Part shown: positions 1 to 64,000 of the stretch, one piece after another
Layout: every line of letters starts with the position of its first letter
Position numbering within the stretch: the first letter of the stretch is position 1
Source of the DNA: Escallonia rubra
Taxonomy: Eukaryota; Streptophyta; Magnoliopsida; Escalloniales; Escalloniaceae
DNA length: 64,000 bases
Assembly (NCBI GenBank): GCA_033065855.1
Contig: JAVXUO010001881.1
Coordinates: 1-64,000 of the forward strand
Direction of reading: 5' to 3'
Notes under the pieces: model-generated
Told to the model about the DNA's origin: nothing
Databases searched by the model: none
Seen by the model: the letters and a program-made list of their open reading frames with translations, nothing else
Made by a program: the position numbers and the translations under genes

Positions 1-1
1 G

Positions 2-1475
2 AATTTTGTGCGGCAAGCATCGGGACAGTCTTCGGTCGACAGCCCGGGAATGGGTTATACGAGCGCCAGCCCGTATAACGTTGATCCCTCCGGGCAAGCT
101 TCAGGGGTGAGCCAGGGAGTTGGTGGTCCATCTGTACCGGGGATGGGACATGCTCAAGCGTCGTGGGCCGATTACAGCGGCCCGACCTTCGATTTGTTCC
201 CGGAACCCCAACCCCTCTCTCAGAGTCAAGTCACGCAAGAGTGGCAATACGGTTTTAACGAGGCACTGCCCATTGTCCCGTGGGCGGGACCGATTGGCGG
301 CACCGAAGGGCAATATCAGCGGGAGGAAGAAATGGCCGGCGAGCAATATCAGCCGGCAGGGGCCCCCGAAGGCGATTATCAGCCGGCCGGGGCCCCCGAA
401 GGCGACTATCAGCCGGCCGATCCGTTGGTTGGAGGCCAATTTCTTCCGTTGCTCTTGCCCCCCGGCGGAGGGCAAGAGCAACCGGTCGACCCCCGAGGGC
501 AATATCCGAAAGGGCATCCAGCCAGGCCCCTGAAGCCGCATAAACACCACCTAATCCATCACCGTTATTTTAGCGGCCCCCCCCAGACGAAGAGTCGTAT
601 GCCGTGAAAAACCCGCAAGGCTTGGATTACAGTGTCTCGTGGAAAGAACTGTCCACGCTGGCGCCGGGGATGTGGTTAGACAACTTCGTCATCTCGCACT
701 ACGTGCAAATTCTGCGGCAAAGGAGTCGGGAGCAGCCTAACTACGGTCCGCGCATTTTTATTCTCGACGCTTACTTTCACAATATGCTAGTACAAGACTT
801 TAACGAGTGGGACAAGGCGAGGAAGCAGGCGAGAAAGGCGAAGGCCGAGATGAAGTGGAGACCGTCCGCTAACCTACTCGCATATCTTGGTCGGCCGAGT
901 CCAGAGCGCGCAAGTGTGGCGGATGTGTTTCTAATCCCAGCTATAGTGAATGCCCACTGGTTCTTGATTTGCTATGAACCGGTAACGAATACCGTATCAG
1001 TCCTTGACAGTCTCTACGATGATACGGACGCGATTGGTGTGATTGAGATGTACGTAGGCTTAGGGATGTTGAATCCAATGGTAAGAGCCTGTTTACTTCT
1101 TATTGTAACTTGCATAATGTAGAACTGATTAATCGTATTATGTTTGCTATGTTTAATGTTTAATGCTTATCCTCTTACTCGCAGAATCTATTTGCTGCCA
1201 TGGTCAATAGAGAGCGTTCTCGAGAGAGCCGAGGGAGGGCAGCGGGCGATAGGGAGGTTGTTTTCCGATTGAAGAGGACTAGGCCCAAGCAACTTAATAC
1301 CTCGGACTGCGGCGTCTACCTCTGCATGTACATGGATTACATCTGTCGGTCGGAGAGCCTCAAGAAGACCGTCTGGACCCAAGACTGCATAGACTGCTTT
1401 AGGTATAGGATGGCTTGGCAAATTATCAATGGCCGGCCTAGACCTATTAGATATATTGTAAATCCCTGTAATTGA
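2..1475 (+). pseudogene. Ulp1-type (C48) cysteine protease carried by a Mutator-like element, copy 1
   Basis: This gene encodes a SUMO-protease-like (Ulp1, peptidase C48) domain. The N-terminal part (2-607) is open to the window edge, so the true start lies outside. It is Gly/Pro/Gln-rich and contains short repeats of the type YQPAGAPEGD. The protease core is split by a GT-AG intron at 1081-1184. Visible catalytic residues are His in AHWFL (codon 955), Asp in VLDS (codon 1006), and Gln and Cys in QLNTSDCGVYLC (Cys codon 1308). That is the Ulp1 order and spacing. The N-terminal frame and the core frame are offset by one base at an eight-C run (577-584). The inverted copy at 12673-13648 has twelve Cs and stays in frame, so this copy carries a frameshift or an indel artefact there. 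Ulp1 genes are known cargo of some plant Mutator-like elements, which fits the nearby transposase. Confidence 0.85.
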
Positions 1476-1690
1476 CAATGTTTGCGTATAATAACGTCCG
1501 CTATATTGACTTGGCTATTTGTCCTTAAACTTCTTGAATCTTATCGTTTGAATGCGATTGACGATTTCATCTGTGTTGACTGAGATGTGATCGTTGTTGA
1601 ATGCGATTGATTTGATTCAGTGATATCGTTGTGTTGTTCAGCTGAGTGTTTTATTTGTTCTGTGTGATTTGCTTTCAGCAGGGGAGACTA

Positions 1691-2077
1691 GATAGGACCC
1701 AAAAAAAAAACTAAGTGTTGGGGGAGGCCACATTCTGCTTGGCTGTCCGCGATATAGTTTCGCGGACGTAGATAGGACCCCAAAAAAACTAAGTGTTGGG
1801 GGAGGCCACATTCTGCTTGGCTGTCCGCGATATAGTTTCGCGGACGTAGATAGGACCCCAAAAAAAACTAAGTGTTGGGGGAGGCCACATTCTGCTTGGC
1901 TGTCCGCGATATAGTTTCGCGGACGTAGATAGGACCCCAAAAAAAAACTAAGTGTTGGGGGAGGCCACATTCTGCTTGGCTGTCCGCGATATAGTTTCGC
2001 GGACGTAGATAGGACCCCAAAAAAAAAGGCCACATTTCTGCTTGGCTGTCCGCGATATAGTATCGCGGACATAGATA
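1691..2077. repeat. Tandem array of about 80-bp units, each with a perfect palindrome
   Basis: Five units start near 1691, 1771, 1849, 1928 and 2008, spaced 78-80 bp. Each holds an A-run, the phrase GGGGGAGGCCACATTCTGC, and the hairpin GTCCGCGATATAGTTTCGCGGAC. The last unit is shortened. Related palindromes recur at 3829-3921, across 5071-5449 and at 8721-8861, so this belongs to one element-wide repeat system. I infer transposase-binding or subterminal sites. No gene is present. Confidence 0.9.
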
Positions 2078-2446
2078 TGTAATTTTTTTGGTCACTTTTT
2101 TTTTGCTCATTGCACCTTAGGCACGCTATATAGCCAATTTCTATGAATTTCGGCGAAAAACGAGACAATTTATTTTTTTGGTTTTCCTACGAAGGGCCTA
2201 TTCGCGCACACTTTAGCGCCAAATTTATAGCTTGCGAAAAATGTTGTAATTTTTTATGTCACTTTTTTTTTCTCATTGCACCTTAGGCATGCTAGTTACC
2301 CCATTATAGTATGACGGATGTAGTTAGAAACATATATTCCCAACATTTTACATGCTTCAAAAGACGGGATACACCAATTAGAATGACATGTGGATGAGTG
2401 CCGGTTGGAATGAAATCCTAGCATGCAGTAGAAAGAGATATATATA
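2078..2446. repeat. Gene-free spacer with a direct repeat of about 40 bp
   Basis: The segment near 2087-2125 and the segment near 2255-2292 share a T-run followed by CTCATTGCACCTTAGGCA, spaced about 168 bp apart. Only the 3' flank of the minus-strand small gene follows. No coding potential is visible. Confidence 0.6.
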
Positions 2447-2881
2447 TCACTCTTCATTTGACATATACTCATCAGATAAGTACTGATCATTGGTTAAAAT
2501 ATTGTTTCTCTCGTTTGATGTGAGCTGCCTCCCACTAGCCTCGGCCATTTCTTCCGCAAGTTGAAGCATATAAAATCGTTTTCTACGCAGCAACATCCGG
2601 TTATTCTCCATACGAATTTGGCGCACAGCTTTCTTACACTGCTTAACATTACGCCGCGACATAGTAAGTGAACGACGTTGCGGCACAGGTGCACTCAGCG
2701 TGGTGAGATCTTGGTGTAGCGCTTCTGATTCCTTAACTCGATATGCCCATTCTCTCCGTAAACCGCAATAATACTCTCTGGGATCCGTGTACTTCACTTC
2801 TTTGTAGTCGTCGTTCCTTTCACACAACAACCACACAGTCTCACGTCCCCGCAGACTAGAACTCCCAGGAACTCCTGCCAT
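2447..2881 (-). CDS. Unknown 144-aa protein, paralogue of the divergent neighbour (ENNRM family)
   Basis: This is an intact ORF with an ATG at 2881 and no recognised domain. It is charged, with a predicted helical Arg/Lys-rich middle and an acidic tail. It aligns along most of its length with the protein at 3269-3700. Shared features are an LRxEWxYR block, a Pro-Arg-rich block, an IRxENNRM block followed by basic residues, and an acidic C-terminus. The two genes are head to head across 387 bp, inside the Mutator-like element between palindrome arrays. A TATA-like sequence on the minus strand lies at about 2922-2932. The preserved frame in both diverged copies suggests selection, but this is inference. 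Function is unknown. A small DNA-binding or accessory protein of the element is one possibility. Confidence 0.65.
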   Translation of the reverse strand: MAGVPGSSSLRGRETVWLLCERNDDYKEVKYTDPREYYCGLRREWAYRVKESEALHQDLTTLSAPVPQRRSLTMSRRNVKQCKKAVRQIRMENNRMLLRRKRFYMLQLAEEMAEASGRQLTSNERNNILTNDQYLSDEYMSNEE

Positions 2882-3268
2882 TTAACTTTGTTTTGGTTCT
2901 AAAGCGATGAGCATGGCTATCATATATAAATAAGCCCACACACCCATACACAATATATTGGTGTGATAGCTACACAATAGTCTGTCTATCTCTTGTGACA
3001 AGACAAGTCGCTGGACATTGAAGATGACAATAGTTGGAGACAACAGCATGCCCGTGTCATAAAGTTGACAAGTCTTTGGTGACAAGACAATTCTCTTTGG
3101 TGACAAGACAAGTCTCTAGTCTATTGCCAACGTTGGGTCACATCTCATAAAGTTGAAACTGTAGCTCTTTCATAAAGTGGTCCCGTTTCAAAGTATATAT
3201 AAGTACATGCATTGCTCATTGCAAGGGGCATAGAGTGATATACTCCCAATTTCATAACAACTCTGGAA
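2882..3268. promoter_or_regulatory. Shared divergent promoter region with repeated TGACAAGACAAGTC motifs
   Basis: This 387-bp interval separates two divergent paralogous genes. It holds three copies of a 14-base motif TGACAAGACAAGTC or close variants at about 2996, 3080 and 3101, and a half copy near 3066. Plausible TATA boxes are TATATATAAG at 3194-3203 for the plus gene and a minus-strand box at about 2922-2932. The related phrases CATAAAGTTGA and CATAAAGTGG recur at about 3059-3185. Bidirectional promoter function is inferred from layout. Confidence 0.5.
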
Positions 3269-3700
3269 ATGTCATATACTCCACGAGATATTTTTGAAGC
3301 AATGGGTCGTTACTGGGCGGGCGAAGATGAATTTTACTATTCTTTGCGTCCAAGTTTGCGTTACTCATCAAGCTATGTGAATACATTACGTGCAGAATGG
3401 TCTTATCGGATGAATGAACACGAGGTCCTAGTAGCTGATTCACGGAGCATGAATATACCCATACCTCGACAAAAGGCAATCAACATGCCTCGAATTACGC
3501 ACATGGAGCTTGAAAGGGCACTTCATCGAATACGCGAGGAAAATAATAGAATGCGAGTTCGTCAAAGTAGGCATAACTTACGTCGTATGGCACGTGATGC
3601 ACATGAAGATGGCAACAACAGTGAAGCACAAGTATACTGGAACATGAGCTTCGAAGAAGGAAATGTTTCCGATGCTCCAGTTTCAGATGAAGATGCCTGA
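3269..3700 (+). CDS. Unknown 143-aa protein, paralogue of the divergent neighbour (ENNRM family)
   Basis: This is an intact ORF from ATG 3269, about 67 bp downstream of a TATATATAAG box. The N-terminus is Tyr/Asp-rich. It is followed by LRAEWSYR, a basic predicted helix with IREENNRMRVRQ, and a very acidic C-terminal tail. It is clearly homologous to the minus-strand protein at 2447-2881 but well diverged, so the duplication is old. I recognise no known family. The mixed basic helix and acidic tail would suit a nucleic-acid-binding or adaptor protein, but nothing in the sequence proves it. Its position inside the transposon, beside a 100-bp-arm hairpin, makes it a candidate element-encoded accessory gene. 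Confidence 0.65.
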   Translation: MSYTPRDIFEAMGRYWAGEDEFYYSLRPSLRYSSSYVNTLRAEWSYRMNEHEVLVADSRSMNIPIPRQKAINMPRITHMELERALHRIREENNRMRVRQSRHNLRRMARDAHEDGNNSEAQVYWNMSFEEGNVSDAPVSDEDA

Positions 3701-3712
3701 AGATCGAGTTCT

Positions 3713-4100
3713 ATAGCGGACATAAGGGCCTCCGCTTAGGCTGGGGTTCGGGAAGGTCGGAACTAAGTGTCTGGTCCGTGCCAACCATTTTCTGGTCCAA
3801 GTTGCAGACAACCATTTTTCTCTCCTAGGTCCGCTATACTATATAGCGGACATCCCCGCAGAGGCAAAGTCTCGAACAATTGATTGTCCCTATGAGATGT
3901 CCGCTATATAGTATAGCGGACAGTTCCGCAGAGGGTAAATCGGTGGTTCTACGCCCGCACAATACAGTACGAAGCTTACGTCATAGTGGTGCAGCAGATC
4001 GTTGTCTGCAACTTGGACCAGAAAATGGTTGGCACGAACCAGACACTTAGTTCCGACCTTCCCGAACCCCGGCCTAAGCGGAGGCCCTTATGTCCGCTAT
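3713..4100. repeat. Long hairpin: 100-bp inverted repeat enclosing two more palindromes
   Basis: The left arm (3713-3812) and right arm (4001-4100) are reverse complements with about two mismatches. The arm tips carry the same ATAGCGGACA motif as the palindrome arrays. The loop contains two further palindromes, at about 3829-3851 and 3899-3921, each followed by CCGCAGAGG. It could be an inserted miniature element with long terminal inverted repeats or a structural part of the host element. There is no ORF. Confidence 0.9.
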
Positions 4101-4440
4101 TTAGTAGAGCTAGAAGTTGTAGCGTTCTGCAGTTTTAATAAATTGGCTTGTTTTAGTCGCATTGTAGCATAATGCTGTTTTAATAAATTGGCGCCCCGAA
4201 GACGAGCAGATGGCGTCAAAATCAACAACCTCAATATCGATAAACAATAAAGAACGTATGATTCACAATCAACGATCTCAATATACCGACGGAATCTCAA
4301 ACGACACAATTAACGTACGATTCACAATCAACGATCTCAATATATCGAGGGAATCTCAAACGACACAATTGAGCACAATTAAGCGAGGAAAAATTTCGAG
4401 GTGATTCAACAACAACATAAATAATTTTATTAATAATAAA
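4101..4440. repeat. Gene-free spacer with a 60-bp tandem duplication
   Basis: A 60-bp unit containing GATTCACAATCAACGATCTC and ending in TCAAACGACACAATT is present twice in tandem, at about 4251-4310 and 4311-4371. A shorter duplication of GTTTTAATAAATTGGC occurs at about 4130-4195. This is the 3' flank of the B3 gene. Nothing coding is seen. Confidence 0.7.
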
Positions 4441-4909
4441 TTAGGGTTCACATTGGGGGAAAGAAATTTTTTCACAAGTGCTCCGATCAAATATTACAAC
4501 TTGAAAATCCCACCACCCAAGGTGTTCAAACACTACAAAGTCCCCGAGTTCGAGGCCATGCTGGCGCACGAAGACGTTCCAACCCTCTGCGAATTGCTTT
4601 TTTTGGGGTCGGCCGGGCTTCAGCTTGATTTCAACCTGCCATGCCCCCTTGCGGCTATATAATCTTGCACTGTCATGAATTGTTGTAAATTGATTGGTCA
4701 AGGCTTCCGGTATGTCCTAACAAACACAACACAAAAAATACGTTAGTTTTTAACCAAAACATCAAACCTTTAAAACACGAAAATACAGAGAAATAGGGAT
4801 GGCCTACAAGTTCATTCTCAAACCCCGGCATCATGACTTTGAAAAAGTGTTTGCCTGCCAGGTGCAAGTTGCCAATAAAATCGTTGGTGGTCTCCGATCC
4901 AGAAGCCAT
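4441..4909 (-). CDS. Small B3-domain protein, two exons, inside the Mutator-like element
   Basis: Exon 1 is 4808-4909 (ATG at 4909, 34 codons) and exon 2 is 4441-4716. The intron at 4717-4807 is 91 bp with GT-AG ends and joins the exons in phase 0, giving about 125 residues. The protein is essentially one plant B3 DNA-binding domain. It begins with FFKVMMPGF, continues through an IPEAL-type segment and a WQVEIK strand, and ends with FAEGWNVFVRQH, LELGDFVVFEH and FQVVIFDRSTCEK. That pattern is typical of the REM/VRN1-like B3 subgroup. No second domain is present. An intact frame and intron between two palindrome arrays suggest a captured or resident transposon gene. B3 domains bind DNA, so a regulatory role is plausible but unproven. 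Confidence 0.85.
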
Positions 4910-5070
4910 CGAGGTCGGCGTTGAGGGGATGACGGTTTAACGCCGGAGATGTGGGTGCCGGAGACAGAGTAGTGGCAGTAGATGTTCGAGACAGAGAGAG
5001 GTGCCCTCAGATAGGACTGATAACAGCTGATTTAGCGATATGATTAATATATATAGTAGGATAGAGTTAT
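4910..5070. promoter_or_regulatory. Upstream region of the B3 gene
   Basis: This short GC-mixed segment is probably the 5' leader and promoter of the minus-strand B3 gene. A TATATATA-type stretch lies at about 5047-5056 (ATTAATATATATAGTAGG). No other feature is seen. Confidence 0.35.
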
Positions 5071-5449
5071 CCACCACTTTATATAGCGGACACCAAAAGT
5101 TTTTCTTCGATGACGGCCGCTATATTGTATAGCGGACGTAAATGAAGCCCAAAAGTTTTTTTCGATGACGTCCGCTATATTGTATAGCAGACGTAAATGA
5201 AGACCAAAAGTTTTGGGGGAGGCCACATTCTGCTTGGCTGTCCGCGATATAGTTTCGCGGACGTAAATGAAGACCAAAAGTTTTTTTCGATGACGTCCGC
5301 TATATTGTATAGCGGACGTAAATGAAGACCAAAAGTTTTACTGCTCATGAGGTCCGCTATATTGTATAGCGGACGTAAAAGCAGTCCGAACGAAAAAGCA
5401 GGCCAAAAGTTTTACTGCGACGACGTCCGCTATATTTTATAGCGGACGG
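5071..5449. repeat. Second palindrome array, about 60-bp units
   Basis: At least five units carry GTCCGCTATATTGTATAGCGGAC-type palindromes followed by GTAAATGAAGACCAAAAGTTTT. One unit (about 5208-5272) is of the 1691-2077 type, with AGGCCACATTCTGCTTGG and the CGCGATATAG palindrome. The two arrays therefore share origin and have exchanged units. The array sits directly upstream of the B3 gene and downstream of the transposase. Confidence 0.85.
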
Positions 5450-5599
5450 GGCTTACAAAAATAAAAAATAACTTAAAAATAAAAGACTATATTTAATTCG
5501 ATGGCCTCTCATTCTCTCCATTTTTTAATATTTCCAGCATTCGGAGGAAAAATTATCCCTCCGAAAATTATTACAAATGTCATAACGTTGTACAAAAAA

Positions 5600-7896
5600 T
5601 TAAAGGTCCACTGCAGCTTGTTCGTCCTCGTCTTCGGCGTCACCTTCTTCCCCGTCTTGCAAACCCCCCGAACTTATCCCCAGTGCCTTGTAATGGTTCC
5701 GCTTGTCGTGGTCGGTCATTTTGTTGCACAATGCACACCTTCGCAGCTTTTTAGGTTGAGTTGCCGTTTCAATAGAGCTTTTCATCCGCGTAGATCTCTT
5801 GCGGCCTTTCGTTTGCGATATAATTGGATCCAACAAACAAATATCATTGTCGTCTTCCTCCCCCGGCTCGTCATCTTCTGATACCCCGTCGTAGGCTCGG
5901 TGTCAATCGCATTGGTGACAGAAGCTGCTTCCAACTGGTCGACGATGGGCTCTTGCTGCTGAGCTACCTCGAGGAGATGTTTATAACCGACCATTGAAGC
6001 AGCAGCCTTTACGGACAAACGGGTGAAACTCGTCACCAGATGATTATACCGCAACGTCTCCGATTCTTCAAAGTCAGTATACGGGTGCTCCGGAAAAGCA
6101 ATGGTACCGTGCAACCTGTTTGCACCTTTCGTCCACCGTGGCAAGACGTATTTATCGGGGATTGTCCTGATATTCTTCTGGGTGAAAAAGCGCAGAATGT
6201 GTCTACACAGGATGCCATGGAACTCAAACTTCTTGCAAACACATGTCACCGAGTCCGTCAATGTGTCGTGGCTCACCGTATACATTCTGCGCAGCTTCTC
6301 AGGAACGAGGTCATTCACGAGCGAATAAACCTTGTACTCACGCGTAGACTTCTCTGCCACCTTGTTTATACAGTACCGTCCCGATTTCTGCAGCTCTACT
6401 TGGTATAGCAAGAAGATCTCCTTCGTATAGACTTTGGCACCGTTCAGCTCCAGCGGGGTCTCAAGCAACCTTCTCCTCTGTTTGTACGTGGTTGCAAAGT
6501 CTGCAGCCCTTTCTTTCACGAACAACGACGCAACCGCTTTCTGTGCGGATGTGACGAAACTCTTCAAATTGGTAGCTGTACCCACGTAACTATCGAAAGT
6601 GGCATTCATAGATTCACTCCTGCCCGTCGTTTTCATGCCCGCAGAAAAATGCCTCCTCGTGTAAACGCCAATCCATTGCTCTTTGAGCTCGTACAAGTGC
6701 TGGAGCCACCCGTTGTCTTGCAATGAGTAATCCTGAACAAGCTTTTCCCACCTCTCCTCAAATTCCTCAATAGTTAACGACTTGCTAACGCACGTGTCAA
6801 AATCCTGTTTAAAGTCTGGAAACTTTGCGTACACGTGATGCAAACGTTCGGGGTATTTGTTGCTTATGTGCCAAGTGCACAAGTTGTGTCGAGTATCTGG
6901 GAAGACGGTGGCAATAGCCTTCTTCATTGCCAAATCTTGATCGGTGATGATAACGTTGGGTGCTTTGAAGTTCATGGCTTCCAGCCACGCCCTAAACAAC
7001 CATTCAAAAGAACTCTCGCTCTCGTCCCGTAACAAGGCGAACCCGAACAGGATGGAGTGATAATGATGATTGACCCCCGTGAAAGGGGCAAACGGCATCG
7101 AGTACTTGTTGGTACGGTATGTGGTGTCGAAAGTCACGACATCCCCAAAATGCTTATAAGCAAGCCTGGAACGACCGTCGACCCAAAAAATTGTGCTAAC
7201 TCGATGCTCGTCGTCAAGTTTATAATCGAAGGTAAACTGCGGGTCCTCCATCTGCATCCGCTTCAATAGGCTCATTGTGGCTTGAGCATCATTGAGGTCA
7301 TACGCGGCTCGTCTATGGGTTCGGACCGCGTTGCGAACGTCTGTCGTGTTAAAGTTTAAATTTTGAATTCCCCCGGCCTGTTCAGCAAGAACATTAATCA
7401 TGTCGGTAGGTCCTAGACGCGCATCGCTCATTGTGTGAATGAGGCTCCTCGCGACCTTTCCCATCTTCTTGTGTTGATGCATCTGACTCACCTTAGAAGG
7501 GGTTACTAACGGGTGATTGTGTGCCAGTTCCAGGCTGCTAATAAGCCAATGATCTTGCTTGGGTTTATAGCTTACGAACATCTTGACCTGGCAATTCGTT
7601 CGCGCAAAGAAGTCCCGTCTTCTGCGCGAATAGCCTATTTCGTCATCACTGTCCTCGTTGCCTACACGCGTCTCATTTTGCACTGGGTTTCTGCCCCTAT
7701 GACACTCGTATAAGCGAGAGCATATCTTTCTCGTTATGTTGCTCGTTCTTGAAGTCTTTATTCTAATGCCAAATCCAACCCTCAATGAATACGCTCGGAA
7801 ACATTCTCCAGCTTCCTCCAATGTTTGAAAGGTTCGTCCTAGATACGGATCACTAGCATCTACGGGGGTGTTGGAGCTCGACACGAAATCAGACAT
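5600..7896 (-). pseudogene. FAR1-type Mutator-like (MULE) transposase with C-terminal frameshift
   Basis: The main frame, 5782-7896, encodes 704 residues from ATG 7896. Residues about 29-130 form a FAR1 zinc-binding DNA-binding domain (Cys in YECHRG and TNCQVK, then HNHPL). Residues about 250-345 hold the MULE catalytic core with Asp257 in FDTTY and Asp319 in ITDQD. Glu428 in GRSESMN is the likely third acidic residue. A SWIM zinc finger (CxC...CxH) spans about 552-566. Near residue 668 (about 5895) the frame breaks. The continuing acidic stretch and a Cys-rich knuckle-like tail (CALCNK) lie in another frame ending at 5600. The shift may be a one-base indel or an unrecognised intron. The minus-strand leader appears spliced, with donor GTAAG near 8333 and acceptor near 7913. 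The protein would cut and paste the element. The core looks potentially active. Confidence 0.9.
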
Positions 7897-8700
7897 TGTG
7901 AAACAGCTCCCTATATGTAGAAATATAGACTACGCTGAACAATCAAATGACATTTTCAACTGAAAATATTACCTTAAAATTATCGTGACGAATAGATAAA
8001 TTTAAGATGACAAATATACCATATACATAATCAGTCTCCCATTTTGCTAATTATAGATTTATTGAACATAACAAATTACAATTACTAAGAGCGTTAGACA
8101 AATTCATCATGCCAAAATACAACAAACGTATCTCAAAAAATTCGAATTTAAATAGAACATCATCAGAAATTTATATTTTTTTGCCCAAAATCAAAATTAA
8201 CTACAACAAACTTCTTTAAAATTAACAAATTAATTTCTAGAACATCATCAGAAATTTATATTTTTTTGCCCAAAATAAAAAATATACTTTATCAGTCAAT
8301 CCACCCAGAAAATATCTGAGATGAGAAACTTACCTTGCTTGAGTGAAGAAGATTGAAGCAAGTTTTCCGGTAACGAGAAGCTTGAGGGGAGCCGGAAATG
8401 GAAAGCCAGGTGAATCCGAAGGAGAAGAAAATTTTGCGGGAAGAGCTTGAGAATTTTGCAGGAAGAGCGGGATGAGCTTGAGAATTCAGGAAGGAGAGCT
8501 GAGAAGAACCGAAAATTTTGCGGGAAGAGCTTGAGAATTTTGCAGGAAGAGCGGGATGAGCTTGAGAATTCAGGAAAGAGAGCTGAGAAGAACCTCGGGG
8601 GTATACGGGAAGCACCTGTCCGCGCTCCTGTATAGCGGTTACCTTTTTTGCTTTCTCGCGTCAGGCAGGGGTCAGAGTCAGGCAGGGGTGTAAGGCCCTG
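7897..8700 (-). promoter_or_regulatory. Transposase 5' leader with intron and internal duplications
   Basis: On the minus strand a leader exon ends at a GTAAG donor near 8333, and a probable acceptor lies near 7913, just before the transposase ATG. Within the inferred intron a 40-bp phrase AACATCATCAGAAATTTATA is directly repeated at about 8156 and 8241. Upstream, a unit containing GAGAATTTTGCAGGAAGAGC and GGGATGAGCTTGAGAATTCA is tandemly duplicated at about 8438-8590. Open frames here are products of the repeats and are not called. Confidence 0.55.
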
Positions 8701-8948
8701 ACATGTGTCAGCCTAGGGGACGTCCGCTATACAGTATGGCGGACGACTTTTTGCTGTCTCCCATCAGGACATTAATGCCCTCCGCGCTACTGTGTAGCGG
8801 ACACGCGCGGAGGGGCAATTTGGTAAAAAAACCCGTCCGCCATACAGTATGGCGGACGTCTGACAGGTTTTGAAAAAGGCGCGATCTGGACCGTCTATCT
8901 TTCGGGATGGTCGGTCAGATCGCGTTTGCAACTTCTCCTATTTTGCCC
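8701..8948. mobile_element. Probable right terminal region of the large Mutator-like element
   Basis: Palindromes of the GTCCGCTATACAGTATGGCGGAC type occur at about 8721-8743 and 8838-8861, with a degenerate one between them. The following sequence contains GATCTGGACCGTCTATC and GGTCAGATCGCG. It ends near CCTATTTTGCCC (8948), which reads outward as GGGCAAAATAGG, a plausible Mutator-type terminus. The partner end is outside the window, so the target duplication (candidate ACGCTCTCA) cannot be verified. Confidence 0.45.
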
Positions 8949-8968
8949 ACGCTCTCAACGGATCAGCT

Positions 8969-8970
<2 letters not shown>

Positions 8971-9003
<33 letters not shown>
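8971..9003. repeat. AT dinucleotide microsatellite
   Basis: This is an uninterrupted run of about sixteen AT units between the Mutator-like element and the LINE. Confidence 0.98.
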
Positions 9004-9006
<3 letters not shown>

Positions 9007-9261
9007 TCAAAATCTGCTGTCCTTCCTAGATGATGTTCTTCTTCACCTAACCGAACATGAATCTCCCTACAATTCCTCGATCGGAATGTATATGAGGCCC
9101 ACCTAAGGACCTCTATGCGGCTGAGTTTCTTGGAAAACAATGGTATAGAACACATGAGGTGATTTCATCCAGTGAGAAGGCTCCAAAAGCAATCAAAGTT
9201 ACTCTCGGATCCTTACGTGCTATGGATGTTAGCGATATCTGACCGGAGAATATCTCGAATA

Positions 9262-10290
9262 CTGGCTTGGATTCCAATGAAGGTTTGCTAACTGAAAATA
9301 CTGATATGCAATCTCGTATTAATCTGATGACAAAGTACAATCATGATGTCAAAGAACAGATGGACAAAATTATGCAACAACTACTAGACACCTTGAAATC
9401 CCCTGTTGTGCACGATCAAAAGAAAGAGATGGAGGCACCTGAAGAACAAGCCATGGTAAAGCACATAAGTCCTGCTGAGGTGGCAAAATCATGACAGCAA
9501 AACGGTAATGAGCAGAGGAGGCTTTTCCTGTTTTGCCTCGCAAATTTAATTCAGTTCCCTGGGAAATCATATGCTAAAACAATGGCGCCAAACAAAGGGC
9601 AATCTGAGAGAGTGAATTTATCATACATTCCTCCTAACTCTATAAATGGCTCTAAAGGTGTTGAGTACTCCATGAAGGAAGTGGAGGCTGAAGTACAACA
9701 ATGGCAGAACTCAAGTTTTACATACATTCTTGGGACCAAAACCACCATTTCATGTAATGAAAGGCTTTCTTGAGAATTTGGAGAAATTTTGGTCTATCAA
9801 ATTGTAAAAATAGGGCCTTGGACGTTTGACAGTTGGCCACTCATCACAAAACGTTGGTCACCAAATGAACATTTGGAAAAAGAAGGAACTAGCTCCATTC
9901 CCCAGTGGATCACACTACCACATTTGCATCTTCATCTATGCTCAACTAAGATGCTTAGCCTTATAGCTAGCTCAGTAGGTAAACCATTTTATACTGATAA
10001 AATGACAACAACAAAAGAAAGACTGACATACGCAAGGATTTGTGTGGAAGTACACATTGATGATCCACTTTCTGAGACTGTGCCAATCAGGGGTCCAAAC
10101 ATAGATACTCTTAATCAAGTCACTGAATATGAATAGAAATCCTGAGATGTAATCACTACAAGGTTTTTGGCCACATAGAAGAAAAATGTTTCCAAATGCC
10201 TCCACCTAGACAGGAATGGAGAACAAAGGGCCAGTCAAATGACAGAATATGCACACAATAGCAACAACCAAAAAAAAGTAAGGATCGGGC
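9262..10290 (+). pseudogene. LINE ORF1 relic (DUF4283-type nucleic-acid-binding domain)
   Basis: Broken frames (9267-9494, 9582-9773, 9789-10136) together resemble ORF1 of plant L1-type LINEs. The best-preserved block reads GPWTFDSWPLITKRWSPN, then IPQWITLPHLHLHLCS, IASSVGKPFYTDK and a RLTYARICVEV segment. This is the characteristic DUF4283 region. It is followed at about 10140-10195 by a decayed zinc knuckle (KVFGHIEEKC) with its second Cys changed. The frame is broken by several indels and stops. The same LINE continues after an insertion at 11546. ORF1 would bind the element RNA. This copy is dead. Confidence 0.75.
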
Positions 10291-10423
10291 CACACAAGAT
10301 ACAACATCCCAGACTATGTTGCCCCAACCACAGAGTGTTGCGAAAAATCCAATCGTAAGCTCAAATCAAATTTTCATAATTGCAACCTTTGATATAATGG
10401 AACTCAATATGAGTACCCTTGCT

Positions 10424-11545
10424 TTTTTGTTTTGTTTTGTTGAGAGAAGAGTAGAAATATATACCAAGATAAATACAGGAGGTTACAAAGCATGCCAAAA
10501 GGTAAGTAAAAGACAGTCAGATGACACCCACATCTGATAGGCATTGCGATAAAATAAACTAAACAACAACACTAACCACAATTCTTTTTTTTTTTTGAAG
10601 ACCACAAAAGCAGATAAACAAATCAGATAAAGACTAACTACAAAGAGGAAGAGATAACAACGAAAAGAACGAGATAAAATGAAAAGAAGACGGCCAATAA
10701 AAAGACTCCAACAAACTGCCAGCCACATCCCTTTGTGCCAGACACGTGTCTCCGTCGATGTCGCGTGTCCTCGAACTCCGTGACCCACTCCGGCATCGGA
10801 AAACCACCGTCTTCAACTGACACGCCGCCGCCGATTCTAGGGAGCATCAAACCAAAACCGAATGAAAAACCTTCCAAATCAACAAGAAATCGGAGCTAAA
10901 GACCGCCGGTAACCTTCAAAACCACCGGCGACCACCTTAACATAGCATAAATACAACCTTCACCAACGGCAAACCGCGATCGCCCACAACTTGCTGCAAA
11001 TGGTATACAAACTCGCCGCGAAGCTGCACTACCATGACTCTGGAATGGCCAAATCAAGCTTAATCAAACTCGCCGCGATCTCCCACAGCCGCAGAACCAC
11101 ACCACACCAACACAACCAACACAACTTTCTAGAATCTAGGGGGGAGGGGGATCAACTAGGGGGGATTGGGGAAAATAAACCCTAGAAGAAAGAACCTAGA
11201 CCTAGACTCCCCTGCCTTCTCTAACCCGTGGCAACGCGACACACGAATGGAAAAAACACCCAAGGAATCGGACGGCTTACCTTTCCATTGAAGCCCCAGC
11301 CTATTCCCGGTGCCAGATCTGCAACAGATCTTCAAATTAGACCATCTGCCGCAACGGAGCACCCGCACCCTAACCACCTGAATCTCGCACAAACCCTAAT
11401 CAAAACAACTAAGAGATTACCACATCACCACACGCCGGGAAAGCCGGCGGTGGTGACGGAAACGGACACGGGATGAGGATAAGAGATAAGATTGGACAAA
11501 GGGGATGGATTCTCTTTTTTCGCCTCTCTCAAATAGGCTTTTTTA
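10424..11545 (-). mobile_element. 1.1-kb retroposon inserted in the LINE, with 15-bp target duplication
   Basis: The segment is flanked by ATGAGTACCCTTGCT (10409-10423) and ATGAGCACCCTTGCT (11546-11560), a 15-base duplication with one mismatch. On the minus strand it ends in an A-rich tail (AAAACAAAACAAAAAA), the mark of target-primed reverse transcription. Its interior is GC-rich near the 5' end and contains no reverse transcriptase. It is therefore a non-autonomous LINE-type retroposon or processed transcript. A short frame (10638-10877, minus) is not recognisable. The oblique duplication confirms that LINE sequence on both sides was contiguous. Confidence 0.75.
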
Positions 11546-11560
11546 TGAGCACCCTTGCTG

Positions 11561-12390
11561 AAACTACATGTATGCATGTTACTAGAAATGGTCCTAGACT
11601 TGCTAGGAAATGGAGTAGTTGAAAACCAAAAAGATGATTGCAGCATGTAGAAATGTTAAGGATTTCAATGACCCTACTAAACAGCATGACCTCAAGAAAA
11701 TGTTGAAAAAAAGAAATGTACAGATTGTTGGGTTGGTTGAACCCAAAGTAAGAGTGTAAAATGTACAAAGAATAACAAATAAGTGGAAGAATCATTGACA
11801 ATTCATCCACACACCAATCATAAGGATGTAGCTAGTATTTGGGATGTATGGAAATATCAAGCATTCTATGTAAACTAAATCTTAATATATCCTTAAGTGA
11901 TCATTGTGGAAATAAATCCAGTCAACCAAGATCCATGGTTTCTATCATGCATCTGTGGTAATACTAGAATCAAGAGAAGATAATTATGGAATCAACTACA
12001 ACAAGATGCAGCTGGTGTTGGACAAAAACCTTAGATGTTAATAGGAGAAAGATTCCCAAATGAAAGGCGAGGTGGAGGTGGAATATACTATAGCTTAACT
12101 CTATGGAATTCAACAAGTGCATCTTCAACCTAAATCTTCAGGATATGGCTACTAGAGGCAATTTCTTAAGTCTGAGCAGAATTGATAGAGTCCTCTTAAA
12201 CTCTACTTGGCTGGACATTTTCACTAGCTCAGAAGTGGAGGTGTGTGACCCTGAGCTATCTGATCAGTGTATGCTATTGATCCATTTGTACCATAATAGG
12301 TACAGGGCATGAAACCATTCAAATTCTTCAATTTTTGGATGTTTCACCCTTATTTCAAAAATCTTCTTTAGGATTAGTTTTTTTTTCGGC
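11561..12390 (+). pseudogene. LINE ORF2 relic, endonuclease region
   Basis: Frameshifted LINE ORF2 begins near 11620 with an APE endonuclease start-like segment that includes NDPTKQHDLKKMLKK and QIVGLVEPKV. It continues to 12103-12312 with RGNFLSLSRIDRVLLNSTW and an LSDQ block corresponding to the conserved SRIDRxL and LSDH motifs of plant LINE endonucleases. It is interrupted near 12390 by the inverted Ulp1-bearing fragment. Stops and indels make it non-functional. Confidence 0.7.
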
Positions 12391-13650
12391 CATATCTATG
12401 TCCGCTATACTATATAGCGGACCTCCAAGCAGAAGGAAGAAGTCTCACTTGGTTTTTACACTTTGTTTCCCCCTGGTGAAAGCAAATCACACAGAACAAA
12501 TAAAACACTCAGCTCAACAACACAACGATCAGTGAATCAAATCAATCGCATTCAACAACGATCACATCTCAGTCAACACAGATGAAATCGTCAATCGCAT
12601 TCAAACTATAAGATTCAAGAAGTTTAAGGACAATTAAAAAAGTGAATATAATGTTATTATACGCAAACAATGTCAATTACACGGATTTACAATATATCTA
12701 ATAGGTTTAGGCCGGCCATTGATAATTTGCCAAGCCATCCTATACCTAAAGCAGTCTATGCATTCTTGGGTCCAGACGGTCTTCTTGAGGCTCTCCGACC
12801 GACAGATGAAATCCATGTTCACGCAGAGGAAGACGCCGCAGTCCGAGGAATTAAGTTGCTTGGGCCTAGTCCTCTTCAATCGGAGAACAAGCTCCCTATC
12901 GCCCGCTGCCCTACCTCGGGTCTCTCGAGAACGCTCTCTATTGACCATGGCAGCAAATAGATTTTGCGAGAAAAAGGATAAGCATTAAACATTAAACATA
13001 GAAAACATAATACGATTAATCAGTTCTACAATATGCAAGTTACAATAAGAAGTAAACATGCTCTTACCATTGGATCCAACATCCCTAAGCCTCGGTACAT
13101 TTCAATCACACTAATCGCGTCCGTATCATCGTAGAGACTGTCGAGGACTGATACGGTATTCGTTACCGGTTCATAGCAAATCAAGAACCAGTGGGCATTC
13201 GTTATAGCTGGGAGTAGAAACACATCCGCCACACTTGCGCTCTCTGGACTCGGCCGACCAAGATATGCGAGTAGGTTAGCGGACGGTCTCCACTTGACCT
13301 CGGCCTTCGCCTTTCTCGCCTGCTTCCTCGGCTTGTCCCACTCGTTAAACTCTTGTACTAGCATATTGTGAAAGTAAGCATCGAGGATAACAATGCACGG
13401 ACCGTAGTTAGGCTGCTCCCGACTCCTTTGCCGCAAAATTTGCACGTAGTGCGAGATGACAAAGTTGTCTAACCATATCCCCGGCGCCAGTGTGGACAGT
13501 TCTCTCCATGAGACACTGTAATCCAAGCCCTGCGGGTTAGCCACGTCATACGACGCTCCGTCTAGGGGGGGGGGGCGCTAAAATAACGGTGATGGATTAG
13601 GTCATGTTTATGCGGCTTCAGGGGCCTGGCTGGATGCCCTTTCGGATATG
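12391..13650 (-). mobile_element. Inverted 1.25-kb fragment of the Ulp1-bearing Mutator-like element
   Basis: This is the reverse complement of about 505-1690 at high identity, including the intergenic tail. Its low-coordinate end carries the palindrome GTCCGCTATACTATATAGCGGAC (12400-12422), in the position where copy 1 has its 80-bp array. The high-coordinate end breaks abruptly within the N-terminal coding region at about 13648. LINE sequence resumes on both sides. No terminal repeat or target duplication is evident, so this is either a truncated insertion or a rearranged relic. Confidence 0.85.
12673..13648 (-). pseudogene. Ulp1-type (C48) protease, copy 2
   Basis: Exon 1 runs from about 13648 down to 13068 and exon 2 from 12963 down to 12673. 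Unlike copy 1, the twelve-base C run (13565-13576 on the plus strand as G) keeps the N-terminal and protease frames joined. The catalytic His (AHWFL), Asp (VLDS), Gln and Cys (QLNSSDCGVFLC) are all kept. However, the intron acceptor, CAG in copy 1, is CAA here (position 12964), so normal splicing should fail. The gene is also cut off upstream. Differences between the two copies are mainly substitutions that keep the frame, so both probably diverged while encoding protein. Confidence 0.85.
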
Positions 13651-13947
13651 GGATCTTGAAACTCATGGGGATGAAGTGCATATTCTTTACCACAAGGTTA
13701 GAAGATTAGAATAGAGCTCAAGAAGTTGAATAATGAGCATTATAGTGACATATCTGCTAGAGTTGTAGCAAAATTGAAGGAGTTACAAGCAATCAATAAG
13801 GCTATATACATTGGATCACATACTCCTAACCAAATGGCAACTGATAAAGAACTCCATGTTCAATATTATGATCTACTAAAAGCTGCGGAAAGTTTCTACC
13901 AACAAAGGAAAGAGTGAAAGAAGTCAAACTGCGGGATGAAAATACTA
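13651..13947 (+). pseudogene. LINE ORF2 relic, segment between endonuclease and reverse transcriptase
   Basis: The frame at 13726-13917 contains LNNEHYSDISARVVAKLKEL and ends in AAESFYQQRKE. It corresponds to the conserved LINE linker leading to the ESFLRQKSR-type motif before reverse transcriptase. It is interrupted immediately downstream by a Stowaway MITE. Confidence 0.7.
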
Positions 13948-14322
13948 CTCCCCCCGTCCCTAAAAAAATTGATCATATTTCCTTTTTAGGCCATCCCACA
14001 AAAAGTTATCATTTCCAAATTAGGAAAGATTCTATAGCTATTTTTACATACTTACCTTTTTTATATATTTTTTTATTCTATTTCTCTCACCACATTTAAT
14101 TCTCTACCAACTCATTTTCCCTCTCTTGGCCCACCACTTTACACTTTTTTATTCTATTTCTCTATCCACATTTAACACTCTACCAACCAATTTTTTCTCT
14201 CATGGCCCACTCTCTTCCCCCCTCTCTCTAAAGGGTAAAATGGGAAAGACACACAATATATTACCTAAATCCTTAATATACGTGCAAAGTAAAATGGATC
14301 AATCTTTTAGGGACGGAAGGAG
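13948..14322. mobile_element. Stowaway (Tc1/mariner) MITE
   Basis: This 375-bp element has terminal inverted repeats CTCCCCCCGTCCCTAAAAAA and, at the other end, the complement of TTTTAGGGACGGAAGGAG. It is flanked by TA on both sides (13946-13947 and 14323-14324). The CTCC(C/T)YCCGTCCC start is the Stowaway signature. The interior is AT-rich with duplicated phrases such as TTTTATTCTATTTCTCT, and it has no coding capacity. It interrupts LINE sequence. Confidence 0.93.
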
Positions 14323-14324
14323 TA

Positions 14325-14983
14325 TTATTTTCATAAGAAAATGCAAGTTCATAGATCATGTAACAAAATCTTATCCATTCATATAGTAGAAGGAGTTCAC
14401 ATCACTAGAGAGCAAGAATTGGAAGTTCATAAAGAAGCCATCCACCATTTCTCAAATTTCCTTGAATGCTCTGAACCACCCTATAACCAAACTCAACCCA
14501 TCCTGTAGAGAATTTTGCATAAGCAACTGACTGCTGATCAACAGGCCTTTTTGGTGAATTCCTTTGATGAATCTGAGGGAAAAGCAACCATATTTTCTAT
14601 GAAGACTAAAAAGCACCTGGACCTAATGGATATAGTGCTGAATACTTCCAATAGAACTGGGAGCTAAATGGATCAGATGTCACTAAAGCAATCATATCCT
14701 TCTTCAATAAAGGAGTATCTATCAAAATCTTTAATAACAATGCTCTCACTTTGCTTCCAAAGATCCTGTGCCTAATACTATGAAGGATTTTAGACCTATT
14801 ACATGTTGCAATGTGATAAGAAAGATGTTATGTGAGAGATTGCAAAGTGTGCTGCCATTCCTAATCAGTAATAGACAAGTTTCATTTGTAAAAGGGAGGA
14901 CCATTGGTGATAACATTCTTCTGATGCAAGAACTAGTGAGAAATTACAAATAACCTGGTGGAATACCCAGATGCATGTGCTAT
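14325..14983 (+). pseudogene. LINE reverse transcriptase relic
   Basis: Frames around 14580-14950 show plant LINE reverse transcriptase motifs: KAPGPNGYSAEYFQ, NALTLLPKI, PNTMKDFRPITCCNV and QVSFVKGRTIGDNILL. Frameshifts separate them. The sequence ends where the CACTA left terminus begins at 14984, and the remaining reverse transcriptase is not found further right in this window. Confidence 0.8.
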
Positions 14984-15918
14984 CACTACAAGAAATTTGC
15001 CATTTAGCGACGAACACGGTTCGTCGAGGAAGGTCGCCTATTCGTCAAGAAATACATACAGTGACGAAAAAAATTCGTCACAAAGTTCGTCAAAGACTCG
15101 CCGTCAAGAAATGTATTTTTTGACGAATATATATGTTCGTCAATAAAAATCATATTTATTGACGATTTTTTACTTCGTCAAGGTATGTATGATATCTAAT
15201 GACAAACTATTTCGTCGAAATAGTTCACACGAATTTGTCGCTGGATGTTCAAGTTCGTCAAGAATGGGTTACTTTATCGACGAACCTGGTTTCGTCAACA
15301 AATCATTCATCGTCATTATTTTTTCCCTTAAGTTCATCACAATTCTTTCTTGACATACTTCCTTCGTCGATAATGGTGACATTTGTTGACGAACTTAAGT
15401 TCATCACAAAAAAACAATTCTTCCTTGACATACTTCCTTTGTCGATAATGGTAACATTTGTTGACGAACTCAAATTCGTCACAAAAAATATTGATCGTCA
15501 CAATTCTTCCTTGACATATTGTCTTCGTCGTTGAAAACTACATTCAATGACGAAAAAATTTGTCATTACTTGTTACCCCTTTAGCGACGAATATTTTGGT
15601 GTTTGATGAGCATCAAATTGTAACGACAAATAATAGAAAGATTTAGCAACAAATAGTAGAAAAAAGTCTTAAACTAATACATAAAACTAATGCTATCCAT
15701 TACAAAGATTTAGTTGGTTACAAAGTGAGGACATAAGTACGTATAGCAACAAAGCTTGACATATATTCTAAGTACAAATTAGAACTATACAAATACAATG
15801 CACATGTTGATGCAAATGCAACCATCCTAGTGGTCGGTGACGCATCAAATATCGACCACTTGCTTCATATCATGTCAAGAGATGATCCGTATATATAACG
15901 TATCCGAGACATCCGTAA
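14984..15918. mobile_element. Left end of a CACTA (En/Spm-like) transposon
   Basis: The segment starts with the canonical terminus CACTACAAGAAA and continues with dense subterminal repeats of GACGAA and TTCGTC in both orientations to about 15600. It includes a duplicated block with CTTGACATACTTCCT (about 15350-15520). Beyond 15600 the sequence is AT-rich with no ORF. No matching right end with the same subterminal repeats is visible, so the element is truncated, probably by the hAT fragment and the LTR junction near 15919-15956. Confidence 0.75.
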
Positions 15919-15955
15919 CTAGATCTGGCAAACGGGTCGACCCGCGCGGGTACGT
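15919..15955. mobile_element. Fragment of a hAT terminal end
   Basis: The sequence TAGATCTGGCAAACGGGTCG and following bases match the first bases of the complete hAT element at 52560-53538 (TAGACCTGGCAAACGG). Only about 35 bp remain, joined to truncated LTR sequence. Confidence 0.5.
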
Positions 15956-17404
15956 ACGTCAAAGTGTGTTGCGGTGTGCGTGAATGTGTGTGTACAAGGT
16001 GGTGTGTGTAGTATGCGGGCAGGTGTGTAATGTGTTCATGGGAGTTGTGTGTCTAGGCAGCAAGGAGGAGAGACCAGCTATGAATTTGTGCAAGTACATG
16101 TGTGTGAGTAGGTGAATTGAACAATAACAAAGCCACTGCCTCAAAGCCACGGCAGTGGCTTTGCTGTAACTTGTGGGGTGTTGAGATGGTTATGGTTTGG
16201 AAAAGAAAAATGAAGCTAAGGCAATAGCTTGGAGGGAGATAGGAATTTGGTGAATGAATGAGAAGATGACGAGTTCAGCTGTGGGAGTTGGAGGAATTGG
16301 TTATATGCATATGGGTATGTATGTGTGTATATTAGTGAGTTAAAAATTGTGTAGTGTGTAATAAGTGTGGAATGTGACATTGAGTATGTGAATGGGGCTG
16401 AAGGTGGCTGCGTGTGTGTGTGTGTGTGTTGGTGTGAAGAAAATGGTATGCGCAGAGAGGGGGAAAGGGAAAAGTTGGGAGTTCAATATTTGAGCGTAAA
16501 AGTGTCGCTAAAGGGAAAGATTTGAAACGGTTCCTTTCCAAAAATTTCTACATGTATCTAGAAATTTATTTGGACAAAACTCAAAAGAGTAACTTATATT
16601 ATTTTTGGAAGATCTACACACAGGGAAAAAAATTAGGTTTTTCTGAGCTTGGGAAACATGCTAACTAATTTTGTCTGAACAAGAGATTTCGGTGCATTTT
16701 AGAATAGTAAATTAAGTTATTAAATTCTAAAACTCCTACAATAATCTTATATAGCTAAGATAAGGTAGTTTCTATAGTTTTGGAAGATTTTAAAGTCGTT
16801 TGCCATTTTTAGCACTGTTAGCGGTGTAGCGCTCGTTCGGCTGTCGTGTAACGCTTCACTATTACAACAGTTTGTTAAACTATTTTTAAGAACCTCTTAT
16901 GAGCAGATTTAGAAAAATTACAAAACTAAAACTTCCCTTATTTTTGTGAAACCTTCGACGTGGAATTTTCTGGGATTTTTCTGTGCATGCGAAATATCTC
17001 GAGCAAAATTTATTTTAGAACAGGTTTTTGAATTAATTAATATAGTAACCAAAAGGGAAATTACACACGGCACCCCTGAGGTTTGCCCTAAACTACACAC
17101 GGCTCCCCCAATCCTTTTTAATTACAATCCGCTCCATTTCTTTGACAGTGTTAACGGTGGGACGCAAAAAAGACATTTTAACCCTCTTATATTAACTATA
17201 CAGTGTCGTCTTGGATTTTGGAGGGAACTGAGAAGTCTGGCTCTTCACTCTTGGCTACAGACATCAAATCGAAAAAAACAAAATGATGCAGTCTCTCGAC
17301 CACAATGGTGATTCAATGAAGCATCTCAAAATGTGATCCCATTTTTAGATAACACCCCAGAATGGTTCAGGTCCTCTTCTCACATTGTGCTTTCTCCGTT
17401 CTCT

Positions 17405-17656
17405 TTCAGTTTTCATGATCCTCCAGCTTTCGGCGGTGACGACCCTCCAGCTTTCGGCGGTGACGACCCTCCAGCTTTTGGTGACGACGACCTTTCTTTT
17501 TTAGGCGACGACGACCTTCCAGCTTTCGGCGGCGACGACATAGCCAAGATGGCCTCATCTCCCCTCTCTCGTCTCCCGTCTCCATACAGCTCATGTCACC
17601 ACCACCATGACAGTCAGCATCGTACCTCACGACCACCACCATCACCACCAATCTGA
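17405..17656 (+). other. Degenerate repeat ORF inside the nested MULE
   Basis: The open frame contains repeated PPAFGGDD units (about five, at 17417-17540), produced by a 24-27 bp tandem DNA repeat of the type CCTCCAGCTTTCGGCGGTGA. A Ser/Pro/His-rich stretch follows. I see no known domain. It is likely repeat-derived, possibly part of the leader of the captured transcript. Confidence 0.4.
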
Positions 17657-17867
17657 TGCCCACCATCAACACCCTAGATCTAAAAGCCATCACATAATAT
17701 GAACCCACCCTCGTTCACCCTTACCCATAACCATCTATTTACTTGCCGGACACCAATCTATAGTCGTCGTCGGTTGACTTTTTGGAGGAAAGAGTCGAGT
17801 ATAGATCGCCATCGCCAGTAGGTGGAGGAGTAGGAGGTGTTGTCGCCATCGGTAGTTAGAATCATAA

Positions 17868-17953
17868 AGAGAGAGAGAGATAGAGAGATAGAGATAGAGA
17901 GAGAGAGAGAGAGAATTGGGGTATGATTTGTTCTGATCGAATTTTGTTCTGAT

Positions 17954-17990
<37 letters not shown>
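17868..17990. repeat. GA microsatellites
   Basis: Two runs of GA units (about 17868-17912 and 17958-17990) are separated by a segment containing TTGTTCTGATCGAATTTTGT, which recurs just downstream near 18017. Confidence 0.95.
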
Positions 17991-17994
<4 letters not shown>

Positions 17995-18043
17995 GGGGTC
18001 TGATTCACCGCCGGTATCTTGATCGAATTTTGTTCTGATTTGC

Positions 18044-18570
18044 AGCTTGCATGACACTTATATCTAGCCTTTCTTCTCTCTTGCTTGCTTGATGAGTTCT
18101 TTGTTTTTTTGGTTTCAACATGAGAATTTTGAAACATTACCATTGTGGAGATTGACGTACCGAAACACCAAACTGAGAAGGTTGATATCTCTGTTGGAAG
18201 GAGTTTAGCAATCTCTATAAACGCTGGGCTAAAGGGGGTTTGTGTAATTCACATGGAAGTTCATGTATCACCAGACAGCTTTCCTTCTTATGCGACCTAT
18301 CTAACCTCTCTCAATGGAACTTATGTACTGTTTGTGGCAGCTCTGATCATGGGAGGGATGTGGGCGTGCTTTAAGTTTGGAAAAAGGGGACGACATCTTG
18401 ATGGAGTTCCATACCAGGAACTTGAGATGGGCCAGCCATAGTTCCTTTCATCTGCAAATGGAAATGGGGAAACACCAGAAGGTTGGGATCAAGGTAGGGA
18501 TGATGACTAGGACGAGGAGAAGGCAGTGAAGTCGTCGGGTACAAATCATGTGGGCAGTAGACCAGCAAAT
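18044..18570 (+). pseudogene. Captured fragment of a plant membrane-protein gene
   Basis: A probable splice acceptor (TTTGCAG) precedes the frame. The ORF 18145-18441 includes NGTYVLFVAALIMGGMWACF, a convincing single transmembrane helix, then a basic stop-transfer (KFGKRGRHL) and PYQELEMGQP. Downstream in a shifted, stop-interrupted frame the translation gives GWDQ, an acidic DDxDEEKAVK stretch and RPANGL. This resembles the juxtamembrane and acidic tail of a conserved plant single-pass membrane protein, but I cannot name it with certainty. Stops and a frameshift show it is not functional here. Confidence 0.5.
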
Positions 18571-19832
18571 GGCCTTACTTCCATTTTTTTGTTAGAAGGA
18601 AAAGAATGAAAGGAAGGAAGAAAGAGAGGAACAAGGAGAAAGAAAAGGGTCTGCAAAGGGGGAAGAGGAAGAAGAAGAAGAAGAAAAACCTTAAAGGGTA
18701 AGAAGGGTTTTATTCAAGAAATGGAGGGTAGTTTGGGGATAAAAAAAGTCAAAAAGTAAGGTGTCAGGGAATCTCCAAACGGATTTACGGTCCCCGTCAA
18801 ATTTATGTATCTTCGTGAAATGCGGGTACAAACCTCAGGGAGCGGAGTGTAATTAAAAAAGATAAGGGGAACCATGTGTAGTTTAGGGCAAACCTCAGGG
18901 GTGCCGTGTGTAATTTACCCTAAACAAAATTATTTTTAGCCTAGAATTTTATAATGATCTAAAATTACTATGACGCTTGAGTGTTCGAAAGTTCGTGGAA
19001 TTCCGGTGCCGTTTGACATATTTTTGGAACATGAACATTATCGCTCAATTTAATAAGCAGTTTAGGGTTCCGAGCGAAAAATCCCCAGAATGACCATTCT
19101 TGTCTGAAAAACCCACAAGTGGTTTACAAGGATTATTTTAGGTATATCTAGGTGGATAATGGTACGTTAGGCATCGGGGGCGAATAGGTAATTTTACAAA
19201 AGTTGAGGGGGGGTTTGGTAAACTTCACTCACTTAAGAGAAACTTAATACTTAGGCATGCTCGAGCGGCAATGAATGACATCCTTGTGGTTTGTTATTTA
19301 GGTTTCGGTAGCCAAGAGATAGGAACGACTTTTGAACGAGCCCAAGAACCAGTCACTGAGCGAGGTAAGTACTCCTGTCATGTTTCATCCTATACTTATT
19401 TGCAAAACCTATATATGTACATATGATTTGATCAAATTAAAGTTTAAAGTTTCATTCTACATATATTTCATTTCTAAAGTATTTGATGAGAAACGTAGTT
19501 TAAAAGAATGCCATGGAATGTTGTACGAATCATAGAATTTTACTGAGTACATGTTAAATGAGCAATGAAACTCGACTTGGTTGCTATGCCCCATATCCAA
19601 CGGGATAATGTTGGATTTCGGGCCCTGGTCAACGGGGCTTGTACGTTGATGCACAGTACTGTTACTGGTGGTTTGCCCTCGCGTCCACAAAATTTTATCC
19701 AGGGTGTAGGATGGATTTTGGGTCCTAGTCAGGGGGGCTCGTATGCTGACCGCAGCATACTTATGGAATGAAATATCTGTGTTTGATGCGAATGGAATTT
19801 CTGATAATTTTACTCTGAGTTAAAAACCCTTT

Positions 19833-19837
<5 letters not shown>

Positions 19838-19872
<35 letters not shown>

Positions 19873-19891
19873 GTGTGTGTGTGTGTGTATT
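19838..19891. repeat. AT and GT microsatellite in the LTR
   Basis: An (AT)n run of about sixteen units is followed by (GT)n of about nine units, inside the 5' LTR. Confidence 0.95.
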
Positions 19892-20369
19892 GAAAATGTT
19901 TTAGAGTTGGTAATATTGAATTACTGAATTGTTAAAAGAAATCCATGCCATGTTTTGAAATCCCAAACTTATTTTAGGAACATGGTTGGTGTACTTGCTA
20001 CACTTTTGTTCATTCCTTATTTTTCAGGTGATGACCTAAGGAAAGCGGAGCCGTATGAGCAACACGGGGGAGAAGTGCCCGAAGAGAATTATTAGAATAA
20101 TGAATGTTTACCGTTTGTGGATTTTAGTCATTGGTTAATTAACGTTATGCTTGAACTAATGTAAGAAGGTTAGGTCTCCTCGAGTTTCCTTCATAAATTT
20201 TAAAGACATGTAATGAGGGTTTTATTTGGATTATTGGAAGTCTGTAAGTTAGAATTAGTTTCGAGTCATAAGATTGTAGCAAGGCCTGGCAGAGCCCGTT
20301 TGAATGGACCTGCGGCCGGTCACGTGCCTAGCTCATGGGTCCAACTATGGGTTCGGATCGTAACATAAA

Positions 20370-20381
20370 TGGTATCAGAGC
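20370..20381 (+). promoter_or_regulatory. Primer binding site of the Ty3/gypsy element
   Basis: TGGTATCAGAGC complements the 3' end of initiator methionine tRNA and lies five bases after the LTR end. This fixes the element as plus-strand and marks the 5' LTR boundary. Confidence 0.9.
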
Positions 20382-21418
20382 ATTACAATTTTGGGATATT
20401 AGAATTTAAGAAATGATTTCGCTGGTTAGTTTATATTATCTTATAGATAAGTATCTAGGCAACAAAGTCAGAGGTATAAAGGGAAAAAAAATCTATTTAA
20501 GAAGAGATTGGATTTTTTATGTGCTTTCTGGCAACTTTCGGTATTTTACTAAGTCTTTGAGTTGTAGATTAAGAAAACCTTATGTTAATGAAAGTTATCT
20601 GTGATATTTGTGTTGTGATAGGACAATGGCAAACCAGATAGAGGATAGTCTGCCGTTTGAGGTTAGTCAAATGCCCTCTGAAGGATCCAAAGATTCCCGC
20701 CAGGCATCCTACATTGGAAAGAAGAAAACAAAAAAGGGCCCCACCCCAGAGAGGAGGTGGTAGATTCAGGAAAGAGAATGAGTCCATCAGAAAAGGAGAT
20801 AATGTTTTTGAAGGAATAGATTAAGGTACTCGAGACTCAATTGCAAAGTTTTTGAAGGAAGAGATTAAGGTACTCGAGACTCAATTGGAGAGTATGAGGC
20901 TCAGCTTCGGCCTCAGCTGGGAGCAAAGACAAAAATACTACAATTATTACTTTGGAAGGAAGGTCATAGAGTTGGAAAACTGTTTGGGAGATGAAAATGA
21001 GATAACCTTCTCTTGAGCTGAAGTACAAGAATGGATCCAGGAGTGGGAAACCTACATCCAACCGCAGATGATTAGGATGGGAAAAAGGGGGACCGTAGTA
21101 GTTAAATTAGGAAAATAAGCAGTGTGCCACTGTTGTTGGACTCGTTATTTTAGATCAGTATCTTTGGAATCGTTTGGAAATAAGTGACCCAGTTGATTTA
21201 TGTTATATTTCTGATTCTAGTATATCTGAGTTGTTCATTATAGAAATGCTAGCAGACTTGCACATTTTAAATTAAGGAAAGAGACCGATGTAGAATAAAT
21301 TACATTGACGTAGATTTTGTACACACAAAAAAATTTTATTTTATCATTACAGTGATAATTTGATTTTGATTGGAAAATTAAGGATTCTTACGAGAGTTTC
21401 CTTATAGGTTAAAAAGAA
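20382..21418 (+). other. Leader of the Ty3/gypsy element
   Basis: This untranslated region precedes gag. It contains a short duplicated phrase (AGATTAAGGTACTCGAGACTC at about 20819 and 20863). Frames such as 20413-20604 are AT-rich and unrecognised. No gene is called. Confidence 0.5.
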
Positions 21419-24400
21419 ATGGCGCGAAGAAACGGAGCTCAAAATGATGACGTGTTTAGGATGGTGGAGAACCTCGCTAGAGTCGTGGAACACCAGTTGA
21501 CTGCATTTGGGGGGTCGTCGATTGAGAAGTTCAAAAGGATGGACCCACCATCCTTCTTTGGTACCACTGACCCCTTCAAGGCGGAATCCTGGATATTAGA
21601 CCTAGAAGACATCTTTGAGGTTCTGGGTTGTACTGAGCCACATAAGGTAGTATTCACAGCCTTTATGCTCAAGGATTTGTTCCTTGAGAAATACTTTCCC
21701 CAGACCATAAAGGAGCAAATGGAGATCAATTTCATACAGCTGACCCAGTGGAACCGTTCGATCAAGGAATACGAGGCCGAATTCACTAAGTTGTCTCGAT
21801 ATACTACACACTTAGTGGATACATAAGTCAAACGAGCAAGGAAGTTTGAGAATGGACTGAGGCTCGGTATCCAGTCTCGTTTCTCAACATTAAGGCTAGG
21901 GACTTACGCTGAGGTGGTAGATAGAGCCTTAATCGCAGAAAGGGACAGTGAGGACTTATACTGGATGAGGGACCAACAAAGGAAGATGGCTAGAAATAAC
22001 GAGTCTCACGGAAACAACATGTCCGGTGATACATCCAAGCGCCCAAAACCTCAAGAAGGAAATAGAGGAGTGCAGCCTCAACGGTGGAATGAACAAAGAC
22101 AAGTACCCAGTAGTAGAGCGCCACCACAACAAAGAAATGAACCAAGGTGGAACGTTCAACACAATCTGACAATTGAGAGGGGTGGACAAATTTTAACAAC
22201 AAAATGTAACAGATGCCAGCGCTTCCATCCAGGGTAACCATGTCGGTGGGGGACGGATAAATGTTTTGAATGTGGGCAAGGGGGCCTAGCTAGGAATTTC
22301 CCTAGGGCATGACCTCAAAATCAGGTGAAGAATGATGCAACGAAGCCTAGAGGAATGGCGAGAGTTTTTTCTATGACTTGGCAAGATGCACAAGCTTTAG
22401 ACTCGGTGGTTACTGGTACACTTCTTATTTCTTCCATATTTGCAAAAGTATTGTTTGATTCTGGCGCTACACATTCCTTTGCATTGCATGCTTTTATTAA
22501 ACGTTTGGACAAGCATCTAGAACCATTAGATGTGCCGTTGTGCAAACCCCAATGGGGGACTCGGTTGTTGCGGACCAAGTTGTCAAGAACTGTCTAGTAA
22601 AAATTAAGGGAAGAGAACTAGCGGCGAACCTAATTTGGTTAGATATGATAGAGTTCGATGTCATACTTGGTATGGATTCGTTGGCAACATATCATGCTTC
22701 TGTAGATTGCTTCCATAATAGAGTGACCTTTAACATCCCAGGCCAAGACCATTTGTTCTTCCAAGGATCTAGTATTGGACCCCCTCCACCTATGGTTTCT
22801 GCCTTACATGCGAACCGACTCCTTAGGAAAGGGTGTCGTGGGTACTTGGCATACATTATAGATACCCATCAAAAGGAATTGACGCTAGAAGACTTTTCAG
22901 TGGTGAAAGAATTTCCGGAGGTGTTTCCTGAAGAATTACCGGGGATGCCGCCTGTTAGGGAAGTGAAATTTAATATTGAATTAATTCTGGGGACTAACCC
23001 TATTTCTGAAGCACCATACCGTATGGCACTCCTAGAGTTGAGAGAACTAAAAGCACAACTGTAGGACCTTCTAGACAAAGGATTTATTCGCCCTAGTGCA
23101 TTGCCTTATCGAGCCCCTGTGTTATTTGTTAAAAAGAAGGATGGAACGATGAGACTGTGCATTGACTATCGAAAATTAAACAAAGTGACGATAAGAAATT
23201 GTTACCCTCTGCCCCGCATAGACGACTTGTTTGATCAGTTACAGGGGGCGAGGTGGTTTTCAAAGATTGACCTTCGTTTGGGGTACCACCAACTAAAGAT
23301 CAAGGCAGAAGATGTACCTAAGACCGCCTTTCGCACTAGATATGGGCACTACGAATTTTTAGTCATGCCTTTTGGGTTGACTAACGCTCCGGCAGCGTTT
23401 ATGGACTTAATGAATTGGGTATTCAAACCTTTCTTGGATCAATTTGTGGTGGTGTTCATCGATGATATACTGATATATTCTAAGATGAGGGAAAAACACG
23501 AAAAACATTTAAGAACGGTATTAAGGATCCTAAGAGAAAAGAAGTTGTATGCCAAACTTAAAAAATGTGAGTTTTGGTTGGATATAGTTGTATTCTTGGG
23601 GCACGTAGTGTTGAAAGAATGGATATCGGTTGACCCTAAAAAGATAGAGACGGTGGTCGATTGAAATAGACCTCCTATGGTGACGGAAGTCCGGAGCTTC
23701 TTAGGGTTAGTTGGACATTACCGAAGATTTGTGGAAGGATTCTCACGTATAGCAACACCCTTAACTCGCCTGACCCTTTGCCTGACCCAAAAGGGAGTCA
23801 AGTTTGAATTGAGCGAAGATTGTGAGAAAAGCTTTCAAGAGTTGAAGAAGAGGCTAGTCACAGCCGCTATATTTACACTTCCTAGTGGCTCGGGAGGTTT
23901 CACGATCTATAGTGATGCCTCCCACAAGGGTCTAGGGTACGTACTCATGCAAAATGGAAAGGTGATTGCCTAGGCCTCTAGACAGTTGAAACCCTATGAG
24001 AAGAATTATCCAACCCATGACCTAGAGCTCGAGGCGGTGGTTTTTGCCTTAAATATCAGGAGACACTACCTATATGGAGAACCCTTTGAGATTTTTACTG
24101 ACCATAAAAGCCTGAAGTACATATTCACCCAAAAAGAACTGAACCTGAGACAAAGGTGATTGTTAGAACTACTGAAGGATTATGACCTCAACATCCAGTA
24201 CCACCCAGGGAAGGCCAATGTAGTTGCTGATGCACTTAGCAGGAAGTCATCTTCGTCAATGGCCACCCTAATCACAAGACATAGACATTTATTAGAAGAT
24301 ATGAGGAAATTGGAGTTGGATGTCAGGATTCAGGACTCGAACAAGGATAGTTCACTCAACAACCTGGTGGTACGGCCCACTCTAATCGAGAGAATTAAAA

Positions 24401-25662
24401 CAACTCAGAAGACCGATGAACATCTACTTAAGATAATAGAAGAGGTAAAGAAAGGAGATAAGTCTGAGAACAAGTTACAAGATGGAATCCTTCGTTTTGG
24501 CAATAGGATCTGTGTGCCGGGTAACCCCAGTTTAAAAAGGGAAATTTTAAAAGAAGCTCACAGGTCCGGACCATTACTACCATTGCCGATATCGGAATGG
24601 AAGTGGGAACACGTAACTACGGATATTTTTTCCGGATTACCAAAGACCCATTCTGGACATGATGCTATTTGGGTAATAGTAGACAAATTGATGAAGTGTG
24701 CACACTTCTTGCTTGTTCGGATGACCTATTCGATGGACAAGTTGGCTACCACCTACGTAGAGGAGATAGTGCGTCTGCATGGCATTCCAGTCTCAATCGT
24801 TTCGGATAGAGACCCTTGTTTTGTATCTAAATTCTGGGGAAGCTTACAACATGCATTCGGTACTAGACTACAGTTCAGCATGGCCTTCCATCCCCAAACA
24901 GATGGTCAGTTCGAAGGACTATCCAGACACTAGAAGATCTACTGCGGGCTTGCGTGTTAGATTTCAGGGGTAGTTGGGATGACCATTTGCCATTGATCAA
25001 ATTTTCTTACAACAACAGTTACCAGAGTAGCATTGGAATGGCTCTTTTTGAAGCCTTATACCGTAGGAAGTGTAGATCGCCACTGTGTTGGGACGAGGTA
25101 GGGGAAAGGAAATTGTTGGGACCAGAGCTAGCGCAATTAACTTCGGAGAAGGTCAAGATTATTAAAGAGAAATTATGTGGTGCTCAAAGCAGACAGAAGA
25201 GTTATGCAGACATACGCAGATGGGAGTTGGAATTCCAAGTGGGCAACCGTGTATTCTTAAGGGTGTCACCAATGAAAGGAGTACTACGATTTGAAAAGAA
25301 GGGGAAGCTGAGCCTTAGGTATGTGGGACCTTTTTGAGATACGGGACATAATTGATTTTCTCGCGTATCGTGTATCATTGCCGTCGGAATTAGCCAGTGT
25401 CCATAATGCGTTTGACGTATCCATGTTAAGGAAGTATATCCAGGACCTTACGCATGTGATACAACCAGAACCCTTACAGATTAGAGAATACTTCACTTAC
25501 ATCGAACAACCGGTTCAGATCTTGGATTACAAATAGCAGACACTCTGGACTAAGAAAATTCCCTTGGTAAAGGTTATGTGGATAAACCATGCGGTTGAGG
25601 AGGCCACATGGGAACACGAAGATGAAGTCAGAAGCAAATACCTTCACCTGTTCCAAACCTGA
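21419..25662 (+). pseudogene. Tekay-like Ty3/gypsy gag-pol, decayed
   Basis: Gag starts at ATG 21419. Its zinc knuckle near 22258 is decayed (CFECGQGGLARNFP lacks His and the last Cys). Protease keeps DSGATHSF (about 22455). Reverse transcriptase (23101-23664) keeps FIDDILIYS. RNase H keeps TIYSDASHKGLGY. The integrase has lost its HHCC zinc domain: EAHRS runs straight into the segment before WKWEHV near 24566. The core keeps SDRD and the HPQTDGQ block. A chromodomain-like tail (VKVMW, ATWEHE, YLHLF) ends at TGA 25660. Stops and frameshifts occur at about 21826, 22237, 23064, 23664, 23973 and 24933. The domain order PR-RT-RH-INT plus chromodomain-like tail indicates a chromovirus of the Tekay/Del type. 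It cannot be autonomous. Confidence 0.9.
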
Positions 25663-25692
25663 GGTACGTAAATTTGGAGGACCAAATTCTTT

Positions 25693-25706
25693 AAAGGAGG
25701 GGATAA
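25693..25706 (+). promoter_or_regulatory. Polypurine tract of the Ty3/gypsy element
   Basis: AAAGGAGGGGATAA directly precedes the LTR start TGTAATGCCCG at 25707. It primes plus-strand synthesis in this family. Confidence 0.85.
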
Positions 25707-26079
25707 TGTAATGCCCGAACTTTATTTATTTATTTATTACTATTCAAACCAAAATAAATTTTTTAGCGACGAACTCTTGTTTAGCATTAGTATATTATCT
25801 AGTGACTTATAGCGACAATGGGTGAAGCGATGACGCAACAACCATTGATAAATTTTTCTAACACGTAAAATGTCGTAAGTAGTTTCGGGTCTTTTCATGA
25901 TAATAATAGAAAGCTGGGGAAAAATTAAATTAACTAATGAAAATTGGGAGACTTTTATTAAAAAAATTTAAGCTAGGTTTTTTTTAGCATATATATTAGA
26001 CCTTATGTGGTCAGCCGACCATAAAATTCACAACCATCTAGAAAACGGCTGAGCAGGGTACAGGAGAGAGAGGAAGAAA

Positions 26080-26149
<70 letters not shown>

Positions 26150-26480
26150 TACATATATGAGTGAGATGTGTACATAGACTATGGAGAGTAATAGGGAAGA
26201 AGAAGAAGGGGTCACATGGCTGCCGTGGCAGAAACGGATGGAGGTACGGCTGAGTGATTGTGTTGTGTGGCCATGTGCGATGAAGAAAAAGAGGGAGTAG
26301 CAGAACGGCGAGGCCGTTACCGGTGAGGCCATTGCCGGCGAGGCCGTTGCCGGTGAATGCCGTGTGGCTTGGGCAAGAAGTAAAACCCATGTCACAAGGC
26401 AGTGGGTATGTGATGCTTGGAGTGTGAGATGAAATGTAGAAGGAACAGTGACTATAGGTTGTGTAGGATGGTGTGTCTAC

Positions 26481-26525
<45 letters not shown>

Positions 26526-26821
26526 TATAAGAGCGCATTGTGGGTACTTAGTGTGTGAAATGGGTTCAGAAAAATTAGGAGAGAAAGTAGTTATTTTGGA
26601 ATTGTGTGTGGTGTGTTTGAATGGGTGTGAGTGTGTACGTGAAAGTGTGTTGCGGTGTGCGCGAATGTGTGTGTACAAGATGGTGTGTGTAGTTTGTGGG
26701 CAGGTGTGTAATGTGTTCATGGGAGTTGTGTGTCTAGGCAACAAGAAGGATAGACTAGCTATGAATTTGTGCAAGTACATGTGTGTGAGTAGATGTATTG
26801 AGTAATAACAAAGCCACTTCC
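25707..26821 (+). mobile_element. 3' LTR of the Tekay-like element, truncated
   Basis: The LTR starts TGTAATGCCCG. It contains a long AT microsatellite (26083-26132) followed by AC repeats, and a second TA/TG microsatellite near 26480-26521. It matches the 5' LTR from 26637 to about 26815. It stops abruptly near 26821, where copia sequence begins mid-gene, so about 2.4 kb of this LTR is absent. Open frames here come from microsatellites. Confidence 0.8.
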
Positions 26822-29775
26822 TACCAATTTAGTGATAAAGGCTTTAGAGTAATCTTTGAAGCTTCTCATTGCACTATACAATCTATAAAGAATAATGAAA
26901 CAATTTTGGTAGGAAGTAGAGATAATAATGTTTATTCCATTTAATTAAATGATTTAGCTAACCAAGATGTTAAGTGTGTTAGTGCTATTAGTGAGACATC
27001 TTGGCTTTGGCATCGAAGACTTGGACACATACATATGGAGTATTTGAAGGATATATCAAGCAAAGAACTTGTAAGGGGTCTCCCGAAGATCAAGTTTGAG
27101 AAAAACATAGTATGTGATGCTTGTCAAATAGGTAAGCAAAAGAAAGTATCTCATAAACTGAAGAAAATGGTATCTACTTCTAGACCTTTGCAATTACTTC
27201 ATATGGATTTGTTTGGACCAATCTCTACTACTAGTCTTGGTGGAAAAATTGTTTTGTTATTGTTGATGACTATTCTCGCTATATTTGGACTTTCTTTTTG
27301 GTTACCAAAGATGAATCTCTAGATGTGTTCACTTCATTTGCAAGACATGTTCAAAATCAAAAAGGATATTTGATAACCTATATTCGAAGTAATCATGGTA
27401 GAGAATTTGAAAATTAAAAAATAGGAGCTTTGTGTGATGACATTGGTATATCACATAATTTTTTGGCTCCTAGAACTCTTTAACAAAATAGTGTTGCCGA
27501 AAGAAAGAATAGGTCATGGCAAGAAGCGGCAAGAACAATGCTTAACGAATATGGTTTACCTAAGTACTTTTAGGCAGAGGCGGTCAATTGTGCATGTTTT
27601 GTTCTTCATAGAGTAATCTTGCGAAAATTTTTGTTAAAAACTCCCTATGAGCTTTTTAATGATAAGAAACCTGAGGTGAGCTATTTTAGAGCCTTTGGAT
27701 GCAAATGCTTCATTTTTAATTCTAAGGATCACCTTAGAAAATTTGATTCCAAAATCAATGAGGAAATTTTTCTTGGTTACTCTAATAATAGTATGGCATA
27801 TAGAGTTTACAATAAAAGAACTTTAGTTGTAGAAGAATCCATAAATGTTACTTTTGATGAGACTAATCCTTTTCTTCGAAGGACTAACATTCTTAATGTA
27901 GATGACATGAGAACTTTGGACTTAAGTGAAACATCAAAAGACAACCCTAAAGAAATTGGATTAGGGGAGCAACAATCAAGCTCTCATGGGAGAGACAAGG
28001 AATCAAGCAATGATGCTTCAAACTTGGACAACTCTCAAGCTTTACCAAAAGATTGGACTTACAAGAAAGTTCATCCAAGCGATCAAATCTTAGGTAATCC
28101 TTCGAGTGGGGAATCAAACAATGATGCTTCAAACTTGGACAACTCTCAAGCTTTACCAAAAGATTGGACTTACAAGAAAGATCATCCAAGCGATCAAATC
28201 TTAGGTAATCCTTTGAGTGCGGTAAGAATTCGACACTTTCTCCATCAGCATGTTAATTTAGCTTTTTTCACAAATTGAACCCAAGAACTTTCCCTAAGCT
28301 CTACATCATTAATCTTGGATGCTTACTATGCAAGAAGAGCTAGTTCAATTTGAAAGAAATCAAGTTTGGACTCTTGTGCCTAAACCTCAAAACTATAGGA
28401 TTATAGACACAAAATGGGTATTTAGAAACAAACTTGATGAATTAGGAGTCGTGGTTAGAAGCAATGCTAGATTAGTGGCCCAAGGTTATAACCAAGTGGA
28501 AGGAATTGATTTTGATGAGACATGCACCAGTAGCTAGACTTGAATCTGTTAGAATGTTATTATATTTTGATTGTTATAAAGATTTTAAACCTTATCAAAT
28601 GGATGTTAAGAGTGCTTTTCTAAATGGTTTTATTTCGGAGGAAGTATATGTGGCTCAACCTCTCGGTTTCGAACATGAAAAATATCCAAACCATTTTTCA
28701 TGCTTAGCAAAGCTCTTTATGGTTTAAAACAAGCTCCTAGAGCTTGGTATGAAAGGCTAAGTAATTTTCTTTTAGAAAATGGATTTTCTAGAGGAAAACT
28801 TGACACCACTCTTTTTTATAAAATCTAAGGTCAATGACTTATTTTTGGTGAAAATTTATGTTGATGATATTATATTTGGTGCTACTAATGGATCCTTGTA
28901 CTTCTTGTATGAGTAAGGAGTTTGAAATGAGCATGATGGGAGAACTCGACTTTTTCCTTGGATTGCAAATCAAACAAAGCAAGGATGGATCCTTATCAAC
29001 CAAGCCAAATACACCAAAGATCTACTTAAGAGATTTGACATGGAAGGTTCAAACGCATTTGACACTCTAATGAGCTCATCATAAAGCTTGATAAAGATGA
29101 AAAGGGTAAGGATGTTGACATTAAGTGCAATCGAGGTATAATCGGCTCACTCATTTATCTTACCGCAAGTAGACCCGATATAATGTTTAGTGTTTGTCTA
29201 CGTGCTCGATTTCAAGCTTGTCGTAAGGAATCTCATTTAGTAGCCGTTAAGAGAATCCTTAGATATCTTAAAGGCACTCACGACTTAGGGTTATGGTTTC
29301 CTAGGAACACGTCATTTTTTGACCTAGTTGGTTACTCCAACACCGACTATGTCGGTTGTAAAACTGAGCAGAAAAGCACTAGTTGCGGTTGCTAATTTCT
29401 AGGACACTCACTTGTTTCTTGGAGTTCCAAAAGGCAAAATTCGATTGCTCCTCTCTACCACCGAAGCGGTTGGGGCTTATTGTGCACAAATTCTTTGGAT
29501 GAAACAAACCTTTTTGGATTTTGGACTCAAGTATGATCACGTATCTATCTTATGCAATAACTCTAATGCTATTGACTTGAGCAAAAATCCCATCCAACAT
29601 TCACGGATTAAGCACATAGAAATCAAACACCATTTTATCCGCGATCATGTGCAAATATCGTTATGGATTTCGTGGACGCAAATCACCAATTAGCGGATAT
29701 CTTTATTAAACCGTTAGATTCGAAAAGATTTACCGTTCTTAGAAGAGAACTTGACATGTCTTCACCTATGTGACT
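26822..29775 (+). pseudogene. SIRE-like Ty1/copia pol, 5'-truncated and decayed
   Basis: The 5' LTR, gag and protease are missing. GAG-pre-integrase appears at about 27005-27180 (WHRRLGH, then CDACQIGKQ). The integrase core follows at 27190-27650 (LLHMDLFGPISTTSLGG). Its second catalytic Asp reads Asn in IRSNHGREFEN (usual SDHG). Reverse transcriptase motifs are WVFRNKLDE, YQMDVKSAFLNGF and YVDDIIFGAT. RNase H motifs lie at 29180-29700 (LKGTHDLGLW, YSNTDYVG, IKHIEIKHHFIRDHV). The order IN-RT-RH identifies copia, and the wording of IN and RT resembles the SIRE/Maximus lineage. Many frameshifts and stops are present. The element resumes after a CACTA insertion. Confidence 0.88.
28008..28230 (+). 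repeat. 111-bp in-frame tandem duplication in the copia linker
   Basis: A 111-bp unit starting TGATGCTTCAAACTTGGAC occurs at about 28011 and 28122 with few differences. This duplicates 37 codons in the hydrophilic linker between integrase and reverse transcriptase. Confidence 0.9.
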
Positions 29776-30499
29776 AAATTGTTATATATCTTGTGCGTTA
29801 ACATGCAAGTTTGCACATGCTTGAGCATTATCTCATATGCTTATAGCATGCTTTTACTACAAAAAAAAAAGACTTTTAGGGACGGACATTTCCGTCGCTA
29901 AAAGCCCTATATCCATCGAAAGAGACTTTTAGCGACGGACGCCCCGTCGCTAAAAGTCCGTTGCCTACAACCCTGTCTCTAAAAGTTTTGCGACGGAATT
30001 TTTCAATCCGTCGCCTAAAGTCTACCTTGAACGACGGACGTACAAATACAATTAGCGACGAATATTCTGTCGCTAATTGTATTTTCCGAATTTTAATTTA
30101 TTTTTTTGGAAATAATTTATTAAGTAAAATATTTAGCGACAGAACATTTCTTCTCCAAAAATTGTTGACGTTTAGCGACGGAAATTTCGTCGCTAAACGT
30201 TTGTCGTTTAGAACTTTAGCGACGGAATTTCTGTCGCAAAAAGTCGTTCATTAATAGTAGCAAGACTTTTAGCGACGAAATAAAATTCGTCGCTAAAAGT
30301 CAAACTAATTTAAAATAAAAAATTTATATTTTTAATACCTAAACCTGCAATCACAATCCCTCAACAATTACAATCCAAAAATAAAAGGTATACAAAATTC
30401 AGGAGGGCACGGGAGCGAGGTACAATAGAGTTGGAGATGGGAGTACAAGTTGGGTTGGGGGGGGGGGGGGGCACGAGAGTGGGATACAAAGAGCTAGGA

Positions 30500-30842
30500 G
30501 GGGAAGGGCTGATCAGGGTTCGACGAGTCTCAGATCTGATGGATCCTGCTGATCGTCCTCGTTCGCGGGGGCACTGTGATCCGGATCCAGCTCGGCATGT
30601 CCAGCAGTAATGCCTTGCATGTAAAGGCACGAACGCATTAATCTTGATAGCAATCATATGTAGTGTTCACTAAATGTATATAGTGGTTGTACCTGATTAT
30701 GCACCGAGATCATCCTATAAACCTCCGCAGCAATGCGACGGACCTCGTCCTCATGTAACGACGAGCACTCCACGGTCGGTGTCTGCGTCTGTGGAGATGC
30801 AGCGGGGGGTGAGGACGTTCCTATCACAGCACGTGCAGTCAT
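30500..30842 (-). pseudogene. Possible CACTA ORF C-terminal exons
   Basis: Minus-strand exon-like sequence 30654-30842 contains VECSSLHEDEVRRIAAEVYR. A GTACAACC donor near 30693 and a CATGCAAG acceptor near 30616 would join it to an acidic tail (DPDHSAPANEDDQQDPSDLR). Such tails are typical of ORFs in plant CACTA elements. The identification is by style only, and the upstream part of the gene is missing. Confidence 0.35.
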
Positions 30843-31383
30843 ACCAGGGAGGCCGCGTATGCGGCCTAATGAAAACTGATTAACCCTAATTAAACTCTAG
30901 TTTATAGTAATTATTCCTCATTAAACCCAACTAACTCTGATTAGCCGCCCCTAATTAACCTTAATGTATTGTTAATTTAATATCTAATTAGTCCTAATCA
31001 CCGCTGATTAACCTAATTAAACCCTAATTGTCTTGATAAATCGCAGACAAACCTTAATTAAACCCACTTAGGGTAATTAATTGTAATATGTTCTAATTAG
31101 GCTCAACTAGCCCTAAGTAGCTCGAATTAGCCCGAATTAATCCCTGAATAACACTGATTGAGTCTAATTAAACGCAATTAACTGTAATCAACCCTAAATA
31201 GCTCGAAAACGCATTAACTCAGCATGTTCACCTTAATTAGCTATTATCCCTTTAGGTTCGGTACAAAATCATTTGGTTATACTGAACTTGAGTAGAGAAA
31301 ATCATCATTCCTAAATCCTTTAATATCTAACGATAAACAAATCGGGATTCTCAAGTAAACCCGATGCTTTTGGTTGAAAAGTA

Positions 31384-31790
31384 ATGAACTCAAAAATTTC
31401 CCTAGCTCGTCATGTTGAACCATTAACAGAAATTGAGTCTTTTTTTCTTTCTTTTGTTCACATCAGGTCTTTCCTGGTAACTAAGGCATCTCGTCTAAGA
31501 TCTTATCTTCCGGGACTTCAAATAACACTTTTGGCTCGCAACTCTCCATGTCTGCAGAAGAGAAGAGTTTCTGAGACAAACGATCTTTCTCAGCCTATCG
31601 TAGACATTTCATGCCCTTCATTGTTTCTGAGGTAATTAGATGATAAATACACAATTTTTTTTTACCGATCCCGTATGCCAGATATATGGCTTGCTTTTCA
31701 ACCTATGGATTGCAACCAATATCAAGCAACACAAATCTCGACGCCCCAACCAAATTTATACCTGACATATATCGCTTGCCTTTCAAACCC
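31384..31790 (-). pseudogene. Inverted partner copy of the SNF2 fragment (left arm)
   Basis: Read on the minus strand, this segment corresponds to 31870-32190. It is more decayed: it has substitutions, small indels and the extra block after 31425, and no long frame matching the remodeller survives. It is recognisable through shared stretches such as GTCATGTTGAACCAT, TCTTATCTTCCGGGACTTCA and AACACTTTTGGCTCGCAACT. Confidence 0.8.
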
Positions 31791-31859
31791 CATTTAGCTC
31801 GAATTAGCCCTCATTAGCATTAACCATATTTAGCTCGAATTAGCCCTTATTAGCTCTAA

Positions 31860-32168
31860 TTGGCCCTAGTTGGGACGTCGAGAGTTATTTTGCTTGATAC
31901 TGGTTGGAACCCATCAGTTGAAAGGCAAGCCATATGTCGGGCATACAGGATTTGTCAGAAGAAAACTGTGTATATTTACTATCTAATTACCTCAAGAACA
32001 ATAGAGGGCAGAAAATGTCTGCGACATGCTGAGAAAAACCTTTTGTCTCAGAAATTCTTCTCTTCTACAGACATGGAGAGTTGCGAGCCAAAAGTGTTAT
32101 CTGAAGTCTCGGAAGATAAGATCTTAGACGAGATGGTTCAACATGACGTGCTAAGAGAAATTTTTTAG
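31860..32168 (+). pseudogene. Captured C-terminal helicase fragment of a CLASSY/DRD1-type SNF2 remodeller
   Basis: The 102-residue frame reads SRVILLDTGWNPSVERQAIC, RAYRICQKKTVYIYYLITS, then EGRKCLRHAEKNLLSQKFFS and ends with EDKILDEMVQHDVLREIF. This matches the end of the helicase C lobe, including motif VI (RAYRxGQ, here with Gly changed to Cys), and the terminal EDKxLDxMVxH segment seen in CLASSY proteins. Those host proteins are SNF2-like ATPases that recruit RNA polymerase IV for RNA-directed DNA methylation. The fragment lacks all ATPase motifs, so it is not a working enzyme. It is one arm of the palindrome. RAD54/ATRX-like SNF2 relatives are an alternative source. Confidence 0.7.
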
Positions 32169-32650
32169 TCCATAACTTACCAACAAAAAAGCACCGAGTT
32201 TACTTGAGAATCCTAATTTAGTGGATCGTTAGATATTAAAGGATTTGGAAATGATGATTTAATTTCTCTGCTCAAGTTCACTATAAGCAAATGATGTTGT
32301 ACCAAACCTAAATGGATAATAGCTAATTAAGGTGAACATGCCGAGTTAATGTGTTAATTAGGGTAATTTGAGCTAGTTAGGGTTGATTACAGTTAATTGC
32401 GGTTAATTAGACTCAATTAGTATTATTCAGGGATTACTTCGAGCTACTTAGGGCTAATTGAGTCTAATTAGAGCATATTACAGTTAATTATCCTAATTGG
32501 GTTTAATTAGGGTTTGTCTACGATTTATCAAGACAATCAGGGTTTAATTAAATTAATCGGCAGTGATTAGGGCTAATTAGAAATTAAATTAACAGTAAAT
32601 TAGGGTTAATTAGGGTTAATCAATTTTAATTAGGGCTAATGAGGGTCGAT

Positions 32651-33540
32651 TAAGGCTAATAAGGGCTAATTCGAGCTAAATAGGGTTAATGCTAATGATG
32701 GCTAATTCGACATAAATAGGGTTAATTAGAGTTAATTGGGTTTAATTAGACTTAATTATTGTTAATTAGGGCTTAAGTAAGAGCTAATTAAGGTTAATTA
32801 GAGTTAATGTGTTAATTATGGTTGATTAGGATTGAAGCACTTTAGAATTCATTGAGTTCATTCACAGAGTTGATATTGTCCCACCTGTGACTGAGTCCAG
32901 GATTTAAGTATATAGTTAGGGTTATATTGTATTTAGGATAATTAGGGTTAATTAGGAATATATTAATAGGGTTTAGTTAGAGTTTAGTTATAGTTAACTA
33001 GGGTTACCTAGGGATGTGTTAGGGGTTAATCAAAGTTAATTAAGGGTTAATCGAGGCTAATTAGGTTTAATTGGGATTAATTATGTTTACTTATGGTTAA
33101 TAAGGGTATTTAGGTTTAATTATAGTTAATTATGTTTAATTAGGGTGAATTGGAGTTAATTACAGTTAATCGGGGTTAATTAGGGTTGATCGGGGTTGAT
33201 CCGGGTTAACTATGTTTAATTAGGGTGAATCATGATTAATTAGGATTAATTATAGTTAACTAGGGTTGCCTAGGGATGTGTTAGGGGTTAATCAGGGTTA
33301 ATTAAGGGCTAATCGGGGTTAATTAGGGTTAATTGGGGTTAATTATGTTTACTTAGGGTTAATCAAGGTTAATTAAGTTTAATAGTAGTTCATTAGGATG
33401 AATCAAAGTTAATTACAGTTAATCGGGGTTAATTAGGATTGATCGGGGTTAACTAGGTTTAAATAGGGTGAATCAGGGTTCATTAAGGTTAATTAGGGTT
33501 ACCTAGGGATGTGTTAGGGGTTAATCGGGGTTATTTAGAA
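32651..33540. repeat. Degenerate TTAATTAGGG minisatellite
   Basis: The stretch consists almost wholly of variants of GGTTAATTAGGGTTAATTAGG with a period of about 10-12. It includes larger duplicated blocks, for example TAGGGATGTGTTAGGGGTTAAT at about 33011, 33271 and 33504. It continues the outer repeats of the palindrome's right arm. It contains TTAGGGTT runs that resemble plant telomere sequence but is not a telomere. Confidence 0.85.
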
Positions 33541-34440
33541 TTATTTTTTTATTCTTACCCCTCGGGGCTTAGCCAACGTTTTGTGATAAGCACAGTCTGT
33601 TCCACGTCGGTGGTAAACGTTGTGCTTCATGATTCTCTTCCGCGAAATGACCAACATTCCCTGAAAAGTTGTTACCATTCTCCAAGGAATAACAGAAGCT
33701 ATTCCAAATAAATTAAATTCAATCAACTACCAATCAAAGGGACTAAGGCATCAATTTCTAAAACTTCACATTACAACAATTCTGGAAATCATATTGAACA
33801 CTTCGACATCAGAATAACTTGTATGAAAAAAAATATATAATTAACTATAATCAGAATAATTCAACAAGTCACAGTAAATGCCAAGAATATAGCACTATGC
33901 AGGGCATGGGGGATTGATGAAAAAGGGATATTATAGATTAATTAGAAGAGAAATCAAGTTTGTACATATTAAGGGATTAGTGTACTATGTAGAATGTACA
34001 TAAACATATAAATGTAAGTTTTGCATTTAATGGAATAAAGGACCTATCACACACAAAAAAAAAATATCTGAATAATTCTAACATGTAACAAAAATAATTT
34101 CTACTGCAAAATTAAAAATTCTAACATTTAATTAAAATAATACGTACAAGTGGGGGGGGGGGGGGCGATGGGGCGGGGAGCGGCTGGGGATGCGGTGGGC
34201 CGTTGGCCGGCGGTGCGGTGGCTGGTCGCTGGGGTTACGGGCCATGGCCGGTGGGGCAGTGGGTCAGTGGGGAATGATGGAGGTAGAGGGTGGAGGGGGA
34301 TCGAGAGAATGGTGGTGAGGATGGAGGGGGAAAGATCGACGGCGAGGGGGAAAGAGGGAGCAACGACGAGGGGGAAAGAGGGAGAGAAGAGAGAGAATGG
34401 AAAGCAACGACGCGGGAGAAAAGATAAGCTATTTTAGGTT
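33541..34440. other. CACTA interior without a recognised gene
   Basis: The first part is AT-rich and unique. From 34150 there is a fourteen-base G run and then a GC-rich segment with GGCGAGGGGGAAAGAGGGAG-type repeats (34340-34390). On the minus strand this could be a leader or first-exon region of the CACTA transcript. The open frame at 34150-34437 is compositional and not called. Confidence 0.4.
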
Positions 34441-34796
34441 TTATGGAAAAAAATTTAGGAACGGATTCTACCGTCGCTAAAAGTTCGTCTCTAAAAGTTA
34501 CTTTTAGCTACAGAAGAATCTGTAGCTTAAAGCTATAAAAACTATTAAAAAAAATCTTTAGAGACAAACTTTGATCCGTCGCTAATTTTATTTCCAAAAT
34601 TCGACTAAAATTTAAAATTCTGGGAAAAAAATTTTAACGACGTAAAACCCGTCGGTATTGACCCGTCGCTAATGTTTTCAAGGACAGATAATTCCGTCGC
34701 TGAAAACTTTTAGCGACGGGTCTTTACCGTCGGTAAAAATATCTTATAGAGACGGAAAGGCGTCTGTCGCTAAAGACCGTTTTTCTTGTAGTGTTT

Positions 34797-35733
34797 GGTT
34801 GTTTTTCTTTTCAAAATTATTGATTTTGTTGATATTCATTTAATTTCTTTTGTTTAATTTGATTTGCACATATTTATATTGCAATATACATAATCATTTC
34901 AAGGCTATTTGATTTTTTGCATTGAAGTCGACTACATGGTCAGTACAGTCGTATTGGGGAATTCAGTCGACTGCGTTAATGGAGAGAGAATAAATTGAGC
35001 CCAGAATCCATTTTTCAGCATACCCCTTGTCTCTCTACTCTCTCTCTCTCTTCGCACCCAACTTCTTACCTCTCCTAGGACTCCAATTTTCGCAAATCGG
35101 CTTGAAATTGATAAGTAATTCTTCCTAAAACTCGTTCTTTTACTTGTTTTCTACCTTCTTACCGATCAAATTTACCCACATTGTTCAAAATCCTTGAAAA
35201 TTCGACTCATTCACAATAGTTCCATTTCATCATATTTACTTCTATTGAGCATGCTACTACATGTTTTAACTCGTAATTCATGCTTAGTGATGTTTATTAC
35301 ATGATTTAATTACATGAATTCATGCAAAAATTGATTTTTCCCCAAATTTCATAAACTAGGGTTCTATATTTTCAAAATCTCTTCAATTGATCATGCAATT
35401 ACATGTTTGATCACTTGATTCATGCTTAGTTATGACCATTGCTTGCTTATGCATGGTTTCATTACATATATTTGTTTAAAATTCATTTTTCCCCAATTGC
35501 AAGAACTAGGGTTTATATTCTTCAAAATTATTTAAAATCCATGCATCTTTTGTATGTATTAGCCTAATTTCATGTTACTTTATCTATCTAGCATACTTTA
35601 ACATGATTTTTTTTTCATAAAAATCATCAATTTTCAAAAATTACATAAAGTGAGTGAGTGTGTGTGTGATTTTATTTCACATACATCTTACTCATTTTAC
35701 TTATCTTTCCAAATTTGTTAGATTGTTTCAAGA
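34797..35733 (+). other. Copia spacer between pol and the downstream ORF
   Basis: This AT-rich sequence is interrupted by the CACTA element on its left. It holds GTCGACT motifs near 34930-34975, a TCTC-rich leader-like stretch near 35030 and a repeated phrase with CATGATTTAATTACATG and related forms. No ORF is found. Confidence 0.5.
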
Positions 35734-36945
35734 ATGGCACGAGAAAAACGTGCACGTGCTAGTATTGCTCGTGCCGCACCCGAGTCGAAGCCTATTACCG
35801 TAAAATGTGATCGCGACCGTTATCGCAACTGAGAAGCCTTAAACCGTTTTTTGGCACAGCTCTCTTCGCCTTTGGCTCCAGGTTTGCGATTGGATACTCC
35901 ATTTCTTTTTAGCATAGATGTACTTAGACACCTTCAGGATTGTCATATAGACCGTCTTACTAATAGAGACACCATTCTATATTATCCTGATGCCATCCGT
36001 TTATTCTATGCAAATTTGACTTGGAGCATTTCTAGTGAGTTGTGTAGCCTCACCTCTTATGGATTTTGACGTCGTATTCATTCTCCCAGTCACGTTTAGC
36101 CACTCTTCTAGACCTCCCCAATAGTGATTTTTCATTCACACTAGAGATGATCCCTGTAGCCGGTGAATCACATTAGTTTGACCGACCTTTTTCTATCGAG
36201 GAGCAACTTCAGCACACTCTTCACCGACGTCATGTTAGGGCTACAAGCCAGCCCAACCTTCGTGACCTTCATCCTTTTTCTCGACTTTTCCATCACGTCA
36301 TAGTTCATAATGTCATTCCTCGAGCCGACGGTTTTTCGCTAGTCTCTTATTTAGATGTCCAGCTCTTGACATTTTTTTTGCTCCGGTACACCGATTAACC
36401 TCCCTCATTTCATTATGTTGAACATGATTAGGAGCGCCTCACATCCTTCTTTAGCTATACCTTATGGCCTCTTACTCACTCGTATTTTTGCTGCCTTTGA
36501 CATACCTCTTCACGGTAAGCACATTGAGGTGACTCGGCACAACGTTCTAGACTGTTCTACCCTTTGTAGGAAGGGCCTCTTAGATGGACATAGCCGACTC
36601 TTGCATGAGCCTGACATCGACGATGCTATGGAGGATGAGGATGATGATGCTCGTGGAGATGCCGGTGACGGGAATGATCATGATCCACCTCCATTGGTTA
36701 TGCCAAGTACTCAAGAGGTAGGCACTTCCTCCTGTTCTTCTACTACCGGATATGAGGTGATCCTTGCATGCTTGACTATGATGCAGCAGCAGATGCATGT
36801 CGGTTTCAGTCGGATGGATCTCACTCATAGCCAGTTCAGTCAACGCCTTTCTCGCATGGAGGTTCATTGGGGTATTCAGTGTCCCGAGGAAGACTTATTA
36901 TCCCACCATCTCCACTGTCGGGTCCTTGAGCTAGGACATAGTTAA
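35734..36945 (+). pseudogene. Third ORF of the copia element (putative plant transposon protein family)
   Basis: The ORF starts at ATG 35734 with a basic N-terminus (MAREKRARA) and hits a TGA near 35830. It continues in the same and shifted frames with IRLFYANLTW, VIVHNVIPRADG, LAIPYGLLLTRIFAAFDIPL, an acidic stretch (EDEDDDARGDAGDG) and a coiled-coil-like Met/Gln-rich segment. The FYANL and IPYGLLLTRIF motifs match the family annotated as putative plant transposon protein (PF20167-like). It lies between pol and the polypurine tract of the same copia element. In SIRE-like elements an extra ORF occupies this position. Its role is not established. At least three frame breaks make it non-coding now. 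Confidence 0.7.
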
Positions 36946-37476
36946 TGTTATATGCTTATGCTTTTAGACTCTATTATGTATTTCAAAAACTTGTCGTATT
37001 GTATTAGAACTTGGGTTGATATTTTAAATTAGCATTTTGATTCACGCTTATCTTGCTGCACATCTGATTCATATTACGCTTCTTTTTATGTGCTATTTTG
37101 TTACATGTGCTTGGTACACTTCTTGATGGTTATTCAAGTACTTGCGCTTTCTTGTTTGAATACCCTTGTTGGCTATATTGATTATCCATGGATGGATACA
37201 TATGTTGATCACTATCACACACACAGAACCCTTGATCTTTTTAATGATGTCAAAAAAGGGAGAAAAATTGTTGTTTCATACTTGTGTGGATTTGATATGA
37301 GCATATATTACTTGAGATAGATGGAGCCTATATTGCTTAAGATATGGGGAGCTTATCGCCATGATTTTTCTTATGACCCCTTATGGTTTATAATGATCAA
37401 ATTTTGAGATTGTCTTGCTTTATTGCATATATTATCTTATACATCTCATATTATTTGAATCAATGTTTGTCATCAT

Positions 37477-37490
37477 AAAAAGGAGGGGAT
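37477..37490 (+). promoter_or_regulatory. Polypurine tract of the copia element
   Basis: AAAAAGGAGGGGAT lies immediately before the 3' LTR start TGTTAACCCTACGG. Confidence 0.85.
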
Positions 37491-38760
37491 TGTTAACCCT
37501 ACGGTTATTTAACCTAGGATTATATTTGATTTTGATAATAACTAACATTTGATGATTATGTTGTCTAACATGCATTGAGTTCATGAAGCAATAAGTACAA
37601 TCTCATACTCTTGCAAACGGAAAAATAGACGAGCAAATCGATCAAAGATGGAATACTTCGATTGAAATTTTCAATGCTTTTATTCCTTTCTTTGTAACTA
37701 GACATAGAGAGTTGATCGTACGATGACTGACCTAAAATTTGCTCATAGGTTTCCCTTTCATGCATTAACTTTTTCATACTTTGAAAAATAAAGGAAATTA
37801 CTTTTTGTGGAATACAGTCGGCTGCATTGGAATGCAGTCGACTGCAAGTTGGGCAGAGAGTTGTTGGAATGCAGTTGACCGCAATGACTTCTAGTAGCCT
37901 ATTACAGTCGACTGCAATTGAAAATTTTGAATTTCCAACGGCTACTTTGGGAATATAGTTAACTGCAATGGTGCAATACAGTTGACTGCGTTTATCGTTT
38001 GGCGAATTAATTGCCTTACCTACTTCCAAACGGTCATATTAATTCCCACAACTATATAAACTCATTTTGGGCATAGTTTTGATTCATCAATTGCATTCGA
38101 AGCCCTCTTATCTTGCAAATAATCAAAGCTCAAAACTATTATTCAATCTCTCTTGGTTTTCATTGTTTTCTCATCTAATTCAAGAGAACATTTATTGTCA
38201 GCTTACATTTGAGAGATATACACTTTCATAAGTCATCATACACTCACCTCTCTCATTCTAGAGCTTAAACTTGTACTCATCTACTTCTTGAGAGTGAATA
38301 GTTATACACAAAACTTCATCTAAAGTTTCTTGTATCAAAGCTTGGGGTTGTCAAGCTTTGGAGCTTTGAGATTGTTAAAGCTTGTTCTTGATGTGGGTAT
38401 AGCATCAAAGGATTGTAAGAGGTTCAATATTGACCCGTAAGAAAGATCATTCTAGTGGATTCTAGGGCTTTTCAAGAGACTTCCTTGAAGGGGTGGACGT
38501 AGGCTTGAGGGTAATTCGAGTCGAACCATCTAAATCTCAAGTGTCAAGTATCTCTAAACCCTTCTTTCTTTACATTATTGTCTTATATTTGTGTTGAGAT
38601 TGGTTAGCTCGCTTATTTGAGATATTGTGATTGAAGTTTGATGTTTAAAGCTATCTAAGTGTTCATATAGTTTCTCTAAGTTTGTTGTGATTACTCGTTA
38701 ATTTTTAAAGTAGTCTTAAAACCCTATTCACCCCCCTCTAGGGTTATTTTATTGGTTTCA
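37491..38760 (+). mobile_element. 3' LTR of the copia element
   Basis: The LTR begins TGTTAACCCTACGG and ends GGTTTCA after CACCCCCCTCTAGGGTTATT, about 1270 bp. A full-length solo LTR of the same family lies reversed at 62248-63513. Between 37805 and 37990 it carries several CAGTCGACTG palindromes or near copies such as CAGTTGACTG. No matching 5' LTR is present because the element is truncated at 26822. Confidence 0.88.
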
Positions 38761-40780
38761 AGACCTTTTACCAAAACAAAAAAAAAAGGAAAAAAGAAAA
38801 TCAAAAGTAAGTTGAAGGGTTAATGTATTATGTCGATATAATGGTGGACATCGCGGTTGATGATCTATTGCTTGATCAAGTCACAGTTTTGCATTTTGCC
38901 AAGATGATGACCACGCTCGAGACTAAGCAAAACTCTTTTAAGTAAAAGCATGCTACATGCAAAAGTATATATAGATCTAGGTCCAGGAGTTCATAGAGCG
39001 AAAAGTGAAAACCTTTAGCATGAGCATCTGATTATATCTTCTCTTTTGTTCGAAAGCGCAAGAACTTCATTAATAATTGGGAAAATATTAAAAGTAAAAA
39101 GAACTTGGATCTGTTTTTGAGGATGATGAATACAAGAGAGCAATGCATAGCCTCACTATCCTAATGTAATATCTCATGCAAAAAAAAAAAAGCCAAGAAC
39201 CTGTAAGAGAAAGATAAATAATACGGTCGTGAAGGAAACTACCCCCCCCCCCCCCCAATTAATCTAAGACACCCCTCCTGGACTATACCATATACAACAA
39301 ACAGCTAACCAAAAATGATAGGAATAAGAGAAACAAAAAATAGGAAATTGGGTTAAATCCAAAAGAACAAAAAATTTAGCACCACCTATCCCAAAGATCT
39401 ATAACCAGCCAACATGCCTGAATACTAAAATTCACGACACACCCTCGAAACACAACCCAATACAGACTCAAAGCTGTAAATGAAGAACAACTACCACCAC
39501 TCCCTACCACCTCTTTTACCCCGTCCTCTAGCACCATCCAAGCCCTCTTTCTCCTTTATAGCTCCCGAATTAGGGTGGCTCCAAGGATGATTTCTGAGCA
39601 TTCAAAGTTGGCTGCACCCAGTGTTCACAATCCTAGCCTCCACCTGACAACCCTATGACCTAATTAAACCCAAAGGTGCAAAAAACTTTAAAGCATGATC
39701 TAAATATTAGAAAGTGGAGTCAAAGATGGAACCAATTGGGTTGTTTTGATAGCGTTTATTTAAACATGGTGTTCAACCTAAAAAACATGTTCAATGAGAC
39801 AAGGAGGAGCGCACCAGGTATAAGAAAGTAAGAACCAATGTCAATCCCCATAAATGATCGATGTGCGACTTGACACTCACCCCAAGCAAAGCATGGAATA
39901 TGAGGTATATAATCCAAATAATTAAGCTGAGTAAAACAGATTATAGATCCAAAATAATTAGCAAGAAAGCAATTGGGTCATGGATAGGGCCAGCTCTGAT
40001 ACTATATTAAAGCATGTCCAATACATTGTAAAGTTCACATCAACAATACATGGGGATTGACTTTAGTTTATACTAGGCGGGCTTCTCCTTCTCTTAAACA
40101 TTCTTTTGGATTGGATATTAGACATTAACATAGTATTAAAGCCTTGGTTTGACAAGCTCTTGGGTCTGACTCTTCCTGCTTGCATATTTGGCCCCCCTTT
40201 AAAATAATGTGATTGCACTCCGCTTACTTGTGACTTGGTGGTTGTGCACCTTGATTTGCCTCTATCCCTATAATCAATGGCTCGCATTTGAGGTGTAGAG
40301 TTAAAGCATGATATGCATTGTTGAGCTCGTTCTCTAACAACTTAAGCTTTTACAGCATAGAATAACTTAACATGGTTATTGAAGGTATTACAGGCTCAGT
40401 CGGTGATCTAGTCGGGCTTGTCTGGGCAGTAAAAGAGGGCGATTGGGCATAGAAATGTTCACTTACGGACTAAAATGGTGATGGGACATAATTCAAAGAT
40501 TCTTTCCAAAAAAATTAGGGGTTCCGGGACTTATTTGAAAAAGTAAGGCTAAGTACAAGGATGAAAACTGAATTAATTACTCCTGGATGACATTTAAAGG
40601 CCCTTTTAAATGTCACTTTTTCTAACATCTTGTGACAAATTATATAGTCTAGTACAAACTACATATTTAGAGGTATAGATAGACTAGTACAGAACCAGAG
40701 TGAGAATAACAATGCCCATTTTAATACACAACACACTAAGATCAAAGTTTAGATCATTTAATGAGCTTTGCCAATCTTTC
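38761..40780. other. Intergenic, no gene recognised
   Basis: The region includes a C15 run at 39242-39256. A phrase AGCTCTGATACTATATTAAA near 39992 resembles a reversed primer binding site, but no LTR could be attached to it. The far right end is the 3' flank of the carboxylesterase. Confidence 0.5.
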
Positions 40781-43700
40781 TTAAGAGTACCTCTCCATCT
40801 GCATGTTAACGAACTTGCTCACCTCCAAAATAAGCTGCTTGGATTCCAGGAGTTCAGGAAATGCATAAAAACCATGAACCATATTTGGATACTCTACCAA
40901 GTTGACTTCTTTGCCAGAAGACCTCTTTAGCCACTCGTAATACCTCCTTTGCCAGTCCTGAAGCACATCCATCCCGCCCACAAAGATTAGGGTTGTTGGA
41001 AAATCCAACCGGGATATGTCAGCTGCTCGTGGCCCACTCACGTTGATCACCTCGTGGTCTCGGTCCCACCCTTCCCCTGGCGGCGAGAAAGTCCGCCAAT
41101 ACCAGTCTGTCCGTTCCACGTTCAGAGTAAGTGATCCTACCTGTTTCTTTTCTGACTCTGTCCTCTCCTCTCCTCCAAAGAATGGTTGTAGAGCCATCAA
41201 TCCAATCACCTTTGTTGATCAAGAAAACCATCAGCGAAACACACTTATTAGGATTCAATTGATAAATGCAAAAGCAATCCATCACTACATGTTCATGTTC
41301 ATGTTCATGTTCATGCCTGCTTTTCTTTGTTCGATACTACAAGAGAATTTCATTTATACAAATAAAAAAATAAATCATAACTAAGGAGTTTAACAGAAAA
41401 ACCCAGCCAACACCCCTTCCTCCCTCAGCTTCAATGGCTGAGAGGATGGAAGGGGAGGCCCTTTCAGTGCCCCTCATCCTCGTCTTCCTTTCCCTCTCGT
41501 CGCCTCCTCCACCTCCCTCGCACACCCCATCTCAGCCTACTCCTTTCACCCTCCAATCTCCAACCCTTCCCTCTCCCCCCACCCTCTTCCCTGCAAATTA
41601 AAATTCCGTTAGCCCCAGAGCTACTCCCTTCCATTCGCTACCCTCAGATCTGAGACAATTGTTTTTTTCAAATCTATCGTTGTCATCGGACCCCCCATCC
41701 ATTTGGTTTGGTCAGAGATACTTTTGTTACGGATCCAAGATGGAGGCTTTGTGGCAGGTCCGAGATGGAGGGCTTATGGCTCGAAGATGCAAAATCTACT
41801 GGAGTTGGACAACACACATTTGATTTGAGCTACAGATCGCTTCAATCCGGCCTTGGGATGCCCTAAGGCTTTAAATTTGGGTTGAGTTTTGTTGGTTTAT
41901 TCAACCCAACCCCTAAAAATGTGAGGTTTTACCCAACCTAACCCACTCAATTATAATACATGTTAGGATGGGTTGAGCTAATATCATAACAGATTATCTT
42001 AGGGCTTTTAAAATTCATTTGTATAAAATTTTAGGCCACCACCGCAGGGGAACAAGAATTCTGAATAAATAAATGAAGGTCGTTTAGACAAAAAAAAATT
42101 CTAATTTGTCACCTCCACCACCACCGGTGACAGCCACTTCCTCCAGCCTCCGTGATAACCAACAGCCTACCGGCGACCGCCGGCAGTCACCTCCACCTTT
42201 ATAGTCAGTTGTCGCCACCACCACCGGTCACAAGCCACCGCCTACTTTCACTGCTACCGATAGCGGTCACCACCGCCGGCAGCTGCTGCCACCACCAGGC
42301 TGCCACTGTTAGACGACACTGCTGACAGCCGCCGCCACTATTGCTGTCGACACCACTGTCGCTGGCAGCCACCGCCGGACACCACAACTCCATTTTTTGT
42401 TTCAAATTTCTTGTGATAATCCCATCTTAACCCAAATAGACCCGCGTACCTACCCCAACCTGATTGATTCAACTTTTTTTTTAGTATTAAAGCTCAGTGA
42501 GTTTTTAAACCACATGAGCTTTCTTGGTTTGGGCCCATCCAAGTTGCATCCCTAGGAGAACCCTTATCCACCTTCTTTAGCTCCAATGAAAAGCCATGCG
42601 GTACTATAAACTTTAATTTTATGAGGACTTCAATATTGATTCAAGATTTGTTTTGTCGTTTTTTGTCAATTCTTCGGGACTATTACTTATTTTCATCCCA
42701 AACAAGATAACCCTTACCAGTTATTGATTTCCCTTAAGGCCATGCTACCCATGAGCAACACTTAATGCTCTGTTTGACAAAACTTTTTTTTTGGTTTTCA
42801 GTTTTTGGAAGAAAAAAATTTAAAGAGCTGCTTAAATTTTTTTTTTTTGGTGTTTGATAACTCAATTTTTATTTTGAGTTTTTTTTTTGTGGTGGTTTGA
42901 GGTGGCTGGTGGCTGCCGACGGCTGGCGGTGGTCGTTGGCCGCCGCCGGTGGTCACTGGCCACTGGCCACTGGCGGTGGTCGCCGGAGGTTGCCGTCGGT
43001 AGTCACCGGCGGTAGTCGCTGGTGGTGGTTGCTAGCCGGCGATGGTCGCGGGTGGTGGTTGCCGGGTGGCAGTGGTCGCCGGTGGTGGCTGCTGACGGTG
43101 GGAGGGTGGTGGTGGTCTCAAAAAAACAAAGCTGAAAAAAAAACTCATTCAGTTTAAAAACTGATTTTTTAAACTGAAGAAAAAAAAATTGTTACCAAAC
43201 GCGACTTTTTTTCCAGTTTCCAAAACTGGAAAAAAAAGCTCCTCCAAACGGAGCCTGGCGGTATAGCCCTATTGACTATCATAAAGATGCATATGCATAA
43301 TGTAGTAGTAAAAGAATTTCGAAAACTTATTATCGGAGTGCCAATAAGACTATTTTTTCCAGTACTTTATCTTGCTATGCCCTTCAAAACAATTTGGTAC
43401 ATTCTGCTTAATTTAAAATCCTAGCACTGGTACTTTGAAATGCTTGACTTGTCTGCTTTGCATTTCCGTTAGAATTGGGTCGTCTTTAAGAGAAAAATTA
43501 AGAAGAAGTGGCACTAGAAATGAAATTCTATAGTCAACCTACAAGCACAAAGAGGCAGACTATTCATTGTCACAAATCTATTTATGTTCCTTAGGATTCT
43601 ACTTGGTCCAAAAAAGAAATTTTTTTGCTGCTACCCGTAGGTTGAAATAATCTTTCTCCTACCCTCTATATAGCAACTTTAAATATCGCTGAATATTTTT

Positions 43701-44965
43701 AGTGACTTCTATTTATGACAAAAAAAAAACACTGTTAAGAATTGTCGCTGATAGTGTTAATTAAAAAGTCACTAGAAATATTTAGTGACTATTGATTGTC
43801 ACTACATATGGGATTAGAGAAAAATTCCTACAACCCGAGTATCAGTTAAAAAAATTTCGTCCAAAAACCTCATGTCTAACCATAAAAACATTAAAGTAGC
43901 GTTTGACATCATTTAAAATTTTCATTTTTTCTCAAAAATGCGTTCGGCATACAGTTTTCGTTTTTTTTTTTCCTTCAGTTTTGAAAACTAGTTTTTTAAA
44001 AAGGGTTGTTTTTGAAAATTTCTATTTTGGAGTTTTGACTTTCCAGTTTTGGTTTTTGTTTTGTTTTGAGACCGCTGCCCCGGCTCCTACCACAGCCCTT
44101 GCCAGGACCCCCGCCCCTGTCCCACCGCCGCCACAACAAAAAAAAATCAAAATAAAAATTGGGTAATCAAACAGCCAAAAGAAAAAATTCAAAATAAAAA
44201 TTGGGTAATTAGGCAATCAATTATTTTGTAAAAAATAAAAACTAAACTGGTTCAGTTTTGATTTTTTTGAAGACCGTAAGTGTGAATGGAATAATAACTC
44301 CATTGCCAAGCCCTACCTAAGTTGTGGTTAGCATCTCCTGAGCACCATTAAATACGGGAATCATGATTGTACAATCGTTACGGGTTTTTACGTACCCTGA
44401 GTTGTTGGAACTGGGACTGGCAGGCTCTTTTCGCAACATGGTGGCCCAGGTTGCCGCCGGCGCTGTCTCCGGCAATGAAGCAGCGTGACAGATCAGCATT
44501 TTCAGGCAACTCCTGGGGGTTGTCATCAAGGAACTTCAGGGCTTCGAACCCGTCCTCGTACTGAGCCGGGTATCGGTGCTCAGGAGCGAGCCGGTAGTTG
44601 ACGGACACAACAACGGCCGGGATACTGCCCGAAAGGCGGCGGCAGAGGGCGTCGAACGGCCTGCTGTCGGGGCCAAAAGTCACGAATCCGCCGCCGTGGA
44701 AGTAGACCACCACCGGGAGATAGCCCGGGCGGCGGTGATCAGTGGGGACGAAGGCCCGGAACCAGAGGTTGCGAGATGGGTCGACGGACACGTCGTACGA
44801 CTTGACGCCTTTGAAGGGCTTTGGGTTGGGCGGCGCCTTGAGGTCGAGGAGGTTGAGGAGGCGGCGGTTCACGGTACCGTTGGGGCGGTAAGCTGATTTG
44901 GTGGCTGCGTGGAGCAGGAAAAGGAGGACGCGGATCTTCAGGGGAAGGCTCGCCTTCGCCTCCAT
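40781..44965 (-). CDS. Carboxylesterase (plant CXE family, CXE18-like), two exons
   Basis: Exon 1 is 44396-44965 (ATG 44965, 190 codons) and exon 2 is 40781-41209 (142 codons plus stop). They join in phase 0 across a GT-AG intron of 3186 bp, giving 332 residues, the usual CXE size. The alpha/beta-hydrolase hallmarks are complete. The oxyanion-hole motif HGGGF is at residues 90-94, the nucleophile Ser168 is in GDSAGGN, the catalytic Asp271 is in GGMDVLQD, and His292 is in MVHGFYAF. The retained catalytic His argues against the related gibberellin receptor GID1. CXE enzymes hydrolyse short-chain esters, are usually cytosolic, and some act on hormone or defence metabolites. The exact substrate cannot be read from sequence. 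No disabling change is seen. This is the clearest intact host gene, and its intron hosts MITEs. Confidence 0.93.
42095..42385. repeat. GCC/ACC-rich low-complexity block in the carboxylesterase intron
   Basis: The block is rich in CCACCACCGG and CCGCCGGCAG-type phrases. A T- or A-rich edge on each side resembles the cores of the nearby MITE family. The open frame across it is compositional. Confidence 0.55.
42768..43256. mobile_element. MITE with GC-rich core in the carboxylesterase intron
   Basis: The left end reads GCTCTGTTTGACAAAACTTT and the right end is the complement of GCTCCGTTTGGAGGAGC. Subterminal TTTTCAGTTTTTGG and CCAGTTTCCAAAACTGG segments face each other. The interior (42897-43120) is a GGTGGTCGCCGG-type minisatellite. 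It belongs to the same family as 55923-56405. The target duplication is not clear here. Confidence 0.65.
43620..43830. repeat. Short AT-rich repeat relic in the intron
   Basis: Phrases with GTCACTA and AGTGACT recur in both orientations (for example TTTAGTGACTATTGATTGTCAC), as in subterminal repeats of DNA transposons. No termini can be defined. Confidence 0.3.
43893..44285. mobile_element. Degenerate MITE of the same GC-core family
   Basis: The left end GCGTTTGACATCATTT resembles the family start. The order that follows is also shared: TTTTCGTTTTTTTT, CTTCAGTTTTGAAAACT, then TTTTGAGACCGC and a short Cys/Pro-codon-rich GC core (44070-44130). The right terminus is eroded. Confidence 0.5.
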
Positions 44966-47955
44966 AACAAACTATCAAAGGAGTCGCAGATATGTACGTT
45001 GATGGAGTACAGATGATCGGACTAAGAAGCGAAGGAAGTGGTACTTTCTGGTTGGTGATTGATTACTGGTTGGTTAGCAGTTATTAATGGCTGGGATACA
45101 TTGCAAAGAGCCAAAAGACTTTCTTAGTCCATGTCGTTGTTTGTATTTTAACACTTATAATAAAGCTAAGAAAACATTTTCTGTCCATGTTTGGCCATCG
45201 ATCTTATTCCAATTTGTCATTCTCAAGGGGAATATTAAAGAATTGCTGCCCAATTTCACCTTTATACGACCTCCCACCCATTTCATTGGATTCGTACACT
45301 CTTGACTTTTTAAATTTTAAGAATAATTTTTGAGCAATTTAAAATCATCCACAGGCTATGCATCGCTAGCTTGTACTGCCTCCACCGATCGGTCTGGCCA
45401 TGTCGAGGATCCAAGGACAAGCAGATCATCGACCCTCAACCGATCGAAGTAGCCCTCATTATGGACAAGCGTTTTTCGTAGCAACGCACTCGGAGCGCCC
45501 GCTTTGTCGACACGAATTCTCATACTCTGTCTGCAAACCACTGACAAGGTAACCTTTCCGTGCATGGTGGAGGACATGCAAACCGACCTTGAGCGAGGCT
45601 TACCGCATGGGGACCGTCGTGCAGATCACCTTCTCGATCGGATCACTCGTTATTAATCTCTGTCGCACATCAAATTCATCCTTTATTATCATTGTAAAAT
45701 ATTTTTACTTGATCCAATCATTTGAATCGTTGCCCAAATTCATGTTATTGCCCCGAAATTCTAAGTCATGATTTTGGGCCAAAATTAGTCAGTTGTAATC
45801 AATTCTTGACGTGGCTTTTGCCACCTTCACAGTTCGAGAGCATGTTTGAGTTGGAACTCATTTTAGATTGCCCTACATGATAAACCAACCAATCACTTCA
45901 ACATCTATTCTCGTTTTATTTTGCATTTTGTCATCTAAAATTTAAGGTAATCGTACCAACTTTACTGACACGTCTATCTTTAACCAATGAAGAGAAGACC
46001 ACTGAAGTTTTTGCTAAACAAACATTTCAATTCTTCATGATTAAATATCATGCAACTTCATAGAATAAGTTAGTTCTTGAATTGAGTTTGAATCCTCAAC
46101 CACCAAAAGGTTGGATACAAAAGTGGGATTGTGAGGATGTGGGTGCATGAGCTGTGAGGTTGATTTGACTGTTGCAAGGCTGTATAAGCTATAAGGCTGC
46201 TGTGATCTTGGCTCATTATTAGCCAAAAGATTAATCTATATGACTGGGCTAAGAAAAAGCACATAACTATCAAGTGCATGATTAGAAAATTTAAAAGACA
46301 CAAGATAAAGTCATAAGGCTTGTCATATTATCGTTGAACTGGTCGAAAGTATATCAAACTGCTACATCGAATAGGGCATGCAAGATAAGTCATGAAAATC
46401 AAAGGGCCATCATCAGGCGACAGGAAGATGAACACATCAGCTTCAGGAAACCAGGAATCGAAGGGTTTGGAAAATGTCATAGGGAGGTAAACAAATCGTG
46501 CTCAAAAGGTGCATGGACCAAATATCTTCTCTTTTTTATTTTATTTTTAATTTCTTATTTTTCTCATCTTTTTTTTACCTCATTAAATGGTAAAAGAGAA
46601 TTTCTATCTCTTAAACAAGCATAACCTCGAGGAGGACTTAATATATGGGACACAGTGTAGGCCAGGGTATGGGTTAAGGAACGAATAGAAAATTAGCTCA
46701 ACAACCCAAATATGAATCAAAAGCCCTTAGTGTGTGCCCATATGAACCAAGACTAAAAGGTGACTAAACTACATACGTATCCTCACTAGGAGAATCAGGT
46801 CTGACTCAGTTCAAGCTAGATTTGAACCTAATCGTTGAATCTTGAGAATCATTCTTCCACTATAACGGTTTCTCTTCATTTTTTTTTTCTTCTTCTTTTT
46901 CTTTCTTTTGTTTTCCTTAATAGTTCGTCTTTTTTTTCAAGATTGAACAAATGATCATCAAAACTCTATTCATCATTTATCCTCAAGAGCTTGGTTCCTA
47001 TGAGAAGTAACCCTTTCCGTGTTGATTTGACTTTACAGCAATACTTGGGAGATAGGAACACACACTACCCAAAAAGGAGGGGGGGAGGGGCTTGTTTCAG
47101 TGACTCTTAATTTTTGATACTTTATGAAAATGTCACAAACTAGCTATAATTCATGGCACTGCTATCGTAACGTTAAAAACTTTGTTACACGTTAAAATAG
47201 GTGTCATAAAGTTTTCAACATTTTCATACGTTCCACTTATTAAGTGTCACTTTACTCTTTCGCGACACTAATGAAATGTCAATTAATAACATGTCACTTA
47301 ATAGTCACTCTTAAAGTAAAATGTCGTAACCCTTGGATGTGAAACGACTTTGTTGTATCATTTCTACTTTTACTCGTATATGCATAAAACGCCGGGAGAA
47401 AATAATGGGAAACTAGGTTGTGCCTCTGGTGCCCAATTTTCCCAGACTACCTGTTCATCTTCTCCAGGGCTGAGAAGATCGAAAATCTGTGTTCCACGAT
47501 CGGCGTTCATTTTCCCAGCCACTACCTCTCTGTCTCCCCCCCCCCCCCTCCAAATTGGTGCTCCACGATCTGCCTCTCCCTAGCTGAGTGTCATGAAGTT
47601 CCCAAGCAGCCTCTCTCTTGCGCCAACAATTGGCCATGCATGAAGACCAAAAACCAGCCTTCCTCCCAGTTACGTGCAGAAATTGGTCTCTAACTCCCCC
47701 CCCCCCCCCCCTCTCTCTTTCTCTTAATCTTTTCATCTTGTAAACCATAGTTATCCCAATTTGAGGTTCTTGGAGTTGAAAATTAACATGTATGGAGGGC
47801 AGAGGTAAACATCATTGATGATAGACACACAATGTTCTATCTCTTCTCTATTTTCTTCCTCTTTCATTATAAATTTTATCCAACACAGAGTACTACACAC
47901 AGTTGTGGATAAATATTGCTGAGATTTGGGGTTTTCATCCAATTAGAGGTACACA
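44966..47955. other. Intergenic, promoter side of the carboxylesterase; no gene recognised
   Basis: The first 100 bp are the leader of the minus-strand carboxylesterase. Candidate TATA sequences on the minus strand lie near 45150 and 45260 but are not convincing. A frame at 45356-45577 (minus) has no recognisable homologue. Around 47070-47345 short inverted phrases such as GTGTCACTT and ATGTCACTT recur and may be a DNA-transposon relic. C runs of 13 and 16 occur at about 47536 and 47696. Confidence 0.45.
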
Positions 47956-48170
47956 ATGAGGGGCATGCATGAAGGCAGGCGTGAGAGAGCGTTCTTCTCT
48001 GGGTGGCAAGAATTATTAAAAACCAGTTTCACATTTGTGTTGGGCACATTTTTTGGAGTGTACACTGCTCAGAACTACAACGTACCCAGCATACACGAGC
48101 TTTTCAACACACCAAGCACTACGAGGAGAATTATCGCAACCCTAAGAAGAAAGACGACAATGATTCTTAG
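47956..48170 (+). pseudogene. STMP1-like small single-pass membrane protein, frameshifted
   Basis: From ATG 47956 the frame reads a basic N-terminus, then WQELLKTSFTFVLGTFFGVY and AQNYNVP. This is a transmembrane helix followed by the AQNYxxP motif shared by short transmembrane mitochondrial protein 1 (STMP1) and its plant relatives. The expected hydrophilic tail (KHYEENYRNPKKKDDNDS) is present at 48114-48170 but in another frame. It ends at TAG 48168. A small deletion or indel near 48110 therefore breaks the gene, unless an unseen splicing event joins the parts. Such proteins are linked to mitochondrial membranes in animals. The plant role is less clear. It sits just outside a chromovirus LTR and may be a processed or degraded host gene. 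Confidence 0.5.
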
Positions 48171-48288
48171 CAAATACGCAATATTGTCCAATTTTAGGTG
48201 TGCCCATGTCCTTTTTTTGTTATTCGTTCTTAAAATTGGGTTGATTTTAGAACCCCGTGGATGTGAATGGATCAGGGTTTTGTTGCAA

Positions 48289-48831
48289 AGTTAGCACTAG
48301 CTGGTAATCCAAGGACTCCAGTGCAAGAGAAATGGTGGAATTATGGAGAAAGAAAGAACTGGAAAAAAAAACTTGGAAGAAAAGGTAGAGAGAACGAAAT
48401 TGGATTTGGCCAAAAATGAGTCACACTTCTCATTTCTTTGAAATTCCACTTATATGGTGGAATTGGTTACAACTGAATTTGGCATTATTACAGTAATTGA
48501 AAATTAACTGCAAATGAAAGATAAAAGCTAAATAAGCCTAACTTTCTCATACATGGATTCTGAGTAATTAGGACTAATGACCAACTAATGACCATTTATT
48601 GCACTTATAGTGGAGACCATTTATCCAGCATAACTCTCTTGGAATTCTGGCATAACAAAATGTTCCCTCCAAAGGTCTTCATGCATTGAAATGGTTGCAG
48701 TCACCTTGCACCTGACCCCCACGCCCCAGTGTAACACTTTGTTGAGCTGCATTCCTGTAGGTTCTGATGTTGGCTGCTGCTGTGGCCTTTTGATTCTTAC
48801 TTTTATAGGTCTGTTATTAAATTCCATGACA
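48289..48831 (-). mobile_element. 3' LTR of the minus-strand chromovirus
   Basis: The segment TTAGCACTAGCTGGTAATCC through about 48420 repeats at 54530-54640 at high identity, marking LTR ends. On the minus strand the LTR starts TGTCATGGAATT immediately after the polypurine tract. Its length is about 540 bp. Confidence 0.75.
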
Positions 48832-48863
48832 TTCCCCACCCCCCCCCCCCCCCTTAAAATTTT
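48832..48863 (-). promoter_or_regulatory. Polypurine tract of the minus-strand chromovirus
   Basis: On the minus strand it reads AAAATTTTAAG, then about fifteen Gs, then TGGGGAA, just before the LTR start TGTCATGG. The G run is one of several long G/C runs in the window. Confidence 0.75.
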
Positions 48864-51800
48864 CCTCCTCTTTAGTAACAAATTTGGGAATTTGGTTGTT
48901 ATGACTAACCAATCTTCACAAGTTCCTTCTTCTGTTGGTACATTAGACCATCCTACCAATGCTTGGGGAGCATAAATTGTTTCTTTCTTCACCATTCTCC
49001 TGTCTAAAATCTGAATAGGTTTTAGCAAAATCTGACCTTCAGGAGAGATGGGAGAGAGCGATGTGGAAGCTTGAACCTTGTTGCTTCTTGTTGTCTTTGG
49101 CAATGATACATGGAAAACCAGCATGATTTTGGGAGCTGGGTGGTAATGCTAACTGATAAGCCACTTGACCTACCTTGGCCACCACCTGGTATGGTCCATA
49201 ATATTTTTGATACAACTTCATGTTACTTCTAAGTGTCAAACTCTGATGTCTATATGGCTACAGTTTAAGATAGACCATAGCTCCCACTTCAAAAGTCCTC
49301 TCAGTCCTATGCTGGTCTGCATACAGTTTCATTATGTCTTGAGCCATCACCAAGTTGTCCTTCAACAATCTCAAAATATTGTTTTCTCAGTTAAATAAGA
49401 GTCCACTAAAGGAATGTGTGCTGCTTCAAAACTGTTTAGGTTCAAGGTCTTGGGAGCATAGCCAAATAAAGCTTGAAATTGAGTCATCTTCAAGGAAGTA
49501 TGGTATGTAGTGTTATAGCAATACTCAGCCAAAGTGATCCATTTTTGCCAAGTTTTTGGTCTCCCTAGCATCCCAAATAGTTCTCAATGCACTGATTCAC
49601 CCTTTCTGTTTGTCCATCTATTTGAGGGTGTAGTGCTCATCTTTAATTGAGTTACCAACAAAGAAAATAGCTTTTGTAAAAACTGGCTAAGAAAAAGGCC
49701 ATCTCTATTATTTATGATATAATTAGGGGTCCCAGGCAATTTAAAGATGTTATGAAAATAAATTTGTGCAACATCCTGAGCTCTGTAGAGATGACTAAGA
49801 GCTATCAAGTGAGCAAATTTACTTAGTCTATCCACTATAGGATTGGATATGTTTTACCAGATTTTGGAAGGCCTTGTATGAAATCCATTGAGATAATGCT
49901 CCACAATTGAGTTGGGATTGGTAAAGGCTGTAATAGTCTAGGGTATGACATATTCACTTTTACTTCTTTGACAGACATCACATTGGCTAACCCAGGCTTT
50001 GACATCAGCTCTCAAATTAAGCCTGAAAAATAAGGCAGTTATATGTGGCATTAGTGCCTGAATGACCCCCTAGGCCTGGGATCATAAATCCCAGGTTTGT
50101 CTATGCCTGATGCATGTAGAGTTTGCAAGATTTGATTCGTCAAGTCCCCAGAATTTTCAACACAGTTTGCCTCTGCATCTCAAGGTCCCATTCTCATAGG
50201 TGAACTCTAAAGTTGCATATGGGTCTAACAGTAACTGCTGTTGTTGGTGCTGCATGTAGTTTTCTATAGCATAACTGTCTTGTAACTCTGAAATCCATAT
50301 AGGTGTCACCTATGAAATTTTTAGACATTGTCCATCTTCCTGTTTGCCTACATGCAATCTAGAAAGAGAGTCAACAACTTCATTCTCAATACCAGCTTTA
50401 TAGTGTATAGTGAAATCAAACCCCAACAGTTTTGATAAACACTTCCGTTGAAGTATAGAAGTTACCCTCTGTCCCAAAAGGTACTTTAAGCTGTAATGAT
50501 CAATCATCATAGAAAAAGACTGGAAGCTCAAATAAGTGAGCCAATGCACAACAACTTAGACTAGAGCCACCACTTTCTTTTCAAAAGTAGACATATATAG
50601 TGATCTGGGACCAAAAGCCTTACTGTAGAAAGCTAGGGTCTGCCAGCTTGCATTAGCATAGCCCCTACCCCCAAATCACTAGCATCTACCTCCACTACAA
50701 ATGGTGTAGAGAAATCTGGTAATGCCAATACCTTGGTCCTTACCATAGCTTCCTTGAGGTGCTTGGAGGCTTGTGTTGCAGCTATATCCCAGTGAAAATT
50801 ATCCTTTTGTAGCAATCTGGTCAAAGGTTTACAGAGTACACCATAGTGAGGTATGAACTTCCTATATTAGCCAGTCAAACCCAAAAATCCTCTCAATTGT
50901 TTAATGGTCTTTGGAAGAGGCCAGTTGACCATAGTTTTAATTTTCTTAGGGTCTGCTGCAACCTCATTCCCTGGTGTCAAATGACCAAGATACTCCACTT
51001 CCTTGGCAACAAATGAATGTTTAGATTGTTTAACATACAGTTGGTGCTCCCTCAAGGTTTGAAGGACTAAGGCCAAGTGCTGCAGGTGCTCAATGTAGGT
51101 CTTACTGTATATGAAAATGTCATCAAAGAAGACCATAACAAATTTTCTGAGGTAAGACTGCAAAATTGTGTTCATGATGGATTGGAATGTGGCAGGGGCA
51201 TAGTGAGCCCAAATGGCATCACTTTAAACTCAAAGTGCCCAAAATGGGTTGAAAAGGCTACCTTGGGAATATCAGGGGTGTGGACTCCCACTTGGTGATA
51301 TCCACTCCTTAAATCAAGCTTAGTGAACACCATGACCCTATTTACCTCATCTAATAAGTCATCAACTACTGGTATAGGATACTTGTTTTCAATAGTAAGT
51401 TTATTAAGTCCCCTATAATCTACACAAAGCCTCCATGATCCATCTTTTTTCTTGACCAAAAGAACTAGTGTACCAAAATGAAAAGTGCTTGGTTGTATAA
51501 TACCATTTTCCAGCATCTCATGTACAATTTTCTCCACCTCAATTTTTTGGGCATATGGTATTCTATATGGCCTAGTGCTTATAGGCTGAGCATTAGGAAT
51601 CAAAGGAATGTGGCGGTCCTGAGATCTTGGTGAGGGCAGCTCTTTAGGTTCCTTAAATATATGTCCTTAAACTCATACAATAAAGCAGTTAATTGGGGCT
51701 CTTTTGTTCAGAAGGCATGGTGGTTATTGTGTAAACCTGTCCAAATAATGCTCCAGGATTATGTGAGAGGTACTTGTATATACCTTTAGTTAATAGCAAT

Positions 51801-52551
51801 TTGACCTCTGTTGGTACAGTGCCTTCAATGAATGTAATTTGCTTTCCTGCTCTTGTTATTGTCATAGTCATAGCGTCAAAATCAAATTGTATATGCCCCA
51901 CCTCTCTTAACCACTCTAACCCCAACACACAGTCACAACCACCAAGAGGCAAGAGCATTAATTGATCACTGAACTCATTACCCTTCATAGTCCATGAGAA
52001 ATCCTTGCACACTGAGTCACTGGTGGCTTTATTCCCATCAGCTATCATGACCACCATTGCTTTGGAAAGAGCGATGACACAACCAAGTTTCTCAGCAGTG
52101 GTGGGGTCTGTGAAATTATGTGTTGACCATGTGTCTATAAGTATGGAGAAAATCTTCTTGCCATATTTGCCCCATAGCTTAAAAGTATTCTGAGTAGTAT
52201 TTCCAGTGAGGGCATTAAGAATAATTTCAATTCTTTCTTTATTCTCTTCTTGCTCAACATCTTCAGGTGTTGGTTCCTCCTCATCATACATGGGTGGAGG
52301 ATCTTCATGGTCTTCTTCATCCACCACAAGCATTGAAAATTTCATTTGCTTGCAGTTATGTGCAGGGGTGAATGCCTCGTCACACCAACAGTATAGCCCC
52401 TTTCTTCTTCTTTTATCAAAAAATCCTTTAGTTAATTTTTGGGTGGAGGGTTACTTAGTATTGGTGGAGAATTTCTGGGAAGTTATATCAACTTACTTGA
52501 ATTGTGGTTTGTGGTTGAAGATGGCATCACTGGTTTAGGTTTCCAAGGGTT
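48864..52551 (-). pseudogene. Chromovirus pol (protease, RT, RNase H, integrase, chromodomain), decayed
   Basis: On the minus strand, protease lies at about 51689-52345 with LIDTWSTHNF (the usual DSG is DTW, so the active site is damaged). Reverse transcriptase lies at 50867-51603, with [20 protein letters not shown] and the FFDDIFIYS catalytic motif. RNase H lies at 50310-50824 (VVEVDASDLGVGAMLMQ, DHYSLKYLL). Integrase lies at about 49240-50000, with MDRLSKFAHLIAL and an IINNRDGLF block in which the catalytic Asp is Asn. A chromodomain-like end (PIQILDRRMV, ALVGWSNVP) lies near 48900-49100. Frameshifts separate the blocks. The PR-RT-RH-INT-chromodomain order defines a chromovirus distinct from the 21-25 kb element. 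It is inactive. Confidence 0.85.
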
Positions 52552-52559
52552 AATGTTAC

Positions 52560-53538
52560 TAGACCTGGCAAACGGTTCGACCCGTGCGGGTACGGGTAAT
52601 ACCCGGTCGGATCCGGGTAAAAACGGATCGGGTAATTTATACCCGGGTTTTTTCGGGTAGGGTTTTTTTAGAACCGTACCCTACCCTTGCGGGTAGGGTA
52701 TTACCCGCGGGTAAATTAATAATTTTTTTTAAAATTTTTATTTGCAGAGACTATTTTTTTTTGTTCTTTTTTATCACTGCAACAATCCGTCATTAATCTG
52801 TACAATTACCGCTCGGCGATCATCTCAGTTCTTAAATCCACAACAACCATTTCAACCGAACACAATAACCACAATACTACCAAAACACTTAAATACATAC
52901 AAAAAATTGATACAAACGAAACAATACAAGTAGATCTAAAAAATTATCTGGTAAACAAAAAATAAATGGAGTTTTAACAAAGCTAACAAGGCTATCAAAG
53001 GCAATCGGAGGTCACTTTGGTTTGGACTGTGCTGTAACTTCTGTCTTCACTCTAGCCAGATCGGAGACAGTGGCGCGGAGCTGTGGCTGTGGCAGATCCG
53101 TGGCGGATTTGATCGGAGATACCGGGGGCGGAGCGTCGAAGATCTGTGGGACAAATCGACGTCGAGTTGATGTAAGGAGCGACATCGGCGTCAAGTTGAT
53201 GTGAGAAGGAGCGCCGTCGGCGTATCATCTTGACTCGAAAGAGAGCGATGTGGGGAAGGGGAGAGAGAGAGAGGACGGGAGGAACGGCGCAGGGGAGAAG
53301 GGAGAAAAGAATGAGTGAAATGAATCTGAAACAGTGAAACCCTAGCAGACTTGCGTTTATATAGTAAAAATCCGGGTAGCTTGGGTAATCCGTACCCGAC
53401 CCGAATTTACCCGAAATTTACGGGTCGATTCGGGTCCGGGTCCAATTTCAGCGGGTAGTAAAAATGGCTACCCGTACCCGGCATTTTGGACCGGGTACGG
53501 TCCGGGTAACGGGTACGGTTAACATTTTGCCAGGTCTA
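52560..53538. mobile_element. Non-autonomous hAT element with 8-bp target duplication
   Basis: The termini are TAGACCTGGCAAA and TTTTGCCAGGTCTA. The 8-bp duplication AATGTTAC lies at 52552-52559 and 53539-53546. Subterminal regions are dense in CGGGTA and GGGTACGGGT phrases. The 979-bp interior has a short GC-rich exon-like stretch (53020-53330) but no transposase. It interrupts the chromovirus gag region. A fragment of a related end occurs at 15919. Confidence 0.93.
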
Positions 53539-53546
53539 AATGTTAC

Positions 53547-54512
53547 TCTGGGGTTTGGACATTGCTGAATTTTGAGTGGGACGGGGTAAACTTAGTCTAG
53601 AAGAAGTCCTAGAAGCATGCCAAGATTGTTGCAAGCTGGCCTCATGCTTTCTAGCAAGGTAACTAGCTCTAGACAGGTCACTGGTCTCAAACTTCTCTAC
53701 CTCAAGCCTAGTTTCTTCTTTTAGGCCACTTATAAAACTCTGAGCAAAATAAGCCTCTGCAAATTGAGACCCCTCACAAACCATCATGGATCTTATGGTC
53801 TCAAATTCATTGTAATAAGCTTCAATAGATGTCTACTTTCTCAATTTGTGAAATTCTCCCACTACACTTTCCCTGAATAGTTTGCAAATCTGGCATTTAA
53901 ATCTTTCACAAACTCTGGCCACAAGACCCTTCCCTTAGCCTTTATATATGCACCATACCAATTTTTGCCTGCCCATTAAAATGTATGGATGCAAAATTTA
54001 CTTTATAATTTTCTCTGATAGGGTTAAATTCAAAATATTGTGCTACTTTTCTGACCCAACAATAGGAGTCATCTCCTGAAAATTTTGGAAATTCTAATTT
54101 AGGCATTTTCGAATAGAGTTACCATCTGTTGCATGGAAGTACTCTGTGCGATGACTCTGGGCCTTGGAACTGCCTACCTTGTCTATTGTTGGACCCATCT
54201 CCTTCTTTAAAATTAACTAAGTGCTACAACATCAGATGGAACTCTTCTATTGAATGTCTCACCCCATGGATTTCTTTATTCAGTTGGTCCACTACAAGCT
54301 TCAATTCAGGTACTTCGGAGACAGTTTCCTTTAATCCCAGTAACTAAACATCAATGGAACCAAAGTGATCAGCAAAATGTGCCTCCGTGAGGCTGACATG
54401 TTCATCCAATTTACATTGCTTTTGGACTTGCCTTGTGATATACCCCATGATTTTGTGGTGGTTTTTGGTTTTATGATTAAATGTAAGGTGTGGAAAAAAA
54501 TGGATTGCAAAC
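53547..54512 (-). pseudogene. Chromovirus gag, decayed
   Basis: Minus-strand frames include 53536-53787 with FAEAYFAQSFISGLKEETRL, typical of Ty3/gypsy gag (AxxxFxxGLK), and a start region near 54344-54526. Several stops and shifts are present. The hAT element lies between gag and protease. It is followed upstream by the primer binding site at 54513. Confidence 0.7.
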
Positions 54513-54525
54513 GCTCTGGATACCA
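54513..54525 (-). promoter_or_regulatory. Primer binding site of the minus-strand chromovirus
   Basis: On the minus strand it reads TGGTATCCAGAGC, close to the initiator methionine tRNA complement. It lies three bases inside the LTR remnant at 54528. Confidence 0.8.
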
Positions 54526-54527
54526 AT

Positions 54528-54640
54528 TGTTAGCACCAGCTGGTAATCCAAGAACTCCAGTGCAAGATAAATGGTGGAATTAGGGAGAAAGAAAGAACAT
54601 AAGAGATAACTTGGAAGAAAAGGTAGAGAAAATAGAATTG
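54528..54640 (-). mobile_element. Remnant of the 5' LTR of the minus-strand chromovirus
   Basis: Only about 113 bp at the inner end of the LTR remain, matching 48291-48410. Beyond about 54640 the match stops, so the rest of the 5' LTR has been deleted or replaced. Confidence 0.8.
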
Positions 54641-55919
54641 GATATCATGAAATCACGTTAACCTAAGCACGTGAAGGTTCTAACATTAGTTCAATTCAAA
54701 GGGAGTCCAATGGATCTCAAAGTATCTCAAAAGCATCGAACCCACAAAGTATCAAAATTTCGAATTTCAAAAAGGATGACTAAACGATCTAAGAAAATAC
54801 TTGATATTATACTTAAGTTGAAGACAGCAGAATAACAAGTTCAACGGAATCTGAATCGTTTCGATCCAAGTCCGTAAGGACAAGATATAACAAGTTGAAG
54901 AAATAAACACTAAAAGAAAATCAAGGTACAAGAACCAACAACTTGATGACACGTGGCAAGCCACCAAGGCAGCCCCCACGTTATGAAGGTTGGAAGACAG
55001 CGGACTGAGGCTTCAAAGGATACATGTATATAGAGAATTTAGTTGAGAAGGTGTAAAATATAGTGATCTACAAAGAACAAGACAAGCAAAATGACGTGTG
55101 CATCTGACCTAATAGATGTGAGATACATGGACACACAATCACTATAAAGGAAATTCAAGGGTTCGAGTTCTGCGGCCAGTGGCTATATGTGATGAAGATC
55201 CAAAGGAATTGCACCTAAAAGAACTTCATCGGTACAATTAAAGTGAAAAAAGAACCGCGTCATACTGGCCGGCAAGAAAACTAACTAGTCGAGACAAAAT
55301 TCAAACAAAGTTCTTGTTCTAACAAAAGTTATTACAAGCAAATCACGGGATATGAATACCGCTATCAATTCAATAGAGGTGGTTATAGTACATGTAACCC
55401 TTACCTCAATTCACGCTAAAAGATTCGCAAAGTTGCGTAAGCTTCCGAAAATTTCAAACCTAAATAATAAAATCAACCACTAATATTAAGATCTTTAAAT
55501 CACAATTCTATTTTGATTAAGGTTTAGGATCACTTACCAATTGTGAGTAAAATGATGAAATCCTCAAATCCCTAATTTTCTCTTTCTTCTTCTCTGAAAG
55601 ACCAAACTCAATTTCTCGATAAACACAAACTAACCAGTCTTTTTATTTCTCTAAACTTGGTAAACTACTCAACAGACCCCTTAAGATATGTCACTTATTC
55701 CAAAGTATTCCAAAATATTATTAAAACTACAAAAGTAGCCCAAAAATTAAAATAATCAGCTATATGTTACTCGGCGTCTTACAGTCAATGTCGTATTCAC
55801 GTGTTCAATGTTCTTCATTAGGGTTCTAACTTTTTCAGTGTAAAATCTAATTTTGAGGACAAGCAAATAAAACATAAGACACATTGGTGATTAGTTGGCA
55901 TGTTATTTAACACAGTCTC
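54641..55919. other. AT-rich intergenic or repeat relic, no gene recognised
   Basis: No ORF of note, no LTR termini and no target duplication could be identified. The T-rich pattern near 55560-55650 resembles untranslated LTR sequence but has no partner in the window. Confidence 0.4.
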
Positions 55920-55922
55920 TTA

Positions 55923-56405
55923 GGCCCTGTTTGACATGACTTTTTTCCAGTTTTTTTTTCAGTTTTGGAAACTGAAAAAAATAAACGCGTTTGGTAACCA
56001 GTTTTCGTTTTTTTTTTCTTCAGTTTAAAAAATCAGTTTTAAAACCAAGGCTGTTTTTGAAAACTCCAAAAATGAGTTTCGGTTTTCAGTTTTGGTTTTT
56101 TTTTATTTTTTTGAGACCACCACCCTCCCACAGCCAACAGCCACAGCCGACGGCCACCTTCGACTACTGCCGCAGGCGACTGCCGGCGGCCACTGCCAGC
56201 GACCACCGCCGGCCACCACCACCGTCGGCCACCACCACGCCCCACCACCGTCACCGCAAACCACCACAAAAAAAAAACTCAAAATTAAAACTGGGTTATC
56301 AAACACCCACTTGTTTTTGTAAAAAAAAAAAATTAATGCTCTTTACTTTTTATTTTTTTTTTTGGAAACTGAAAACAAAAACTGAAAGTGTTGTCAAACA
56401 GAGCC
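55923..56405. mobile_element. PIF/Harbinger-like MITE with TTA target duplication and GC-rich core
   Basis: The left terminus GGCCCTGTTTGACATGAC pairs with the complement of the right terminus TTGTCAAACAGAGCC. TTA flanks both sides (55920-55922 and 56406-56408). The interior carries facing AGTTTTGGAAACTG segments and a CCACCACCGTCGGCC-type core (56110-56270). Two relatives lie in the carboxylesterase intron. It has no coding capacity. The overlapping frames are compositional. Confidence 0.82.
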
Positions 56406-56408
56406 TTA

Positions 56409-57504
56409 GTCTTAGGTCATATAGACATAAAGGTTAAAGAGGAAATTCTGGACCTCTTCCTTTGCCCTCGTTCTCAGGTTGCCTTCTTTCTTTGATATAA
56501 TATGCTTGTGTAATAGTACCCCTATACCCTGTACTCATTTGTCTTCTAAAATCATGCTTAGACACTTTTTGAGCGATTTTGATCCCTTCAAGAAATAGAT
56601 AACAAGATTGAAGAACATTAGGTGGGACAATGTGTAGCAATTATTAGAATATTTAGGTTCATCGGAGTTGACTTGGGCCGGACTTTACCAATTGAACTAT
56701 CTAACAACTCTCTCTCTCCTTACTCGAACAATGCCAGCCTCCTAGCTCTTAAGCAAGCAAGAACAACCCAAGAAATTCTTGAGGCAGAGAAAGTAGCATA
56801 AATTCAGTGTCTGTTGTGTACACCTAGAAACATAGCAGAGTGGCTTTTTGCTCTTTGTTTTCTTCTTCTTATCGGGTTAGGCTCTGGGTGTTTCTCTGCC
56901 TGCCACAGTGGTTGTATTTGTTGGGTATTGGATGAATGAGCTCTAATTGTTTCTACCTTGAAAGTAATTTTCTGTTTGTGGATGCTTATCGATATATGGT
57001 TTGATGCAGTTTGTGATTGGGGCTCTGTGTGTTGGTTTGCTGCCTACCACATGTTGTGCTGCTAATTTATGTCAAATTACGGGACCATGGCGTGTCTTCT
57101 TGCACCGTAGAAGAGAGGAATCAGACTCAAGTTTTTTGACTGGGTAAAACAAATCTTCCTTCTCTCAAGAACAAAACTGAGAGAACAAAAGGTTAGTACT
57201 TTGATACCAAAGTGGATCCCCCACTGGTAGGCCATTTGGCCTAGCCAGATTTAGACAGAAGTTGGTTACATACTCATTCAGAATTCCAATTTTGCTAATT
57301 GAAAGAGTAACCTAACTTCTCTTTATGGTAATCTAATATTATCCTCTTTCTTAGGGAGATCTAAGATCTTAAAGTTGGTAAAAATTAAGAAAGAATCAGG
57401 GAATGGTTTGAGTCAGGACTCATGATATGCAACAATCTAACACTGAATGGTACAGGAAAAGTAAGTGGGTATCTATACACTCATTTGTTAGGCTTTTTTT
57501 GTTA
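56409..57504. other. Intergenic, no clear gene
   Basis: This is unique-looking sequence between the MITE and the solo LTR. The only protein-like stretch is a possible terminal exon at 56730-56801. There is nothing else to support. Confidence 0.45.
56730..56801 (+). other. Possible terminal exon of an unknown gene
   Basis: After a pyrimidine-rich stretch ending in CAG, a short frame reads LLALKQARTTQEILEAEKVA and stops at TAA. The helical, Ala/Glu-rich composition looks like a real protein C-terminus, but I cannot identify it or find upstream exons. Confidence 0.2.
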
Positions 57505-57509
57505 TATTG

Positions 57510-60355
57510 TATAACAGACCGGAAATCCAGAACTCCATTGCCCCAAACCCCCTAGGGCGTTAACCTATCACATCGACACATGTAACAGCTTACCTGTCAC
57601 AATTTCCGAGCTTCTGAAATTACACAACCCAAAGTTCCTCCAAAATACCAAGTTCCACAAAAGGAATTCCAAACTTAAACTTAAAATTCTTAACTATACA
57701 CAATAGTTGTACAGGCCCACGTAGGGGTCGTATTTACACAAAATAGATTAACTGACTCAAAATCTAACTTTTCCTCACGCGATCTACTGCTGATGGCTAC
57801 CTGCAGAACGGAACAAACAAGGGTGAGCTTTTGAGAGCTCAGTAAGGTCGTTCAAGCATAATGCATAAAAGAGTTATAACGATTCAAAGAACATCTACTA
57901 AGGGATTATAAACAGTCACAACAATTTGATAAGAACAAGGGGAAGAGTTTCAACTCAATCCCTTTTGATAAGATACCTAAACAGTTGTTCTCAATCATTC
58001 TTAGAACGATCATTTTAGATACAATGCAAATAAATTACGAAGAAACTGACCATGGGTAGATGCAATGCCATACAGGCAATGCTTAATATAGTGTACACAT
58101 GCATGATGAACGAAAACTAGTCATTTAGGTACTAGCATGTGTTCCACGCAGAATCAGATCAGCCTTATAATGCCCGCCTCACAAGAGACCCCCATGTCAG
58201 TATATAGAAGATAGATATCATGGAATCAGTAAACAGTTCAATGCTCCACATGCGATAAACGGTGAGCACCGATAAGAGTTCAAACAATCGATTTAGGTTC
58301 AATATTAGGGTTTAATTGACAACAACATGTTGATATCAATGCATACTTTTGAGGTCAATAATAGCCATAGACAAAACGAAAGAATAATTACGAACGCAAG
58401 TTGATGACTTAAGGTTCAGATAGAAACCATTACTTGAGTCCACAGTTAAGATATCCTAACCAAATAGTATTTCGCTTTAACCTAAGCGGAACAATCCAAT
58501 ACTTAGAATACAGTTTACATTACCGTACTATAAACTCACATTGACTCACGCACATTCTCAGAACGACCACCTCACCGGATATGTAAAATTACCAAAATGC
58601 CCTTCATGTGTAAAATTATCAAAAACACCCATCACGGTTTTAAACTACTAAAACAGCCTTCCCGTGGATAAAACGACTAACATATCCCAACCATATATGA
58701 ATTTATGCAAAAAAATACAATTTATAAGTAAAATTACCAAAATACTCCCCTCTGGGTGACAAATTACCAAAATACCCCCGGGGACTCCCGCACCGAAAAA
58801 AATTCCAAAAACACGCTAAAATATTATTTTAAGTATCTCGAGGTCATTTTTGGGTTAAAAAGTACTTTCGGAAATGCACACTCGCCTTCTTCCTCACTGA
58901 ACTGCCAGAACACACACACCGAAGCGCACAACTCTCTCACACACACACACCGACTACACCTAACTACACATATTAAAACACATTAAATCACACATTAACA
59001 CTGAATTACACACATACTGAAGCGCACAACTCATGCACACACACACTGACTACACCTAACTACACATATTAAAACACATTAAATCACACATTAACACTGA
59101 ATTACACACATACACGTCACGTGATTCACACTCACACACACACACACACTCACACTGTCAATCCACGCACACACTATCGCCCACTCCCATATCTCGACAA
59201 CACACGCAAAATCACTTCCCTTTTCTTCTGAACACACATGATCACCACATAATCCACCATCTACACACATAATCACACATGAACCCCATACCTGAACTCA
59301 CATAAACTGCAACCACACCAAAAACCCACCGCACACAGACACGGTTCCCTCTCCCTTACCCTCTACGAGCTTACAGGGTCATTAACTTTAACCTATACAC
59401 CAAAATTACACCAAACCATAACATGTTGGAATTGTTGCAAGAAACAGGCAAGAACAACTCCAAAAATTTAATATAAAATAGCTGGCTGAGGCGCGGACTA
59501 GGTCGCTCTCTTAAGTCGATTTGCGCCCCTTCGGAGAATTACCACCGGTGCAGCAAGGTTATTAACGCGTCGCCTCCGGGATACAACAGCCCAGCTTTCA
59601 CTGTTGCTTCACTCGTAATTCTGCACAAACGAATGAAGCAGAAGCTTCACTCGATACCTTACCAAAATGCCCACAAGTCTAAGTGTTTAGAAATCAGAAA
59701 AGAGAGTTTTAGAGTTGTGTCTTGAAAAGTGAGGAAGATATCTCCTTTTATAGGTGAAGAAAAATAGCTGTTGAAAAGCTGTTACAAAGAAATAAATCCG
59801 AAATTCATTTCAGAAATAAAATGCTGCAATAAAAACATGACTGTTGTGTAATAAAAGAAAAATGTGACTGTTGGAGGGTAATGAATAATATGACTGTTGC
59901 CCAACAGCTATATTTTGCAGTATATATATGGTCTCACTATAGTCCCATAAGAATTCTGGGGAGGCCAGAATGCTGCCACAGAGCATTCGTAAATTTCAGA
60001 AACTCGTATCTCCCCCACTTGTCCTTCCCCCCTTGCGCGTGCGAGTCTTAAACTCAAGCGCATCTTACTTAAAGGCCAAGGAGTGTCACTTTATATACTC
60101 CTTAAAGTTCTTTACAATAATCAATGTGGGACAAGAACTTTCCAAAAGTTTAAGTATGTAAGAAAATTTTCCACTTGCCATTTTCAAGCAATGTGAGACT
60201 AAAGCACTTTATGGTTTTTACTCAAAACTTCAATGTTTTCTCAAAATCAATCTTTAAAAGAGAATTTTTTGTTAAAATACTCCAACATAACAGAAATCTC
60301 TTGCCCGAAGCATCAACTGCCCAGGAAATACACGCCTACACAGCCATGTTCTAGG

Positions 60356-60388
<33 letters not shown>

Positions 60389-60974
60389 GCACACTACCCA
60401 ATAGCTAAAAACACACACTAAACCACCAACACATACTAGGACATATATACTAAAAATTTGGAAGCTTACCTCCTGAAAATGGTAGTGAATATCTCTTCTT
60501 TCTCTACGTTTTTCTTCCTCCCCGTGCCTACTATGTTTTCTTCTTTCTACTCTCTATTTTTTCGTTCTTCTTTCTGGTTTCCTTTTTTTTTCCCTTTGTT
60601 TTTCCTTTACCCAAATTTACTCTTATCACAATTAACCTTATTTATTTTTTAAAATGTCTTAGTCATCAACATATAAGTAGAGGTGTCACTATTTAATGAA
60701 ATGATTTCCAAAATTTTTACACATTTCTAACCTAGTCTAGCCTACTTTTTCAAATTTACAAAATAAGCCCTACATTTTGCCTATTTATAAAATGGCCCCC
60801 ATAACTTTAAAAGAAATTATAATTTAACCCAAAACCTTTTTAATCTTTCATATTCCAATAAATCTCAAGTAATGCGCAATATTATCTCTCTATTATTTTT
60901 CTCGGATATCCGATAATTATTATTGTTCAAAAAAAAAATTATTTCTAGCGCCTCGAAAAATGCGGGGTATTACA
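57510..60974 (-). mobile_element. Solo LTR of a Ty3/gypsy (Tekay-like) element
   Basis: The segment is flanked by identical TATTG (57505-57509 and 60975-60979). On the minus strand it begins TGTAATACCCCGCATTTTTC, the style of Tekay-like LTRs, and ends CTGTTATA (probably TGTTACA-like originally). Its 3465-bp length equals the reconstructed LTR size of the 16-26 kb element. It also has a CA-rich zone (58900-59340) and a CTTACTGAGCTCTCAAAAGC segment on the minus strand. A 34-base-period duplication with AACTACACATATTAAAACAC occurs at about 58964 and 59058. No internal retroelement genes are present. Short frames are not called. Confidence 0.7.
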
Positions 60975-60979
60975 TATTG

Positions 60980-61499
60980 ACTCTATGATCTTTTCCCAAA
61001 TATGTTGTATTGAATGTCATTGTGCTAGGATCCGAAAGTCTGTCTATATCGTTCCTAAATCAATCACTGCCCTCTATCCTTTACCAACTCTAAGTAAACT
61101 TTGTCACTTGTGTTATTCCCTTGGTGAGATTCTTTGTGCATTACGCTATGACGTGGATCAAACATAACGAGAATTGACTTCTACCTGATGTAACTTGTTT
61201 GATGATAAAAATGTAAAATCGACCGATTGCCACATGGATCTAAAACTCCCAATTTAAGTTATGTTCCTTAGGTTGTGCTTGAGTACAAGGGTTGGCTTTC
61301 ATTTGGACTAGGATGTCCTTGCTTTAAGGCTCCAAGGGAGACCATATTTATCCAATAGACTTGTACTTTTTGCCTATCCCGTTCCACTAATTTTCACTTT
61401 GCATGTTATCATGTGAAGTAGTATTGTTTAATCTCTAAGTAATGCTTAAAAGCTTAATATATTCTATACTTCGACAAATTCTCAGGATCAAAGGGAACA
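60980..61499. other. Intergenic, no gene recognised
   Basis: The phrase CTCAGGATCAAAGGGAAC occurs twice, at 61482 and 61532, around the left margin of the hAT-like sequence. No other structure is evident. Confidence 0.4.
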
Positions 61500-63979
61500 A
61501 GAACACTTCGGTTGATTTGATCAATCACGATCTCAGGATCAAAGGGAACCGAGTTCGAGCCGAACAAGGGTGTGTTCGAACTAGGTTCGTTTATATTTTG
61601 GCATGTTTGAGCTCAGCTCGAGTTCGTTAAGAGTCAAAACATCCATGTTCGAACTCAGCTCGAGTTCGTGACAGTGAAACTCGGGCTCAGCTCGTTCAAC
61701 TCGTTTAACAATACGAGCTGAACTCGAGTTCAGAAACTCGGCTCAAGTTCGTGTTCAATCTCAATCGAATCCCTAATTTACTCAAAATATCAAATCGTTC
61801 AAGCCATCATAAACAAGAATCTGTTAACGAAAGAGAAATAAGAAAATTCAAGTACACATGTAGAAGATACAATGAGGGATGTGAAATAAAAACACAGTAA
61901 AAAAAGATCTTGATCGATCGGTGATGAAGACATATACAACGGGTTGATGCTCTTCACGCCCCTGGCTTTGCAGATTTGCAGCTCGGAGACATGGCTTTGC
62001 GGCTTTGTAGCTTAAATCAGGCGACGGAGGTTAAATTCGGTGACGTAGGCTGAATCCGGCGACTGGCAGACGCCGACAGTGAAGACAGGTAACACGATCT
62101 ATGTGTGAGAGTGAGAGAGGGGAGGGGCATATGGTGTTTGACTGTTCGAGTATCTGAGAGAAGGAGGCGGCGTGGGCGATGTCTAGCCGACGGCGTGGGG
62201 TGTGGTCTCCTCGGCGGTGTGCATGTGTGATGATCGATGACTACTTGTGAAACCAAAAAGATAACCCTAGAGGGGGGGTGAATAGGATTTTAAGACTACT
62301 TAAAAAATTAGCAAACAACAAACCTTAAGCTCAATAACTTAAATAAGCAAACAACCAATCTCAACACAAATGTAAAATGATAATGTAAAGAGAGAAGGGT
62401 TTAGAGATACTTGACAAGGAGAATTAAATGGTTCGGCTTGATATACCCTCAAGCCTACGTCCACCCCTTCAAGGAAGTCCCTAGAATCCACTAGTATGAT
62501 CTTCCTTACGGGTCAAGATCGAACCTCTTACAATCCCTTGATGCTATGCCCACATAAAGAACAAGCTTTGACAAACCCAAAGCTCCAAAGCTTGACAACC
62601 CCAAGCTTTGATACAAGAACCTTTAGATGAAGAATTGTGTACAAGATTTCACTCTTAATAAGTAGATGAGTACAAGTTTAAGTACTAGAACAAGAGAGAT
62701 GAGTGTATGATGACTTATGAAAGTGTATACCTCTCAAATGTAAGCTCACAATAAATGCTTTCTTGAAATGGATGAAAATCAATGAAAAACAAGAGAGATT
62801 GAACAATTGCCTTGATCTTTGAGTATATGAAAAATAAGAGAACTTTGAATGCAATTGATGAATCAAAACTATGCCCAAAATGAGTATTTATAGATGTGGG
62901 AATAAATATGACCGTTTGGGGTTAGGTGGAGCATTAAATGGGCCAAACGGTAAATGCAGTCGACTGCAATGTCCCATTGCAGTCGACTGTATTCCCAAAG
63001 TAGCCGTTGGAAATTCAAATTTCCAACTGGTAGTCGACTGTAATCCAATGCAGTCGACTGTAATAGGCTACTGGAAGTATTGCAGTCGACTGCATTCCAA
63101 TGCAGTCGACTGTAATACCTCACTGCCCAACTTGCAGTCGACTGCATTGGAATGCAGTCGACTGCATTCCAGAAAATGCAGTTTCCTAGTTTTTAAAGAA
63201 TGAAAAACTTTTATGCATACATGGGAAACCTATGGGCAAGTTCTAGGTATACAGCCATCGTAACGATCATCTCTCTACGTCTAGTTTACAAAGAAGGAAA
63301 TAAAGCGTTGTAAAATTCAATCGACGAATTCCTTCTTTGATGCGTTCCGTTGAGAGTCTTTGACCGTGTTGCTCGTCTAATAGTCTGTTTGCATGAGTAT
63401 GAGATTGTTCCTATTTCTTCATCAACTCAATGCATGTTAGACAACATAAACATCAATGTTAGTTATCATCAAAACCAAATATAATCCTAGGTTAAATAAC
63501 CGTAGGGTTAACAAGTTGTATATTAATGTCTGATGAGTGATGAGTGATGAGAGAGGGGGCACGGCTGTACGGGTGTGATGAGAGACGGGGCAGGGGTATG
63601 AACGGTGGAGTCTCTCTCTGATGAGATGAGGAAAACCCACATGTGGAGAGGGGAAGTATTTGGACCTCATGCTTCCACGTCCCTACACACTTCCCAATGC
63701 AGAGATATTTTTGTGTAGGTCTTAATATATAGTACAAATTGTAAATGAACTGATGTTCTTTTAAAACTCGGCTCGTGTTCGGCTCGTTAAGTAAACGAGC
63801 CCTCTTGTGCACGAACATTAATAAACAAACATCATAATGTTCAAACTCGGCTCGTTTAATAAACGAGCCTTAAAATTTTGTTCGTGTTCGGTTCACCTAT
63901 TACATGAACGAACATGAATGAATTTTAAAGAGAACGAACATCGAGCTGTTTGTGAATAGCTCGGTTCATTTACAGCCCT
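61500..63979. mobile_element. hAT-like non-autonomous element interrupted by a copia solo LTR
   Basis: Both flanks of the inserted LTR carry many GAGCTCGGCTCG, CGTTTAATAAACGAGC and GTTCGAACTCGAGC-type subterminal repeats (61540-61760 and 63760-63975). The right end reads ACAGCCCTA, outward TAGGGCTGTAAATGAACC, a common hAT terminus. The left end is not clean. The interior (61800-62247 and 63519-63750) has no transposase. Confidence 0.55.
62248..63513 (-). mobile_element. Solo LTR of the SIRE-like copia family
   Basis: The segment is homologous along its length to the 3' LTR at 37491-38760, in reverse orientation, with ends TGTTAACCCTACGG and GGTTTCA. The flanks are ACTTG (62243-62247) and AGTTG (63514-63518), a 5-bp duplication with one mismatch. 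It contains about ten CAGTCGACTG palindromes between 62950 and 63175, more than the other copy. The nearby frames, including 62869-63147 and 62871-63203, are artefacts of this array. Confidence 0.9.
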
Positions 63980-64000
63980 AACCACACCAAAAACCCACCG
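63980..64000. mobile_element. Start of another copy of the solo-LTR sequence
   Basis: The last 21 bases are identical to 59312-59332 inside the solo LTR, in the same orientation. The hAT-like element therefore appears to abut a second copy of that LTR that continues beyond the window. Confidence 0.5.

Follow-up and report, generated by a model that had tools for sequence, protein, structure and literature searches.

An inverted duplication of a CLASSY3/4-like gene fragment inside a CACTA-like element of Escallonia rubra, apparently an old and decaying relic

Can a transposon that has picked up part of a gene of the plant silencing machinery use it against that machinery, or is the captured piece only a trace of rearrangement? 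This question is raised by a palindrome in the genome of Escallonia rubra, whose two arms carry the end of a CLASSY-like gene and which lies inside a transposable element. CLASSY proteins are remodellers that recruit Pol IV, and the initial annotation of the locus accordingly read the palindrome as a means by which the element could counter its own silencing. A precedent exists in rice, where miR820, carried by CACTA elements, reportedly targets OsDRM2, as Nosaka et al. are said to have described in 2012; to our knowledge it is the one known case of a transposon small-RNA counterattack on plant silencing machinery. Here, we describe the locus within a 64-kb stretch of E. rubra DNA that was analysed as a whole (hereafter the window), and weigh the explanations that its structure, origin and mode of decay allow. 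The coordinates of its features are collected in Table 1.

Table 1. Features of the CACTA-like element and of the palindrome that it encloses (positions in the window).
Feature	Position	Strand	Basis
CACTA-like element, ~4.9 kb, non-autonomous as far as seen	29855..34793	.	ends, subterminal motifs
Left TTT target-site duplication	29852..29854	+	sequence
Right TTT target-site duplication	34794..34796	+	sequence
Left arm of palindrome	30881..31750	-	alignment to right arm
Right arm of palindrome	31869..32690	+	alignment; predicted RNA fold
Hairpin loop	31751..31868	.	repeat search, scrap at 31757-31786
CLASSY3/4-type C-terminal fragment, left arm	31320..31762	-	tblastn with P0001; frame translations
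66-nt insertion, left arm	31424..31489	.	arm alignment; ATG/ATG on both sides (CLASSY sense)
CLASSY3/4-type SNF2 C-terminal fragment, 102 codons + stop, right arm	31860..32168	+	72/88 to RJ640_012966
Degenerate 10-bp TTAATTAGGG-like tandem array	32356..33537	+	tandem repeat, repeat and self-BLAST searches

The palindrome is enclosed by termini of the CACTA type, present on the right as CACTACAAGAAAAA and on the left as TACTACAAAAAAAA with one terminal change. In full, the right end reads TTGTAGTG/TTT (34786-34793, followed by the duplication), or CACTACAAGAAAAACGG when read inwards in reverse complement, and the left end reads TTT/TACTACAA (29855-29862), its terminal C being replaced by T; over a longer stretch the left end, (T)ACTACAAAAAAAAAAG or, in another notation, TACTACAAAAAAAAAAG, departs by this single change of the first base. 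The 3-bp target-site duplication (TTT/TTT) is present; as its left copy lies in a run of T, it is weakly informative. Motifs of the TTTAGCGAC/GTCGCTAAA type occur 16 times in the window, nine of them in the left subterminal region, three in the right one and four elsewhere. No transposase was recognised in the element, in which the listing of open reading frames holds no stop-to-stop frame of more than 124 aa and the two short frames scanned gave no Pfam match, but this does not exclude membership in the CACTA group, because non-autonomous members lack a transposase. Gene capture by Pack-CACTA elements is described in a review (PMC13317346), and the present element resembles the Pack-CACTA elements described there in having CACTA ends around a host gene fragment, yet differs from their single captured piece in that the fragment here is an inverted duplication.

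Several other mobile or repeated sequences were observed in the window. The left flank of the element is, by eye, a broken copia element, with a Pfam SH3_retrovirus match at 27574-28275. A second CACTACAAG terminus lies at 14984, with TTTAGCGAC-type motifs at 15003, 15580 and 16504, and this region (14984-16504) may, to judge from these motifs, belong to a further CACTA element of the same family. Farther upstream, a 1.3-kb inverted repeat (502-1792 and 12374-13649, 91% identical) carries an open reading frame for an Ulp1 (C48) peptidase in each copy (574-1119 on the plus strand, 13029-13577 on the minus strand) and brackets a 715-codon MULE/FAR1 transposase frame (5782-7929, minus strand), an arrangement that may represent a large element of the Mutator-like kind that has captured Ulp1 domains. 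Two further stretches of about 1.2 kb, at 37490-38646 and 62313-63514, form an inverted pair with 81% identity.

Local alignment of the right side of the palindrome against the reverse complement of the left gave arms that are identical at 693 of 791 aligned bases (87.6%), with 112 gap columns, among them a 66-nt insertion in the left arm, and with differences made up of 68 transitions and 30 transversions, around a loop of 118 nt. The alignment score of 916 is far above chance expectation, the maximum being 41 in 50 shuffles with bases shuffled inside 50-nt blocks, and pieces of the palindrome were also found as inverted repeats of 71-91% identity by independent repeat finding (among the 25 longest of 89 pairs). 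The arms are composite: the CLASSY coding part makes up only about 0.3-0.45 kb of each, the remainder being 3' non-coding DNA and part of an array of TTAATTAGGG-like repeats, of which the first part lies inside the right arm and the rest (to about 33537) outside the arm alignment. The exact TTAATTAGGG 10-mer occurs, on either strand, 12 times within 30801-33600 and nowhere else in the window; the array is telomere-like in look. The arms are 86% identical within the CLASSY coding segment and 90% within the 3' part; the repeat part reaches 91%, and the outer end 77%. The loop is itself composite: nucleotides 31786-31867 repeat 32642-32723 in inverted orientation, and just before them, at 31757-31786, lies a third scrap of CLASSY sequence, about 30 nt long. 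The plus strand of the 66-nt insertion in the left arm shows, by eye, a long pyrimidine tract followed by CACATCAG, resembling the 3' end of an intron. It is nevertheless not taken for an intron retained from CLASSY, since inspection by eye showed that, in the CLASSY sense, it does not begin with GT and end with AG.

When the palindrome is folded as RNA, the predicted energy is -1024 kcal/mol for the plus strand and -1054 kcal/mol for the minus strand, against means of -388 and -403 kcal/mol, respectively, in eight shuffles per strand, and the predicted folds contain 693 (plus) and 720 (minus) pairs between the arms, which makes a long hairpin RNA plausible on either strand according to the model. 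The initial annotation had described a CACTA element with TTT duplications, an imperfect palindrome with arms of 0.8-0.9 kb and a hairpin. The first is borne out by the element ends and by the subterminal position of 12 of the 16 motifs, the TTT being weakly informative, the second by the identity of the arms and by a score that shuffled sequence never approached, and the third is physically plausible at these folding energies. In the 64-kb window, no match to a known small-RNA family was found in Rfam at gathering score.

The origin of the arms was traced by a protein search with the open frame of the right arm, in which 121 out of 204 candidates reached the limit of E 0.001, 120 of these being listed. 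Among the matches listed, the best is the E. rubra protein RJ640_012966, at 82% identity over 86% of the query, followed at 63% by CLASSY3-like proteins of Tasmannia and Cornus and a CLASSY4-like protein of Cornus, and most of the relatives with a specific name are called CLASSY 3 or 4. Comparison with solved structures identifies the same frame as the C-terminus of an SNF2 helicase (best match 1z3i, E 1e-10), with RAD54-like (1z3i) and ERCC-6 proteins ranking best and DDM1 lower among 60 of the 76 sequences at E 1 or better, while Pfam gave a sub-threshold Helicase_C match only. These other SNF2 families, suggested by structure, were set aside, the protein search indicating the CLASSY3/4 type. 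The fragment in the left arm carries stops, frameshifts and the 66-nt insertion; it matches RJ640_012966 (P0001 among the listed proteins) at 76% over 89 aa (31762-31499, tblastn), and farther on, at 31320-31400, a QPK-containing tail closed by a stop codon can still be made out by eye, resembling the end of full-length CLASSY proteins, and the captured piece therefore extends to the end of the gene. Judged by this sequence similarity, the fragments in both arms are of the CLASSY3/4 type.

How much of the gene the element holds could be assessed by comparing the 120 listed proteins with the window by tblastn. Of the 245 rows obtained, 242 fall in the two arms, and this comparison found no complete SNF2 ATPase and helicase lobes in the window, just the C-terminal end. 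The three remaining rows stem from a single Cornus protein (P0003) and lie at 28596-29663, in the broken copia element. Residues 257-449 of this protein, a CLASSY 3-like protein of Cornus florida, match the copia remnant in three pieces, and its gene model may, from these matches, be chimeric with a piece of retrotransposon. The arms thus resemble the CLASSY3/4 proteins (SNF2 remodellers of the CLSY/DRD1 type) in their C-terminal helicase end, with 82% identity to the E. rubra protein, but unlike a whole CLASSY3/4 gene they hold this end only and hence do not constitute a gene. The initial annotation was right in assigning the arms to the end of a CLASSY gene, with the correction that the coding part extends to just about 0.3-0.45 kb per arm and that the left arm is broken. 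It had also set a threshold of 75% identity to a host gene, which is passed at the protein level with 72 of 88 residues identical in the pairwise comparison of the right arm with RJ640_012966 (82%); at the nucleotide level, the upper bound derived below is 92.8%. Further copies of the fragment were looked for among short predicted proteins, where six of eight candidates matched at 49-72% identity in a comparison covering annotated proteins only; of the six, three are labelled with species other than Escallonia and three are without name.

The E. rubra gene itself is known from a partial model of 736 aa, named just 'hypothetical protein', which in four comparisons can be aligned along most of the model with CLASSY-type proteins of other plants, at 50-59% identity over 662-768 alignment columns. 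The model carries SNF2 and helicase Pfam domains, and an E. rubra gene with the SNF2 region is therefore still annotated. It ends at SEVSEDKI, before the tail that the arms still carry, and may, on this comparison, lack its last coding stretch. Genomes of E. rubra (assembly GCA_033065855.1) and E. herrerae are public (PMC10759652, a paper on the draft genome). A carboxylesterase-like gene elsewhere in the window (40781-44971, minus strand) bears on the species: it consists apparently of two exons about 3.2 kb apart, the second assigned by eye from the list of open reading frames, and its first exon (44378-44965, minus strand) matches E. rubra RJ640_026829 at 100% identity along 98% of the exon, the second-ranked match being at 63% (120 listed of 7,997 candidates scored). 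It follows from this match that the window belongs to E. rubra or to an extremely close relative, and that RJ640_012966 comes from the same species.

The relation of the two arms to the host gene can be read from 87 comparable codons, at which the host residue is encoded by the right arm in 72 cases, by the left arm in 67 and by either of them in 81. If an ancestor is assembled from no other bases than those of the two arms, the host residue can be obtained at 83 of the 87 codons; both arms therefore go back to a single copy whose protein was close to that of the host gene. The codon comparison indicates that the inverted duplication arose at about the same time as the capture, and that damage to each arm was independent afterwards. 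The Kimura distance between the arms is 0.137, or 0.069 per arm. Neutral rates in plants are roughly 0.7-1.3 per 100 million site-years, and from these values the divergence of the arms can be placed, as a rough figure, on the order of 5-10 million years.

If a hairpin RNA were made and diced, how well could its products match the host gene? Over 264 nt of the right arm, 19 mismatches follow necessarily from the host protein sequence, and the nucleotide identity to the host gene is therefore at most 92.8%; 56 of the 244 windows of 21 nt in the right arm are without a forced mismatch, and 229 contain three or fewer, all these values being upper bounds, since they were computed from the host protein and leave out silent differences. 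Some 21-mers of the right arm could, on these bounds, match the host gene perfectly. These counts favour the proposal of the initial annotation, according to which siRNAs from the hairpin lower CLASSY3/4, weaken the recruitment of Pol IV and relieve the silencing of the element, much as miR820 does; so do the nature of the donor gene, a remodeller of the RNA-directed DNA methylation (RdDM) type, and the CACTA context, shared with miR820, whose precursor is possibly also derived from its target gene (PMC3459959). The rice hairpin is borne by a CACTA element and possibly both derived from DRM2 and aimed at it (PMC3459959), and here, likewise, a CACTA element contains a foldback of RdDM gene sequence that could target the gene from which it came. 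Features that belong to miR820 only are a short miRNA precursor, demonstrated repression, co-evolution with the target and multiple copies (PMC3459959), in contrast to the E. rubra locus with its foldback of about 0.8 kb, its CLASSY3/4-type gene, one copy seen and neutral-looking decay.

A second comparison is offered by Mu killer of maize, an inverted duplication of a partial gene in a transposon derivative, for which a hairpin and siRNAs have been proposed (PMC3440606). The E. rubra locus shares with it the inverted duplication of part of a gene in a transposon derivative and the proposed hairpin, but in Mu killer (PMC3440606) the duplicated sequence is that of a transposase and the transposon is what becomes silenced, whereas here a host silencing gene is duplicated. 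The inverted duplication of transposase sequence that characterises Mu killer is thus absent from the palindrome, whose duplicated gene is CLASSY-type. The same 2012 paper itself questions a simple hairpin model (PMC3440606). In a search of an open-access library, the titles and beginnings of abstracts listed showed no description of a transposon-borne CLASSY hairpin. Effects in trans need not benefit the transposon, and siRNAs from the fragment could instead tune CLASSY and RdDM as a form of host feedback or intragenomic conflict, to the advantage of the plant or of neither side. The strong predicted hairpin potential speaks for such a role, as does the description of captured gene sequences as reservoirs of siRNAs acting on donor genes (PMC13317346).

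All explanations in which the hairpin acts on the host gene can be confronted with the way the arms have decayed. The ratio dN/dS between the arms is 0.66 (11 synonymous and 28 non-synonymous differences in 97 codons), which, with few sites, is consistent with no selection on the coding frame. A locally conserved, siRNA-like core was not found, the longest identical run between the arms (39, gaps dropped) being at chance level (shuffled mean 38.3, P 0.42). Mismatches are slightly over-clustered in 40-nt blocks (P 0.033), contrary to purely uniform decay, and the low identity at the outer end (77% against 86-91% elsewhere) may explain this clustering. Of the 68 transitions, 30 would leave a wobble pair if the plus strand were transcribed and 38 if the minus strand were, so that an overall wobble bias between the arms is absent (P 0.40); in the coding segment only, transitions lean towards minus-strand wobble (21 against 11), which would suit a hairpin kept for counter-defence, but the lean is not significant (P 0.11). 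Taken by wobble counts and longest run, the pairing between the arms gives no clear sign of being kept by selection. The retention of an open frame of 102 codons in the right arm is not required under pure decay and counts as a point against it. On the whole, the decay of both arms looks neutral, and the copy looks like an old relic. This neutral divergence, together with the lack of an overall wobble bias, weighs against counter-defence; the same lack of any sign of constraint applies to the host-feedback reading, which we regard as very unlikely.

The pattern of mutations points in a further direction. Differences of the C-to-T type affect 12 of 74 CG sites, 17 of 78 CHG sites and 39 of 404 CHH sites, an excess of CG and CHG over CHH (Fisher P 0.0036) that methylated DNA would produce and that suggests that the element itself was methylated, and hence silenced, in the past. 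It stands against counter-defence, as does the E. rubra CLASSY gene model with SNF2 domains, which is still annotated. In addition, transposable elements capture many genes, 1629 donor genes being given for maize in a review (Helitrons, Pack-MULEs and Sireviruses; PMC13317346), so that chance capture of an RdDM gene need not be rare and is less remarkable here. Counter-defence as originally proposed is, in our judgement, improbable. The methylation-like excess also matters for the opposite possibility, that the palindrome is an inert rearrangement, untranscribed, giving rise to no small RNA and having no effect. Decay without clear constraint, the degenerate left end of the element, where the terminal C reads T, and the failure to recognise a transposase all agree with an inert palindrome, but the CG/CHG excess fits targeting by methylation, and long inverted repeats in plants typically produce small RNAs; inertness, too, we regard as unlikely, if marginally less so.

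The account that best accommodates the CLASSY origin of the arms, the best match in the same species, the palindrome, the element ends, the independent decay of the arms and the methylation-like mutation pattern runs from capture and inverted duplication through possible dicing and silencing of the element itself to decay, and we consider it probable. A CACTA element in E. rubra would have taken up the 3' end of a host CLASSY3/4-type gene, consisting of the last coding stretch and 3' non-coding DNA, and the captured stretch would have been duplicated in inverted orientation at about the same time through a complex rearrangement. Read-through transcription could then have produced a hairpin of roughly 0.8 kb, which Dicer-like enzymes would cut into siRNAs, the likeliest effect of these being methylation and silencing of the element itself, whereas an effect on the 3' end of the CLASSY mRNA would be at most weak and incidental. 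The present copy would be an old relic that decays without clear constraint.

It is improbable that the locus represents a second, independent CACTA hairpin directed against an RdDM gene, of the long siRNA type and aimed at CLASSY3/4, of which the present copy is a fading relic. If this were true, CACTA elements would repeatedly evolve small-RNA counter-defence, and a CACTA element with an inverted-duplicated gene of a Pol IV-recruiting remodeller is a natural second test case after miR820. If the hairpin is silent, the locus would instead illustrate cleanly how a captured gene fragment is duplicated in inverted orientation and then decays neutrally, and it would be a caution against inferring function from such structures.
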